A stretch of DNA of 64,000 bases from Halichondria panicea (taxonomy: Eukaryota; Porifera; Demospongiae; Suberitida; Halichondriidae). The notes beneath the pieces were generated by a model. It made no database searches and was not told where the DNA came from. It was given only the letters and a program-made list of their open reading frames with translations. The stretch is taken from NCBI RefSeq assembly GCF_963675165.1, contig NC_087382.1, positions 1,302,001 through 1,366,000 on the forward strand, given 5' to 3'. Numbering within the stretch: position 1 is the first letter of the stretch; each line of letters starts with the position of its first letter. The position numbers and the translations under genes are program-made. Of the stretch, positions 1 through 64,000 are shown in pieces.

Positions 1-84
1 CAGAATTAAACCAAATTGCTATCAAATATCTGTTTCAGAGCTGTCAGACTGAGTGTTGAGTAGAGTTGGTGACTACTTTATACA

Positions 85-579
85 ATGGATACTAACAGGT
101 AAGAAACTGCTTAGCATGCATGCACTAATGGCCTATTTTATATTGCTTATACATGCACTATCAAACGGATTACTGTTGACAGTAACACTGTTATAGATCT
201 AGATCTATTATACACAGAATTTTGACACACCCAATTACTAACTAATCAATGATGGCAGTTCTCATCTATCTGATTCTCCCCATATAGTGACAACCTTGCT
301 GAACAACTCTACTTGGCTAGTGAGAATGGCTGTGACCAAGAAGTGCTTCATCTGCTGAAGAGAGGAGCTCCACCAAACAACAGTGACTACTACACTAGAG
401 AGCAGAATGGATACACTCCACTAACATTAGCATCCATATCCTAAGTTCAGAACTACTGATTAAGTTTGGAGCCATTGTAGCTGCTGCAGCTACGTTTGGT
501 TCGACCCCCTTACACGAGGCATGTGTACACAACAGGAAGGCCACTGCTAAGCTGTTACTGGAGCACTACTGTCCTACAG
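85..579 (+). CDS. Gene A 5' exons: start codon and frameshifted ankyrin-repeat exon
   Basis: Exon 1 has an ATG at 85-87 and reads MDTN before a GT donor at 99. Exon 2 (288-579) continues in frame with SDNLAEQLYLASENG and typical ankyrin residues (GYTPL, then GSTPLHEAC after the break). Against the paralogous exon at 41673-41974 (302 nt) this exon is 292 nt; 10 nt are missing around 430-445 and the frame runs into TAA at 442-444. Downstream of the deletion the ankyrin reading is well preserved in another frame and the donor at 580 is intact. Either the allele is null for the full-length product, translation starts further in, or there is an assembly error. The next exon would be 3784. Confidence 0.7.
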
Positions 580-1436
580 GTGAGCCTGAGTTATATAGTA
601 CAGCTGTGTGTGGTCGCTTTACCCCTTCACTATACTGCGGGTGATCTGTCCTTTAATTAGCATCAGTGTGCTGTATAGCGCAATCACAATGTTGTAGTAA
701 CGTGCACGTGAACTATACCAAGAGCACTGCAACTACACTGTAGTGATTACCTTTGTCTGTGTTATTTTAGTAAGTAGAGGGGGAATAAGAAAAGTAAACA
801 TTTCGCTAAAAAAAGATCAACTGTTATTTCAATACCCGGCCTGTTAGTATGTAAAATTGCCAGCTATGGACACTCAATCATATACAACTAGTATCTATAT
901 ATATAATGCAAATTTTATGGGGGAGATGTCATACCGGCCATTTGGCTTGGCACGGAATGCTAGCTATTATGTTTACTGCACAAAACTCGCCCTGAAGTAC
1001 AGCCACTCGCTATTCTGTATACCAGCCAGTGCTGGCTGTCCCAAACAAGATTTTCAACCTAATTTTATACGTGTATTACGGCCGGATATGACGTTTTGGG
1101 TGTGGTTTAGCAAATAAAAATTGAATTTGAGAACAAAATGATTCATTATCTTCATTATCCTCAAGACAAGAACCGCAAAATTAGTCATTAGATTCGAGGT
1201 AAGGTCGTTTTTAAGCCACAGCTATTTCCTGACATACAGCCACCTCGCTATTCCGGCCAAGCTGCATGGTCCCAAGGGTGACTGGATTAACGACAGTCTA
1301 CTTTACTCGTTTATGATGCTCGCAAGGTCAACTTGCTGCTTCCGGAAAAATCCAATTGTGAGCAACTCCTTCCTTTCGGATTTGGGTTCAATACATATGC
1401 AGCGGTGGTTATAGACCCGGATAAAATGCATGGATA

Positions 1437-1496
<60 letters not shown>

Positions 1497-4400
1497 TTAC
1501 CTGGTTGATCCTGCCAGTAGTCATATGCTTGTCTCAAGCCATGCATGTCTAAGTATAAACGCTTCTATACTGTGAAACTGCGAATGGCTCATTAAATCAA
1601 TACATGGATAGTAAATACAGGCCCTCAGCTCCCTATATATATATACAAGTTTTAACTCATATCCTTTTGCCACAATGAATCAAGCAACAGCTAGGTTAGC
1701 TGAGCTACCATCGCAATCACTTCAGTTAGACGAGTTATGAGGAAAGTTGACGTACTGTACAACTGGAAAATTTGGTGATTATTTGGCGAATGCAATGCAA
1801 TACTATACAGTGACGTTGTATCCACCAGAAAATTTAAATTTGGCAGTTTTAAATTTGGCAATCTTCGGTAAATCGCCAAATTAAAACACCCATCAAATTT
1901 CCCAGTTATACATCCATAAGGAGTCTGCATTTTACAGGCCCAAGTTATGATTCAGTGTTAGTTTGTTACTGACAATCATAACAGAAGCCATAATGGTAAT
2001 TAAGTTATGATTCAGCTGTTACTGACAATCATAACAGAAGCCAACCAATATGTTGTGGTTGCAGTGCTTTGGAGTATAGCCCTGCAAAGATATGGAAAAC
2101 CACCGTAGCAGCAAGAGTGCATAAGAAGAGAAGAGTGTCGAACTACTGATACTTCTACACAAACACTGTGCACAAAAGTAACATGACTCGCACGTGATAA
2201 AGTATTGTAAATTTACTAGTAATCTCCTAGTAAATGTTAACCGTGACGTTTTTAGGGGTGTGGTAATCAAACAATTCTAGCTAGTTGTTCACGTTCAACG
2301 TTAAGAGCTTGTGGAACTGCTCACTGCACACTGATAGGAGACGATCTCTTCACAAAAATCATCTAAATAGAGACAATAGTCGAGTTTATCCTCTTCACTT
2401 GCACTCTTTACTCACTATTAACAACTTCTGTGCATTGCGCAATTATGCACAAACATTATCAATTGCGAGTTGCTCACATGCAATTGACAGGATGATACTT
2501 TGTGCACAGTGTTTGTGTAGAAGTATCAGTAGTTCGCTTCTTATGCACTCTTGATAGTATAGATTGTGGTCAAGGGCCTAAACCAGAGATCAGTATCTAC
2601 TACAAGTGGGGCACTTCACCAAAAGGTCAACTTTCTGTATGCCATAAACAAAACTGACCACAGTGCAATATGCCATATACAGGGTTTCATACAGAGAGGG
2701 GGGGGCGCCCTGGGATTTCCCCCCTAGAAATATGAAAAATTAATGATGTCATACCAAATTGTACAGTGATTCAGATAGATCTACATGTAGAATAATCATT
2801 ATATAATGATTATTCTACGTGTCACTGTATCAGTCAAATCAATTGAGAAAAAGCCTCTTACATACATCAGGAGTGCATACATGTATATCCAATCTAGCAC
2901 ATGGTACATTTCAAAAGGTCAGACAGGAGATTACATACCATAAGATCTCGATTTAAAGCGACAAATTACGAAGCCAGAGGTCGCATCTTTTAGAGGTTGA
3001 AAAATTATATTGAAGTCCTGATGTCGCATATTTAGAGGGTCGCATCTAATTGGAGGTAACTTTACAGAGTTTACTTGCCTCGATTTCAGGCCGTTTAAAA
3101 ACACTGATTTTCCAGTGGGCTACAATCGAGGCTAGGGAGTGGCTACATTTATCTCTATTTAGAACGCGACATTAAAAAATAATTGTCAACGCAGCTGTTG
3201 CTACTTTTAGAGGTCAGAAAATTGCTGAAGCTCCTGGGTGTCGCATATTTGGAGGGTCGCCTTAAATCGAGGTCTTACGGTACACAAATTAAATTGGATG
3301 TATACTATTACCCTTTGAAATTTAAACCTTACAACATAAGCAGAGCATGTACATAGTGGGACCATCGGCTCTGTACACACACTAGAGGTCAATTTGAGTA
3401 CCTTTTCTGCCAAAAAAATTTTTTTCGGGTAAGTTGAAGGTGTACAATGCAGTAAGAACTAGACTGAATAGTTTTAAGCACAAAAACCTCCAAATTGCAC
3501 CTTAGACAATCATTCTGCCAAATTTTAGACGGCGTACGACCGTCGTCATTTCCCCCCCCTTGGCTAAAAATCCTGTATGAAACCCTGATATATTGGTACT
3601 GCTATTCCTTTGATCTCAGAGGTCAAAAGGCTGTTTGCATTTGTATCTTCACCTTTCTTTTTATTCCCCAAATTTCTTTCAATTTTCCTGCAATAATTAC
3701 TGTTAGTGTGTTGTGTAAAAGTGTCTGTTTTGTACTGTATCAGTTCATGCTCAGCTTATTTTTCAACCACGTTTACCATGCAGATATCAAGACCAGTGTT
3801 GGACGGACTGCTGCTGATTGGGCCGTACAGTGTGGGCACTATGCCTTGGCTGACTATGTGGAGGCGTTCCGGCCTGGACCTAGAGGTGAGTTAACCATCA
3901 GCATATCTAGTGAGTTTCACAGCTAGTAGATCAGTGGCCTGGTTTCCTTGTGATATCATGCACAGTCTATATAATCAAGGTCATAACAATAATTATGACA
4001 GGGACTATTAGCATGTCTCCTCAGTACAATCGGGATACTACAGGAGTCTCTTTGGTATCCCTTTTTAACTATTATGTAGACCCTCTGTCCTCGTACCCAA
4101 CTCTGGAACAGCTGAGTCAGCTGGAATGTGACCAATGGCTTCAACTTGGTGTTCATTTGAGATTGGGCAATGACCAACTGGAAACCATAAAGAAGAGCCA
4201 ACATCCCACAGCAGCAACTCTCCAGGCAGCCAAAATCAAGAATATTGACATCCAGTGGAAGGATATTGTGGAAGCTCTAGTGAGCATTGGAGAGTACAAG
4301 TTGGCAGAGAGTGTGTGCATTCAGCAAGGTCAGCAAGTTGTTGTAATGATTCTTGTTTGTGAAATTTCGTTATGGTTGTACAAGTATGCAAAATGTATTA

Positions 4401-7400
4401 AGCTTGTATATAGAAAAGTGCCTTTTGCTATCTGTCTGTTAAGTCTGTACTGTAAAATGTGTTAGTATATAATTATAACAATTGTATTTTGTGATAGCAG
4501 AACCAATTAAATGCAGGGGAAGGTGAGAATATTTTGTCAGCGAGTGTATTCTATGGCTGGCTGGACTGGGTCAAGCGTCTTGTGAAAACTGTGGACTTCA
4601 ATCCAAAAGGTGAAATAACTTATCTCGAGAAATAACGTTTCTTTCTTTCACTCTTGAGCTATTTCTATACAGGCTAGTCTAAACTGAGAGAGATAGCTAT
4701 TGTATTGAGATAGTGACAGCTATAGGCTCCTATATAATTATAATTATTATACTTATCTGCAGATATAGGTATATAGTATTGACTTGACCTTGTAACAAAT
4801 TCTTACTGTGTTTATAGCAATAATTATGGGTGAAAGATATTATAATGGCAACAGGGCCGGAGCACAGTGGCATGGGGCTGACGGGGCTAGAGCCCCCCCC
4901 CCCTTTTGTACTCCATCAACTCCAACTTAGCTTTTGAATCACCGTGATCTGTCCATCTCTTCTGCACTGTTGCATACATATATAGTTACTAGAATGACGT
5001 CATGCAATTGATGTGGGAAAGGCCATCTATAATGCGCATGCTGACTGCTGAGGAAAAGTGATGACCTTTTTTTAGGCCCCTGAAATTCAGCATCTAGATC
5101 TGCTCTGGGCCTGCTTAACCGATTTGAGCCCTGCCTTTACCAAAATCCTGTCTACACCACTGGAGCAGGGAGCCCTATGAATAACAAAGGAGTTGAACAA
5201 AGCAACGTAATACTCAAGATTCTCATTGAGCATTCACCTCGTGCGTTGAGCTTTATCGCACAGCGGTAAACAGATTATAACCGTAATGGGTATTGATCGA
5301 GAATATAGAAAGCATGCAACGATTAGAAAACAGACAGTGTTTGTTTTCGCCTTCGAAGATCGCGTATAAGTTTCAACTATCAGTAGCCTCAACCATTATC
5401 TCATTATCAGTTAAAGCAGTCCATGAATGTGTATATCTAGTTCGATCTATATAACAGCTCATTTTTGTGTCCACACATGCATGCACATACACACACATGC
5501 ACACATGCACACAAACCTGTTGCAGGCTATAAACATAGTAAACACTGCACGACCATCGTAATTAACACATGCATATACATATCAACACTCTTATAGACCA
5601 GCTCTACTTTTTTTGTTAGCATGAACCTTATACATATACACACTATACTAAGTCTTGTTACTATAGTAGTATATGGTTAGGAGTAACCATACTATTTGAT
5701 ATTCAATAGACAGTGAATATAGAAGTCAATATATATTAATTGAATAGAGTCAGAGTAGACTACCATGGGTCTCTTTTCGTTTCTGTTCCTTCTCAGTGCC
5801 AATATTGACCAAACAATTGTAGAACTAGTAATTCTTGGACTGTATACATGCAGAATACTGAAAGGCTTCTTGTTTTCTCTTAGAAACCTGTCTAAGCATG
5901 CTAGCATCGTTGTCAAGCTGCATGGTTCATAGCTCTCTCCATTCTCTTTCTTAAGAGTGCTAAAAAATAGCTGCAACACTCCATCTAGATTTTCTTTTTC
6001 AATTTTTTAGAGTGGAAGTGGAAAACTTCGGACTACTCTCCATAAAACGGTTCAACCAGGTGCTTGTTGTTCTTGCAGTATATTGAGATTCCTGGTCTTA
6101 TCATTCACCTCAGCAGAGTTGGTTTGTCTTGTTTCTTCACAAAAAGAGTACAATTCGTCTGTCAGAAGGTCATTTAGAGCTAGCTGTCCTCTGCCGACCG
6201 TTGTTAAAGGCCCAGGCTCCTCCATTACACTCAATACATCTCTTGGAAAACGTCTTCTGCTTGCTCTCTGCTTAATGTTGCTACACTCAGCTAGAGGTTT
6301 TTGACTACGCTCATGCGCATTACGGTTTTCATTATATCGCCGTGGTGTTTAATCGAAGCTAATTTTCTGAGGCACTTGACGACGTGCAATTACAGTCCTT
6401 GACAACTGGACTGGATGTAACTAATGATGTAATACGCTTTTAATAGCTGTATAAGAATTGCAGTATAGTAATAATTATTATAGATGATTATGCAATGATT
6501 CACAAGTATCCACTTCGATTGATAATTATAGTCGCGGCTCACTTTAAAGCAGTTCATTGGTATATATTTGCAGGCAATGTTGACAAGGCTGGTGATACTC
6601 CATTTGCTCTGAGCTACAAAGGTGGACATTTGGAGACAATCAAATATCTTGCCCAAGAACATCAGTGTGACCCAAAATGTATGTGCATGTATATACTGCA
6701 TGCAAATCTTTCTAGCACTCACAACTTGCTTGTATTCACAGTTGCAGTGAATGAAACTGGAGACACTCCTCTCTCCATTGAGTGTTCCCGTGGTAACCTG
6801 GAGATGGTCAAGGCTCTCATAAACAAGCATGTTGATCCAAAGAGTAAGTGTCTATCAGTGCACGGCTGTTACTTGTTGATCGATGATGATCTTCTGCAGA
6901 GCCAGTCAACAAGGCTGGTGACACCCCACTCTCTCTGGCCTATAAAGGTGGACACTGGGAAGTGGTTAAATATCTCGCCATCACTCATCACTGTGATACT
7001 AAAAGTAAATCTCATTTATCTGTTGGTTTGTATACTGTAGCTCTTATATAGGTTCTGTACAATTGCATAGCCTGGAGTTATTTAACTGTGGGCATTCTCA
7101 TTTGAACACTTGCCAGCAGAATTTTTGCATTGTGCATATAGCTGGCCATAATAATATCAGAGTTACAATTTTTTATAGGTGAAGGAAAAATATAACTCTC
7201 CTGATCTCAGCTAGCCTCGATTCCAGGCCAGGAAGAGAAAGGCGGCCTGGCGGCCTGGCATACCTTGTATGCATGTGCATGCATGCGCGAAATAATTGAC
7301 ATCATACAAATTGAAAAAACGGACAAAGTTACAATAACCATGTGGTTAGTGGTAAAATGATCATGACCACGATGGCAGCTTTCATGCTGCAGCAATGTTG

Positions 7401-10400
7401 CTTAATTAATTCTTCTAGCTCTGTTTATCAAAGAGGCAGTTCAAGAAGGCCTCCCAGACAGCTAGGAAGAGTGGTGGACCCTTTAATACATTAGTAGATT
7501 TTGAGTGAATAACTTCCCTAGTGTCGAGTTAAAAGTTTTCAGGAGTGATCATTAGCTTCTAGAATGACTTCTTGTCGAACTTAAAAGGTAGCAAAATACG
7601 ACAGCCTAATCAGGGGACCCACATGCAAGAACACATCATGCATCATCGGCGGCCTTTCCTATAACATAATTATGTATATAGCCTTATAGTGTATATAGGA
7701 TATCGTTAAGTAGAGACTTGGCTTGATACAATAAAGGGCATAAAAACTCAGTCATCATTGCATAATACATACCTCTATGTAATGGACTACAACTTCAGAA
7801 TACAAATAGTATTCGTGTTTATATTACTGACAGTATCCATAAATACACAGATTACCACCTTTTTGAGGTAATGTATGCGCATGCGCATACAAGGTATACC
7901 AGGCCGCCTTTCTTTTCGCGGCCTGGAATCGAGGCTAGATCTCAGCCTACATTCGAACCAAATTGTTGACATCAATTAGCTGGGCCACCGGGTAACACGC
8001 TTATGTAGGATTTGTACTGCTGTGTTATGCAATACTGCATCATGAATTACAACTGCAGAATACTGCATTATGAAAATAAAATTATTAACTGCACGTTTGG
8101 TTATGAATACCGTTATCTGGAATCTGATTGGGCTGCACTCCTCAGGCACTATTGACAAATCCTGTCCCCTGGCCACCCGTTGATTTAGCTCCCACAAAAT
8201 GTTCTATGCTTTAATATTCTTTGGAAATTCAAATGATACGTAAAACGTTCCTTCTTTTCCTCAAATTAATCTTCTGTTTTCTGTATAGGTGTGTTCTTAC
8301 TATCAGTAAAACACAATCAAATATCCGGAGTGGAATGTCTACTAAAAGAATGCCACAGTGATCCGAATGTGACCGACAACGAAGGCAAGAAACCTCTCAA
8401 TATGACTAACAACTCTGAGATTATTAAGCTACTCTTGAAACACGGAGCCAAGGCTGCTAATGTCTACAAGGAACACAGCAAACTCATCGGAAAGCTCTCC
8501 TCTGAGCGACCCCCACACCTTCCTCTGTTCGTGCTCATCATCGGTGATGGTGGCGTTGGGAAAAGCACTCTGTTGAAGTCCATTCTGAGCTCAAAAGGGT
8601 TTTGGTCTAAACTACGGAAGGCAAGACCAGTAGATGACGTCGATGCGAGGACAGTTGGGATCATACCGTACGAAATATACACCAAAGAGTTTGGGAGAAT
8701 CATCTACTTTGATTTTGCTGGCCAGAAAGAGTTTTACACCAGCCACTGTGCCATTCTGGAGAATGCTGTTCAAACCTCACCACCTATCATTATCCTCTGT
8801 GCTAAGCTTGTAGAAAGTGAGCAGGCGATTATTGATTCCACATATCGTTGGTTGACCCTCGTCCAAAACCAGTGCACCAATCTGAAAGGCAAAGCACACA
8901 TGATAGTAGTTGGTAGCCATGCTGACCAGGTGAAGGAAATGGGAGAAGATCTACAAGCAAAAGAGAGCATCTTTGCCCCCATTATCAAGCAATTCCCAAA
9001 GTTTGAGTTCACAGAGTTCATTCCAATGGATTGTCGCTTTGCTGATTCGATTGATATGACAAAAGCAAGAAAACAGATTCAGAAAAGCTCCGCTATTCTC
9101 CGCTCTCCAGAAACTATCAGCCTAAATGCTCACACCTTTTACATTTATCTTGCCGAAAGCTTTAAAGACGACCTTGCTTTGTCTTTGAGAAATGTCTACG
9201 AAAGAATTAAGAGCGATCTTAACGAGGGTCTGTCAAAACGCACCCAAGATATTCTTTCTTTCATACCCAGCACTGTCCCTCACCTTGTAGAGATCTGTGA
9301 CCAGCTGCATAAAAAAGGTCTCCTCTTGTTTCTCCGCAATGACAGCTCTCCGGAGAAGTCTTTCTTAGTGATTGACCAAGCAACGCTTCTGTCCAGAGTC
9401 ACTGGGACCGTGTTTGCTCCTAAAAGTTTCCGCCAGCACTGCAAGCTAGCTTCCAGCACTGGAGTAGTGCCTTTGTCGAAATTCAAGAAAGCATTCAATG
9501 GCTACGACATAGAGATGCTGATCGCCTACATGTCTCATTTAGAGTTGTGTTTCGAAATTATTGACAAGCAAGTGTTGCATTTCATTTCGAAGGAGATTGC
9601 TTCTTCCACTGACAGAGATACTTCTGTACCTGAGTCTGACACTCGATACCTCTTCTTTCCAGGGTTGATTCGAATCAACACTCCAGAGCAAGTTTGGAAA
9701 GAAGCTCAAAGCATCAAGTACCTCTTTGGTTGGGTACTCGAAACTTCTCAGAACACGGAGTTTTTTGATTCACGCTGCCTTCAGGTCCTCATTCTGAGGA
9801 TAGTGTTCATGTTTCGACTTGCCCCTGCAAGCAGAGTACTAGATGATATTCCTTCCCTGCAGAGATTCTGCTCTGTGTGGAAGAGTGGGATCTGCTGGTG
9901 CAACGATGATGGGATCACCGCACACCTCGAGCTTGCTGAAAATGGTCAATCTCTTGTTCTCAAATTGCGTTCTGACACAGTTCGACCTGAAGGTCTGATT
10001 CATCGATTTAAAATTATCAGCACAATTCGTGAGACTGTTAAAAGTTTTGGCCGCAATGTGAATGTGATTGAATCGGTCATTGATCCAAATGAAGTTGTCA
10101 AGCATTCTCTGAAAAATCCCTCTGACCTCCCACTGGTCAACATTAAAGATATTGCAGCAGCTGTCTCCTCCAACAGAAACACAATCAAATCAACACAACA
10201 AATTGCCTTTGGCTTCAAGCACCTCTTACAGTTTGAGCCGTACGCTGACCTGGATCAAACCACCATGCAGTGTATCCACAGTGACAAGAATGCCAAGAAA
10301 GATGAGAAAATCTGCGGAGCTTTTATTTCCCTTTTTGCCGGCCAATTTTCCAACCCCGACATTGAAGATCGGGATCAAGTAGCTCGAAACAGTCGCATGT

Positions 10401-13400
10401 ACAGAAGAATTCTGAGCCTTTCTAATGTCAACATTCAGTCGGTCAATCCCAGACAGGAGGTGGTCCAGGCCCTTGAGACGTGGAGGAGTGAGACTGAGGG
10501 AACTTACAGCTGTCTGAAGGAGACTTTCAACAAGTACAGCGTCTTCACTGGGAGAAACCCTCTGGTAACTATAATAGTTTATCAATTAATACATGTCTCT
10601 ATTTCAAATTTCGTCATTAGACATTAAACTCAATATTTGGGGCGAGCGTAGCGAGCCTTAACTTAGTGACGGCGGTAGCTGTATGTATGTAATGGTACGT
10701 TGGTACGGCCTGATAGCCGGTTTTTACACACGCGGTCCTTACCAATTTCGTGTATTCCTCATGTATTCCTATTGTACAACTGGAGGCATAAGAAAAAGTT
10801 GCATAAAATGAATACTGACAACGAACGCAAACAAGAAAGACTTCGAATAAGGAGGGATCGAGAGAGACAAGCAAGAGCCCAAGAAACAGCTGAAGAGAAA
10901 GTAGTCAGGCTAGCCAAACGTAAACAACAAAGCCCTGTTCTTAAAACAGCTTTTCACAAACGTTTATGCTTATATCAGCACCTACAGTACTTTCGTTCCA
11001 TAAGTTCAAACAGGGTCTAACAACATGCATCAAAACACCTGTACTGCTAACACGCTCGCCCCATGACACGTTGTGTCACCAATAGTATTATATACACATA
11101 CAGGACCTCGTATATAGTGGTAATTAATTGTATAACTTGCTTTACTAGTTCCTCTTCCTTTTATGTACATACAGGACTTAGCTGGTGTGGCTCATGATTA
11201 TATTGATCCCTCGACTGTGTTTAGTATCAGTGGTGATGAGCAAATGGTGCGTTGTCCGTATAGCTGTGTACAAACTCTATGGTAAATTGATTCTTTAATT
11301 TGACTTGCTTCTTTGTATAATCAAGAGTATAATTATAATGGAGAGAGAGTATATCGAACGTAGGCATATTGTGCATCAGATGTATATGTGACTTCCTGTA
11401 TTTGTCATTGGCTTGTAATTTGCACACTGACCGATCCAAGCGTGCATGGGTGATTTAATCTACTTTCACCCACACTTGCAAGCGAGTGTGTACTGTACAG
11501 TAATTATTGTTTTCATTCTAGTACAGTGTAGCTTACATTCAAGAGGATCACTGAATTGTGAATTAATAAATATTGTATTACTCTTCACAGGATCACCAGA
11601 TACCCTCTACCCCTACCTTAGGTATGACTTCAGAACTCAATAGTTACTATCAGTATATGCATGACTATTATAATAGCGCTTACATGTAGTGTGTACCAAT
11701 AATATCAATCTTTTGTTCTCATGCAGCGTCAGGTGAACTCCGTATTGATAGAAATCAAAAGTCAACGATTAGAGAACACTATGATACTGTCTCTGTTGCG
11801 AAGACGCCATCATCAGGTTGTGCTGTTTCAACAACTGTAACACTGTTATTCACTGATTACTCTTATATAGATGAGGGGTCCCTGTCATCAGAAAGACTCC
11901 AATACTCAGCAGCTCCAGTCCAGAGATTAGGAGCTACATCAGCTGGTACTAGGAACAGTCAACTCCATAGAAGAGGTAAATTCACTGATGATCAGATAAA
12001 GTAACGTATGTATGTACCGTTATTTTCGTATATGGGGAAATTTTTGTATATTTCGTATTGTATAGAGCATCATACAAATTACAAACTTTTTCTACCCGGA
12101 ATACGTTCACCGTAACTATCCTGAGCTGTAAATACTAAATATTTTATTGGGCATTTCATCCAAAAATTTGCACCAACAAAAATTAACCGTTGTACGGTAT
12201 GTATAATTATAATTATTGTGCCATGTAATACTTTGTTGCCTTGAAGCCATTTGCTGCATGACTCAAGTGAATGTACCAAAGGAAGTCATATATTTCTGTA
12301 TGCCATAATAATTATTATAGTGCATGCAAAACTGACCACAGTGCAATAATAATGTCATAATTATAATTATTGGAACTGCTATTCCTTTGATCTCAGAGGT
12401 CAAAAGGCAACAATGGTTTAAATTGTTCACACCATTAATTACTTACTTAGGTTCTAGTGATTTGTCTGCTCTAAGGAATTACATTGTAGACACTCCAATC
12501 ACTGGACAACTGGAGTACCAAATGAAGTATGGAGATGCTCACATACAGGTAGGTATCATAGCTATAATTACTTCAATGTGCTAAAACTGCATGTCTATAT
12601 ATGAGTTTGCTAAGTCTAAAGGGTCCAAATCATTGCCGACGTGGCACAAATTTGGTGAATATGTGTCCTTGTACCCTAGTCCACTTACATTTTGTTGATT
12701 TGCCCGGATTAGGCTGTCTATTAGTGGGTCTAGTTACTATCGTTTCCGTCATATGCAGGATCCAGGAACTACCAGCCTCCATGAGTTGATGGTCAAGCAT
12801 GGAGTCACTAACGAGCAGTTGGATCGAGAGATTGAACAAGACGACCTTGCTCCAGTAGCTATGCACTTTGATAATGTGGAGCTCTACCTCAACCCACTGA
12901 AGTTGACTGACAATGAAAAAGCTGACGTGAAGAGAGACGCTTTTGTTAGTGGCAATCTAGTGGCAGTGATCAACTGTTTGTCAATCTGGAGGGGTCACGA
13001 AGAACCCAGCAAAGCAACCTTTAGAGCACTGATTAGGATCTTATTGGATCTGAGGAAGGAAGAGCTAGCTACCAGGATTTGTCAGTATTTGGTAAATTGT
13101 TATGTCAGCACGTAAAAATTATTGCACAGTTTTTATGGGCCGCTACATGTATACATGCAGTGTACGTACTGTACTCAGTGTGTTATAGGACGGGATACCG
13201 TACAGGGAGTATAATTTTCGTGCGGTAAAAAAATTAGAAACGCCTACGTTTTTGTGAGAAAAATTTCGTGTAGGCCAGCCTGCCCATAAAAATAACAAAT
13301 ACTTATACCCCACGAATATTACCCGCTATATACGGCAGTGAGGGTCAACAATAATTATATCTGGACTTTAATTGATTCTGATCGTCTTATTCTTCCTTTG

Positions 13401-16400
13401 GTACCTCCAATCCTCTGATATAGAGTAAAATCTTCTGGACAAATGTTTTAATTGACCGGACAATCTTCCTCTGGTGTTATACTGCATGTATCGTTAATGT
13501 TAACATGCACTAGCTCTTCTACTCATGTGGTGTACAGCAGTCAATGATTGTATAGTACATGCCAGGACTGGAGCACTCTTCTGCTCATGTGGTGTACAGC
13601 AGTCAATGATTGTATAGTACATGCCAGGACTGGAGCACTCTTCTGCTCATGTGGTGTACAGCAGTCAATGATTGTATAGTACATGCCAGGACTGGAGCAC
13701 TCTTCTGCTCATGTGGTGTACAGCAGTCAATGATTGTATAGTGCATGCCAGGACTGGAGCACTCTTCTGCTCATGTGGTGTACACCAGTCAATGATTGTA
13801 TAGTGCATGCCAGGACTGGAGCACTCTTCTGCTCATGTGGTGTACAGCAGTCAATGATTGTATAGTGCATGCCAGGACTGGAGCACTCTTCTGCTCATGT
13901 GGTGTACAGCAGTCAATGATTGTATAGTGCATGCCAGGACTGGAGCACTCTTCTGCTCATGTGGTGTACAGCAGTCAATGATTGTATAGTGCATGCCAGG
14001 ACTGGAGCACTCTTCTGCTCATGTGGTGTACAGCAGTCAATGATTGTATAGTGCATGCCAGGACTGGAGCACTCTTCTGCTCATGTGGTGTACAGCAGTC
14101 AATGATTGTATAGTGCATGCCAGGACTGGAGCACTCTTCTGCTCATGTGGTGTACAGCAGTCAATGATTGTATAGTGCATGCCAGGACTGGAGCACTCTT
14201 CTGCTCATGTGGTGTACAGCAGTCAATGATTGTATAGTGCATGCCAGGACTGGAGCACTCTTCTGCTCATGTGGTGTACAGCAATCAATGATTGTATAGT
14301 ACATGCCAGGACTGGAGCACTCTTCTGCTCGTGTGGTGTACAGCAGTCAATGATTGTATAGTGCATGCCAGGACTGGAGCACTCTTCTGCTGGTGTGGTG
14401 TACAGCAGTCAATGATTGTATAGTGCATGCCAGGACTGGAGCACTCTTCTGCTCGTGTGGTGTACAGCAGTCAATGATTGTATAGTGCATGCCAGGACTG
14501 GAGCACTCTTCTGCTCTTGTGGTGTACAGCAGTCAATGATTGTATAGTGCATGCCAGGACTGGAGCACTCTTCTGCTCATGTGGTGTACAGCAGTCAATG
14601 ATTGTATAGTGCATGCCAGGACTGGAGCACTCTTCTGCTCATGTGGTGTACAGCAGTCAATGATTGTATAGTGCATGCCAGGACTGGAGCACTCTTCTGC
14701 TCATGTGGTGTACAGCAGTCAATGATTGTATAGTCTTGCCAGGACTGGAGCACTCTTCTGCTCATGTGGTGTACAGCAGTCAATGATTGTATAGTGCATG
14801 CCAGGACTGGAGCACTCTTCTGCTCATGTGGTGTACAGCAGTCAATGATTGTATAGTCTTGCCAGGACTGGAGCACTCTTCTGCTCATGTGGTGTACAGC
14901 AGTCAATGATTGTATAGTACATGCCAGGACTGGAGCACTCTTCTGCTCATGTGGTGTACAGCAGTCAATGATTGTATAGTACATGCCAGGACTGGAGCAC
15001 TCTTCTACTCATGTGGTGTACAGCAGTCAATGATTGTATAGTACATGCCAGGACTGGAGCACTCTTCTGCTCATGTGGTGTACAGCAGTCAATGATTGTA
15101 TAGTACATGCCAGGACTGGAGCACTCTTCTGCTCATGTGGTGTACAGCAGTCAATGATTGTATAGTCTTGCCAGGACTGGAGCACTCTTCTGCTCATGTG
15201 GTGTACAGCAGTCAATGATTGTATAGTCTTGCCAGGACTGGAGCACTCTTCTGCTCATGTGGTGTACAGCAGTCAATGATTGTATAGTGCATGCCAGGAC
15301 TGGAGCACTCTTCTACTCATGTGGTGTACAGCAGTCAATGATTGTATAGTGCATGCCAGGACTGGAGCACTCTTCTGCTCATGTGGTGTACAGCAGTCAA
15401 TGATTGTATAGTACATGCCAGGACTGGAGCACTCTTCTGCTCATGTGGTGTACAGCAGTCAATGATTGTATAGTACATGCCAGGACTGGAGCACTCTTCT
15501 TTTCATGTGGTGTACACCAGTCAATGATTGTATAGTACATGCCAGGACTGGAGCACTCTTCTGCTCATGTGGTGTACACCAGTCAATGATTGTATAGTAC
15601 ATGCCAGGACTGGAGCACTCTTCTGCTCATGTACAGCAGTCAATGATTGTATAGTGCATGCCAGGACTGGAGCACTCTTCTGCTCATGTAGTGTACAGCA
15701 GTCAATGATTGTATAGTACATGCCAGGACTGGAGCACTCTTCTGCTCATGTGGTGTACAGCAGTCAATGATTGTATAGTACATGCCAGGACTGGAGCACT
15801 CTTCTGCTCATGTGGTGTACAGCAGTCAATGATTGTATAGTCATGCCAGGACTGGAGCACTGCATGAGATTACTTCTCTTCACACAGGCTGATGGTAACG
15901 GTCAAGTTTATACTCAAAGAGCTGATAAATCTGCTGATTTAAAACCACACATCATGTATGAGGGGTCCCTGTCATCAGAAAGTCTCCAACACTCAGCAGA
16001 TCCAGTCCATAGACTAGGAGCTACATCAGCTGATACTGAGGACAGTCAACTTCATACTAGAAGAGGTAAATTCACTGATGATCAGATAAAGTAACGTACG
16101 AATGTACCACAGCAGGTTATTTTCGTATGGGGGAAATTTTTTTGTATTGTATAGAGCATCATACAAAAATTAAAACTACGAAACTAGTTTACCCGGAATA
16201 TGTTTTACCGTAACTATCCTGAGCTAAATATTTTATTGGGCATTTCATACGAACAAAAATTAACCGTTATACAGAGTATATATATTGTGCCATGTAATAC
16301 TCTGTTGCCTTGAAGCCATTTGCTGCATGACTCAAGTGAATGTACCAAAGGAAGTCATATTTCTGTATGCCATGTATACAGAACTGACCACAGTGCAATA

Positions 16401-19400
16401 TGTCATATAATTATTGGCACTGCTATTCCTTTGATCTCTGAGGTCAAAAAGCAACAATTGTTCACGCCATTAATTACTTGCTTAGGTTCTAGTGATTTGT
16501 CTGCTCTAAGGAACATTGTAGACACTGCAATCACTGGACAACTGGAGCACCAAATGAAGTATGGAGATGCTCACATACAGGTACGTATCATAGCTATAAT
16601 TATATACTTCAATGTCTGCTAAAACTGATGTCTATATAAGTTTGCTAAGTCTTAAAGGGTCCAAACCATTTCCTTTATGTGCCACGTGGCAAAAATCGGG
16701 TGATTTAATAATGTGTACCCTTGTACCCTAGTCCACTTAAATGTTGTTGATTTGCCTGGATTGGGCTGTCTGTTAGTGGGTCTAGTTACTATGGTTTCCG
16801 CCATGTGTAGGATCCAGGGACTACCAGCCTCCATGAGTTGATGGTCAAGCAGGGAGTCACTGACGAGCAGTTGGATCAAAAGATTGCTCAAGATGACCTT
16901 ACTCTAGTAGCTATGCACTTTGATAATGTGGAGCTCTACCTCAACCCAATGAAGTTGACTGACAATGAAAAAGCTGGCGTGAAGAGAGACGCTTTTGTTA
17001 GTGGCAATCTAGTGGCAGTGATCAACTGTTTGTCAATCTGGAGGGGTCACGAACCCAGCGAAGCAACCTTCAGAGCACTGATTAGGATCTTATTGGATCT
17101 GAGGAAGGAAGAGATTGCTACCAGGATTTGTCAGTACTTGGTAAATTGTTATGTCAGCACATAAAAATTATTGCACAGTTTTATATAATTATGGGCCGCT
17201 GCATGTATACATGCAGTGTACGTACTGTACTGTGTTATAATTATGATGGGATATACTGTATTATATAGCGGATAATTTTCGTGGGGCAAAAAATTGGTTT
17301 ATCTGGAAAACAGTGATTTTCGTGAGCATAGATTTCGTTAACTTCATTGGATGCGTTACGGTAAGCCACGCCTACATTTTCATGAGGAACATTTTTATGT
17401 AGACCAGCTTGCCCGCAAAAATAACGCCACGAAAATTACCCGCTATATACGGCAGTGAGGGTCAACAATAATTATATCTGGACTTTAATTGGATTCCAAT
17501 TGTCTTATTCTTCCTTTGGTACCTTCAATCCTCTGATATACAGTAAAATCTTCTGGACGCATGTTTTAATTGACCGGACAATCTTCCTCTGGTGTTATAC
17601 TGCATGTATCGTTAATGTTAACATGCACTAGCTCTTCTGCTCATGTAGTGTACGCGCAGTCAATGATTGTATAGTACATGCCAGGACTGGAGCACTCTTC
17701 TGCTCATGTGGTGTACAGCATTCAATGATTGTATAGTACATGCCAGGACTGGAGCACTCTTCTGCTCATGTGGTGTACAGCAGTCAATGATTGTATAGTA
17801 CATGCCAGGACTGGAGCACTCTTCTGCTCATGTGGTGTACAGCAGTCAATGATTGTATAGTCATGCCAGGACTGGAGCACTCTTCTGCTCATGTGGTGTA
17901 CATGCAGTCAATGATTGTATAGTACATGCCAGGACTGGAGCACTCTTCTGCTCATGTGGTGTACAGCAGTCAATGATTGTATAGTACATGCCAGGACTGG
18001 AGCACTCTTCTGCTCATGTGGTGTACACCAGTCAATGATTGTATAGTACATGCCAGGACTGGAGCACTCTTCTGCTCATGTGGTGTACACCAGTCAATGA
18101 TTGTATAGTACATGCCAGGACTGGAGCACTCTTCTGCTCATGTGGTGTACACCAGTCAATGATTGTATAGTACATGCCAGGACTGGAGCACTCTTCTGCT
18201 CATGTGGTGTACAGCAGTCAATGATTGTATAGTCATGCCAGGACTGGAGCACTCTTCTGCTCATGTGGTGTACAGCAGTCAATGATTGTATAGTACATGC
18301 CAGGACTGGAGCACTCTTCTGCTCATGTGGTGTACAGCAGTCAATGATTGTATAGTACATGCCAGGACTGGAGCACTCTTCTGCTCATGTGGTGTACAGC
18401 AGTCAATGATTGTATAGTACATGCCAGGACTGGAGCACTCTTCTGCTCATGTGGTGTACAGCAGTCAAATTGTATAGTCATGCCAGGACTGGAGCACTCT
18501 TCTGCTCATGTGGTGTACAGCAGTCAATGATTGTATAGTACATGCCAGGACTGGAGCACTCTTCTGCTCATGTGGTGTACAGCAGTCAATGATTGTATAG
18601 TACATGCCAGGACTGGAGCACTCTTCTGCTCATGTGGTGTACACCAGTCAATGATTGTATAGTACATGCCAGGACTGGAGCACTCTTCTGCTCATGTGGT
18701 GTACACCAGTCAATGATTGTATAGTACATGCCAGGACTGGAGCACTCTTCTGCTCATGTGGTGTACAGCAGTCAATGATTGTATAGTCATGCCAGGACTG
18801 GAGCACTCTTCTGCTCATGTGGTGTACAGCAGTCAATGATTGTATAGTACATGCCAGGACTGGAGCACTCTTCTGCTCATGTGGTGTACAGCAGTCAATG
18901 ATTGTATAGTACATGCCAGGACTGGAGCACTCTTCTGCTCATGTGGTGTACATGCAGTCAATGATTGTATAGTACATGCCAGGACTGGAGCACTCTTCTG
19001 CTCATGTGGTGTACAGCAGTCAATGATTGTATAGTACATGCCAGGACTGGAGCACTCTTCTGCTCATGTGGTGTACACCAGTCAATGATTGTATAGTACA
19101 TGCCAGGACTGGAGCACTCTTCTGCTCATGTGGTGTACACCAGTCAATGATTGTATAGTACATGCCAGGACTGGAGCACTCTTCTGCTCATGTGGTGTAC
19201 ACCAGTCAATGATTGTATAGTACATGCCAGGACTGGAGCACTCTTCTGCTCATGTGGTGTACAGCAGTCAATGATTGTATAGTCATGCCAGGACTGGAGC
19301 ACTCTTCTGCTCATGTGGTGTACAGCAGTCAATGATTGTATAGTACATGCCAGGACTGGAGCACTCTTCTGCTCATGTGGTGTACAGCAGTCAATGATTG

Positions 19401-22400
19401 TATAGTACATGCCAGGACTGGAGCACTCTTCTGCTCATGTGGTGTACAGCAGTCAATGATTGTATAGTACATGCCAGGACTGGAGCACTCTTCTGCTCAT
19501 GTGGTGTACAGCAGTCAAATTGTATAGTCATGCCAGGACTGGAGCACTCTTCTGCTCATGTGGTGTACAGCAGTCAATGATTGTATAGTACATGCCAGGA
19601 CTGGAGCACTCTTCTGCTCATGTGGTGTACAGCAGTCAATGATTGTATAGTACATGCCAGGACTGGAGCACTCTTCTGCTCATGTGGTGTACACCAGTCA
19701 ATGATTGTATAGTACATGCCAGGACTGGAGCACTCTTCTGCTCATGTGGTGTACACCAGTCAATGATTGTATAGTACATGCCAGGACTGGAGCACTCTTC
19801 TGCTCATGTGGTGTACAGCAGTCAATGATTGTATAGTCATGCCAGGACTGGAGCACTCTTCTGCTCATGTGGTGTACAGCAGTCAATGATTGTATAGTAC
19901 ATGCCAGGACTGGAGCACTCTTCTGCTCATGTGGTGTACAGCAGTCAATGATTGTATAGTACATGCCAGGACTGGAGCACTCTTCTGCTCATGTGGTGTA
20001 CAGCAGTCAATGATTGTATAGTACATGCCAGGACTGGAGCACTCTTCTGCTCATGTGGTGTACACCAGCCAATGATTGTATAGTACATGCCAGGACTGGA
20101 GCACTCTTCTGCTCATGTGGTGTACAGCAGTCAATGATTGTATAGTCATGCCAGGACTGGAGCACTCTTCTGCTCATGTGGTGTACAGCAGTCAATGATT
20201 GTATAGTCATGCCAGGACTGGAGCACTCTTCTGCTCATGTGGTGTACAGCAGTCAATGATTGTATAGTGCATGCCAGGACTGGAGCACTCTTCTACTCAT
20301 GTGGTGTACAGCAGTCAATGATTGTATAGTACATGCCAGGACTGGAGCACTCTTCTGCTCATGTGGTGTACAGCAGTCAATGATTGTATAGTCATGCCAG
20401 GACTGGAGCACTCTTCTGCTCATGTGGTGTACAGCAGTCAATGATTGTATAGTCATGCCAGGACTGGAGCACTCTTCTGCTCATGTGGTGTACACCAGTC
20501 AATGATTGTATAGTACATGCCAGGACTGGAGCACTCTTCTGCTCATGTGGTGTACAGCAGTCAATGATTGTATAGTCATGCCAGGACTGGAGCACTCTTC
20601 TGCTCATGTGGTGTACACCAGTCAATGATTGTATAGTACATGCCAGGACTGGAGCACTCTTCTGCTCATGTGGTGTACAGCAGTCAATGATTGTATAGTA
20701 CATGCCAGGACTGGAGCACTCTTCTGCTCATGTGGTGTACAGCAGTCAATGATTGTATAGTACATGCCAGGACTGGAGCACTCTTCTGCTCATGTGGTGT
20801 ACAGCATGCAGTCAATGATTGTATAGTACATGCCAGGACTGGAGCACTCTTCTGCTCATGTGGTGTACAGCATGCAGTCAATGATTGTATAGTCATGCCA
20901 GGACTGGAGCACTCTTCTGCTCATGTGGTGTACAGCAGTCAATGATTGTATAGTCATGCCAGGACTGGAGCACTCTTCTGCTCATGTGGTGTACAGCAGT
21001 CAATGATTGTATAGTACATGCCAGGACTGGAGCACTCTTCTGCTCATGTGGTGTACACCAGTCAATGATTGTATAGTCATGCCAGGACTGGAGCACTCTT
21101 CTGCTCATGTGGTGTACAGCAGTCAATGATTGTATAGTGCATGCCAGGACTGGAGCACTCTTCTGCTCATGTGGTGTACACCAGTCAATGATTGTATAGT
21201 ACATGCCAGGACTGGAGCACTCTTCTGCTCATGTACAGCAGTCAATGATTGTATAGTGCATGCCAGGACTGGAGCACTCTTCTGCTCATGTACAGCAGTC
21301 AATGATTGTATAGTCATGCCAGGACTGGAGCACTCTTCTGCTCATGTGGTGTACACCAGTCAATGATTGTATAGTACATGCCAGGACTGGAGCACTCTTC
21401 TGCTCATGTGGTGTACAGCAGTCAATGATTGTATAGTACATGCCAGGACTGGAGCACTCTTCTGCTCATGTGGTGTACACCAGTCAATGATTGTATAGTC
21501 ATGCCAGGACTGGAGCACTCTTCTGCTCATGTGGTGTACAGCAGTCAATGATTGTATAGTACATGCCAGGACTGGAGCACTCTTCTGCTCATGTAGTGTA
21601 CAGCAGTCAATGATTGTATAGTACATGCCAGGACTGGAGCACTCTTCTGCTCATGTGGTGTACAGCAGTCAATGATTGTATAGTACATGCCAGGACTGGA
21701 GCACTCTTCTGCTCATGTGGTGTACAGCAGTCAATGATTGTATAGTACATGCCAGGACTGGAGCACTCTTCTGCTCATGTGGTGTACAGCAGTCAATGAT
21801 TGTATAGTACATGCCAGGACTGGAGCACTCTTCTTTTCATGTGGTGTACACCAGTCAATGATTGTATAGTACATGCCAGGACTGGAGCACTCTTCTGCTC
21901 ATGTGGTGTACACCAGTCAATGATTGTATAGTACATGCCAGGACTGGAGCACTCTTCTGCTCATGTACAGCAGTCAATGATTGTATAGTGCATGCCAGGA
22001 CTGGAGCACTCTTCTGCTCATGTAGTGTACAGCAGTCAATGATTGTATAGTACATGCCAGGACTGGAGCACTCTTCTGCTCATGTGGTGTACAGCAGTCA
22101 ATGATTGTATAGTACATGCCAGGACTGGAGCACTCTTCTGCTCATGTGGTGTACAGCAGTCAATGATTGTATAGTCATGCCAGGACTGGAGCACTGCATG
22201 AGATTACTTCTCTTCACACAGGCTGATGGTAACGGTCAAGTTTATACTCAAAGAGCTGATAAATCTGCTGATTTAAAACCACACATCATGTATGAGGGGT
22301 CCCTGTCATCAGAAAGTCTCCAACACTCAGCAGATCCAGTCCATAGACTAGGAGCTACATCAGCTGATACTGAGGACAGTCAACTTCATACTAGAAGAGG

Positions 22401-25400
22401 TAAATTCACTGATGATCAGATAAAGTAACGTACGAATGTACCACAGCAGGTTATTTTCGTATGGGGGAAATTTTTTTGTATTGTATAGAGCATCATACAA
22501 AAATTAAAACTACGAAACTAGTTTACCCGGAATATGTTTTACCGTAACTATCCTGAGCTAAATATTTTATTGGGCATTTCATACGAACAAAAATTAACCG
22601 TTATACAGAGTATATATATTGTGCCATGTAATACTCTGTTGCCTTGAAGCCATTTGCTGCATGACTCAAGTGAATGTACCAAAGGAAGTCATATTTCTGT
22701 ATGCCATGTATACAGAACTGACCACAGTGCAATATGTCATATAATTATTGGCACTGCTATTCCTTTGATCTCTGAGGTCAAAAAGCAACAATTGTTCACG
22801 CCATTAATTACTTGCTTAGGTTCTAGTGATTTGTCTGCTCTAAGGAACATTGTAGACACTGCAATCACTGGACAACTGGAGCACCAAATGAAGTATGGAG
22901 ATGCTCACATACAGGTACGTATCATAGCTATAATTATATACTTCAATGTCTGCTAAAACTGATGTCTATATAAGTTTGCTAAGTCTTAAAGGGTCCAAAC
23001 CATTTCCTTTATGTGCCACGTGGCAAAAATCGGGTGATTTAATAATGTGTACCCTTGTACCCTAGTCCACTTAAATGTTGTTGATTTGCCTGGATTGGGC
23101 TGTCTGTTAGTGGGTCTAGTTACTATGGTTTCCGCCATGTGTAGGATCCAGGGACTACCAGCCTCCATGAGTTGATGGTCAAGCAGGGAGTCACTGACGA
23201 GCAGTTGGATCAAAAGATTGCTCAAGATGACCTTACTCTAGTAGCTATGCACTTTGATAATGTGGAGCTCTACCTCAACCCAATGAAGTTGACTGACAAT
23301 GAAAAAGCTGGCGTGAAGAGAGACGCTTTTGTTAGTGGCAATCTAGTGGCAGTGATCAACTGTTTGTCAATCTGGAGGGGTCACGAACCCAGCGAAGCAA
23401 CCTTCAGAGCACTGATTAGGATCTTATTGGATCTGAGGAAGGAAGAGATTGCTACCAGGATTTGTCAGTACTTGGTAAATTGTTATGTCAGCACATAAAA
23501 ATTATTGCACAGTTTTATATAATTATGGGCCGCTGCATGTATACATGCAGTGTACGTACTGTACTGTGTTATAATTATGATGGGATATACTGTATTATAT
23601 AGCGGATAATTTTCGTGGGGCAAAAAATTGGTTTATCTGGAAAACAGTGATTTTCGTGAGCATAGATTTCGTTAACTTCATTGGATGCGTTACGGTAAGC
23701 CACGCCTACATTTTCATGAGGAACATTTTTATGTAGACCAGCTTGCCCGCAAAAATAACGCCACGAAAATTACCCGCTATATACGGCAGTGAGGGTCAAC
23801 AATAATTATATCTGGACTTTAATTGCATTCCAATTGTCTTATTCTTCCTTTGGTACCTTCAATCCTCTGATATACAGTAAAATCTTCTGGACGCATGTTT
23901 TAATTGACCGGACAATCTTCCTCTGGTGTTATACTGCATGTATCGTTAATGTTAACATGCACTAGCTCTTCTGCTCATGTAGTGTACGCGCAGTCAATGA
24001 TTGTATAGTACATGCCAGGACTGGAGCACTCTTCTGCTCATGTGGTGTACAGCAGTCAATGATTGTATAGTACATGCCAGGACTGGAGCACTCTTCTGCT
24101 CATGTGGTGTACAGCAGTCAATGATTGTATAGTACATGCCAGGACTGGAGCACTCTTCTGCTCATGTGGTGTACACCAGTCAATGATTGTATAGTACATG
24201 CCAGGACTGGAGCACTCTTCTGCTCATGTGGTGTACACCAGTCAATGATTGTATAGTACATGCCAGGACTGGAGCACTCTTCTGCTCATGTGGTGTACAG
24301 CAGTCAATGATTGTATAGTACATGCCAGGACTGGAGCACTCTTCTGCTCATGTGGTGTACAGCATGCAGTCAATGATTGTATAGTCAGTCATGCCAGGAC
24401 TGGAGCACTCTTCTGCTCATGTGGTGTACAGCAGTCAATGATTGTATAGTACATGCCAGGACTGGAGCACTCTTCTGCTCATGTGGTGTACAGCAGTCAA
24501 TGATTGTATAGTCATGCCAGGACTGGAGCACTCTTCTGCTCATGTGGTGTACAGCAGTCAATGATTGTATAGTCATGCCAGGACTGGAGCACTCTTCTGC
24601 TCATGTGGTGTACAGCAGTCAATGATTGTATAGTCATGCCAGGACTGGAGCACTCTTCTGCTCATGTGGTGTACAGCAGTCAATGATTGTATAGTACATG
24701 CCAGGACTGGAGCACTCTTCTGCTCATGTGGTGTACAGCAGTCAATGATTGTATAGTGCATGCCAGGACTGGAGCACTCTTCTGCTCATGTGGTGTACAG
24801 CAGTCAATGATTGTATAGTGCATGCCAGGACTGGAGCACTCTTCTGCTCATGTGGTGTACAGCAGTCAATGATTGTATAGTGCATGCCAGGACTGGAGCA
24901 CTCTTCTGCTCATGTGGTGTACAGCAGTCAATGATTGTATAGTGCATGCCAGGACTGGAGCACTCTTCTGCTCATGTGGTGTACAGCAGTCAATGATTGT
25001 ATAGTGCATGCCAGGACTGGAGCACTCTTCTGCTCATGTGGTGTACAGCAGTCAATGATTGTATAGTGCATGCCAGGACTGGAGCACTCTTCTGCTCATG
25101 TGGTGTACAGCAGTCAATGATTGTATAGTGCATGCCAGGACTGGAGCACTCTTCTGCTCATGTGGTGTACAGCAGTCAATGATTGTATAGTGCATGCCAG
25201 GACTGGAGCACTCTTCTGCTCATGTGGTGTACAGCAGTCAATGATTGTATAGTCATGCCAGGACTGGAGCACTCTTCTGCTCATGTGGTGTACAGCAGTC
25301 AATGATTGTATAGTGCATGCCAGGACTGGAGCACTCTTCTGCTCATGTGGTGTACAGCAGTCAATGATTGTATAGTCATGCCAGGACTGGAGCACTCTTC

Positions 25401-28400
25401 TGCTCATGTGGTGTACAGCAGTCAATGATTGTATAGTGCATGCCAGGACTGGAGCACTCTTCTGCTCATGTGGTGTACAGCAGTCAATGATTGTATAGTG
25501 CATGCCAGGACTGGAGCACTCTTCTGCTCATGTGGTGTACAGCAGTCAATGATTGTATAGTGCATGCCAGGACTGGAGCACTCTTCTGCTCATGTGGTGT
25601 ACAGCAGTCAATGATTGTATAGTGCATGCCAGGACTGGAGCACTCTTCTGCTCATGTTGTGTACAGCAGTCAATGATTGTATAGTCATGCCAGGACTGGA
25701 GCACTCTTCTGCTCATGTGGTGTACAGCAGTCAATGATTGTATAGTGCATGCCAGGACTGGAGCACTCTTCTGCTCATGTGGTGTACAGCAGTCAATGAT
25801 TGTATAGTCATGCCAGGACTGGAGCACTCTTCTGCTCATGTGGTGTACAGCAGTCAATGATTGTATAGTGCATGCCAGGACTGGAGCACTCTTCTGCTCA
25901 TGTGGTGTACAGCAGTCAATGATTGTATAGTGCATGCCAGGACTGGAGCACTCTTCTGCTCATGTGGTGTACAGCAGTCAATGATTGTATAGTGCATGCC
26001 AGGACTGGAGCACTCTTCTGCTCATGTGGTGTACAGCAGTCAATGATTGTATAGTGCATGCCAGGACTGGAGCACTCTTCTGCTCATGTGGTGTACAGCA
26101 GTCAATGATTGTATAGTCATGCCAGGACTGGAGCACTCTTCTGCTCATGTGGTGTACAGCAGTCAATGATTGTATAGTCATGCCAGGACTGGAGCACTCT
26201 TCTGCTCATGTGGTGTACAGCAGTCAATGATTGTATAGTACATGCCAGGACTGGAGCACTCTTCTGCTCATGTAGTGTACAGCAGTCAATGATTGTATAG
26301 TACATGCCAGGACTGGAGCAATTTATTTTGCTTTCATGTGGTGAATACTTTACTAGTATACTACTGCTAATCATGTATATACAGGACCTAGCTGGTGTGG
26401 CTCATCATGATATTGATCCCTCTGTGTTTAGTATCAGGGTAAAATTACAACATTAACCTTAATTAAGCTGTCTGTATACATTGCAATAATCACAGTTCGA
26501 AGTTGAAACTGTGCTGTACTATATCTCTTCACAGACATTGAGAGAAGAGCACCAGATACCTTGTACCTCTACCCCAGGTAAAGACTTCAGATATTTTAAT
26601 ATGACTATCAATAGTTTAATCTTCATACTGTATTGCCAGCAACGAGTATCATCCCCTCATGGATAACGATGCATGCATATGCATGCCTCTAACAACTGAA
26701 GCATGCAGAACTCATAGCTTGTGTGTCTGGCTAGCGGTAGATTGATGTTGTGTAAATATTCATGTCACTAATATCAATGCTCACTTTCTCCATAGGACCA
26801 CCCGCTAATCAAGTCACGCTCCAAGAACTAATAAAACGATACAGTCTGACTGACGAGCAACTCGACAGTGAAATAGAGTACTCTGATACTCCCAAACTGG
26901 CCTTATGTTTCGATAATGTGGAACTTTATTCGAGTGCAATGGAACTAACTTCTGCTGAAGAAGTTGATGTGAGAGAATCGCGTCATGTAGATGGCAATCA
27001 AACAGCCATGATGAAGTGCTTACAAATCTGGAAAGAACATAATCCTTCTCAAGCAACTTACAGAGCTCTACTAGATATCGTACTGGAATTGGGGAAAGGA
27101 GACACAGCTCATCAAATCTGTCAACAATTGACCCAACGTAAGAGATACCGGGCTATCTTGGGTTTTACATAATAATAATCTGAGAACAATGATACATACA
27201 TAAATCTACCAAGCTTCAAAGCAGTGCACCTAACTCATATATGCACATGTGAGACTGATAGAAAAAGATTAAGAGTAAGTAAGAGTTTCTATAGGCTTCT
27301 AGTCATGTTTTCTTGGATTTAATTCGTGGATTTGCAAAATAATGCTTTGTTCTCGAGTTATGCCTAGTTTTGCTTACTTGGAATGCCATTGCAGCCTTTT
27401 CAGAAGAACACGTAGCCAAACTTGTTTACCGAGTGTTGCTACTCTACTTAGTAGTTAGCCCTGCACTAGAATACTAGCTATTGGTATGTAGCTGCAAGAG
27501 TGAGAAGAGAGCTTGAACTTTGGTATCGATCGTTTTTAACAACAATCGTGGTCCTTCATTACCCACTCTTTGAGTTTGCATGCAGCATGCAAATTAAAAA
27601 ATGTTCATCATGTGTATAAAAATTAATAGTAGCTTTATATTATGTAGCTTTGGCATCTCCACCGAGGCATCAGTACCTGCGGTGCTTTCATTTTATTTAA
27701 GCGGGTCAGGTGGCATATACGGCACCGGATGTAATTTTGAAGGGGGAGAGGTTCGGGAAAATAACAAAAATTAGGGCATTTCCACATCCGGTGCACATCC
27801 GGTGCCGTATATAAGCCACCTGATCCATTTGAGCTTGCTCGCTGGCAGAATATCTTATGTACAGGTGACATTGGAGAAGCTGTTGTGGAAGTCACTAACA
27901 AATCTAACGAGTTCAGCAATTTTGGAATTAAAATTACTGTCCTGGAAAATTCGCTACCTAGAGGTATCGATACATGTGTCCTACACATATCCTTTGAGTT
28001 ATCCACTGACTTTGAGATTCCCGCTAACTCTGAACCAGTCAGTTCAATTTATCATGTGAAATGTGAGCCCAAAGTGCAGTTCAAGAAACCTGTCGTCCTG
28101 GAAATACAACACTGTGCGAGTTTAAGCTCTGACCATCAACAAAGGCTTGTTTTTGCTCGAGCAACAGATCAGAGCAAAACGTTTGAGATCCTGGAGGGTG
28201 GTCACTTTCCTATTGGTGAACGCTATGGATCCATCCAGCTTACTCGTTTCAGTCGCCTCGGTGTTTTTATTCGTAAAGTATTTGGCTTTCCAATCGAGAA
28301 AATATACAGTGCATTGCTCTTCAGAAATAACTTGCACTGTGATGTAATTGACACAAAATGTGTGATATGTCAGGATCTAGACACTCATATAAAGGTAGGT

Positions 28401-31400
28401 TTCAATATTTTCCACAACCGGTCAATAATACGCAGTGCATGTTAAGTAACATGATAATGAGTTTTCGTTATTACAGGTAATTAGAGAGGCGTTAGAAAGA
28501 GATGGATTCACAAAAGAAATGGATCTAGATCAAATTCAATTTGAAAATGCAGTAGAGATGGAACTGCATTCAGAGAATCCAGAGCTTTGGACTGTTACTA
28601 GAGTAACATCCACTGTGAGTTATAGTTTGCTACATAGCTAGTATCCACGGTAATGTTAATAATATTATACACACTCTTGGGGAGGACAAAACAATGGGGA
28701 CATGCTGGTGTGACTAATATGCACTTTCCATGTTGTAGCTGTCCAGAGATCGTATTGAAGGATACTCAAGAGTGTTCGATTCTAATAGTCGACGCGGAGT
28801 TATTCCAGCCATCTATTATAGATTTAAGCTGAAGGAAAAAAATATTTCTGAATCAGTAAACTTTCTGCTGACGAAAACCGATTTAGACGAAGAGAGCCAT
28901 CATCTAATTTTACATATTGACTGTAAGTAACCTGAATCTAAATTGTATGCGAAATCTTGTCTTTCCTCTGGGGATGATAGTAGTTTACAGTATCTATATA
29001 TTTTAGATCCCATTTGAGGGTATTTAGCAGGGAACTATGAGCTATAGTACCGGTACTATAGATTGCTCTGGGCTACAAACTACAACATTATACATTGTAT
29101 TGTCATTTACAAGAAGATACACATAAAAATTATTGTAGCTAGATGCATTGTCTAGTAACATATATAGAATGGAAGAGAGAAGCTCTAGAGTATTTTTGGC
29201 TTTATTCGAGAGTAGTAGGAGCCGCTCGTTTCTTGGGTAGTGTGCTGTACTTTTTTGCTGCAAGGTTGCATGGGGGAGGAGCTGGATGTATGGAAGTGCT
29301 GGAATTCTAGCTTTGGCTTCTTCCTTTGGCTTTGTTCAAGAGTAGTATAGGAACCGCTCGTTTGTTGCAAATTCTAGCTTAGGTGTCTTCCTTTCGCTAT
29401 GTGAGAGTAGTACGAGCCAATCGTTTCTTGGAAAGTGTTGTTTGCTACAAAACTGGGGGAGGAGCTGCCGTTTTGTGGGTGGAGCGGTCCAGCACTATAA
29501 TCTGAGGTGGAGGAACAGGGTTAGCCTCGAGACCAGGCCGATTAATCGGCCTGGATTCGAGGCTAGAACAGGGTTGACTTGAATAGAGACCACAGATTTA
29601 GTAGAGACACAGAGATGCCAACTTCAGATACAATTAAAGAAATGATGCAGTTGCTAGGTTGGCTGGTTGTTGCTAAGCTAGTGCATTTCTAGTAGCCAAT
29701 AGGGTTTGGGATCTAAATCTAACATGTTCTAACTATATTATATAACCTAGTACACTGGAATGCACAAACCGGGCCTGATTCATCCTTCGCATGCACAAAC
29801 AGGTCCTGTATAATACAGATGAAAATGACATCATTTTCCCTTTAATATAGGCGTATCTTTGTAGTTTAACAACTCTCCTCTTTTTCCTCAGTACCTCAGA
29901 CTCTGGGGACGAGTGACTCAGCCACACAGAGAGGTCAGTTCGTGTATACAGTGCATGGAGTGTTTGTGTCTGTAGCTATACTCATGTATTCATTGGATCC
30001 TCAAATACGATATTATACAGCTACCTTAATTTGTACAGTAACATAAATTTAAGCCTCTGTCAGGATATTCCTCTATAGTGAGTTATTAGTCAATTATCAA
30101 AGCTAATGACCTTGAAGATCGACCCTCTTGACGTCATGAGCAATAAGTTGCTTATCCTTACATCCTATTTTTCTTGCTCCACAATGACAATGCACGTAGC
30201 CCGCAGGCTGCTATAGTGAGTTAGGTGCATCACTTTGAAGCTATATACTGGGCCTCAGTCTATATTATATGGAGTGAAGCTAACCTTCAGTCATATAGGC
30301 GTGGAACACAGCGGCTTCAAGTAGAATGAGCTGATGTCTCTAACTCACAAATGAAGTCCTTTTATTGCAAGCTGATATTGACAGTTTTGAAAGAATTCTC
30401 CGCATAACACTTTTGTTCAGCACGATGCATGATACTTTCACTAGAAAAACATCTTAGGTTAATTGCATGACATGCAATTGTTGTGTGTATATACTTATAC
30501 ACAATCGTTGATTCTTATGTGTGCATAGGATCAGGGCATCCAAGAAACCTTACAAGACAGTCGTCCTCCATTCCAATTGTTCTGACTGAAGATGATATTC
30601 GTTCAATTTGTGAGAAGCTGAAGAGTGCAAGCAAAGATTGGTTCAATTTGGGACTGGATCTTGGAGTGAAATTTACTGATTTGAAGGATATCGAAGATGA
30701 ATACCGCAGTAATAAGCGCTGCCTAACAGAGATGGTAGGCAAGTGTCTTGAAGTCACTGATCCAGAACATCCGATGACATGGCCTTACATATGTGAATGC
30801 CTGAGGAGTCCTACTGTTGAGCGTAACGATGTAGCCGAGGAGATTGAAGGTAAAGTGCCTAGTAATATACTCTGTAGTTTTAATTATTCCGTTACCACTG
30901 TGATACCTATGAGGAGGATATACACCCATAATTATATCCTATGTTAAACGTGTTCTCCGAGGTGTATGTACCCACGGTAGCCTCGATTCCAGGCCGAGTT
31001 GTTTCTAGCTAGGCCGATAACTAGTATTTTTCAACATTGTTCTATTAAAAAAAATCGGCCTGGGACCGAGGCTAGTAACCACGGTAGCAGAATAGCTGAC
31101 AGTTTGAAACTTCTCATTTGTGCCAATTTTTTTCGTCAAGGTCAGCCTGTTATATATTTTTCCCATCATTATTCTCAATGCGAGAGTATACCTATTTTCC
31201 TACTATACCATATGCACCTTAATGTAAGGTAGCGTAATTCTAGATATTCAAGGCCTATAATTATAGTCCCACAGCTAGGGCACCCTCCCCTAGCAAAAAT
31301 CCAATACACAATGCATGTATACTGCAAAAAGAGTGAGACTATAATTATACCAGATTTTGCAGCCCTAGTTCAGCAACACGTCATGTCCTAGTCAGAACTA

Positions 31401-32060
31401 ATTAACAGCCACTGCTTTATTGTATGTGATCAACTAGCCTCGAGTCCAGGCTGATTAAAATACGGCCGGTCTCTATTGCATGTTTAATTAATTAATCATA
31501 GGTGTGGTCCATACACGCCCATGTACTATCTACTATGGCTTTATAGGTTAGCTAGCTAGCTGTGGCCCTCTATGGTGTTGTCGAGAAGGCTTGCACACTA
31601 GTCTGAAACCAGAAGAGGCTCTCATCTACCTCTATGATGGTTGGATGGTCGTGATGTTTTGAACTTGGTTTCTGTACAAATGAGAACTTCTTCTGGCTTC
31701 AGACTAGTGTGCAAGCTTTCTCGACAACACCATAGAGGGCCACAGAGCCTTCTCGACAACGCAATAGAGAGCATAAGCCACAGCTTCACAGGAGACAAGT
31801 ATTTGTTAAAATTAATACGGAAAGAAACTAGTAAATAAACTAGTTTACAGTATAATTTTACAAAGGTTTACTATAAAGTATACGAGTTACCCAGATTCCT
31901 GGGTAACTCAGTTTGCGCATGTGCACTATCACCCATGCAATAGAGACCAGGCCGTATTTTAATCGGCCTGGTCTCGAGGCTAGTGATCAACCTGATACTG
32001 ATTGTGTCTCCATATTGTACAGGAAGTGTGAGGGGTGTGGTCACTGGCTTGGACTCATGA
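85..32060 (+). CDS. Gene A, overall model: ankyrin-death-ankyrin-Roc-COR-(death domain)n-ZU5-death protein
   Basis: Proposed exons: 85-98, 288-579, 3784-3885, 4080-4328, 4517-4609, 6574-6678, 6742-6843, 6900-7004, 8289-10564, 11175-11246, 11591-11621, 11727-11816, 11871-11975, 12451-12548, 12759-13091, 15888-16065, 16486-16580, 16811-17140, 22222-22399, 22820-22914, 23145-23474, 26385-26438, 26535-26577, 26796-27137, 27865-28394, 28477-28614, 28739-28922, 29892-29933, 30529-30849, 32023-32060. Each junction has AG before and GT after, and all phases are compatible, giving about 2,320 codons. If the intron after 13091 is retained, translation stops at 13113-13115 and a shorter product of about 1,360 codons results. 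The architecture resembles DAPK-type Roco proteins without the kinase. The joined model is inference: the 3' part from 26385 may be a separate gene. Exon 288-579 is frameshifted. Confidence 0.5.
1441..1622 (+). pseudogene. Rearranged 18S rRNA gene fragments
   Basis: Bases 1498 to about 1622 match the universal 5' end of eukaryotic 18S rRNA (CCTGGTTGATCCTGCCAG, then GCCATGCATGTCTAAGTATAA and GTGAAACTGCGAATGGCTC), with a short deletion after GTCTCAA. Directly upstream, 1441-1497 matches an internal 18S segment from the 3' half (AAAGGAATTGACGGAAGG followed by GCACCACCAGGAGTG). The internal piece precedes the 5' end, so gene order is reversed and about 1 kb of rRNA sequence is missing. This is a non-functional chimera inside an intron of gene A. 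The rRNA match is from memory of conserved core sequence. Confidence 0.85.
1943..2043. repeat. Short direct duplication
   Basis: A segment running from AAGTTATGATTCAG to CAATCATAACAGAAGCCA occurs at 1943-1991 and again at 2003-2041, with a small insertion in the first copy. It lies in the first long intron of gene A. No coding potential is seen. Confidence 0.6.
2112..2553. mobile_element. MITE with long terminal inverted repeats, about 440 bp
   Basis: The left arm starts CAAGAGTGCATAAG at 2112 and the right arm ends CTTATGCACTCTTG at 2553. The arms continue inward with the complementary pair ACTGATACTTCTACACAAAC (from about 2147) and GTTTGTGTAGAAGTATCAGT (about 2511-2530). No transposase reading is present. 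No clear target duplication could be read. It is a non-autonomous inverted-repeat element in the first intron of gene A. Confidence 0.65.
2690..3587. mobile_element. hAT-like non-autonomous element with CAGGGTTTCATACAG ends
   Basis: The left end CAGGGTTTCATACAG (2690) is matched by CTGTATGAAACCCTG (ending 3587), each followed internally by a G or C run. The flanks 2632-2689 and 3588-3646 resemble one continuous stretch found in gene A introns at 16366-16450, so that copy serves as an approximate empty site. The flanks share only about five bases (ATATA), so the superfamily assignment to hAT from terminal sequence is tentative. A separate inverted-repeat element (2938-3280) is nested inside. 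Confidence 0.55.
2938..3280. mobile_element. Tc1/mariner-type MITE nested in the 2690-3587 element
   Basis: Terminal inverted repeats CCATAAGATCTCGATTTAA (left) and the complement of TTAAATCGAGGTCTTACGG (right) are each bordered by TA (2936-2937 and 3281-3282), the target duplication expected for Tc1/mariner. The arms extend further inward through GTCGCAT and GAGGGTCGC motifs. No transposase is present. A degenerate TAGCCTCGA-type piece (about 3075-3135) sits in its middle. Confidence 0.6.
3784..4609 (+). CDS. Gene A exons: ankyrin repeat, death domain, and linker
   Basis: Three exons (3784-3885, 4080-4328, 4517-4609). The first gives an ankyrin-like GRTAADWAVQCGHYALADYV. The second (83 codons) is a death-domain fold: LEQLSQLECDQWLQLGVHL, a W-x-x-L-G core, then TAATLQAAKIKNIDIQWKDI and VEALVSIGEYKLAESV, matching the six-helix pattern of the family with helix-5 tryptophan. 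The third ends with VKRLVKTVDFNPK, an ankyrin-like helix pair. All three have counterparts with identical lengths in gene B (42464, 42908, 43341). The domain call is by pattern, not search. Confidence 0.8.
4865..5162. mobile_element. Short element with CAGTGG/CCACTG ends
   Basis: The stretch begins CAGTGGCATGGGGCTGAC with a C-rich run and ends in CTACACCACTG. It is flanked on both sides by GAGCA (4860-4864 and 5163-5167). CAG-type ends are usual for hAT elements, but the shared flank is 5 bp rather than 8 bp, so class is uncertain. It carries no open reading frame of note. Confidence 0.4.
5163..5690. other. Intron of gene A without recognised genes
   Basis: Nothing coding is seen. There is a CA/TG-rich simple repeat (ACACATGCACACATGCAC) near 5470-5515. 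Confidence 0.5.
5692..6290 (-). pseudogene. Decayed Crypton/QRICH-like recombinase N-terminal fragment
   Basis: On the minus strand the reading at 5979-5692 contains LQLFFSTLKKENGESYEP followed by CSLTTMLACLDRFLREN. This is the pattern FF-x-x-x-(R/K)K-x-(D/N)G-x-x-YEP-x-SL-x-x-M...L-R-x-L seen in the SAM-like DNA-binding segment of Crypton-type tyrosine recombinases and their QRICH1/ZMYM relatives. The same frame upstream (6234-6052) reads LTDELYSFCEETRQ but is separated by stops at 6052-6054 and 6007-6009. The catalytic recombinase half is absent. It lies antisense in a gene A intron and is probably a dead insertion. Family assignment is from memory of the motif. Confidence 0.45.
6574..7004 (+). 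CDS. Gene A exons: three one-repeat ankyrin exons
   Basis: Exons 6574-6678, 6742-6843 and 6900-7004 each encode one ankyrin repeat of 34-35 residues, all phase 1 to phase 1. Signatures are GDTPFALSYKGGHLETIKYL, GDTPLSIECSRGNLEMVKAL and GDTPLSLAYKGGHWEVVKYL. Exons and introns follow the same order as the repeated block in gene B, which has three copies where gene A has one. Because the exons are symmetrical, whole repeats can be gained or lost without shifting the frame. The next exon begins at 8289. Confidence 0.85.
7212..7937. mobile_element. MULE-like non-autonomous element, TAGCCTCGA family (726 bp)
   Basis: The ends are TAGCCTCGATTCCAGGCC and its inverted copy, continuing through GGCGGCCTGG and ATACCTTGTATG. 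A perfect 9-bp duplication, GATCTCAGC, borders it (7203-7211 and 7938-7946). Nine-base duplications are typical of Mutator-like elements and possible for Merlin. The interior has no transposase. The element lies in the intron between the last ankyrin exon and the Roc exon. A relative in opposite orientation lies in the matching intron of gene B (47974-48730). Confidence 0.85.
8289..10564 (+). CDS. Gene A Roc-COR exon (Roco GTPase core)
   Basis: One 2,276-nt exon, preceded by TATAG and followed by a GT donor at 10565. It opens with a last ankyrin repeat (PNVTDNEGKKPLNMTNNSE). The Roc GTPase shows a P-loop GDGGVGKST (exon residues 85-93), a switch-II/Walker B DFAGQ (141-145) and a G4-type VGSHAD (207-212). 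About residues 300-460 resemble the COR dimerisation region (VPHLVEICDQLHKKGLLLF, then VTGTVFAP and MSHLELCFEI). The end (EVVQALETWRSETEGTYSCL) looks like the last helices of a death-type fold. No kinase is present, unlike DAPK1 or LRRK2. The exon has exactly the same length as 49275-51550 in gene B. A likely role is a GTP-dependent cytoplasmic scaffold. Confidence 0.9.
10639..11062. mobile_element. Element with GGGGCGAGCG ends carrying a charged ORF
   Basis: The left end GGGGCGAGCGTAGCGAGCC and the right end CGCTCGCCCC form short terminal inverted repeats. The right end is followed by CATGACACGTTGTGTCAC, also found beside a related element at 36738-37385. Inside, 10808-11020 on the plus strand reads a highly charged segment, RIRRDRERQARAQETAEEK. 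Repeats of this kind occur in many sponge mobile-element proteins; the class is unresolved. It lies in the intron after the Roc exon. Confidence 0.5.
11175..12548 (+). CDS. Gene A linker exons between COR and death domain
   Basis: Exons 11175-11246 (DLAGVAHDYIDPSTVFSISG), 11591-11621, 11727-11816, 11871-11975 and 12451-12548. They encode a polar, probably flexible linker (STIREHYDTVSVAKTPSS, then SLSSERLQYSAAPVQRLG) and a short helical piece (LSALRNYIVDTPITGQLEY). All introns are small with consensus sites. The same five exons occur in gene B (51659-53015). The last exon differs from the other copies by one extra codon (tyrosine). No known domain is recognised in the linker. Confidence 0.75.
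12017..12197. mobile_element. Small intronic MITE bordered by TA
   Basis: A stretch beginning TACCGTTATTTTCG and ending GTACGGTA, with TA on both sides. Related sequences occupy the same intron position in the other modules (about 16098-16275, 22432-22609, 52446-52620), so the insertion is older than the duplications. The inverted repeats are short and weak. Confidence 0.35.
12759..13115 (+). CDS. Gene A death-domain exon, copy 1
   Basis: The exon starts after ATATGCAG and reads DPGTTSLHELMVKHGVTNEQ, then VAMHFDNVELYLNPLKLTDN and INCLSIWRGHEEPSKATFRA with LIRILLDLRKEELATRICQYL. The W-x-x-x-x-x-(E)P-x-x-AT-x-x-x-L-I-x-I-L pattern is the helix 5-6 signature of death domains. There is either a phase-0 donor after 13091 (TTG then GTAAAT) or read-through to VNCYVST and a TAA at 13113-13115. 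Copies 2 and 3 have the same alternative, so splice choice here could switch between a short product and a multi-death-domain product. Confidence 0.85.
   Translation, partial: DPGTTSLHELMVKHGVTNEQLDREIEQDDLAPVAMHFDNVELYLNPLKLTDNEKADVKRDAFVSGNLVAVINCLSIWRGHEEPSKATFRALIRILLDLRKEELATRICQYLVNCYVST
13199..13340. mobile_element. Degenerate copy of the TATATAGCGG MITE
   Basis: Similar to 17262-17449. The right end (CCCGCTATATACGG) is preserved while the left end and part of the body have diverged. It lies between death-domain copy 1 and satellite array 1. Confidence 0.4.
13512..15861. repeat. Satellite array 1, 62-bp monomer
   Basis: About 38 head-to-tail copies of a 62-bp unit containing CATGCCAGGACTGGAGCAC and GTACAGCAGTCAATGATTG. 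Common variants change the junction (GTGCATGCC, GTACATGCC, GTCTTGCC) or drop 8 bp. The array begins after a conserved non-repeated flank (TAATGTTAACATGCACTAG) that precedes all three arrays. Long open readings on both strands come from the period having few stops and are not genes. Confidence 0.95.
15888..17164 (+). CDS. Gene A death-domain module, copy 2
   Basis: Exons 15888-16065, 16486-16580 and 16811-17140 (or to the TAA at 17162-17164). They repeat the linker and death domain of copy 1 (VTDEQLDQKIAQDDLTLVAM and EPSEATFRALIRILLDLRKE). The first exon is longer at its 5' end than in copy 1 and uses a new acceptor (CACACAG at 15887), reading ADGNGQVYTQRADKSADLKP before the shared part. This changes the entry phase from 1 to 0, which fits the phase-0 donor of the previous module. 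The three exons sum to 603 nt (201 codons), so the module can be added without a frameshift. Confidence 0.75.
17262..17449. mobile_element. MITE with TATATAGCGG inverted ends (188 bp)
   Basis: The left end TATATAGCGGATAATTTTCG is mirrored by the right end, which has CACGAAAATTACCCGCTATATA in inverse orientation. No coding sequence is present. It lies between death-domain copy 2 and array 2. An identical copy is at 23596-23783, carried along by the segmental duplication. Confidence 0.65.
17631..22195. repeat. Satellite array 2, 62-bp monomer with higher-order structure
   Basis: About 74 monomers of the same 62-bp repeat, the longest array in the window. Monomer variants recur in blocks: readings at 18094 and 18648 recur unchanged at 19144 and 19698, giving a higher-order repeat of 1,050 bp. 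Some units are 54 bp (GTGGTGT lost) and others are 60-61 bp at the TAGTCATGCC junction. Its last roughly 370 bp match the end of array 1. Confidence 0.95.
22222..23498 (+). CDS. Gene A death-domain module, copy 3
   Basis: Exons 22222-22399, 22820-22914 and 23145-23474 (or to the TAA at 23496-23498). Coding and intron sequence is the same as copy 2 at a constant offset of 6,334 bp, and the encoded residues are identical. The module is phase 0 at both ends and 201 codons long. Such identity, introns included, points to a very recent duplication or to an assembly artefact. If it is spliced, the protein gains a second identical death domain. Confidence 0.75.
23596..23783. mobile_element. Second copy of the TATATAGCGG MITE
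   Basis: Same as 17262-17449, displaced by 6,334 bp. It is part of the large duplication rather than a new insertion. Confidence 0.65.
23965..26320. repeat. Satellite array 3, 62-bp monomer
   Basis: About 38 monomers. The beginning copies the start of array 2 (variant GTACGCGCAGTCAATG at 17650 and 23984), while most of the rest is a homogeneous run with GTGCATGCC junctions. It ends in a decayed unit at 26320 that grades into unique intron sequence. Confidence 0.95.
26385..27137 (+). CDS. Gene A exons after the arrays: linker and divergent death domain
   Basis: Exons 26385-26438 (DLAGVAHHDIDPSVFSIR, the same module-opening exon as 11175 and 51659), 26535-26577 and 26796-27137. The last encodes VTLQELIKRYSLTDEQLDSE, FDNVELYSSAMELTSAEEVD and WKEHNPSQATYRALLDIVLE, a death domain clearly related to copies 1-3 but more diverged. 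The entry phase is 0, compatible with the donor after copy 3 at 23474. The exit is phase 1 into 27865. This is the oldest-looking member of the death-domain series. Confidence 0.8.
27703..27826. mobile_element. 124-bp hairpin MITE next to the ZU5 exon
   Basis: Inverted arms about 28 bp long (GGTCAGGTGGCATATACGG and the complementary right arm) surround a short spacer. The flanks ATTTAAGC (27695-27702) and ATTTGAGC (27827-27834) match in 7 of 8 bases, consistent with an 8-bp target duplication. It ends 38 bp before the next exon's acceptor. Confidence 0.6.
27865..28922 (+). CDS. ZU5 and UPA-like exons of gene A (or of a separate downstream gene)
   Basis: Exons 27865-28394, 28477-28614 and 28739-28922. 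The first (about 177 codons) has the look of a ZU5 domain: a beta-rich segment with FGIKITVLENSLPRGIDTCV, then KPVVLEIQHCASLSSDHQQR and FEILEGGHFPIGERYGSIQL. The following two exons (KEMDLDQIQFENAVEMELHS, VIPAIYYRFKLKEKNISESV) resemble the UPA region that follows ZU5 in UNC5, PIDD and ankyrins. With the death domain at 30529 this gives a ZU5-UPA-death order, known from UNC5 and PIDD. ZU5 is assigned by pattern only. Confidence 0.65.
29190..29480. repeat. Imperfect direct repeats in intron
   Basis: Phrases such as GAGAGTAGTAGGAGCCGCTC, TCGTTTCTTGG and GGGGGAGGAGCTG recur two to three times at spacings of about 75-130 bp. Nothing coding is seen. Confidence 0.5.
29522..29565. mobile_element. 44-bp micro-element of the TAGCCTCGA family
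   Basis: Two terminal repeats lie almost back to back: TAGCCTCGAGACCAGGCCGA followed by its inverse, ending GGATTCGAGGCTA. A perfect 9-bp duplication GAACAGGGT flanks it (29513-29521 and 29566-29574). This is the whole element: ends only, with no interior. Confidence 0.85.
29892..32060 (+). CDS. C-terminal exons: linker, final death domain, stop
   Basis: Exons 29892-29933, 30529-30849 and 32023-32060, phases 1/1/1. The middle exon (about 107 codons) encodes TEDDIRSICEKLKSASKDWF, NLGLDLGVKFTDLKDIEDEY, CLTEMVGKCLEVTDPEHPMT and WPYICECLRSPTVERNDVAE, a death-domain pattern with helix-1 W-x-x-L-G-x-x-L-G. The terminal exon adds SVRGVVTGLDS and TGA at 32058-32060. Its acceptor is only about 40 bp beyond a 548-bp transposon. 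No clean AATAAA was seen in the following few hundred bases. Confidence 0.7.
30978..31074. mobile_element. 97-bp member of the TAGCCTCGA family
   Basis: Left end TAGCCTCGATTCCAGGCCGA, right end the inverse of TAGCCTCGGTCCCAGGCCGA. Flanks GTACCCACGG (30968-30977) and GTAACCACGG (31075-31084) match in 9 of 10 bases. It lies in the last intron of gene A. Confidence 0.75.
31435..31982. mobile_element. 548-bp member of the TAGCCTCGA family
   Basis: Ends TAGCCTCGAGTCCAGGCTGA and its inverse, with a perfect 9-bp duplication GTGATCAAC (31426-31434 and 31983-31991). The interior contains another inverted repeat: a segment around 31561-31610 (TGGCCCTCTATGGTGTTGTC) is mirrored near 31690-31745. The element sits immediately upstream of the last exon of gene A. 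Confidence 0.85.
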
Positions 32061-33208
32061 ACTGATTACAAAGATGTTGAACTGTAGCACAATCAATAGA
32101 AACTTCAGTAATTGTACGACTCGTGTGCATGTTGCTAGTGGACTGTAAAATAGTTGTATAATTATTACATGTACTTGATACTGAGCGTCTTCAATTTATT
32201 CAAATGTCACAAATTTGTCAAAAAAATACAGATTGTAATCATGTTGCACTTAAGAGTGTTGAAACTGGTATACCTAAACCGATACAGACTTGCCTACATG
32301 CAAATTCTCTAGTCCTGATGCTCTCACACGAAGAGAGCTACAAAATTTGCTCGTGAGGACCCAGAATTATTGTTATAATTATTGTGTGCATGTGTTATTA
32401 TGAAATCATCATTATTTTTCAATCTCTGTAGAATCTAATCTGTTTAACTCTTACTGCGTTAAGGATCTTTACCCAAAACATTTGGCTAGTCTCGCAGGCC
32501 ATACTCGATCCACAAACTGATACTGGTCTAGTATTATAGAGAGTCATTTGTGAAGTATGGCCCATTATATATACCGTCATAGCAAGTAATTATAATTTAC
32601 GTATATTCGTGGTTTTCGGGACTGAAGGTATGACCACGAATATTTTACCCACGAATGAAGCGACCTTGCCTACCTTTACCTGCAGTGCAAGCAGCAACCA
32701 CGAAAACACGAAAATAGTACCCATGCACGAAATGTCTCGATATATTGCTGAACCACGAATATTTTGGTATATACAAAGTCTCGCGGGCCATACTCCACAA
32801 ACTGACTCTAGTAAGTATAATATTATACAGTTAGTGCTAACATTTGGCTTGTTAAATATTATTATAGAGAGAGACAATCTTTGACAGGAAATTTCTCATA
32901 CAAAAACAGTTCCAGAGGTTAAAGTGCATGAACAGCTATCCATTTAATATTGATACTTGTTGCACACCTGTACGTTGTTTGTGCCACTACATGAATATCA
33001 ACATGATCATGAGTGTATTTACTGCAGGTCTAATAGCCATATCCCCTTTTGACACTGAGCTGTCACCAAAACCTCATATCCGGTCGTACATTGACACATA
33101 TATAGCTACTAGTATTGCACTATAACTGTACCATAACTGGTGCATTGAATATCTGCAGATGGAGGAAATTATGGAAAGTTCAAACAACACTATTACTTTA
33201 ATACTTAC
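32061..33208. other. Region downstream of gene A, repeat remnants only
   Basis: No gene is supported. The phrase TCTCGCNGGCCATACTC occurs twice (about 32490 and 32782), and CACGAATATTTT-type motifs resembling intronic MITE termini are scattered over 32600-32770. Open readings here lack domains and overlap these repeats. Confidence 0.5.
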
Positions 33209-33538
33209 ATAGACACTTCTGCCTCCTGCACCCCCCGCACCACCACGGCCACGACCATGACCAAGGCCCCTGCCTCTACCACGCTGTGGAGCAGGAGCTG
33301 GAGGCACGTAGTCTTCATCACTACTTTCCGAAGTTTCGTCATCAGAATCTGTCTCCACTGGGAAAGAATTCAGTGTCAGTTAAAGTGAGATGGAGAGAGG
33401 AAGTACTTTAATACCTTGCACTGCAGGATCACTGGGAGGAGGGAATTCAGGCCTTGGGCTTGGAGAAGGAGTGACTGCTGTAAGAACAGGCGTCCGGGCT
33501 GGATGCTGAGGTGTACGTGTTTCGTCAGGAGTTGCCAT
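33209..33538 (-). CDS. Two exons of an uncharacterised protein: proline-rich, acidic, RG-rich
   Basis: On the minus strand, exon 1 (33538-33415) begins with ATG and encodes MATPDETRTPQHPARTPVL with SPSPRPEFPPPSDPAVQ. Exon 2 (33357-33209) reads TDSDDETSESSDEDYVPPAP and RGRGRGLGHGRGRGGAGGAG. Splice sites are good (CAAG/GTATTA, TTTCCCAG, TAT/GTAAGT) and phases fit (124 nt, then 149 nt ending in phase 0). I cannot find further exons downstream, so the gene looks truncated or has a distant continuation. Acidic and RG-rich N-termini occur in transposase-derived and nucleic-acid-binding proteins, but no family is recognised. Confidence 0.5.
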
Positions 33539-33865
33539 TCTGTATCACAGTTATACAAACTGGTAAGCAAAGCAACCACAAAAAAAGTCACTTACCATAT
33601 GTTTTAAGCTTTGTTGAGATGAAAACAGCATTGGGAACTGCTTTATATAGTGCTCGCGAATTTTCCCCATTCACATACAAACTTCAAAGGTTGTCAACGC
33701 AAATATCAGATCAGATCTTACCTTTTCCCATGTTCACATACGCGTATGCATAAACACTCATGTGCACATTTATACAGGTGGTCAACATAAATGACTACCC
33801 ATCTTCGAAGTACTCATATCTCGATCAAGATGGCTATACTACTTTCACTATTCCTATAGCTAGTA

Positions 33866-34135
33866 CAGACGAACTCCATGGACCTACATGCACTAACTAC
33901 TCCAACTATTCCTAGTATATAGACGAACTCCATGGACCTACACTAACTACTCCAACTATTCCTAGTATATAGACGAACTCCATGGACCTACACTAACTAC
34001 TCCAACTATTCCTAGTATATAGACGAACTCCATGGACCTACACTAACTACTCCAACTATTCCTAGTATATAGACGAACTCCATGGACCTACACTAACTAC
34101 TCCAACTATTCCTAGTATAGTCGAACTCCATGGAC
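33866..34135. repeat. 50-bp tandem repeat, about five copies
   Basis: The unit starts GACGAACTCCATGGACCTAC and recurs at 33869 (diverged), 33922, 33972, 34022 and 34072, followed by a partial copy. The copies are nearly identical. No coding role is evident. Confidence 0.9.
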
Positions 34136-34225
34136 GTTACTCTTTCACTAGCTTGCGTCACACCTTGTCACTTATAATACACTATTATATTTAAATACTA
34201 CTGTAATAAAAAAGAAAGGGAATCC

Positions 34226-35060
34226 GACTAGAAAAACATTTGCGATGTGAAAAAAATTGCTAGGATTGCCCCAAGGGAAACCTTTAAAAAGCGTGGAAAC
34301 AAGAAATTCGGCAAGTGCATAACTCCAATCCATTACAACGTCATGAACATGTACAGCTAGTGCTGATAACTTGTAAAATAGTATCACAATAGTGCAGTGA
34401 CAGATTAACGATCTTTCAACTATAGGATCATTAAATACAGGTTGTGGCAAATTGAACAGTCTTTGGCTATCACATCTAGTATATGAAATAATAGTTAATT
34501 GTAGGGTAAATAATTGTCTATACACTGACAGTATACACATGCACTGTCACAGTGTGTCCCTTTTAGCTCTTTGTTGAAAAGTATAGCCCATTATAATTAG
34601 CTATTAGCCCTGAGGCTATTGTTCTGTCATGAATATCAGTATCATACTTCATGCATCAATGACTGGTCTGGACTGTCTTTGCTCTTTCTATTGGGACTGT
34701 CTTTCCTCTAGATCTTTGTCTTTACTTGGCTCTTTACTTGGCACTGTCTTTGCTCAAAACTGTAAAGGGGGTATCACAAAACTAAAACACATACCTTGTA
34801 TCACAAAGTTTCAATATGATAATGTAATACTATGTAAACATTCCAATCATTCAACTTACCCTATACATGTATACATACTAGCAAACAAAATAACATAAAG
34901 TAAACAAAATAACATAATAGACCTAGGGAATTAGTACATGTGAATGACGTTGTAACGGATTGGAGTTATACACTCGCCGAATTTCTTGTTTCCACGCTTT
35001 TTAAAGGTTTCCCTTGGGGCAATCCTAGCAATTTTTCACATTGCAAATGTTTTTCTAGTC
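34226..35060. mobile_element. Foldback element with arms of about 120 bp (835 bp)
   Basis: The left arm from 34226 (GACTAGAAAAACATTTGCG...) to about 34350 is mirrored at 34942-35060 (ends GCAAATGTTTTTCTAGTC). The arms share GCTAGGATTGCCCCAAGG and AACCTTTAAAAAGCGTGG. The interior has CTTTGTC/CTTGGC direct repeats (about 34675-34755) and no transposase. No target duplication was recognised. Confidence 0.7.
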
Positions 35061-36207
35061 AGATAAAACAACACATGGCTGTAATTAATTAATCACTAGT
35101 TCATTCTTACCTTTTGTGCTAATGACTTGATTACTTCTGCTCTCCTTTAGAGCTCTAAATGCAAAGAACAGCACGGTGTGAAGAGACTTGACAAAACCCC
35201 ATAATTAGAAGATTAAGAATTAAGAATAGCTCTTTACAATTTAAAAACTCACCTAAACAGTAGCATCACAACAGCTTTAGAGTGGCTGGAAATTGACTTT
35301 CAACTTAATGCCCAACGTTTTGAAGTTTGTTTCTACATGCATAAAACAGCACAGTCATTTACCTTAATAATTTCACTCTTACTTTAATGACTTAAAACTT
35401 CTCTTCCTCTTGAGCTCTGAACGCACACTCAGTAGGCCCTGGCAATTGCTCTTTTTTCTGCCTATTATGCTTTTGAGGACTGCCCCAAATTCAGCCTATT
35501 ATGCTAACTACATGATAAGATGAGAGAACTGAACATCAAGTGACTATAATCACACATTTATAGGCTAGTTTCCAACAATGTTCCAATGTCTTGTGGACTC
35601 TCTAGGTAAAGGTCAATAACATTCTCTTGTAGAAACCTTGCACAAGGAGATATCATCTACTAATGAATGATATTTACTTAGTAACACATTCCTGCATGGA
35701 CATGTGCACTGAGTCCAGCCACATTGTCTCCATGCAGTTAGGGATGGTCCAAGATCTATAGCCAGGAGATCACTGACTTGTCCTGAGGCTGGTAACCAGA
35801 TAGGCAGGATCAGAGCCACAGGTGTGCTTACAATGACAATGCATATCTAGCTATTATGCTTACAGAAAGTATAATTTTGTAACAACAATGCAGTTTACCC
35901 TCCTTATTGTTATGCAGTAATGCATATGGTTTTTATATCCTCATCCAGAGCTTATCTGCATGAGATCCAGTACCTAGTGTTGGGCAAGGCTGATGAACTG
36001 CACCCCTCGGAGTGCCTGGAGACAGATCAATATTCAACATCCTGAGGGGCTGTCCTATCAAGGTTCTGAGGTCAATATACCTGTACCCAAAAAGTAAACT
36101 TGTATCCTAAGGGTGGTCTAGAAAGATCAAAGGTCATATACATGTTTTTACCTGCTTGGAAACCATAATGCAATTGAATCTGTGCATGCGCGACATGTGG
36201 TTGCTTA
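35061..36207. other. Intergenic stretch without recognised genes
   Basis: Low coding potential on both strands. A short phrase CCTATTATGC recurs near 35460-35500 and again at 39680-40090, typical of a dispersed repeat. Nothing else could be supported. Confidence 0.4.
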
Positions 36208-36516
36208 GACCACTCCAAATGAGACTGTAGTTTCCTGTCCAACTCGCGCTTCTTGCTTTAGCTACCTCATTGATAGTCATTATGGCCATTATATTTCTCT
36301 AATTATCCAATGAAATATTGAAATTACTTTTTTATTGTTCTTTGTTGCCTCCAAGCACATGGTTGGCTGAATTGTTGTGGCTACTTAATTAAATTCATTG
36401 ATGACGTTATCAATTTATAATGATATTCATAGTAATGAATGATAATACTGCTCACATATCCGCTTATAATTTACTGGAGTCTCTGACGGGAAACTACAGT
36501 CTCATTTGGAGTGGCC
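36208..36516. mobile_element. PIF/Harbinger-like MITE
   Basis: Inverted ends share CCACTCCAAATGAGACTGTA and continue through GTTTCC/GGAAAC. TTA lies directly outside each end, the 3-bp duplication usual for Harbinger elements. About 309 bp, non-coding. Confidence 0.55.
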
Positions 36517-36737
36517 TTATATTATGCTTAGCCACAAAATAGATTTTTTCTCAGTTGAAAACGAGTTTAAAGAAGATGGCTAAAAAATAAGTGTCTAAAA
36601 CACTGTAACATGCAGATTTATAATTTGTCAAGCTATATATTTAGAACTGGTGGATACTTCTAGACTACACTACATGACCTGTGGCTTATTAAGTGTTAAA
36701 TTTCAGTAATTTCGTGGTTTGTTATTGTATTGTTATT

Positions 36738-37385
36738 AGGACGAGCGAAGCGAGTCCCTTATAATATATGCTTAACGTTGACTGTCTGTCTGTCATGGAC
36801 CGGCACGATAGCCACAGGCAAGCCTATACAGCAGGTCAGAACAGCTCAGATGGGGACCCTCTGAGCCTGAGATTACACAGGCACGCCTGCAGGAGGTCAC
36901 AGCAACTATTTTACATCAAGGATAGGTAACATTAAATCAACAAATACTAATTGTTTACTTGTGTTCAGCATGATCTTGTGTCTTGTGATATATAAACCTG
37001 CTAGCTCAACAGGACAATTAACACAAGTTGCCAAAGATTGTTCACAGTATATACATGATACTTTTTAGTCTTGTAACTAAAGTTCAGACAAGATACAGAC
37101 AGGCTTGAGACCACAGTCAAGACACGTATACATAGAACTTGGCCACAGGCACACTTGCAGTAAAAACAAACCTTGCCGGCTTGGTCACAATAAACATTAA
37201 CAAAACAGACAAAACTTCGAAACTACTTTGCATTTCTTAATAATTTATCTTTATCAATTTTGACCAATCTATTTCCATAGCCGGCTGGCCATGCAGCTCA
37301 GTCTCAGCTGTGGTCTCAGAGTCACTATAGCTAAATGCGCTGCTGACTGATGACATTAACAAACTCAAACGCTTTTGCTCGCCCC
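36738..37385. mobile_element. Relative of the 10639-11062 element
   Basis: Left end AGGACGAGCGAAGCGAGTCC, right end TGCTCGCCCC followed by CATGACACCTTGTGTCAC. Both ends resemble those at 10639-11062, but the interior is different. No intact reading is present. Confidence 0.4.
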
Positions 37386-38401
37386 ATGACACCTTGTGTC
37401 ACTTTAATTATAGTAATCAGGATACTTCTAGATTTAGTAAGGACTTAGAAAGACAATTCTAGATCATTTTTCAAGGGAGTTTAACAATCGAAACACAGAT
37501 GGTTTCAGAGCCACAACGTGGACTTCAATGTAGATTGAAGCATCACGTGAACCACTTCCATTGCCCTCTCTTCAATTAAATGATAATCCAGAAGCCTGTA
37601 ATCACTTTATGGTGTGGAGTGTAGGTGTGTTGTGTGAAGTGTGTGGATTTTGGAGTTTATTGCCCAGTCCCTGATCTGTTAGTGCCTGCGCATGCATTGG
37701 TTAATATACTGTCTTACCTGAACAATGACCACTCCTTATGGTCATGCACATGAGTCAGTAAATGATAAGCAGATGGTTGAATCTCCACTGAGAATTGAGA
37801 GGTTGTATAGTATTTGTAACACATCCCATGTGAATATTCATGTGACAATGAGCTGAACTGGTTTTGGGCAGGAGATAGTATGCAGAGCCGGAGGAAGCAA
37901 ATATGAAGTGATCAGGCCAGACCCATAAAGGGGGGTCCGGGGGTCCTCCCCCGGGAAAATTTTTTTTAATGGTGCTTGCTGGTGCATTCTGGTGCATTTT
38001 GAGTAATATTTAATGAATTTGAAAATTGACGTTTTAATTGAGACAATCACAAAAATTAATATTGGTACGGGTATATGAGGTTGCACCTAAAACTTTCCTG
38101 TGACGGTGAATGATACCTTAAAGGAAGGAGATGTTCTTCTGCTGGTTTGGAGAGGCACCAATGTGAGGACACTGAAAGGAACTCGATTGCAGTTTGGAGA
38201 GAGACATTTTCTTCTGGCTTGCAGCTAGATCTGACACTAGATAGTCTGATCCTGCAGTACTACTAGTCTATTACGGTATCTAGCTATTACATACCAGCAC
38301 CGTTGAGTAACGATTATTATCAAACTGATTAATTTTTCATTTTTAATGTTAACGACCGTTACCAAATAAATAAGTGAATGCGAGAAAAGTGGTCAGGTTT
38401 T
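37386..38401. other. Intergenic, includes a G/C-run repeat
   Basis: No gene is seen. Around 37905-37970 there is a GGGGGGTCCGGGGGTCCTCC stretch followed by an A/T run, like the end of a dispersed repeat. GCCGGAGGAAG at 37888 is mirrored as GGTTCCGCCGGC near 39205, suggesting an older element that surrounds the 774-bp insertion. Confidence 0.4.
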
Positions 38402-38410
38402 GGCCTGACC

Positions 38411-39184
38411 AGAGATACAAAAGAAAGGGGATTGGAAACGAAATTTTTACGAAATTTTTGCGTGAAGCATTCCGCGTTATAGGGCGTGGCTAAAACTACA
38501 AAGGATTATATTTATAGTCAGCATGCTCATTACCTGTCTTGACTGCTCTACAATGTGCTGTACATAGAAACAGTGAAATTGATCATTTTTAATGTTGATT
38601 TTTCTAAAAAGTAAAGAGAATTTAGCTCTAAAAAGTCGACTAAGCCACGCAGCCACTATTACTAGACAAATAAATGCTATGCAAGAAGAAATAGCCTTTA
38701 CTATGAAGTCGTAGGAGGGACAGGCCCGTGGTGTGTCTAAAAGTATACTAAAGCAGTTTGAAGGACTATACTGCAAACGTTTATGAACAGTACAGCTTAT
38801 TTATAGCATGAAGCCATTCTATGTAGCACTTAGATACATAATAACCAAGTCAAGCAATGTCCTTTGCTGTTTTGACTTCATAGGAGGGACAGAGAAAAGT
38901 TGACATAGAGTAATTCAAGCTAAACTCAAAAAAATTGGAAACAGAGTAAAGACAACGGACTTAGAGCTTGTCAGTGGTATAAGCTTACTTCTCTCAAGTA
39001 TCTCCCAGGCCCTGAGTGATCTCTAGTGGATAGGAGAGCTAGAAACCAGGGATACAAAACCGTAGCGCAGTCCTCCATGTAATTATTTGCGAGCGCAATA
39101 ATTACACGGAGTGCTTCACCGGATGTCAGTCCTTTTACATAGGGCGTGGGCGGTCGTTTCCAATCCCCTTTCTTTTGTATCTCT
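38411..39184. mobile_element. 774-bp inverted-repeat element with 9-bp target duplication
   Basis: Ends AGAGATACAAAAGAAAGG and continuing through GGATTGGAAACG, with the right end in inverse. Both sides carry GGCCTGACC (38402-38410 and 39185-39193). The interior has no transposase. A 9-bp duplication suggests a Mutator-like origin, distinct in terminal sequence from the TAGCCTCGA family. Confidence 0.8.
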
Positions 39185-39349
39185 GGCCTGACCAACCTGA
39201 CCGGTTCCGCCGGCCCTGGTATGTGCGTGGTTTCCACTGAGAATTGAGTACAAGTGCATGGGCTTACTTTATTGTCAGCGGTCAATCCACTATTGCCAAT
39301 AAGACCATGATAATTTCAAACTCAGAGATCATTATTCATATTGATTTCC

Positions 39350-40990
39350 TGTGATATTGGTGTCAACATTCTCCATGGCATCAGTTCACTACATGTATAT
39401 AGCCATTAACCAACTCAGAATACCTATTTTGTATCCACCAGTTCGGCAGTATGCACATAGCTACCAGTATTGCACTATAACTGTGTACCAGTCCTGTGGA
39501 AGTGCAGTACTTGTAACACATCCCACGAGCATAATGTTCATACAGTACTTTATTGATGCATCTCACGGGAATATATATAATGTGAGCTGGTGTTGGGTTG
39601 CAGGTGTGTGCAGTGTTGTCTTAATTTCTTAGATGTGTGTGTGTGGTGATAAGGGGTTGGCAGATTATGCTCGAGATATTACCTATTATGCTATTCTTTT
39701 ATGCTCAAGCTAACAGCCTATATATATACAAATTCCCCATTATTCTTAAATTAAATTGGCACATTATTCCTCCAAAGCACAACATAGACCCCATATTATC
39801 GCACAATTAGTAATATTGAACTATACATAATGGCCACATGACTCTATCTATTAACACTATAATACAGAATGCCAAGGAGATAATTAACCATCAGTACTCC
39901 ATCACGACCATCAGGCCTTCAAATGTTTATACTATATGATTCATATATAACGTACTGACCTGTACTTCCAAAAAGGCCTATTATTCTTATAATTGTTATA
40001 AAGATGCCTATAATTATGCCAGCATAATTCTCACCAAAAAATATGCCTATTATAATATTATGCTTGAAATTATGCTAGCATAATCTATATCAACCCTATA
40101 GTGGTGATTCTCTATTGTAAATAATCCTTTCCTGTGTGGTGTATACTGACGAGGCCATGTTTCTACTTGGAGGCTGTGTGAACATTTTCCATCACTGCAT
40201 GTAGCCATCACATTATTATACCACTTATTTTGTATCCATCAGTCCTGCTTTATTGTCAGTATGCACAATGACATAGCTCTACCACTATTGCACATCAATC
40301 CTGTGGACATTGTAACACATCCCACGAGCATAATGTTCATACAGTAGTTTATTAACAAATCCCACGTGAATATGTATAATGTGAGCTGGTGTTGGGTTGC
40401 AGGTGTGTGCATTGTTGTTATTCTTAGATGTGGGTGGTGGTTCCCCAATGTAAATTATCTATTCCTATATGCATCACTAACAGGCTAGAGAGAGGCTAGT
40501 TTGTTACAAATACCAGGAAAGCTTGCAGAAGGCTATACTTAAAGGTATAGTGGAGAACATACAAGAACAGAGTGCATGCATGGGCATATATTTGTCTATG
40601 CATATCCCATGTGAATACGCGAGGATGCTTTCAGCAGTCAATTCACTATTACCATATAAGATTACAAACTGAGATGTCATTGTGATTAGTGTGAACATGT
40701 TCCATCACTGTAGCCATTAACCAACTCAGCATACCTATTTTGTATCCACCAGTTTTGCTTTATTGTCAGTATGCACAATGACATTGCTCTACCGGTATTG
40801 CACTGTAACTGTACCAGTCCTATATGGAAGTGCACTTGTAACACATCCCACGAGCATAAATTGTGCCAGGTAAGATCCCTGAATTTAGTTCATACTTAAT
40901 GCATCTCAGTATTATGTGAGCTGGTGTTGGGTTGCAGGTGTGTGCATTGTTGTCATTCTCTTAGATGTGTGTGGTTGGTTAGCTGTCTCT
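39350..40990. repeat. Field of dispersed direct repeats
   Basis: Several phrases recur in the same order: TATTTTGTATCCACCAGT, AACACATCCCACGAGCATAA, and TGTGAGCTGGTGTTGGGTTG followed by CAGGTGTGTGC. They appear at about 39425-39640, 40225-40440 and 40735-40970, with a related piece at 37818. This looks like a decayed low-copy tandem duplication of about 0.5-0.8 kb units. No gene is seen. Confidence 0.65.
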
Positions 40991-41672
40991 GAGTGAGTTC
41001 AGAGCTGTAGTGTTGCATGAGTAGTTGGTGAGAAGCTATATACTAAGAATAAGGTAAGAGAAATTGCAAGCTATAAATGCTAAACACTGTGTTACTCTAC
41101 ATAATTAAGGTATGCATGTGGTAAAAGCCTAAAATTCAATACTTACATATTCATATATATATGACTGTTGTTAGTTGGAACTTCGATTTTCAGTATACAT
41201 TATACAACTGTAAATCAAACTGTATGAATAATACTGCAGGTCTGATCCATCCCTTTTTGAGGCTGAGCCGTCACCATTATGAGGTGATTCTCATTGGCAC
41301 TTGGTATGAATTTGCTCACCAATCCTCCCCCTTGAGCCAACACACACTTTGTGAATATATTGTGTATTAATTGCAGAAGTTGAGAGTTGTTACTATCACT
41401 AAAGCTGTGGTTGCTACTGATGATATTGATCGTATGCAAGCCTTGAGTAAGCTAGTGAGGTTACAGAGACATTGGAAGCAAGTCACTGTCTGAAATGAGG
41501 TTAGTGCATGACACCACTGTTGTTTCACTGTTTATGTCAGCTATTAATATCAGTTGGCATGGTTACAGACACTTCACGGCTATTGTGTATCGTATATTTA
41601 CCACAACATTATCACATGCACACCCAAACACTAACTAATCAATGATGGCTGCACTCATCTTATCTCCCATAG

Positions 41673-42565
41673 TGACGACCTTGCTAAACAACTCTTCTGG
41701 GCTAGTAGTGGTGGCCGTGACCAAGAAGTGCTTGAGCTGCTACAGAGAGAAGCTCCACCCAACAACAGTGACTACTACACTAGAGAGCAGTATGGAAGGA
41801 CTCCACTACACAGGGCATGTATTAACAGCCATCTCTGCAATGCAGAACTACTCATCAAGTTTGGGGCCATTGTAGCTGCTACAAATAACTTTGGCAGTAC
41901 CCCCTTACATGATGCATGTTTCTACAACAAGAAGGCCACTGCTAAGCTGTTACTGGAGCACCACTGTCCCACAGGTGAGCCTGGGTGTTAGTTCAGCTGT
42001 GTCAGTAGGTGTCTGTCATCTTGTCCAGGTGTGTGGCAGTGACTGCCATTGTAGCTAGCAAAGCTTCACAGTAGGTACATTTGAGAAAAGTCATTGAATT
42101 GAACTAATGATTAATACATGGTGGCCACTATGTACAAACACTTTTTAGCATGTTTCATGGTCTGGTAGGTACAGGGTTATCCCATTATAGAAATACACAG
42201 TACAGACTTGTAAATTTACAATCTTATACTGTTGATGACGTGTACGTACTCTATCTATTATATGCAAGTCATAATTATTGTAGGCATTGGCGAATTTATA
42301 TTACTAATTTTTGGGGGAGATTTGCCAAAGCATCCAAAATATTTTGTCATTGGTTTAACAATTGTTTATATGTTGCGTCAATGTCTGGGTGAGTGCTATA
42401 GAACACAGTAAACTACATGCATGTACTGTCAGTTCATGTGCTCCTGTTCAACCAACCATGCAGATAGCAAGGACAAGTGGGGACGTACTGCTGCTGATGT
42501 GGCCAGAGTGAAGGGGCACCATGCCTTGGCTGACTATGTGGAGAGGTTCCAGCCTGGACCTAGAG
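41673..42565 (+). CDS. Gene B first ankyrin exons
   Basis: Exon 41673-41974 is open throughout (GRTPLHRACINSHLCNAELL, GSTPLHDACFYNKKATAKLL), giving two to three ankyrin repeats. Exon 42464-42565 adds KWGRTAADVARVKGHHALAD. The expected upstream exon (about 41000-41050) aligns with gene A's first exon and keeps the GTAAGA donor, but where gene A has ATGGATACTAAC it has no ATG in the required frame, and a TAG lies a few codons upstream. Confidence 0.75.
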
Positions 42566-45500
42566 GTGAGTTGGCCATCAGCTGTTGTACACAGTAGTCA
42601 GTAGGTATCTAGTGAATTGCATGGTCAGTATAGTACAGCTAGATCAGTGGTTTCCATGTTATGCCGTTCATGCACCTTCCATATGTGTTAAATCTCATGC
42701 AATTAATTTAAGTGATCAGTTTCTTGACAGTAATTTGTACATAGCCCTATCATCACTCTACAGTCTTGTGTACAGTGTATGACTAGACAATGACAATGCC
42801 TCAGGGACTTATTTGTATGCCTTTCTCAGTACACTCCATAATTATACTGCATCAGTTCCTTTGGCTTCTAAATTTCATTGATACCTCCTTTTCTAACTAT
42901 TATGTAGATCCTCTGTCCTCGTACCCAACACTGGAACAGCTGAGTCAGCTGGAATGTGATCAATGGCTTCAACTTGGTGTTCGCTTCGCATTGGGCAATG
43001 ACCAACTGGAAACCATAAAGAAGAGCCAACATCCCACAGCAGCAACTCTCCAGGCAGCCAAAATCAAGAATATTGACATGCAGTGGAAGGATATTGTGGA
43101 AGCTCTAGTGAGCATTGGAGAGTACAAGTTGGCAGAGAGTGTGTGCACTCAGCAAGGTCAGTAAATGATTGCTCCTGTTAAACTACTAACATTGGTAACA
43201 TTGTTTGGGAAACTACTCCGTACTACAAGCTTGTGTAGAATAATAACTCTTTTGCTATCCGTCTGTATTCACCTATGCACTGTACAATGCAAGTAAACTT
43301 AACAACTGTATCCCGTCTTAATTAATTGTGCTAACTGCAGGGGAAGGTGAGAGTGCTCTGTCAGTGAGTGTATTCTATGGCTGGCTGGACTGTGTCAAGC
43401 GTCTTGTGGAAACTGTGGACCTCAATCCAAAAGGTGAAAATGGTACCTCAAGAAAAAGCATATTCTGAGCCAAACTAATGTTGAGTAATAAGGTCATGCA
43501 GTTACTCACACTATTATCATTGTAATCTCAACAATCACTTTAAAGTACAATTCTGGGGTTTGCAGGTACAGTCAACAAGGCTGGTGACACCCCACTCTCT
43601 CTGGCCTGTGCTAATGGCCACTTGGACACAGTCAAGTATCTTGTGAACAAGCATCGTTGTGATCCAGGTACAGTCAACAAGGCTGGTGACACCCCACTCT
43701 CTCTGGCCTGTGCTAATGGTCACTGGGACACAGTCAAGTGCCTTGTGAACGAGCATCATTGTGATCCTAGAAGTAAGCTATCATTGTATGTACGTACATG
43801 TGTATCACACCAACTATAGCTTCATGCATGAATGTGGAATGTTGTGGTATACCTAATGCTATAATTATATTACCACGGAATACAAACGCAAACCAATGCA
43901 TGTGTGCATGTACAGGTACAGTCAACAACGCTGGTGACACTCCACTCTCTCTGGCCTACAAAGGTGGACACTGGGATATGGTCAAGTATCTTGCCATCAC
44001 TCATCACTGTGACACAACAAGTAATTCCAATATTTTTTCCGCGGTTGTGAATGACCTATTTGTAATTATAATTATGCTCTTTATGGATTCTACAGAATTG
44101 TGCAATAGAATTTACTTTTATTGTCGGTTTTTAATTTTACAATCATGCTGCACAGCATATTGATCTCATGCGATATACTGGGACTGAGTATCAAGCTTAA
44201 AACATTGGGGAGTGTTAATTTTGGTGACCCGCACCATGATTCACCAATCACCACATTGACCTGTTATAAGGTACAGCCTATAGCCTGTAGCTTGGTACTG
44301 TGTATGAAATATCAGGAGCGTATAGCAGGTCTATATCTAATAGTGAGGATGGGACAGATTGAGGATTGAGGAGAAAGTGCCACTTTCTGGATCTCAGACA
44401 AATAAGCTATAATAATAATTATTAGTCAGCTACAGAGGCAAATCATTATACTCCTGTTTAGTTTCAGTATACTTCAGATTTCAGATTAATCGAGTGCTTG
44501 AATTTAATAACAGAATGTTTGTCGTGTGGCACTAGCAAATACAACTCTCTGCTACTCACTGACTCATATTCGACTTATTGCCAACATCATCATAATGATC
44601 ATGCTTTACCATCAAATTCCATAAATCATGGCACATTTCTTGAGCCAACTATATTTATTGTGGATCATGATGTCGCTCAACAGCATCGAATATCAGTGTG
44701 ACCTAAACTATGTGCGTACTGCAAACTGACATGATTTGATTGTATCCATATAGTTGCAGTAAATAAGGCTGGAGACACTCCTCTCTCCATTGAGTGTTCC
44801 CGTGGTAACCTGAAGATGGTCAAGGCTCTCATCAACAAGCATGTTGATCCAAATAGTAAGTGTTTATTAATCGCTGTTACGTTGTGTTGATGGATGGTCT
44901 TCCACAGAGCCAGTTAACAAGGCTGGTGACACTCCACTCTCTCTGGCCTGTGCTAATGGCCACTTGGACACAGTCAAGTATCTTGTGAACAAGCATCGTT
45001 GTGATCCAGGTACAGTCAACAAGGCTGGTGACACCCCACTCTCTCTGGCCTGTGCTAATGGTCACTGGGACACAGTCAAGTGCCTTGTGAACGAGCATCA
45101 TTGTGATCCTAGAAGTAAGCTATCATTGTATGTACGTACATGTGTATCACACCAACTATAGCTTCATGCATGAATGTGGAATGTTGTGGTATACCTAATG
45201 CTATAATTATATTACCACGGAATACAAACGCAAACCAATGCATGTGTGCATGTACAGGTACAGTCAACAACGCTGGTGACACTCCACTCTCTCTGGCCTA
45301 CAAAGGTGGACACTGGGATATGGTCAAGTATCTTGCCATCACTCATCACTGTGACACAACAAGTAATTCCAATATTTTTTCCGCGGTTGTGAATGACCTA
45401 TTTGTAATTATAATTATGCTCTTTATGGATTCTACAGAATTGTGCAATAGAATTTACTTTTATTGTCGGTTTTTAATTTTACGATCATGCTGCACAGCAT

Positions 45501-48500
45501 ATTGATCTCATGCGATATACTGGGACTGAGTATCAAGCTTAAAACATTGGGGAGTGTTAATTTTGGTGACCCGCACCATGATTCACCAATCACCACATTG
45601 ACCGGTTATAAGGTACAGCCTATAGCCTGTAGCTTGGTACTGTGTATGAAATATCAGGAGCGTATAGCAGGTCTATATCTAATAGTGAGGATGGGACAGA
45701 TTGAGGATTGAGGAGAAAGTGCCACTTTCTGGATCTCAGACAAATAATAATTATTAGTCAGCTACAGAGGCAAATCATTATACTCCTGTTTAGTTTCAGT
45801 ATACTTCAGATTTCAGATTAATCGAGTGCTTGAATTTAATAACAGAATGTTTGTCGTGTGGCACTAGCAAATACAACTCTCTGCTACTCACTGACTCATA
45901 TTCGACTTATTGCCAACATCATCATAATGATCATGCTTTACCATCAAATTCCATAAATCATGGCACATTTCTTGAGCCAACTATATTTATTGTGGATCAT
46001 GATGTCGCTCAACAGCATCGAATATCAGTGTGACCTAAACTATGTGCGTACTGCAAACTGACATGATTTGATTGTATCCATATAGTTGCAGTAAATAAGG
46101 CTGGAGACACTCCTCTCTCCATTGAGTGTTCCCGTGGTAACCTGAAGATGGTCAAGGCTCTCATCAACAAGCATGTTGATCCAAATAGTAAGTGTTTATT
46201 AATCGCTGTTACGTTGTGTTGATGGATGGTCTTCCACAGAGCCAGTTAACAAGGCTGGTGACACTCCACTCTCTCTGGCCTGTGCTAATGGCCACTTGGA
46301 CACAGTCAAGTATCTTGTGAACAAGCATCGTTGTGATCCAGGTACAGTCAACAAGGCTGGTGACACCCCACTCTCTCTGGCCTGTGCTAATGGTCACTGG
46401 GACACAGTCAAGTGCCTTGTGAACGAGCATCATTGTGATCCTAGAAGTAAGCTATCATTGTATGTACGTACATGTGTATCACACCAACTATAGCTTCATG
46501 CATGAATGTGGAATGTTGTGGTATACCTAATGCTATAATTATATTACCACGGAATACAAACGCAAACCAATGCATGTGTGCATGTACAGGTACAGTCAAC
46601 AAGGCTGGTGACACTCTACTCTCTCTGGCCTACAAAGGTGGACACTGGGATATGGTCAAGTATCTTGCCATCACTCATCACTGTGACACAACAAGTAATT
46701 CCAATATTTTTTCCGCGGTTGTGAATGACCTATTTGTAATTATAATTATGCTCTTTATGGATTCTACAGAATTGTGCAATAGAATTTACTTTTATTGTCG
46801 GTTTTTAATTTTACAATCATGCTGCACAGCATATTGATCTCATGCGATATACTGGGACTGAGTATCAAGCTTAAAACCTTGGGGAGTGTTAATTTTGGTG
46901 ACCCGCACCATGATTCACCAATCACCACATTGACCTGTTATAAGGTACAGCCTATAGCCTGTAGCTTGGTACTGTGTATGAAATATCAGGAGCGTATAGC
47001 AGGTCTATATCTAATAGTGAGGATGGGACAGATTGAGGATTGAGGAGAAAGTGCCACTTTCTGGATCTCAGACAAATAAGCTATAATAATAATTATTAGT
47101 CAGCTACAGAGGCAAATCATTATACTCCTGTTTAGTTTCAGTATACTTCAGATTTCAGATTAATCGAGTGCTTGAATTTAATAACAGAATGTTTGTCGTG
47201 TGGCACTAGCAAATACAACTCTCTGCTACTCACTGACTCATATTCGACTTATTGCCAACATCATCATAATGATCATGCTTTACCATCAAATTCCATAAAT
47301 CATGGCACATTTCTTGAGCCAACTATATTTATTGTGGATCATGATGTCGCTCAACAGCATCGAATATCAGTGTGACCTAAACTATGTGCGTACTGCAAAC
47401 TGACATGATTTGATTGTATCCATATAGTTGCAGTAAATAAGGCTGGAGACACTCCTCTCTCCATTGAGTGTTCCCATGGTAACCTGAAGATGGTCAAGGC
47501 TCTCATCAACAAGCATGTTGATCCAAATAGTAAGTGTTTATTAATCGCTGTTACGTTGTGTTGATGGATGGTCTTCCACAGAGCCAGTTAACAAGGCTGG
47601 TGACACTCCACTCTCTCTGGCCTACAAAAGTGAACACTGGGAAGTGGTCAAGTATCTTGCCATCACTCATCACTGTGATACAACAAGTAAATCAGTTTGT
47701 TCATGGTTGTCAATGAACCTGTTGGTTTTATTGCACTATACTAAACTTGTTTAAGGTTAGGATATAGTGTTTCGCCCACTCAAGAAAGTGGGTGTTCCCG
47801 CTCAGCATCTGTACAGCAATTTTGGTAAAGCTAGCTACAAAACTTCTGCGTCAGTTTTCTACCTTCTTAGCTGATGATCATGTCCTATTTAAGCATGATC
47901 TAATTAAGTAAGGTATGGGGTAGGGCCAGATGTAAAAATTTCATAGAGAATCAAGACTCTGCAGCTGCAGCGCTAGCCTCGATTCCAGCCGCGAAGAAAA
48001 AGGCGGCCTGGTATACCTTGTATGCGCATGCACGTACATTACCCCAAGAAGGGGGTAATCCGTGTATTTGTGGATACTGTCAGTAAAATAAACCGTATAC
48101 TATTTGTATTCTGAAGTTACGGTCCGTTACATAGAACTTATTTAGAAGTATTGTGTAAAGATGACCGAGTTCTTACACCGGGCCCTTTATTGTATCAAGC
48201 CAAGTCTCTACTTAACGACACTCTGTAAGGCTATACAGATGTTATAGGAAAGGCATGATGTGTTCCTGTGGGTCCCCTGATGAGGCTGTGGTAATATAGA
48301 CCAGGCAAGTCTTCTGCTACCAAATCTTTCTTTTATGTTCGACAAGAAGTCATTACTGAAAATAAAAAAGCTAATGATCACTCTTGAGAAGCTTTAACTC
48401 GACACTCAGGAAGTTATTCACTCAAGATTTACTGATGTATTGAAGAGTCCACTACTCATCCTAGCTGGCAGCTCTATAGCTGTCCGGGAGGCCTTCTTGA

Positions 48501-51500
48501 ACTGTAACTGAGCTAGAAGGAAGCAACACTGCTGTAGTTAATAATTATTCTACTCATGTACTTTGATTGAAAGCTGCCATTGTGGTCATATTGTCATGCG
48601 TATTCTTCCTTTTTGTAACCTTGTCCGTTTTTTTACAATTTGTATGATAAAATTGCTGTCAATTATTTCGCGCATGCGCTTACAAGGTATACCAAGGCCG
48701 CCTTTCTCTTCGCGGCTGGAATCGAGGCTACTGCAGCGCTCACTTTACTTTTATTTTTGGCTCATTTTTGCGTATTGATATACTCAGTAATGTGCACTCA
48801 ACATGGTGTTCATTCGATAGAATCCGATCTTGCTTTCAATTCTGATGGCAGCCCAAAGAAAAATATAAGTTTGAACCTCGCTAGGAATATGACCTCAATG
48901 TGTCCATCACATCATGAGCAGTTTCAGCAATAATTAATTGTTTAGTTCCAGTGTGTGCAATTGACACTTCATATTCACAAGATTTGCTGGAGAAGTGCTG
49001 CTGGAGCTCATGCCAACTCAACCTGCTTTCACCATCCACCACCAACCCATATATCTTGTTTGCGTGTCAATTTTTCATTGACTAATTAACATGAGATTAT
49101 CATTTTCATTGGAAGTTTGCATGTATGAATGACATCATGATTGCTGAGTGCACATTAACAGAGTATGCTGGGACATGCATGACTGAGTGCCATAATTATG
49201 CATACAAAATTAATGTCATAATTATATGGAGTATACAGACATTTTAAGTACTCTAATTCACTGCATGTATTCAGGTGTCTTCTTGCTAGCAGTAAAGCTT
49301 GAGCAAGATGTGGAATTTTTTCTGGCAGAATGCCATTGTGATCCGAATGTGACCGACAAAGAAGGCAAGACACCTCTCGATTTGGCGAATAACTCTAAGA
49401 TCATAAAGCTCCTCTTGAAACACGGAGCCAAAGCTGCCAATGTCTACAAGGAACACAGCAAGCTCATCGGAAAGCTCTCCTCCGAGCGACCCCCACACCT
49501 TCCTCTGTCTGTGCTCATCATTGGTGATGGTGGTGTGGGGAAGAGCACTCTGTTGAAGTCCATTCTGAGTCCAAAAGGGTTTTGGTCTAAACTACAGAAG
49601 GCAAAACCCGTAGATGGTGTCGATGAAAAAACAGTGGGGATCATACCGTACGAAATATACACCAAAGAGTTTGGGAGGATCATCTACTTTGATTTTGCTG
49701 GCCAGAAAGAGTTTTACGCAAGCCACTGTGCCATTCTGGAGAATGCTGTTCAAACCTCACCACCCATCATTATCCTCTGTGCTAAGCTTGTAGAAAGTGA
49801 GCAGGCGATTATTAATTCCATGTATCGTTGGTTAACCCTCGTTCAAAACCAGTGCATCAATTTGAAAGGCAAAGCACACGTGATAGTAGTTGGTAGCCAT
49901 GCCGACCAGGTGAAGGAAATGGAAGAAGATCCACGAGCCAAAGAGAAAATCTTTGCCCCCATTATCAAGCAATTCCCAAAGTTTGAGTTCAGAGAGTTCA
50001 TTCCAATGGATTGCCGCTTTGCTGATTCGGATGACATGAAAAAAGCAAAAGAGCAAATCAAAAAAAGCTCCGCTATTCTCCGCTCTCCAGAAACCATCAG
50101 CCTGAATGCTCACACTTTTTACATCTACTATGCCGAAAGCTTCAAAGACGACCTTGCTTTGTCGTTGGGAAATGTCTATGAAAGAATTAAGAGTGATCTT
50201 AACGAGGATCTGTCAAAACGCACCCAAGATATTCTTTCTTTCATACCCAGCACCGTCCCTCACCTTGTAGACATCTGTGACCAGCTGCATAAAAGAGGTC
50301 TCCTATTGTTTCTCTGCAATGACAGCTCTCCAGAGAAGTCTTTCTTAGTGATTGACCAACCAAAGCTTCTGTCCAGAGTCACTGGGACAGTGTTCGCTCC
50401 TGAAAGTTTCCGCCAGCACTGCAAGCTAGCTTCAAGCACTGGAGTGGTGCCTTTGTCGAAATTCAGCAAAGAATTTGATGGCTTCGACATCGAAATGCTG
50501 ATTGCCTACATGTCACATTTAGAGCTGTGCTTCGAAATTATGGACATGCAAGTCTTGGATTTCATTTCGAAGGAGATTGCTTCTTCTACTGACAGTAATG
50601 CTTCTGTTCCTGAGTCTGACAGATACCTCTTCTTTCCTGGGCTCATTCGAATCGAAACTCCAGAGCAAAGGTTGGAACTAACTGAAGACATCAAGTACCA
50701 TTTTGGTTGGATACTCCAAACCTCTCAAAAAACAGAGTTTTTCGATCCTCGCTGCCTTCAGGTCCTCATTCTGAGGATAGTGTTCACATTCCGACTTGCT
50801 CCTGCCCTAAGAGTACAGCATGATGTCCCTTCCCTGCAGAGATTCTGCTCTGTGTGGAAGAATGGGATCTACTGGTGCAACGATGATGGGATCACCGCAC
50901 ACCTCGAACTTGCTGAAAATGGCCAATCTCTTGTTCTCAAAATGCACTCTGATACGGTTCGACCTGAAGGTTTGATTCATCGCTCCAGAATTATGAGCAC
51001 AATCCGCGAGACTGTTGAATGTTTTGGCCGCAATGTGAATGTGATTGAAACAGTGATTGATCCAAATCAAGTTGTCAAGCATCCTCTGAATAATCCCTCT
51101 AACCTCCCACTGGTCAAAATCAAAGATATTGCAGCAGCTGTCTCCTCCAACAGAAGAATGATCAAATCAACACAACACGTTGCCTTTGCCTTCAAGCATC
51201 TCTTACAGTTTGAGCCGTATGCTGGCCTAGATCAAACCACCATACAGTGTATCCACAGTGACAAGAATGCCAAGAGAGATGAGAAAATCTCCAAAGGTTT
51301 CATTTCTCATTTTGCCAGCCAAATTGCCAATTCAGTTAGAGATAATCCAGATCAAATATCTCGAAACAGTTGCATATTCAGAAGAATCCTGAGCCACTTT
51401 CAAGAATTTGGCGTCAACATTGAGTCGGTCAGTCCCAGACAGGAGGTGGTCCAGGCCCTTGAGACGTGGAGGAGTGAGACTGAGGGAACTTACAGCTGTC

Positions 51501-53602
51501 TGAGGGAGACTCTCAACAAGTACAGCGTCTTCACTGGAAGAAACCCTCTTGTGAGTGGAATTTTAATTGAATAATTATGTCAAACTGTTTTTGCTTTACT
51601 AGTCCCAACCTGATTTTGCTTCCGTGTACTAGTCTCTCTTCCCGTCATGTACATACAGGACCTAGCTGGTGTGGCTCATGATGATATTGCTCCCTCTGTG
51701 TTTAGTATCCGTGGTGATGAGCAAATGGTGAGTATAGTTGTACGTTACAAAATTAAGCTGTCTCTTTATAGGCTCTAAGAACCATCTATAATTGTGAAAT
51801 ATAAAATAATGTTAAAACTATATAATTATTATGTTGAATGCTTGGAGTGAAAGAATTAACATGTAAGTGAGTGAGTGCACATAATGTTTCCTACCTATTC
51901 TATTATACATGCAACAATCACAGTAGAAGTGTGCAATTAAGAAACTATCGTGTTCATTCTAGTACAGTGTAGCTTACATTCAAGAGGATCACTAAATTGT
52001 GAAATAATGAATACTGTATTACTCTTCACAGGATCACCAGATACCCTCTACCCCTACCTTAGGTATGACTTCACAATAATTACTCAATAGTTACCATCAG
52101 TATGACTAGTATAATAGCATATACCGGTACTTACATGTAGTGTGTAGCAATAATATCAATCTTTTGTTCTCAGCGTCAGGTGAACTCTCCATTGAGAAGT
52201 CAACGATTAGAGAACACTATGATACTGTCTCTGTTGTGAAGACGCCATCATCAGGTTGGGTTGTTTCAAAAACTGTAACACTGTTGTTCACTGATTACTC
52301 TTATAGATAAGGGGTCCCTGTCATCAGAAAGACTCCACTCAGCAGCTCCAGTCCAGAGACTAGGAGCTACATCAGCTGGTACTGGGGACAGTCGACTCCA
52401 TACTAGAAGAGGTAAATTCACTGATGATCAGATAAAGTAATGTATGAATGTACCATAGCAGGTTATTTTATGGTGGAAATGTTTATAGATTTATTTAGAG
52501 CATCATGCGAAAATTAAAACTACGAAATTATTTTACCCGGAATACGTTCAACATAATTATATTTTATTGGGCATTTCATACGAAAATTTGCACCAACTGT
52601 TATAATAATGGTATGTACAATTATTGTGCCTACTTTGTTGCCTTGAAACCATTTGCTGCATGACTCAAGCTAGTGAGCATATTCACACTCTTGTCGGTCT
52701 GAAAGTGAATGTTAGAAGTTTTGGGTGGTAGGTGGAATTCTGCTACCAGAGGAGAGTATGCCATATATATAGAACTGACCACAGTGCTATTATGTCATAA
52801 TTATTATAATAAATATTATTGGTTTTTGAAAAGCATTTCCTCATATTGGTACTTCATTTCCTTTGCTCTCAGAGATCAAAATGGTTTAAATTGTTCACGC
52901 CATTAATTACTTACTTATAGGTTCTAGTGATTTGTCTGCTCTAAGGAACATTGTAGACACTGCAATCACTGGACAACTGGAGCACCAAATGAAGTGTGGA
53001 GATGCTCACATACAGGTACGTATCATAGCTATGATTATATACTTCAATGTCTGCTAAAACTGCATGTCTATAATTATGAGTTTATAAGTCTAAAGGGTCC
53101 AATTCATTGCCGACGTGGCACAAATTTGGTGAATGTCTGCCCTTGTACCCTAGTCCACTTACATTTTTGTTGATTTGCCCGGATTGGGCTGTCTATTAGT
53201 GGGTCTAGTTACTATGGTTTCCGTCATGTACAGGATCCAGGAACTACCAGTGTCTATCAGTTGATGGTCAAGCATGGAGTCACTGACGAGCAGTTGGATC
53301 GAGAGATTGAACAAGACGACCTTGCTCCAGTAGCTATGCACTTTGATAATGTGGAGCTCTACCTCAACCCACTGAAGTTGAATGGAAATGAACAAGCTGA
53401 CGTGAGGCGAGAGACTTATTTAAGTAGAAGCAATCAGGTGGCAGTGATCACCTGTTTGTCAATCTGGAGGGGTCACGAACCCAGCGAAGCAACCTTCAAA
53501 GCACTGATTAGGATCTTATTGGATCTGAGGAAGGAAGAGATTGCTACCAAGATCTGTCAGTACTTAAATAAGGTGATTGAAGTACATACAGTGATTCAAT
53601 GA
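41673..53602 (+). CDS. Gene B, overall model: ankyrin-death-ankyrin-Roc-COR-death protein
   Basis: Proposed exons: 41673-41974, 42464-42565, 42908-43156, 43341-43433, 43566-43772, 43916-44020, 44754-44855, 44908-45114, 45258-45362, 46086-46187, 46240-46446, 46590-46694, 47428-47529, 47582-47686, 49275-51550, 51659-51727, 52032-52062, 52174-52254, 52307-52411, 52921-53015 and 53234 to either 53572 or the TGA at 53600-53602. They total about 1,700 codons with matching phases. It is a tandem paralogue of gene A in the same orientation with extra ankyrin repeats and a single terminal death domain. No start codon is found at the position used in gene A, so the first exon is missing, elsewhere or lost. 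Confidence 0.7.
42908..43433 (+). CDS. Gene B internal death domain and linker
   Basis: Exons 42908-43156 and 43341-43433. The first encodes the death-domain pattern QLECDQWLQLGVRFALGNDQ and QWKDIVEALVSIGEYKLAES, close to gene A 4080-4328 and of the same length. The second encodes GEGESALSVSVFYGWLDCVK with VETVDLNPK, an ankyrin-type pair of helices. An internal death domain between ankyrin blocks is unusual; death domains normally end a protein. Confidence 0.8.
43535..47581. repeat. Direct tandem triplication, period 1,332-1,342 bp
   Basis: Units at about 43566-44907, 44908-46239 and 46240-47581 are nearly identical across exons and introns. Differences include the spacing near 44405/45750, single substitutions (for example 44157 region versus 45483) and one ankyrin codon change in the third unit. 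The high identity implies recent unequal exchange, or a collapsed/expanded assembly. Confidence 0.9.
43566..47686 (+). CDS. Gene B ankyrin block, three tandem copies of a 1.33-kb unit
   Basis: Each unit has a two-repeat exon (207 nt), then two one-repeat exons (105 and 102 nt). Units start at 43566, 44908 and 46240, and a final single-repeat exon is at 47582-47686. Repeats read GDTPLSLACANGHLDTVKYL, GDTPLSLACANGHWDTVKCL, GDTPLSLAYKGGHWDMVKYL and GDTPLSIECSRGNLKMVKAL. Every exon is phase 1 to 1. Units differ by a 10-bp deletion and a few substitutions, introns included. Gene A has a single version of this block with three repeats. Thirteen ankyrin repeats are encoded here. Confidence 0.85.
47974..48730. 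mobile_element. MULE-like element, TAGCCTCGA family (757 bp), in gene B
   Basis: Ends TAGCCTCGATTCCAGCCGCG and its inverse, with a perfect 9-bp duplication CTGCAGCGC (47965-47973 and 48731-48739). The interior matches 7212-7937 but in the opposite orientation (for example ACAATTTGTATGAT here is the complement of ATCATACAAATTG there). It lies in the intron before the Roc exon. Confidence 0.85.
49275..51550 (+). CDS. Gene B Roc-COR exon
   Basis: A single 2,276-nt exon following ATTCAG, with a GTGAGT donor at 51551. It begins with the tail of an ankyrin repeat (PNVTDKEGKTPLDLANNSK). The Roc motifs are GDGGVGKST, DFAGQKEFYA and VGSHAD, all intact and in the same places as in gene A. COR-like features (VPHLVDICDQLHKRGLLLF, VTGTVFAPESF, MSHLELCFEI) follow. 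The two paralogous exons differ mainly by substitutions that keep length, so both appear to be under constraint. The encoded protein has no kinase, so it would act as a GTP-switched scaffold rather than an enzyme cascade entry, if it resembles other Roco proteins. Confidence 0.9.
51659..53015 (+). CDS. Gene B linker exons
   Basis: Exons 51659-51727 (DLAGVAHDDIAPSVFSIRGD), 52032-52062, 52174-52254, 52307-52411 (KGSLSSERLHSAAPVQRLGA) and 52921-53015 (SALRNIVDTAITGQLEHQM). Lengths and phases match gene A 11175-12548 apart from small codon differences. Low-complexity serine- and threonine-rich linker; no domain recognised. Confidence 0.7.
53234..53602 (+). CDS. Gene B terminal death domain
   Basis: Exon beginning DPGTTSVYQLMVKHGVTDEQ and continuing VAMHFDNVELYLNPLKLNGN and EPSEATFKALIRILLDLRKE to QYLNK. 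The frame reads on to VIEVHTVIQ and TGA at 53600-53602. An alternative is a donor after 53572 (AAG then GTGATT) with a short last exon after ACATGCAG at 53740 that gives TQ and stop. It is homologous to the three death-domain exons of gene A but has no satellite array behind it. Confidence 0.8.
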   Translation, partial: DPGTTSVYQLMVKHGVTDEQLDREIEQDDLAPVAMHFDNVELYLNPLKLNGNEQADVRRETYLSRSNQVAVITCLSIWRGHEPSEATFKALIRILLDLRKEEIATKICQYLNKVIEVHTVIQ

Positions 53603-54395
53603 TTCCAACATATTCTGCAAGCGGCTTGTCTTGTTGTATACACTGTACTAGCTCTTTAATTTCCAGTTCCATATAATTATACTAGGTATTCATGTGCTTG
53701 AGTCACTAGTACTTTCTTAATTACATGCAGACCCAGTGATCTATGAGTGCTGAGAGTGACTGACTGTAAAGCTAGAGCTGTGTGTAGGACTCTTGTACTG
53801 AATTGAACACAATGGACATCTGTTATAATTATTGTGTGCGTGATTTTATGACCTCTTTTTACCCTGAGTGTAGAGTGATAATCTGTTTAACACTTGTTAC
53901 ATTATTGATCTTTACCTAAACAATTCCATTTACGCCGCCTACTTAATTGAATCGAGGCTATATTCTTGACATCAAAACCAACACAATAATGTTATCAGCT
54001 ATATCCATTACATGACAACATGACTGTCCACATACAAAACACACAAACTCAACGTTTGATATTTAAACACATCACATATACAGAGCGAAAAACTACTAGC
54101 TCAGTGTCAGTTAATAGCGCCTCTTCTGGTTTCTCTTTAGCCACCTTTCACTATTAGTCCGGTTAACAGAGCCTGTGTGGGTGTGTGGGTGTGTACAGTA
54201 ACAATCTGCATGGGGTGAGATGTGTGAGGCTTGAAGAAATAAATGCCTGTATATATATTTTAAGGATCTAGATTACTTCACTGTACAATAGATTGTATGT
54301 AGATAGATTACTTCACTGTTATAGACACTGTTTTAGAGGTGTCCCTTGACAATAATTTATGCAGAAAAGGACTTCATTTGTGAGTTAGCACCTAT
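53603..54395. other. Space between gene B and the minus-strand genes
   Basis: No gene is supported. A stray GAATCGAGGCTA (about 53948-53959) is a degenerate end of the TAGCCTCGA family. GATTACTTCACTGTAC/T occurs twice near 54270-54320, and a GTGTGTGTGGG run lies near 54175. Confidence 0.45.
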
Positions 54396-54411
54396 ATAGA
54401 GGACTGAAGGC

Positions 54412-54640
54412 CTTCATGGTGCATGGCCAGTAAAGCACTTGACTCAAGATCGGAAGGTTGAGAGTTCGATAGCGGAAACATTTTCTAATTAATTTTTCTA
54501 AGGAGTATTAGCCTCCGAACATGCATCACATTTCAGGAGTTCACTCAGTTTTTTTCTGAAAAATGAGTAGGTGTCCACCACATCCTGACGGATGGGATGT
54601 AAAGCCGGGGATCTGACTTGATAAGCTTAAAGCTTCCTTC
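54412..54640 (+). mobile_element. tRNA-derived SINE
   Basis: The head (about 54412-54480) looks like a degraded tRNA: TGGCCAGTAAAGCACTTGAC (box A region) and GGTTGAGAGTTCGATAGC (box B region). The body ends with GATGGGATGTAAAGCCGG, a motif found at the 3' part of many invertebrate SINEs. It is not a tRNA gene: the acceptor stem does not pair. It overlaps the 3' end of the minus-strand gene at 54545-55885, which it probably truncated. Confidence 0.65.
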
Positions 54641-55885
54641 AGTGCACGTGTGTACATTAGCTGGCACACTTGCTCTGTTATTTGTGAGCAGAGAATCGGA
54701 AATGATCACAGTGCCATCAGCAACAAAAAATACTCCACCAATGTCAGCACTGTTATTTTTAAACATGACTTTGGAGACAGATATAGTTCCAGTATATACC
54801 AAAATCGCTCCACCAGAGGGTGCCTTGTTGTTTGTTAGCTTGCTATCGGATATCAGTAACTCTCCATTCAAAACCAAAATCGCTCCACCTGATCTTTCAG
54901 CACTGTTGTACGCTAGCTCACTGTCAGAGATTGAGACACTCCCAAACCAGATATTAATTGCTCCACCGTCACTAATAGCACTATTGTTTAGTAGCGCACA
55001 GTTGGAAATGAACAAATTAGTTCTGAAGGTGGAAATCGCTCCACCATATTCAGCGATATTATCCATAAAGTTACAGAAACTGATTGAAACATTAACTGCC
55101 GAAATACCGCCACCACTATAATAAAAATCACTGGCATAAATCGCTCCACCGCTGTAATAAACGCTATTATTTGTAAAGTTGCACCAACTGATAGTCACAC
55201 TTGAAGAGGCCACCTCTACTGCTCCACCATATGTAGTACCAGTATTGGAAGTGAATCTTGAATCATTAATAACAGTTTGCTTTGAGTAAATGTAAACTGC
55301 ACCACCATTGTTATTAAAGAAATCACTCTTTTCAATGCACACAGTATCAGCTTTAACATGCAATGCTCTGTCAGTGCTAGTGTTGTTTACAAAGAGAACT
55401 TGTTCAATTCTCACAGTTACCACATGAGTGATCCAGAGTGTACAAGATTCCAACTTTAGCAATTTCAAGTCTACCAAAGAGCATTCAGCGATAAATAATT
55501 CTTGAGAAATGTAGCCTGAACTTTTTTTATCACCTGCTCCAGTGAAATTCAAACCTTCAATACTCAATGCACGGATATTAGATAAATACACTGCTCTACC
55601 AGCTTTGTTGGCATTGATAGTGGCATTTTGGCCAGCAATAATCACCTCTCTGAAATTACAAATGTAAAGTATTTCACTTAATAAATGATCACCAGACAGA
55701 AAGCTCAAGGTGAGATTGTCTCCACCAGACAACAGGGCTGTTTGAACAAGCTGCTCGAGAGTGAAACAAGTTCCATTTTGGTAGTCATGACACGAGTCAG
55801 TTGAATCCACTGGCACAATGTGATAGTGCTCACTCCTGGTAACAGTAGCTAGGGTCAGTAGCAGCACCAACCAGCTGGTGTGCAT
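54545..55885 (-). CDS. Truncated secreted beta-helix (pmp-like) protein
   Basis: Single-exon reading of 446 codons. The start MHTSWLVLLLTLATVTRSEH is a good signal peptide. It is followed by an N-terminal domain (SCHDYQNGTCFTLEQLVQTA) and then roughly ten right-handed beta-helix turns with the pattern F-x-N-N-S/T-x-x-x-G-G-A-I (for example NNSVYYSGGAIYAS, YNSAERSGGAILV, NNKAPSGGAILVY). Many N-glycosylation sites are present. The homology to the gene at 58933-63714 stops after LLTNNRAS; the last 40 or so residues come from antisense SINE sequence. There is no membrane anchor, so the product would be secreted. Such proteins are often labelled 'outer membrane protein pmp-like' in sponge genomes, by resemblance of the repeats only. 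Confidence 0.8.
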   Translation of the reverse strand: MHTSWLVLLLTLATVTRSEHYHIVPVDSTDSCHDYQNGTCFTLEQLVQTALLSGGDNLTLSFLSGDHLLSEILYICNFREVIIAGQNATINANKAGRAVYLSNIRALSIEGLNFTGAGDKKSSGYISQELFIAECSLVDLKLLKLESCTLWITHVVTVRIEQVLFVNNTSTDRALHVKADTVCIEKSDFFNNNGGAVYIYSKQTVINDSRFTSNTGTTYGGAVEVASSSVTISWCNFTNNSVYYSGGAIYASDFYYSGGGISAVNVSISFCNFMDNIAEYGGAISTFRTNLFISNCALLNNSAISDGGAINIWFGSVSISDSELAYNSAERSGGAILVLNGELLISDSKLTNNKAPSGGAILVYTGTISVSKVMFKNNSADIGGVFFVADGTVIISDSLLTNNRASVPANVHTCTEGSFKLIKSDPRLYIPSVRMWWTPTHFSEKN

Positions 55886-56344
55886 GTTCTCTCCAATACT
55901 ATAAGATTACAAGCTAATCCGGCAGTGTCAGAATAGTGCTATTGCTTCTTCTATATACTGTATATCATCTATAGAGTGGAATAAGATAGCGGTCACCAGC
56001 AATTGAAATTATGAGGCTCAAATTCTTATCAGTTTCATTACACATGCATAGTTTGCACAGTTATAACTTACCTAATCGATTTCCCTTTTCAGCTTACAAG
56101 ATCCAAACACAGTCTCACATGCACGTGTGAATACAGTAGTGGAGTATAGAGGTAGGACTATATATTAGGCCAAAGGGTATAGTATCACTGCATGCAGTAG
56201 AGCTGTCATCAGATACAAGTCCAAAGCACACACAGAAAATTCCTAATAGGATTACATGTATAGAGATGTTGTTATAGTTCAGACAACCCGATTAGTAGCT
56301 GCTTCCCAAGGGAGAAGTGCATGTATACAGTGTAATACGTTTAC
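55886..56344. other. Upstream region of the truncated beta-helix gene
   Basis: Bases 55886-56010 resemble 63715-63870 upstream of the other paralogue (GCATGTTCTCTCC, TACTATAA, GAATAAG, GGTCACCAG). The duplication therefore included the proximal promoter or 5' leader. No TATA box is confidently assigned. Confidence 0.5.
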
Positions 56345-56404
56345 ATGCTTATAGTATACATACTATATAGATCTACGACCTGTGTTTTTAAGCACACTCC
56401 CATG

Positions 56405-56512
56405 CATATTTCCCTACAATCTGCTATATTTCCTTCCAATCTGCCGTATTTCCTTACAATCTGCCATATTTCCTTACAATCTGCTATATTTCCCTACAAT
56501 CTGCCATATTCC
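56405..56512. repeat. 20-bp tandem repeat
   Basis: About five copies of TTTCCTTACAATCTGCCATA with minor variants (TTTCCCTACAATCTGCTATA). Open frames on this strand come from the repeat. Confidence 0.9.
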
Positions 56513-57404
56513 AGTGCTTCCGTGCAGAGGGTATATTGTTGCAGAAAATACGATTGTTCTGTCTTTAGTGCAATAAATGTGCGCATGTTCAAAGTGCCAT
56601 TATATAGCATTATATATCACAAAATCAGTTCAATCACTTCAAGTAAAGCGATAATATAAACTGTGCGACAGTTCAAGATATTAATTGATTACACTCAACC
56701 ATAGGTCAACTAATAATAATTATGCACAAAGCAGACACTGTAAATACTGAATACATATATTCAAATTCAACATTAACTTTAGGTTCCCCTCATGAAATGG
56801 CCAGTAACTTCGTCAGCAGTATGATGCTTCCATTGAACATAAAATTAATGTTTGAATTAGGAATAGAGTAACCAATACCAACCGTCTTGTTTGCCTTTTG
56901 GTGGCTCTGCCAATGTACCCTTCGATCCCTCCATTTCTCACAAAATGTTTTGAATGTGGAGTGATTATTGATGCAAGGACAAAACTAATTGCCTGCATGA
57001 AACAAAAAGAGTTTTCATAACCTCTTTTTGTTATTGTTGCATTTTAAGTGGGCAGATCAAAGGAAACACTGTGCCAATATCTGCCATATGGCACAGGTCA
57101 AGCCCTGAACTGTGCCACTATCTAAACACTGGCATAGTATGGCTGAAGTTACCTAAAGCCCACCGTCCACCCAGTAACCTGAAACTGTCCCTTTTATAGT
57201 ATTAAACAGATTCAGTGGTAGGCAGAAAACGTTTTTCATGCATCTGGAGCATTCCACAGCCACCACAAGTAGTTGAAACTAGTAGTCCTATAAAAGGAGT
57301 GATGTGTACACGGAAAGGAATGCACAAGGAATGCAACAAATCAGTTGTTATACACAGCTCACTTGTGTGCACATGGGATATATTGGCTCATAATATGTAC
57401 AAGA
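56513..57404. other. Intergenic, no gene recognised
   Basis: Small open frames exist on both strands (for example 56998-56813 minus) but lack domains or splice support. TGCCATATGGCAC and GTGCCACTATC near 57080-57115 form a short inverted pair. Confidence 0.4.
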
Positions 57405-58429
57405 GTATGGAACGCCGTTTGCGACAAAATTCAGGCAGATTGTGATAGGCGTGTGCATCCAATATAAAATCGATTTTTGAAGATCGATTTTTAATAATCG
57501 ATTTTTTACAGTTGATTTTCGATTTACACGTGAACGATCTTTGACAATCGATCTGATATTCGATTTTTGATAATCAATTTTTGATAATCGATTATTGAAA
57601 TTCGATTTTTGATAATCGATTTTTGATAATCGATTATTGAAATTCCATTTTTGATAATCGATTTTAGATCTGCTCTGAGGTGGGCTGGGGGGGTCCACTG
57701 ATCCTAAAGCTGTATCACGTGAGACTATCCTTAGAGAAATTTTGCATTGAAGAAGCCACTATTCATGACTTCTATTCTATCTGGAATCACCAAACTCTTT
57801 CTCAGCTCTCTAAGCACACACAAGATGGCCAAATAAAACAGTGCTGGCGAGAAAGCATACAAAAATGGGTGCACGAAGGAACTAAATAAGATAGCATCAA
57901 CTGAACAGTTCTAAAATTAATGATTTTTATTGTGACTTATGGCCCTTCTTTTTAATGGTTCCAAAAAACAATAATGTTTCGCTTTTGCGTTATAGTCTAT
58001 CATGTGAGATAGCTAACCAAGCCAAGCTTTGATTCCAGGCCGCAGAGAAGGAGTTTGTGCATGTTCTGAGTTTCAAGGGCGGCCTAACTGTAGCCTTGAA
58101 TCCATTTTAATCGGCCTGGATTCGAGGCTAGTATCAATCAATTGCGATTTTTGTAATCGATTTTCAAAAATCGATTATCAAAAATCGATTATTGGATTTT
58201 CATAATCGATTTTCATAGTCTAAAAATCGATTAGCAAAAATCGAATTTCGTTTATCAAAGTCCATTAGCAGATATCAATAATCGAATTTGTCAAAGATCG
58301 TTCACGTGTAAATCAAATATCAACTGCCAAAAATCGATTATTAGAAATCGATCTTCAAAAATCGATTTTATTTTGGATGCACACGCCAATTAATTCTGTC
58401 TGAATTTTGTCGCAAACGGCGTTCCATAC
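57405..58429. mobile_element. Foldback element with ATCGAT-rich arms (about 1 kb)
   Basis: The left arm starts TATGGAACGCCGTTTGCGAC and the right arm ends with its complement; both then carry GCGTGTGCATCCAA, many AATCGATTTTTGA-type units, and CACGTGAACGATCTTTGACA. The arms are about 200 bp. CAAGAG lies just outside both ends and could be a 6-bp duplication. The interior has a small open frame at 57680-57889 (LEKFCIEEATIHDFYSIWNH) of unknown origin and a degenerate TAGCCTCGA-family remnant at about 58022-58130. Confidence 0.75.
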
Positions 58430-58932
58430 AAGAGTCTATTATTATTCCTAGGAATTTACCCATTCTTATCAACTGATACTTGCCATTTAATGGCTGGTAA
58501 AAGCGATATTTGCAATGTCTCCTTGAGTTGTTGTGTGGTTGGTCTTTGTGAGGGAGAGGAGACACAGTGCACGAACTCAACATTACTTTACCAACTTATC
58601 TGAATTTGAACAAGGGAAATAGTTTGCCAAAGACAGTGGAGCAGAAGCTCTCATACACTATATATATACACAAAGGGTGCCGCTAGGAGCAGGCCGCCAG
58701 GCTAGAGCACATAAGCAATAAAAAGTACAAAAGAATAACAGGACTTGTACAATTAAACAGTACAACACAGGAGTACATGAGGAAATGACTAATTAAGTGA
58801 TTAACTAGCTGGCAAAAAGAAACTAGCTGAATATAGTATACAAAAGTCAGTGTGCATGCATGCAATGAGGAGGGCTCACAAAAAACCAAAAAACGAAACC
58901 AAGCTTAAGTATTAGGAGATAATTATACCATG
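58430..58932. other. 3' flank of the full-length beta-helix gene
   Basis: No gene is recognised. The stretch would hold the 3' untranslated region of the minus-strand gene. TATATATA occurs near 58663. Confidence 0.4.
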
Positions 58933-61645
58933 TTACTCTTTCACGACGTCGATGACAGTGTGCGTAACTTTGGGTGCATTGTGTTGAGGAGGGGGAGGGG
59001 GTGGTCTGTAGTCCTCTGTGGTGAGGGGGGCTAGCACATCCAGGGCAGGCTCTCTCAGCTGGTCCGGCCTTGTGGCTGGTCGGATGATGGGAGGAGTGAT
59101 GTAACGATCAGGATCTGATTCAGCTTCTTCCATGACTCCATTAGTGTACGGATCATATCTGTCCGCGTTTGTCCAGGTTTCTTCATGGTTTTTCTTCTCC
59201 ATTTCCAGTTTGCGAACTCGTGGAATCATTTTTCTCGGTCTGAGTGCATTTTTCTGCCTCTGCAGAACAGGAACTTTCTTCAGTATGTACTCGTAAAAGT
59301 GGTAACAAGCTATCACCACAAACAAAACAAAAGCCACTGCCATTGAAATGTTGGATATTATGACTTGATTCCCATTGATGTTTCCTATGTAGAGGGTGCC
59401 ATATGCTAGAATTGCAAGATTGAGGAAAAAGAGTGTTTCCAGTAAATCATTGAATCGTATTTTGTACACAGGATAATTCTGCAATTTGAAAATATTAAGC
59501 CCAACACTTATAGATCCAGCTGATAGTACGGGGAGAGAAGTGTCCAAAGCCAAAGCAGTTATTAGGTTATGAGCGATCAAAGAAAATAGGAGCAGTCCCA
59601 CACAGTAGCGATGTTTGGGAGTGAATGGAGCATGGTATGTATCCATGAAGCCATTGTAGTATGTGTTCTTAGTCCATTTCATGAGTTTCTGTTTTGAACA
59701 GCGAGGAAACCATTGTCCAAAGAAGAGCAGTACAGTGAACAATATACCAGAGATGAGGATTATGGCGGCAAAAACAAACCGAGGGATGTGACCGAGAGTG
59801 AAATATTGCACATTGCCGTCATACAACCAAACTATATCACTTGAATTGTTGGGAAAATCCAACACCTCGGTTGCACCATCAGGATAATCCAAGACCCTGT
59901 ATTGCAATGCAGCAATGATAAACCGCAAGAGTTTGGAATAAGAGAGTAGGACGAGTGTGCCTAGGGCAGCAACTGGGTTCCTGTTGGAGAGGAGCTTTGC
60001 AAATGAGTCAAAGTACTTACTCAAAATGATTATTAAGAACATCAGAAGAAACAGGTAAGCAGGAAAGACAATCTGAAGGAGCACTTTTGCATGAGAGTTC
60101 ATTCCATCATAAAAGCATGTCTCAATACCCAAGTCAAGATTCACCCACGATATGAAAACTGTCAAAGGGTTATGAAAAAGTATGAAGATCGACTGATTTG
60201 CAGCTAATATATTAGTGTAGAAGATTAGCCCATGGATAGTGCCTGTTGCTATGGTAATGTTGAAAAGGAGAATGAATGCAACTAGTACTATGCCTGCCAG
60301 GGCAAACGGGAGTAGCAGGAGAAGGTAACAGTTTGAACAGAGTTCACATCTTGAAGTACCTAACACAAGACTGAGCCCTGGTTCACATTCTCCACACAAG
60401 ACACCACTTCGATTGTAGGCACATTGTTCGTCAGGGTTGCTTAGACTGATGTTGACTGGCTTTAGTACACAATAGTCAAATGTACAGTTACTAACAACAT
60501 ACCCACTTCCGTTAGTGGTATTAGTCACTCCTATCCATATGTTGTTATTGCTTTCCAATTTTATGGTCCCATTTTCTTCAGAACAGTTTGTTATCTGCTG
60601 CAACAAGACTGGATCACAGTCACACTTGCACTCAATTGAGGACATAATTGGTTGGAGTCCAATAGAGCAATCACACTTTTGAAAAGATATGTTTAGAATT
60701 TGTTTTGAAATTCCCAAATTGTTGCATGGACCCTCAGCATAGAGTTCCATTTGAGCAGAGCTGTCTTGTGAGAATACATTGTACTCTAATTCTGTGCACT
60801 GATTGCCAACTTCCTGTTGTGCTTGTCCTTCTTTGAGACGATCAACTCTACGGCTCTCAGTGATAACAGAACTGTGAATTATGGCGTTATTCATTGGATT
60901 TCCAGCTTGGTCTACAGCCATAACACTGATTGTGAATGCTTGTCCTTTTCTAACAGAAATGGTCTGTTTGGTGGTGTTACACAACTTCACTCTGACAGCC
61001 TTCGAAGCTATCGATGAATAATGCACAGTATTGTTCAAGTACTCAAATCCGTTGTCTGATGAAGAGAGTTCGGCTGATACATCCACCGTACACCTGTCAA
61101 ACAGACCTCCGTAAATATCTGCTCCTGACTGGGAAGCTGTGTTGTTAGTCAAAAAAGTGTTGCGATGATTAACTGATGTATTGTTCAAACACTTAAGTAC
61201 TTCTTCATATGAAGACTGGGAAGTTTGCACTAAAGGTATCAAAGTCTTAACAAAATTGATATCAAAACCGTAGAGATCTTGAGTTTGAATGAAGCATTCT
61301 GTTCGTGTCAGATCTCCTGCAGTAGTTACATCCTCTCCTCTACACACACCACTCTCAGTACTGTCTGCCACAAATATCCCCCCTCCATATTGAGCCTTGT
61401 TATTGTGGATTTCCAGTATGACCAGCGTTTTACCAAGCTCTAGCTCCAAGTCCTGTTTCAAAATATATATCTTGGAACTTTGTTGTAGATACACTCCACC
61501 TCCGCTATTGTTTGCTGAGTTTGACTTGATTTGGACGTAAGCGTGAGAAAAAGCCTTAATGTTTGAAGCAACTGCATAAATACCTCCTCCATTTTGAGCA
61601 TCATTTTGATCTATAATACTCACAAACAGTACAGGTTCTATGTCA
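58933..61645 (-). CDS. C-terminal half of the beta-helix membrane protein: cysteine-rich segment, membrane helices, tail
   Basis: This part is open over about 900 codons. Beta-helix turns (NDAQNGGGIYAV, NNSGGGVYLQ, NNKAQYGGGIFV) are followed by a beta-rich spacer, CDCSIGLQPIMSSIECKCDC and CGECEPGLSLVLGTSRCELC. Hydrophobic stretches follow: CYLLLLLPFALAGIVLVAFI, VLLQIVFPAYLFLLMFLIII, LGTLVLLSYSKLLRFIIAAL, FVFAAIILISGILFTVLLFF, YCVGLLLFSLIAHNLITALA, LLETLFFLNLAILAYGTLYI and ISMAVAFVLFVVIACYHFYE, plus one weaker. The extracellular beta-helix with a seven- to eight-helix membrane core suggests a surface receptor or transporter-like protein. No ligand can be inferred. Confidence 0.8.
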
Positions 61646-63714
61646 CTACATGTACACGGGACAAAGTTATCATTAAATATACAAAGTGACCTTCGAATCA
61701 AATTCAATTTCGCTTGAGTATGCATAAATCCCACCACCATTTTGTGCTGTGTTGTGAGAAATCTCTATGGGATAGTGAACAAAGAGTGTGCTCTCTCTCA
61801 GAAACACACCTCCTCCAAAGGTAGCAGTATTGTTAGAAATGACCATTCCTTCTGCATTGATATAGATTTGACTCTGGACTGCTCTGATGGCTCCACCCTG
61901 CACACCATGATTGTTACTGAGAGTTGTGGGTCCATTGAACTCCACTCGACTTCTTAGAGCATATACAGGGTTTACATTATTGCTAACGTTGTTAACTCCC
62001 GTAAATGACAAGTTAGAATGCACTACGTAAAGGATATTTTCACCCTTTAAATTGTCAAATATGCTTGTATTAGTAATTATCAGACTTGAGATAACAACCG
62101 CAATCACTCCATCTTGCTGAGTAGCTCTGTTGTTTGTGACCACAGAGTCGGAAATGATCACAGTGCCATCAGCAACAAAAAACACTCCACCAAAGTCAGC
62201 ACTGTTATTTTTAAACATGATTTTGGAGACGGATATAGTTCCAGTATATACCAAAATCGCTCCACCAAGACTAGTTTCTCCATTATCAACTACAGCTTCA
62301 TTATCTGTTATATTACAGCTCAAGATAGATGCATCACCCACGAAAAGTCCAATTGCTCCACCAGAGGTAGCCTTGTTGTTTGTTAGCTTGCTATCGGATA
62401 TCAGTAACTCTCCAGTAAAAACCGAAATCGCTCCATCTGATCTACCAGCACTGTTGTACGCTAGCTCACTGTCGGAGATTGAGACACTCCCTCCCTAGAT
62501 ATTAATTGCTCCACCGTCAAGAATAGCACTATTGTTTAGTAGGGCACAGTTGGAAATGAACAAACTACTTTGAGAGGTGGAAATTGCTCCAGCACTTTCA
62601 GCAATATTATTTGTAAAGTTGCATAAACTGATAGTCACACTTGCAGAGTCCACTTCCACTGCTCCACCTAATCCAAATATAGCAGTGTTAGAATTAAACC
62701 TTGAATTGTTAATAACAGTTTGATTTGATATAATATTATGAATTGCTCCACCACCATCATGAATAGCACTATTGCTCAGTAGTGTACAGTTGGAAATGAA
62801 CAAACCACTTCCAAAGGTGAAAATTGCTCCACCTGCTTTTTCAGCACTGTTGTACGCTAGCTCACTGTCGGAGATTGAGACACTCCCTCCCCGGCTATAA
62901 ATTGCTCCACCGTCAAGAATAGCACTATTGTTTAGTAGCGCACAGTTGGAAATGAACAAACTACTTCCAAAGGTGATAATTGCTCCACCAAAATTTAATT
63001 GAGCAATATTATTTGTAAAGTTGCACCAACTGATAGTCACACTTACAGAGTCCACTTCCACTGCTCCACCATATGCAGCAGTATTGGAATCGAATCTTGA
63101 ATCATTAATAACAGTTTGATTTGATTCAATGTTCACTGCACCACCACTGTTACTGAAGAAGTCGCTCTTTTCAATGCACACACTATCAACTTTAACAGTC
63201 AATGCTCTGTCAGTGCTAGTGTTGTTCACAAAGAGAACTCGTTCAATCGTTACAGTTACTGTATGAGCGATCTCGAGTGTACAAGCTTCCAACTTTAGCA
63301 ATTTCAAGCCTACCAAATAGCATTGAGAAATGTACATATAGCCTGAACTACTTTCATCACCTGCTCCAGTGAAATGCAAACCTTCAATACTCAATGCACG
63401 GATATTAGATAAATACACTGCTCTACCAGTTGTGTTGGCATTGATAGTGGCATTTTGGCCAGCAATAATCACCTCTCTGAAATTACAAATGTAAAGCATT
63501 TCACTTAATAAATGATCACCAGACAGAAAGCTCAAGGTGAGATTGTCTCCACCAGACAACAGGGCTGTTTGAACAAGCTGCTCGAGAGTGAAATAAGTTC
63601 CATTTTGGTAGCCATGACACGAGTCAATTGAATCCACTGGCACAATGTGATAGTGCTCACTCCTGGTAACAGTAGCTAGGGTCAGTATAGCAGCACCAAC
63701 CAGCTGGTGTGCAT
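58933..63714 (-). pseudogene. Full-length beta-helix multi-pass membrane protein, disrupted
   Basis: About 1,590 codons. The start at 63714 copies the signal peptide of the 55885 gene, but a 2-bp insertion near 63686-63689 shifts the frame. After HIVPVDSIDSCHGYQNG come about 20 beta-helix turns (NNS-x-x-x-GGAI). A TAG at 62493-62495 replaces the tryptophan codon of the paralogue. At 61646-61682 a 37-bp GT...AG stretch breaks the frame; without it the reading joins exactly. The remainder (61645-58933) has more beta-helix, a cysteine-rich CGECEPGLSLVLGTSRCELC segment, about eight membrane helices and a proline-rich cytoplasmic tail (YRPPPPPPQHNAPK). Two or three lesions suggest a recent pseudogene or a non-reference allele. 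The 3' two-thirds are well preserved. Confidence 0.75.
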
Positions 63715-63869
63715 GTTCTCTCCGATACTATAAAATTACAAATATAATTAATGCAGTATCAGTATACTAGCTGCTATTGCTGCTTCTACTTTGTACTTAA
63801 AGCGTGTATACTGTAAAGCATCTACAGAGGTAGAACATGTGGAATAAGCTAATTAATGGTCACCAGAGC

Positions 63870-64000
63870 AGGGCCGTAAGAAACATTTTTAGGTGGGGGG
63901 GCAGAAAAAAGAAATGGACCCTCCCCGCCAGAGGCAAACTTTTTACATGTGTATGTTCTCAGAGATAAACAGGAGAAAGATATCGAGCTTCGTAAGAAGA
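63870..64000. other. Window edge with repeat-like sequence
   Basis: CAGGGCCGTAAGAAACATTTTTAGG followed by a G run resembles the end of a hAT-type element, cut by the window boundary. No partner end is visible. Confidence 0.3.

Follow-up and report, generated by a model that had tools for sequence, protein, structure and literature searches.

Organization of the locus

The window analyzed here comprises 64,000 nucleotides of the sponge Halichondria panicea (contig NC_087382.1, positions 1,302,001 to 1,366,000), and the parts of the gene described below lie on its forward (+) strand. It contains a gene predicted to combine ankyrin repeats, a Roc GTPase domain, a ZU5 domain and several death-type domains in series. 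The large Roc exon (8289..10564; 758 open codons from 8291) ends in a phase-0 donor, and a Pfam scan of 8291-10564 matched Roc (PF08477) at 29.1 bits, above the cut-off of 27. A COR domain following Roc was not represented among the 15 Pfam families listed for this interval, in a search whose HMMER filters drop weak matches. The linker exons of unit 1 (11175..11816: 11175-11246, 11591-11621 and 11727-11816) fit in phase and have homologous exons in paralogues. They are followed by unit 1 itself (copy 1, 11871..13091), which consists of a linker exon with phase-1 entry (11871-11975), a second exon (12451-12548) and the death-domain A exon (12759-13091), the last with a phase-0 donor.

Farther downstream, unit 4 (26385..27137) is entered in phase 0 and is made up of exons 26385-26438 and 26535-26577 together with the death-domain B exon (26796-27137), which encodes the fourth death domain (Pfam Death, 23.9 bits; cut-off 22.6). 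Two further exons probably belong to the same gene: a ZU5 exon at 27865..28395 (PF00791, 28.7 bits; cut-off 21) and a last death-like domain exon at 30531..30850, which scores 16.1 bits against Pfam Death, below the cut-off of 22.6. The first ankyrin exon is frameshifted relative to its paralogue, a point against a working full-length gene. No Pfam family was found in the second gene (51600-53600, raw genomic DNA read with stops as X), and Rfam at gathering thresholds had no match anywhere in the window. A profile search against solved structures returned two rows, the better of which was a designed PPR protein.

Tandem death-domain modules in an open frame

Between units 1 and 4 lie two further three-exon modules: the chimaeric module 2 (15888..17140; exons 15888-16065, 16486-16580 and 16811-17140) and module 3 (22222..23474; exons 22222-22399, 22820-22914 and 23145-23474). 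Each totals 603 nt (178+95+330), with module 3 repeating module 2 at +6334, and both translate without a stop into the same 201 amino acids. Their phases run from 0 on entry through 1 and 0 to 0 on exit, and all splice sites are intact (AG at 6/6 acceptor ends, GT at 6/6 donor starts). Exons, phases and translations thus agree with an earlier sequence-only reading, which had described these as 603-nt modules with phase-0 entry and exit and had noted that copy 1 differs in its entry phase, the exon at 11871 being entered in phase 1. That reading had also held that the modules can be chained in any number. On paper this holds: a 16-exon spliced model (8291-27137) contains 0 stops, whether it includes both modules, module 2 alone or neither. 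Two, one or zero modules all leave the frame open between the Roc exon and the fourth death domain.

The locus carries, within one gene, a multi-exon unit of symmetric phase in near-identical tandem copies. Modules 2 and 3 show one mismatch over 15352-17720 (1 of 2,369 positions). The description of the death domains as identical is accurate for copies 2 and 3, but not for copy 1, whose death-domain exon is 90% identical to that of copy 2, nor for the fourth domain (45%).

The module domain very probably has a death fold, a prediction that supports the earlier assignment of a death-domain module. The domain of module 2 was modeled from a 4-sequence alignment (best pLDDT 76; 46-59 for the other four models), and the first 14 rows returned by Foldseek for this model were all death domains, each with E > 0.1. 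VIA gave Z of 9-10 to the death domains of TRADD, FADD, RIPK1 and ankyrin, compared with 2.7 for unrelated rows; the top death domain reached Z 10.1 and the best row overall was a CARD (Z 10.9), values to be read with VIA's own caution that helical bundles with Z under about 13 may share mere arrangement. Against PF00531 (Death; curated cut-off 22.6 bits), the module scored 16.3 and copy 1 15.6 bits, compared with 23.9 for the fourth domain.

Chimaeric origin of the modules

Copies 2 and 3 had been thought to have gained a new CACACAG acceptor and a 5' piece, an idea that did not survive comparison with paralogues, as both already precede the second death domain in three of them. At these loci (L007, L008 and L009, on another chromosome, C5), an A unit is followed by an exon of the ADGN type with CACACAG, in the same frame, and then by a B death domain. 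The ADGN exon occurs at five places in the genome, two in the window and three on C5, and a de novo acceptor was rejected on this ground. A genome search with a query spanning the A-to-ADGN junction matched in the ADGN half only, at these five places, and revealed no intronless copy (retrocopy).

Over its first 72 nt, the module agrees with the ADGN exons of the three paralogues at 70, 68 and 64 positions, compared with 16-21 of 72 for the DNA preceding three A linkers. In its 3' part, the module linker agrees with four A linkers in 70-75 of 83 columns, and with three B linkers in 62 of 83 or 84. Judged from these alignments, copies 2 and 3 are chimaeras, with the entry of an ADGN exon and the remainder from the first death-domain unit. 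The apparent switch point falls within about 25 shared nt (15958..15982), a stretch shared unchanged by three of the four A linkers under comparison (in the fourth, 22 nt are identical). It also overlaps identities of 24 and 34 nt with two of the three B linkers.

Several features complicate this history. The module interior is a mosaic, with some windows closest to W1 and others to L007, L008, L009, L010 or L011, so gene conversion blurs the record. The B unit at the locus itself has no ADGN exon, and the first exchange is therefore unreadable from this locus alone. On C8, locus L011 presents an A domain, a short array, a DLAG exon and a B domain, with zero modules between. Of the A unit, the stretch examined holds the death domain only, with no upstream A linkers, and the B domain is read in two frames, so L011 could be a damaged relative instead of preserving an intact ancestor-like layout. 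A further C5 locus (L043), where an A domain is followed 2 kb on by a B domain with a linker of another kind and no ADGN exon, departs from the simple A-ADGN-B and A-DLAG-B layouts.

Satellite arrays and a probable second duplication

The separation of the modules by satellite, as first described, was confirmed: they interrupt one row of 62-bp tandem repeats (13514-26320). Tandem-repeat and monomer marks delimit the intronic array 1 (13514..15870) and array 3 (23966..26320), with 38 monomer marks each, and array 2 (17632..22204) has 74. The start of array 2 resembles array 3 (17642-20141: 577 array-3-only vs 0 array-1-only 80-mers) and its end resembles array 1 (from 21642: 226 array-1-only vs 0 array-3-only 80-mers), while many of its 80-mers between 17642 and 20141 occur in neither flanking array. 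Because the array between copies 2 and 3 joins an array-3-like start to an array-1-like end, unequal crossing-over is the probable source of the duplication. The monomer itself corresponds to intron sequence adjoining the ADGN exon, present as about one monomer in L008 and L009 and as part of one in L007. Across the genome, 51 matches to the satellite were listed: 46 in the window, 3 at C8 and, as the other 2, the C5 monomers in L008 and L009.

The two 6.3-kb segments, nearly identical and adjacent to long satellites, might stem from an assembly error. Accordingly, we considered whether copy 3 might be an artefact of copy 2, with the satellites as its cause, as the single difference between the modules and the long satellites on both sides would allow. 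We regard this as improbable, given that array 2 is longer than either neighbor and holds 80-mers absent from both; moreover, its recombinant pattern fits a real crossover, though a misjoin within the array could mimic it.

Donor sites and nearby stops

An in-frame stop shortly after each donor had been proposed as an alternative short end. Read-through of the donors does reach stops at 13115, 17164 and 23498, each after 7 codons, but nothing beyond the intronic stop speaks for such an end. The stop lies 7 codons on in W1, W2, W3, L008 and L011, and 12 and 15 codons on in L009 and L007, respectively; by simple arithmetic, a stop within 8 codons is expected by chance about one time in three. 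The nearby stop is accordingly a weak sign of an alternative end. The recurrent seven-codon spacing might still be taken to mean that each death-domain exon is terminal, the repeats serving as alternative 3' ends or forming short genes of their own. This is very improbable in light of the differing distances in L009 and L007, the phase-0 GT[A/G] no more than 12 nt from the domain end in 27/39 sequences listed (a raw count, without chance control), and the ADGN exons, which would be left without an upstream partner.

Among the 31 relatives L012-L042, a count that includes three visibly broken in the domain (L032, L037 and L038), 18 have a phase-0 GT[A/G] exactly 9 nt past the domain end. The terminal-exon reading had also been entertained for 20 relatives, most of which seemed to stop just past the death domain; it was rejected there, as 19/20 have a GT[A/G] no farther than 12 nt from the domain end, in phase 0 in 10 of these 19.

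Constraint on the modules

The reading frame has been kept in the module 2 lineage: no indel was found in 531 bp of exon, compared with 10 in 650 bp of intron (p = 0.003). Copies 1 and 2 differ by three exon gaps, each of 3 nt, and by 18 gaps in introns, 6 of them with a length divisible by 3. Amino-acid constraint on module 2 was sought via dN/dS and replacement-to-silent counts, which gave no sign of it: the changes unique to this lineage (10 replacement, 3 silent) approximate neutral drift for 414 and 117 sites, and dN/dS was 0.94-1.05 against Wp2, L007A, L009A and L010A. Selection on the module protein is thus not demonstrated.

These counts would suit modules 2 and 3 being duplicated but unused intronic remains, with 13091 joined straight to 26385 and the frames open since the duplication is young. 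The frame is open even without the modules, the C8 locus has zero modules, and the frameshifted first ankyrin exon suggests a decaying gene. Nonetheless, the exons of the module 2 lineage have neither indel nor stop, whereas its introns gained 10 indels, and every splice site of both modules is intact; on balance we consider disuse rather unlikely.

Proposed mechanism

We consider it probable that a chimaeric exon cassette was duplicated in tandem within an ankyrin-Roc-death gene and is chained by splicing. First, unequal exchange between the linker of an A unit (phase-1 entry) and the homologous linker of a B unit like those of the C5 paralogues (ADGN exon, phase-0 entry) would have produced a chimaeric unit with a B entry, an A death domain and phase 0 on both sides. 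The co-copied intron would have brought along a satellite monomer, which then expanded into arrays. The arrays flanking the chimaera could have undergone a second unequal crossover, a recent one, that duplicated the whole cassette. Splicing of the pre-mRNA would link the A donor to the ADGN acceptor, chaining the modules ahead of unit 4 and yielding a protein that carries one, two or three death domains of the A type, depending on exon inclusion or allele. More death domains may in turn give a higher valency of the death-domain assembly below the Roc switch. It is a much more doubtful proposition that the satellites keep changing the number of self-chaining cassettes among individuals, so that this copy-number polymorphism, together with alternative splicing, would give a cell-death or immune scaffold under Roc control a variable valency.

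As reconstructed here, the cassette is a clear example of a known route of protein growth. It shows how a non-repeatable unit (phase 1 in, phase 0 out) became repeatable (0-0) by fusion with a neighbor's linker exon, with the contributing exons, the point of switching and both recombination events largely legible in the sequence. If the copies are used and variable, they would form a natural protein series differing in the number of identical death domains, making valency in death-domain signaling directly testable.

Comparison with known systems

Proteins of the DAPK1 type combine ankyrin repeats, a Roc GTPase and a death domain, and those of the ankyrin/PIDD type (ZU5-UPA-death: ankyrin, PIDD, UNC5) pair ZU5 with a death domain. 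The present gene resembles the former in its ankyrin repeats, Roc and death domain and the latter in its ZU5 with death domain, but differs from both in carrying several death-type domains in series. Tandem death domains surfaced in the literature search in work on engineered FADD. Among sponges, Amphimedon has large families whose members carry 1-3 death-like domains together with ankyrin repeats and further domains (PMC8195603). Death-like domains with ankyrin repeats are the point of likeness; the portion of that source on these expansions concerns TRADD-N proteins and describes no such cassette.

Minisatellites in human segmental-duplication gene families alter gene structure, possibly by slippage or unequal crossover (PMC2812944). 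There, the repeat itself alters exons or introns, whereas here it is intronic and seems to mediate the duplication of entire exons. The closest known kind is the LPA KIV-2 repeat of human apolipoprotein(a), in which a domain unit of several exons and 5-6 kb recurs as near-identical tandem copies within one gene, joined via introns; it has two exons and 5.5 kb per copy and ranges from 1 to >40 copies, with gene conversion discussed (PMC4378929). Compared with KIV-2, the present locus has two identical copies, from one assembly, and their spliced joining is predicted from frame and splice sites; its unit combines two linkers in a chimaera, and the units are separated from one another by satellite arrays.

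A phase-symmetric death domain cassette

As the sequence-only reading had it, modules 2 and 3 (15888-17140 and 22222-23474) total 603 nt apiece. Their exons (178 + 95 + 330 nt) have GT-AG boundaries and encode an identical 201-residue protein. The phase symmetry it described also holds: in a 16-exon model from 8291 to 27137, all junction phases fit and the 1,549 codons contain no stop, and none appears without module 3 or without both modules, so the cassette is symmetric and would, on paper, be optional. Were the modules spliced in, the protein would carry a row of A-type death domains before domain B; that this happens, in whatever ratio and with whatever effect on assembly, is inferred. Protein identity between the death domain exons is 90% for copies 1 and 2, compared with 45% for copy 2 and the fourth (B) domain.

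The window (C6:1302001-1366000) is an animal gene landscape, possibly that of a sponge (the genome searched comprised 131,455,214 bases in 39 contigs). From left to right, ankyrin exons are followed in the gene by an early death-like domain at 4002-4328 (16.9 bits, below the Pfam Death cut-off), further ankyrin exons (6900-7004 above the Pfam Ank cut-off), a single large Roc exon (above the Pfam cut-off), linker exons, death domain A (12759-13091), modules 2 and 3, and death domain B (26796-27137; above the Pfam Death cut-off). A ZU5 domain downstream of B (above the Pfam cut-off) and a last death-like domain beyond it (below) probably belong to the same gene. Compared with its paralogue in 41619-42002, the first ankyrin exon (288-579) lacks 10 bp, and it contains an in-frame TAA; hence, the gene carrying the modules may be in decay, or the assembly may be in error.

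Several other features were observed in the window. Inverted copies at 7212-7938 and 47973-48730 (72% identity), one in each of two paralogous genes, are perhaps a transposon. Intron sequence at about 1390-1620 looks, by eye, like a small-subunit rRNA gene in rearranged pieces; no Rfam family reached its gathering threshold anywhere in the window. Long open frames on the minus strand (54545-55906, 58933-61764, and 62495-63727) match the Pfam Chlam_PMP repeat, two of the three above cut-off, and perhaps encode beta-helix proteins.

Chimeric origin of the phase-0 entry

A genome search with the module (46 rows listed, 40 of 489 candidates scored) yielded, among the matches listed, two full-length matches, both in the window. 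A junction query placed the first module exon, which starts with ADGN, at five sites: the two modules and three related loci on contig C5 (L007, L008, and L009). We compared these three with L010, also on C5, and L011 on C8. In L007, L008, and L009, the A linkers and A death domain are followed by the ADGN exon, directly after CTTCTCTTCACACAG, and then the B death domain, making this exon a B-unit linker with the same acceptor and frame as in the modules. It was absent from the stretches examined of L010 and the window's second gene (A unit 52307-53566), both of which have an A unit. At a further C5 locus (L043, 6098600-6102200), 2 kb separates the A and B death domains; the B linker there is of a different type, and there is no ADGN exon.

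The first 72 nt of the first exon of module 2 match the three ADGN exons at 70, 68, and 64 positions, compared with 16-21 for sequence upstream of three A linkers. A stretch of about 25 nt (15958-15982) is common to both linker kinds; 3' of it, module 2 matches four A linkers at 70-75 of 83 columns and three B linkers at 62 of 83 or 84. Copies 2 and 3 thus did not gain a new acceptor, as had been suggested, but took their entry from a B unit, and recombination within the common stretch would have produced this arrangement. In 120-bp windows, L009 is the best match at both cassette ends, with 115 of 120 positions at the ADGN end and 110-119 of 120 in the four 3' windows starting at 17240. In the interior, the nearest relative alternates between copy 1 and others, so either the first exchange is old or gene conversion has since covered it. 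Copies 1 and 2 are separated by a silent distance of 0.076.

In L008 and L009, about one monomer of the 62-bp satellite sits in the intron immediately 5' of the ADGN exon; L007 has a partial monomer there. Genome-wide, 51 satellite matches were listed (46 in the window, three at C8, and the two C5 monomers), a count that does not prove rarity because the search skips very common words. L011 (C8:2377500-2387000) has an A domain and about seven monomers, followed by the DLAG exon and then a window-type B domain (71% identical), with no module between the A and B domains, and retains the tail GAGATTACTTCTCTT, which elsewhere precedes the ADGN exon. No upstream A linkers were found in the L011 stretch examined, and reading its B domain takes two frames; hence, this gene may be broken. 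Elsewhere in the window, a 50-bp minisatellite (5.3 copies) lies at 33867-34135.

Probable duplication of the cassette between satellite arrays

A single difference separates copies 2 and 3 over 2,369 positions (15352-17720). In array 2 (17632-22204), painting with 80-mers assigned 577 positions of the first 2.5 kb to array 3 (23966-26320) alone and no position to array 1 (13514-15870) alone, while the last 484 positions of array 2 include 226 array-1-only and no array-3-only positions. Between these ends, array 2 is mixed, and 478 of its first 2,500 positions occur in neither flanking array. An array that begins like array 3 and ends like array 1 is the pattern expected if the arrays flanking a single module crossed over and so copied the cassette, although an assembler misjoin within the satellite could imitate it. 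A second recent intragenic tandem duplication is present in the neighbouring paralogous gene, where a ~1.34-kb block with ankyrin exons occurs three times (43569-47623, 98.9%-99.6% identity).

Coding constraint and fold of the module

In the module 2 lineage, introns show 10 indels over 650 bp and exons none over 531 bp (Fisher P = 0.003; five of seven aligned A units, leaving out L008A and L010A, which have large gaps), and copies 1 and 2 differ by three exon gaps of 3 nt each. The reading frame of module 2 is kept. Constraint on its amino acids was not evident among the A units compared: unique changes were 10 replacement to 3 silent, not significantly different from 23:18 in the other five sequences pooled (P = 0.21), and dN/dS was 0.72 for the pair with copy 1 and 0.94-1.05 for pairs with the remaining four sequences (0.28 to 0.87 in pairs excluding module 2). 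A phase-0 GT[A/G] lies ≤12 nt from the domain end in 27 of 39 listed sequences, which are related rather than independent, exclude module 3 (identical to module 2), and have no chance control; the donor after the death domain looks like a family trait.

The module domain scores 16.3 bits against Pfam Death (cut-off 22.6), compared with 23.9 for the fourth domain. An AlphaFold model built from four window sequences reached pLDDT 76 and pTM 0.63 (the other four models, 46-59), and the first 14 Foldseek rows were all death domains, each with E above 0.1. VIA structure comparison gave Z values of 9-10 to TRADD, FADD, RIPK1, and ankyrin death domains, 10.9 to the RIG-I CARD, and 2.7 to unrelated rows, although such values on helical bundles may reflect common arrangement alone. 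Membership of the death-fold superfamily is well supported by these predicted-structure matches combined with the module's relationship to domain B; the subfamily is less so.

Comparison with known systems

This genome is rich in death-type domains (scoring 150 of 503 candidates gave at least 148 Pfam rows with E ≤ 0.001), and with hundreds of relatives, one odd gene is less surprising than elsewhere. For human genes in duplicated families, PMC2812944 describes gene structure changes driven by minisatellites, and PMC8195603 describes animal families with one to three death-like domains in Amphimedon. This cassette is of the same kind as LPA KIV-2, whose 5.5-kb, two-exon units number from 1 to more than 40 (PMC4378929, PMC12776774); its unusual feature is that the change from a non-chaining unit to a chaining one can be read in the sequence.
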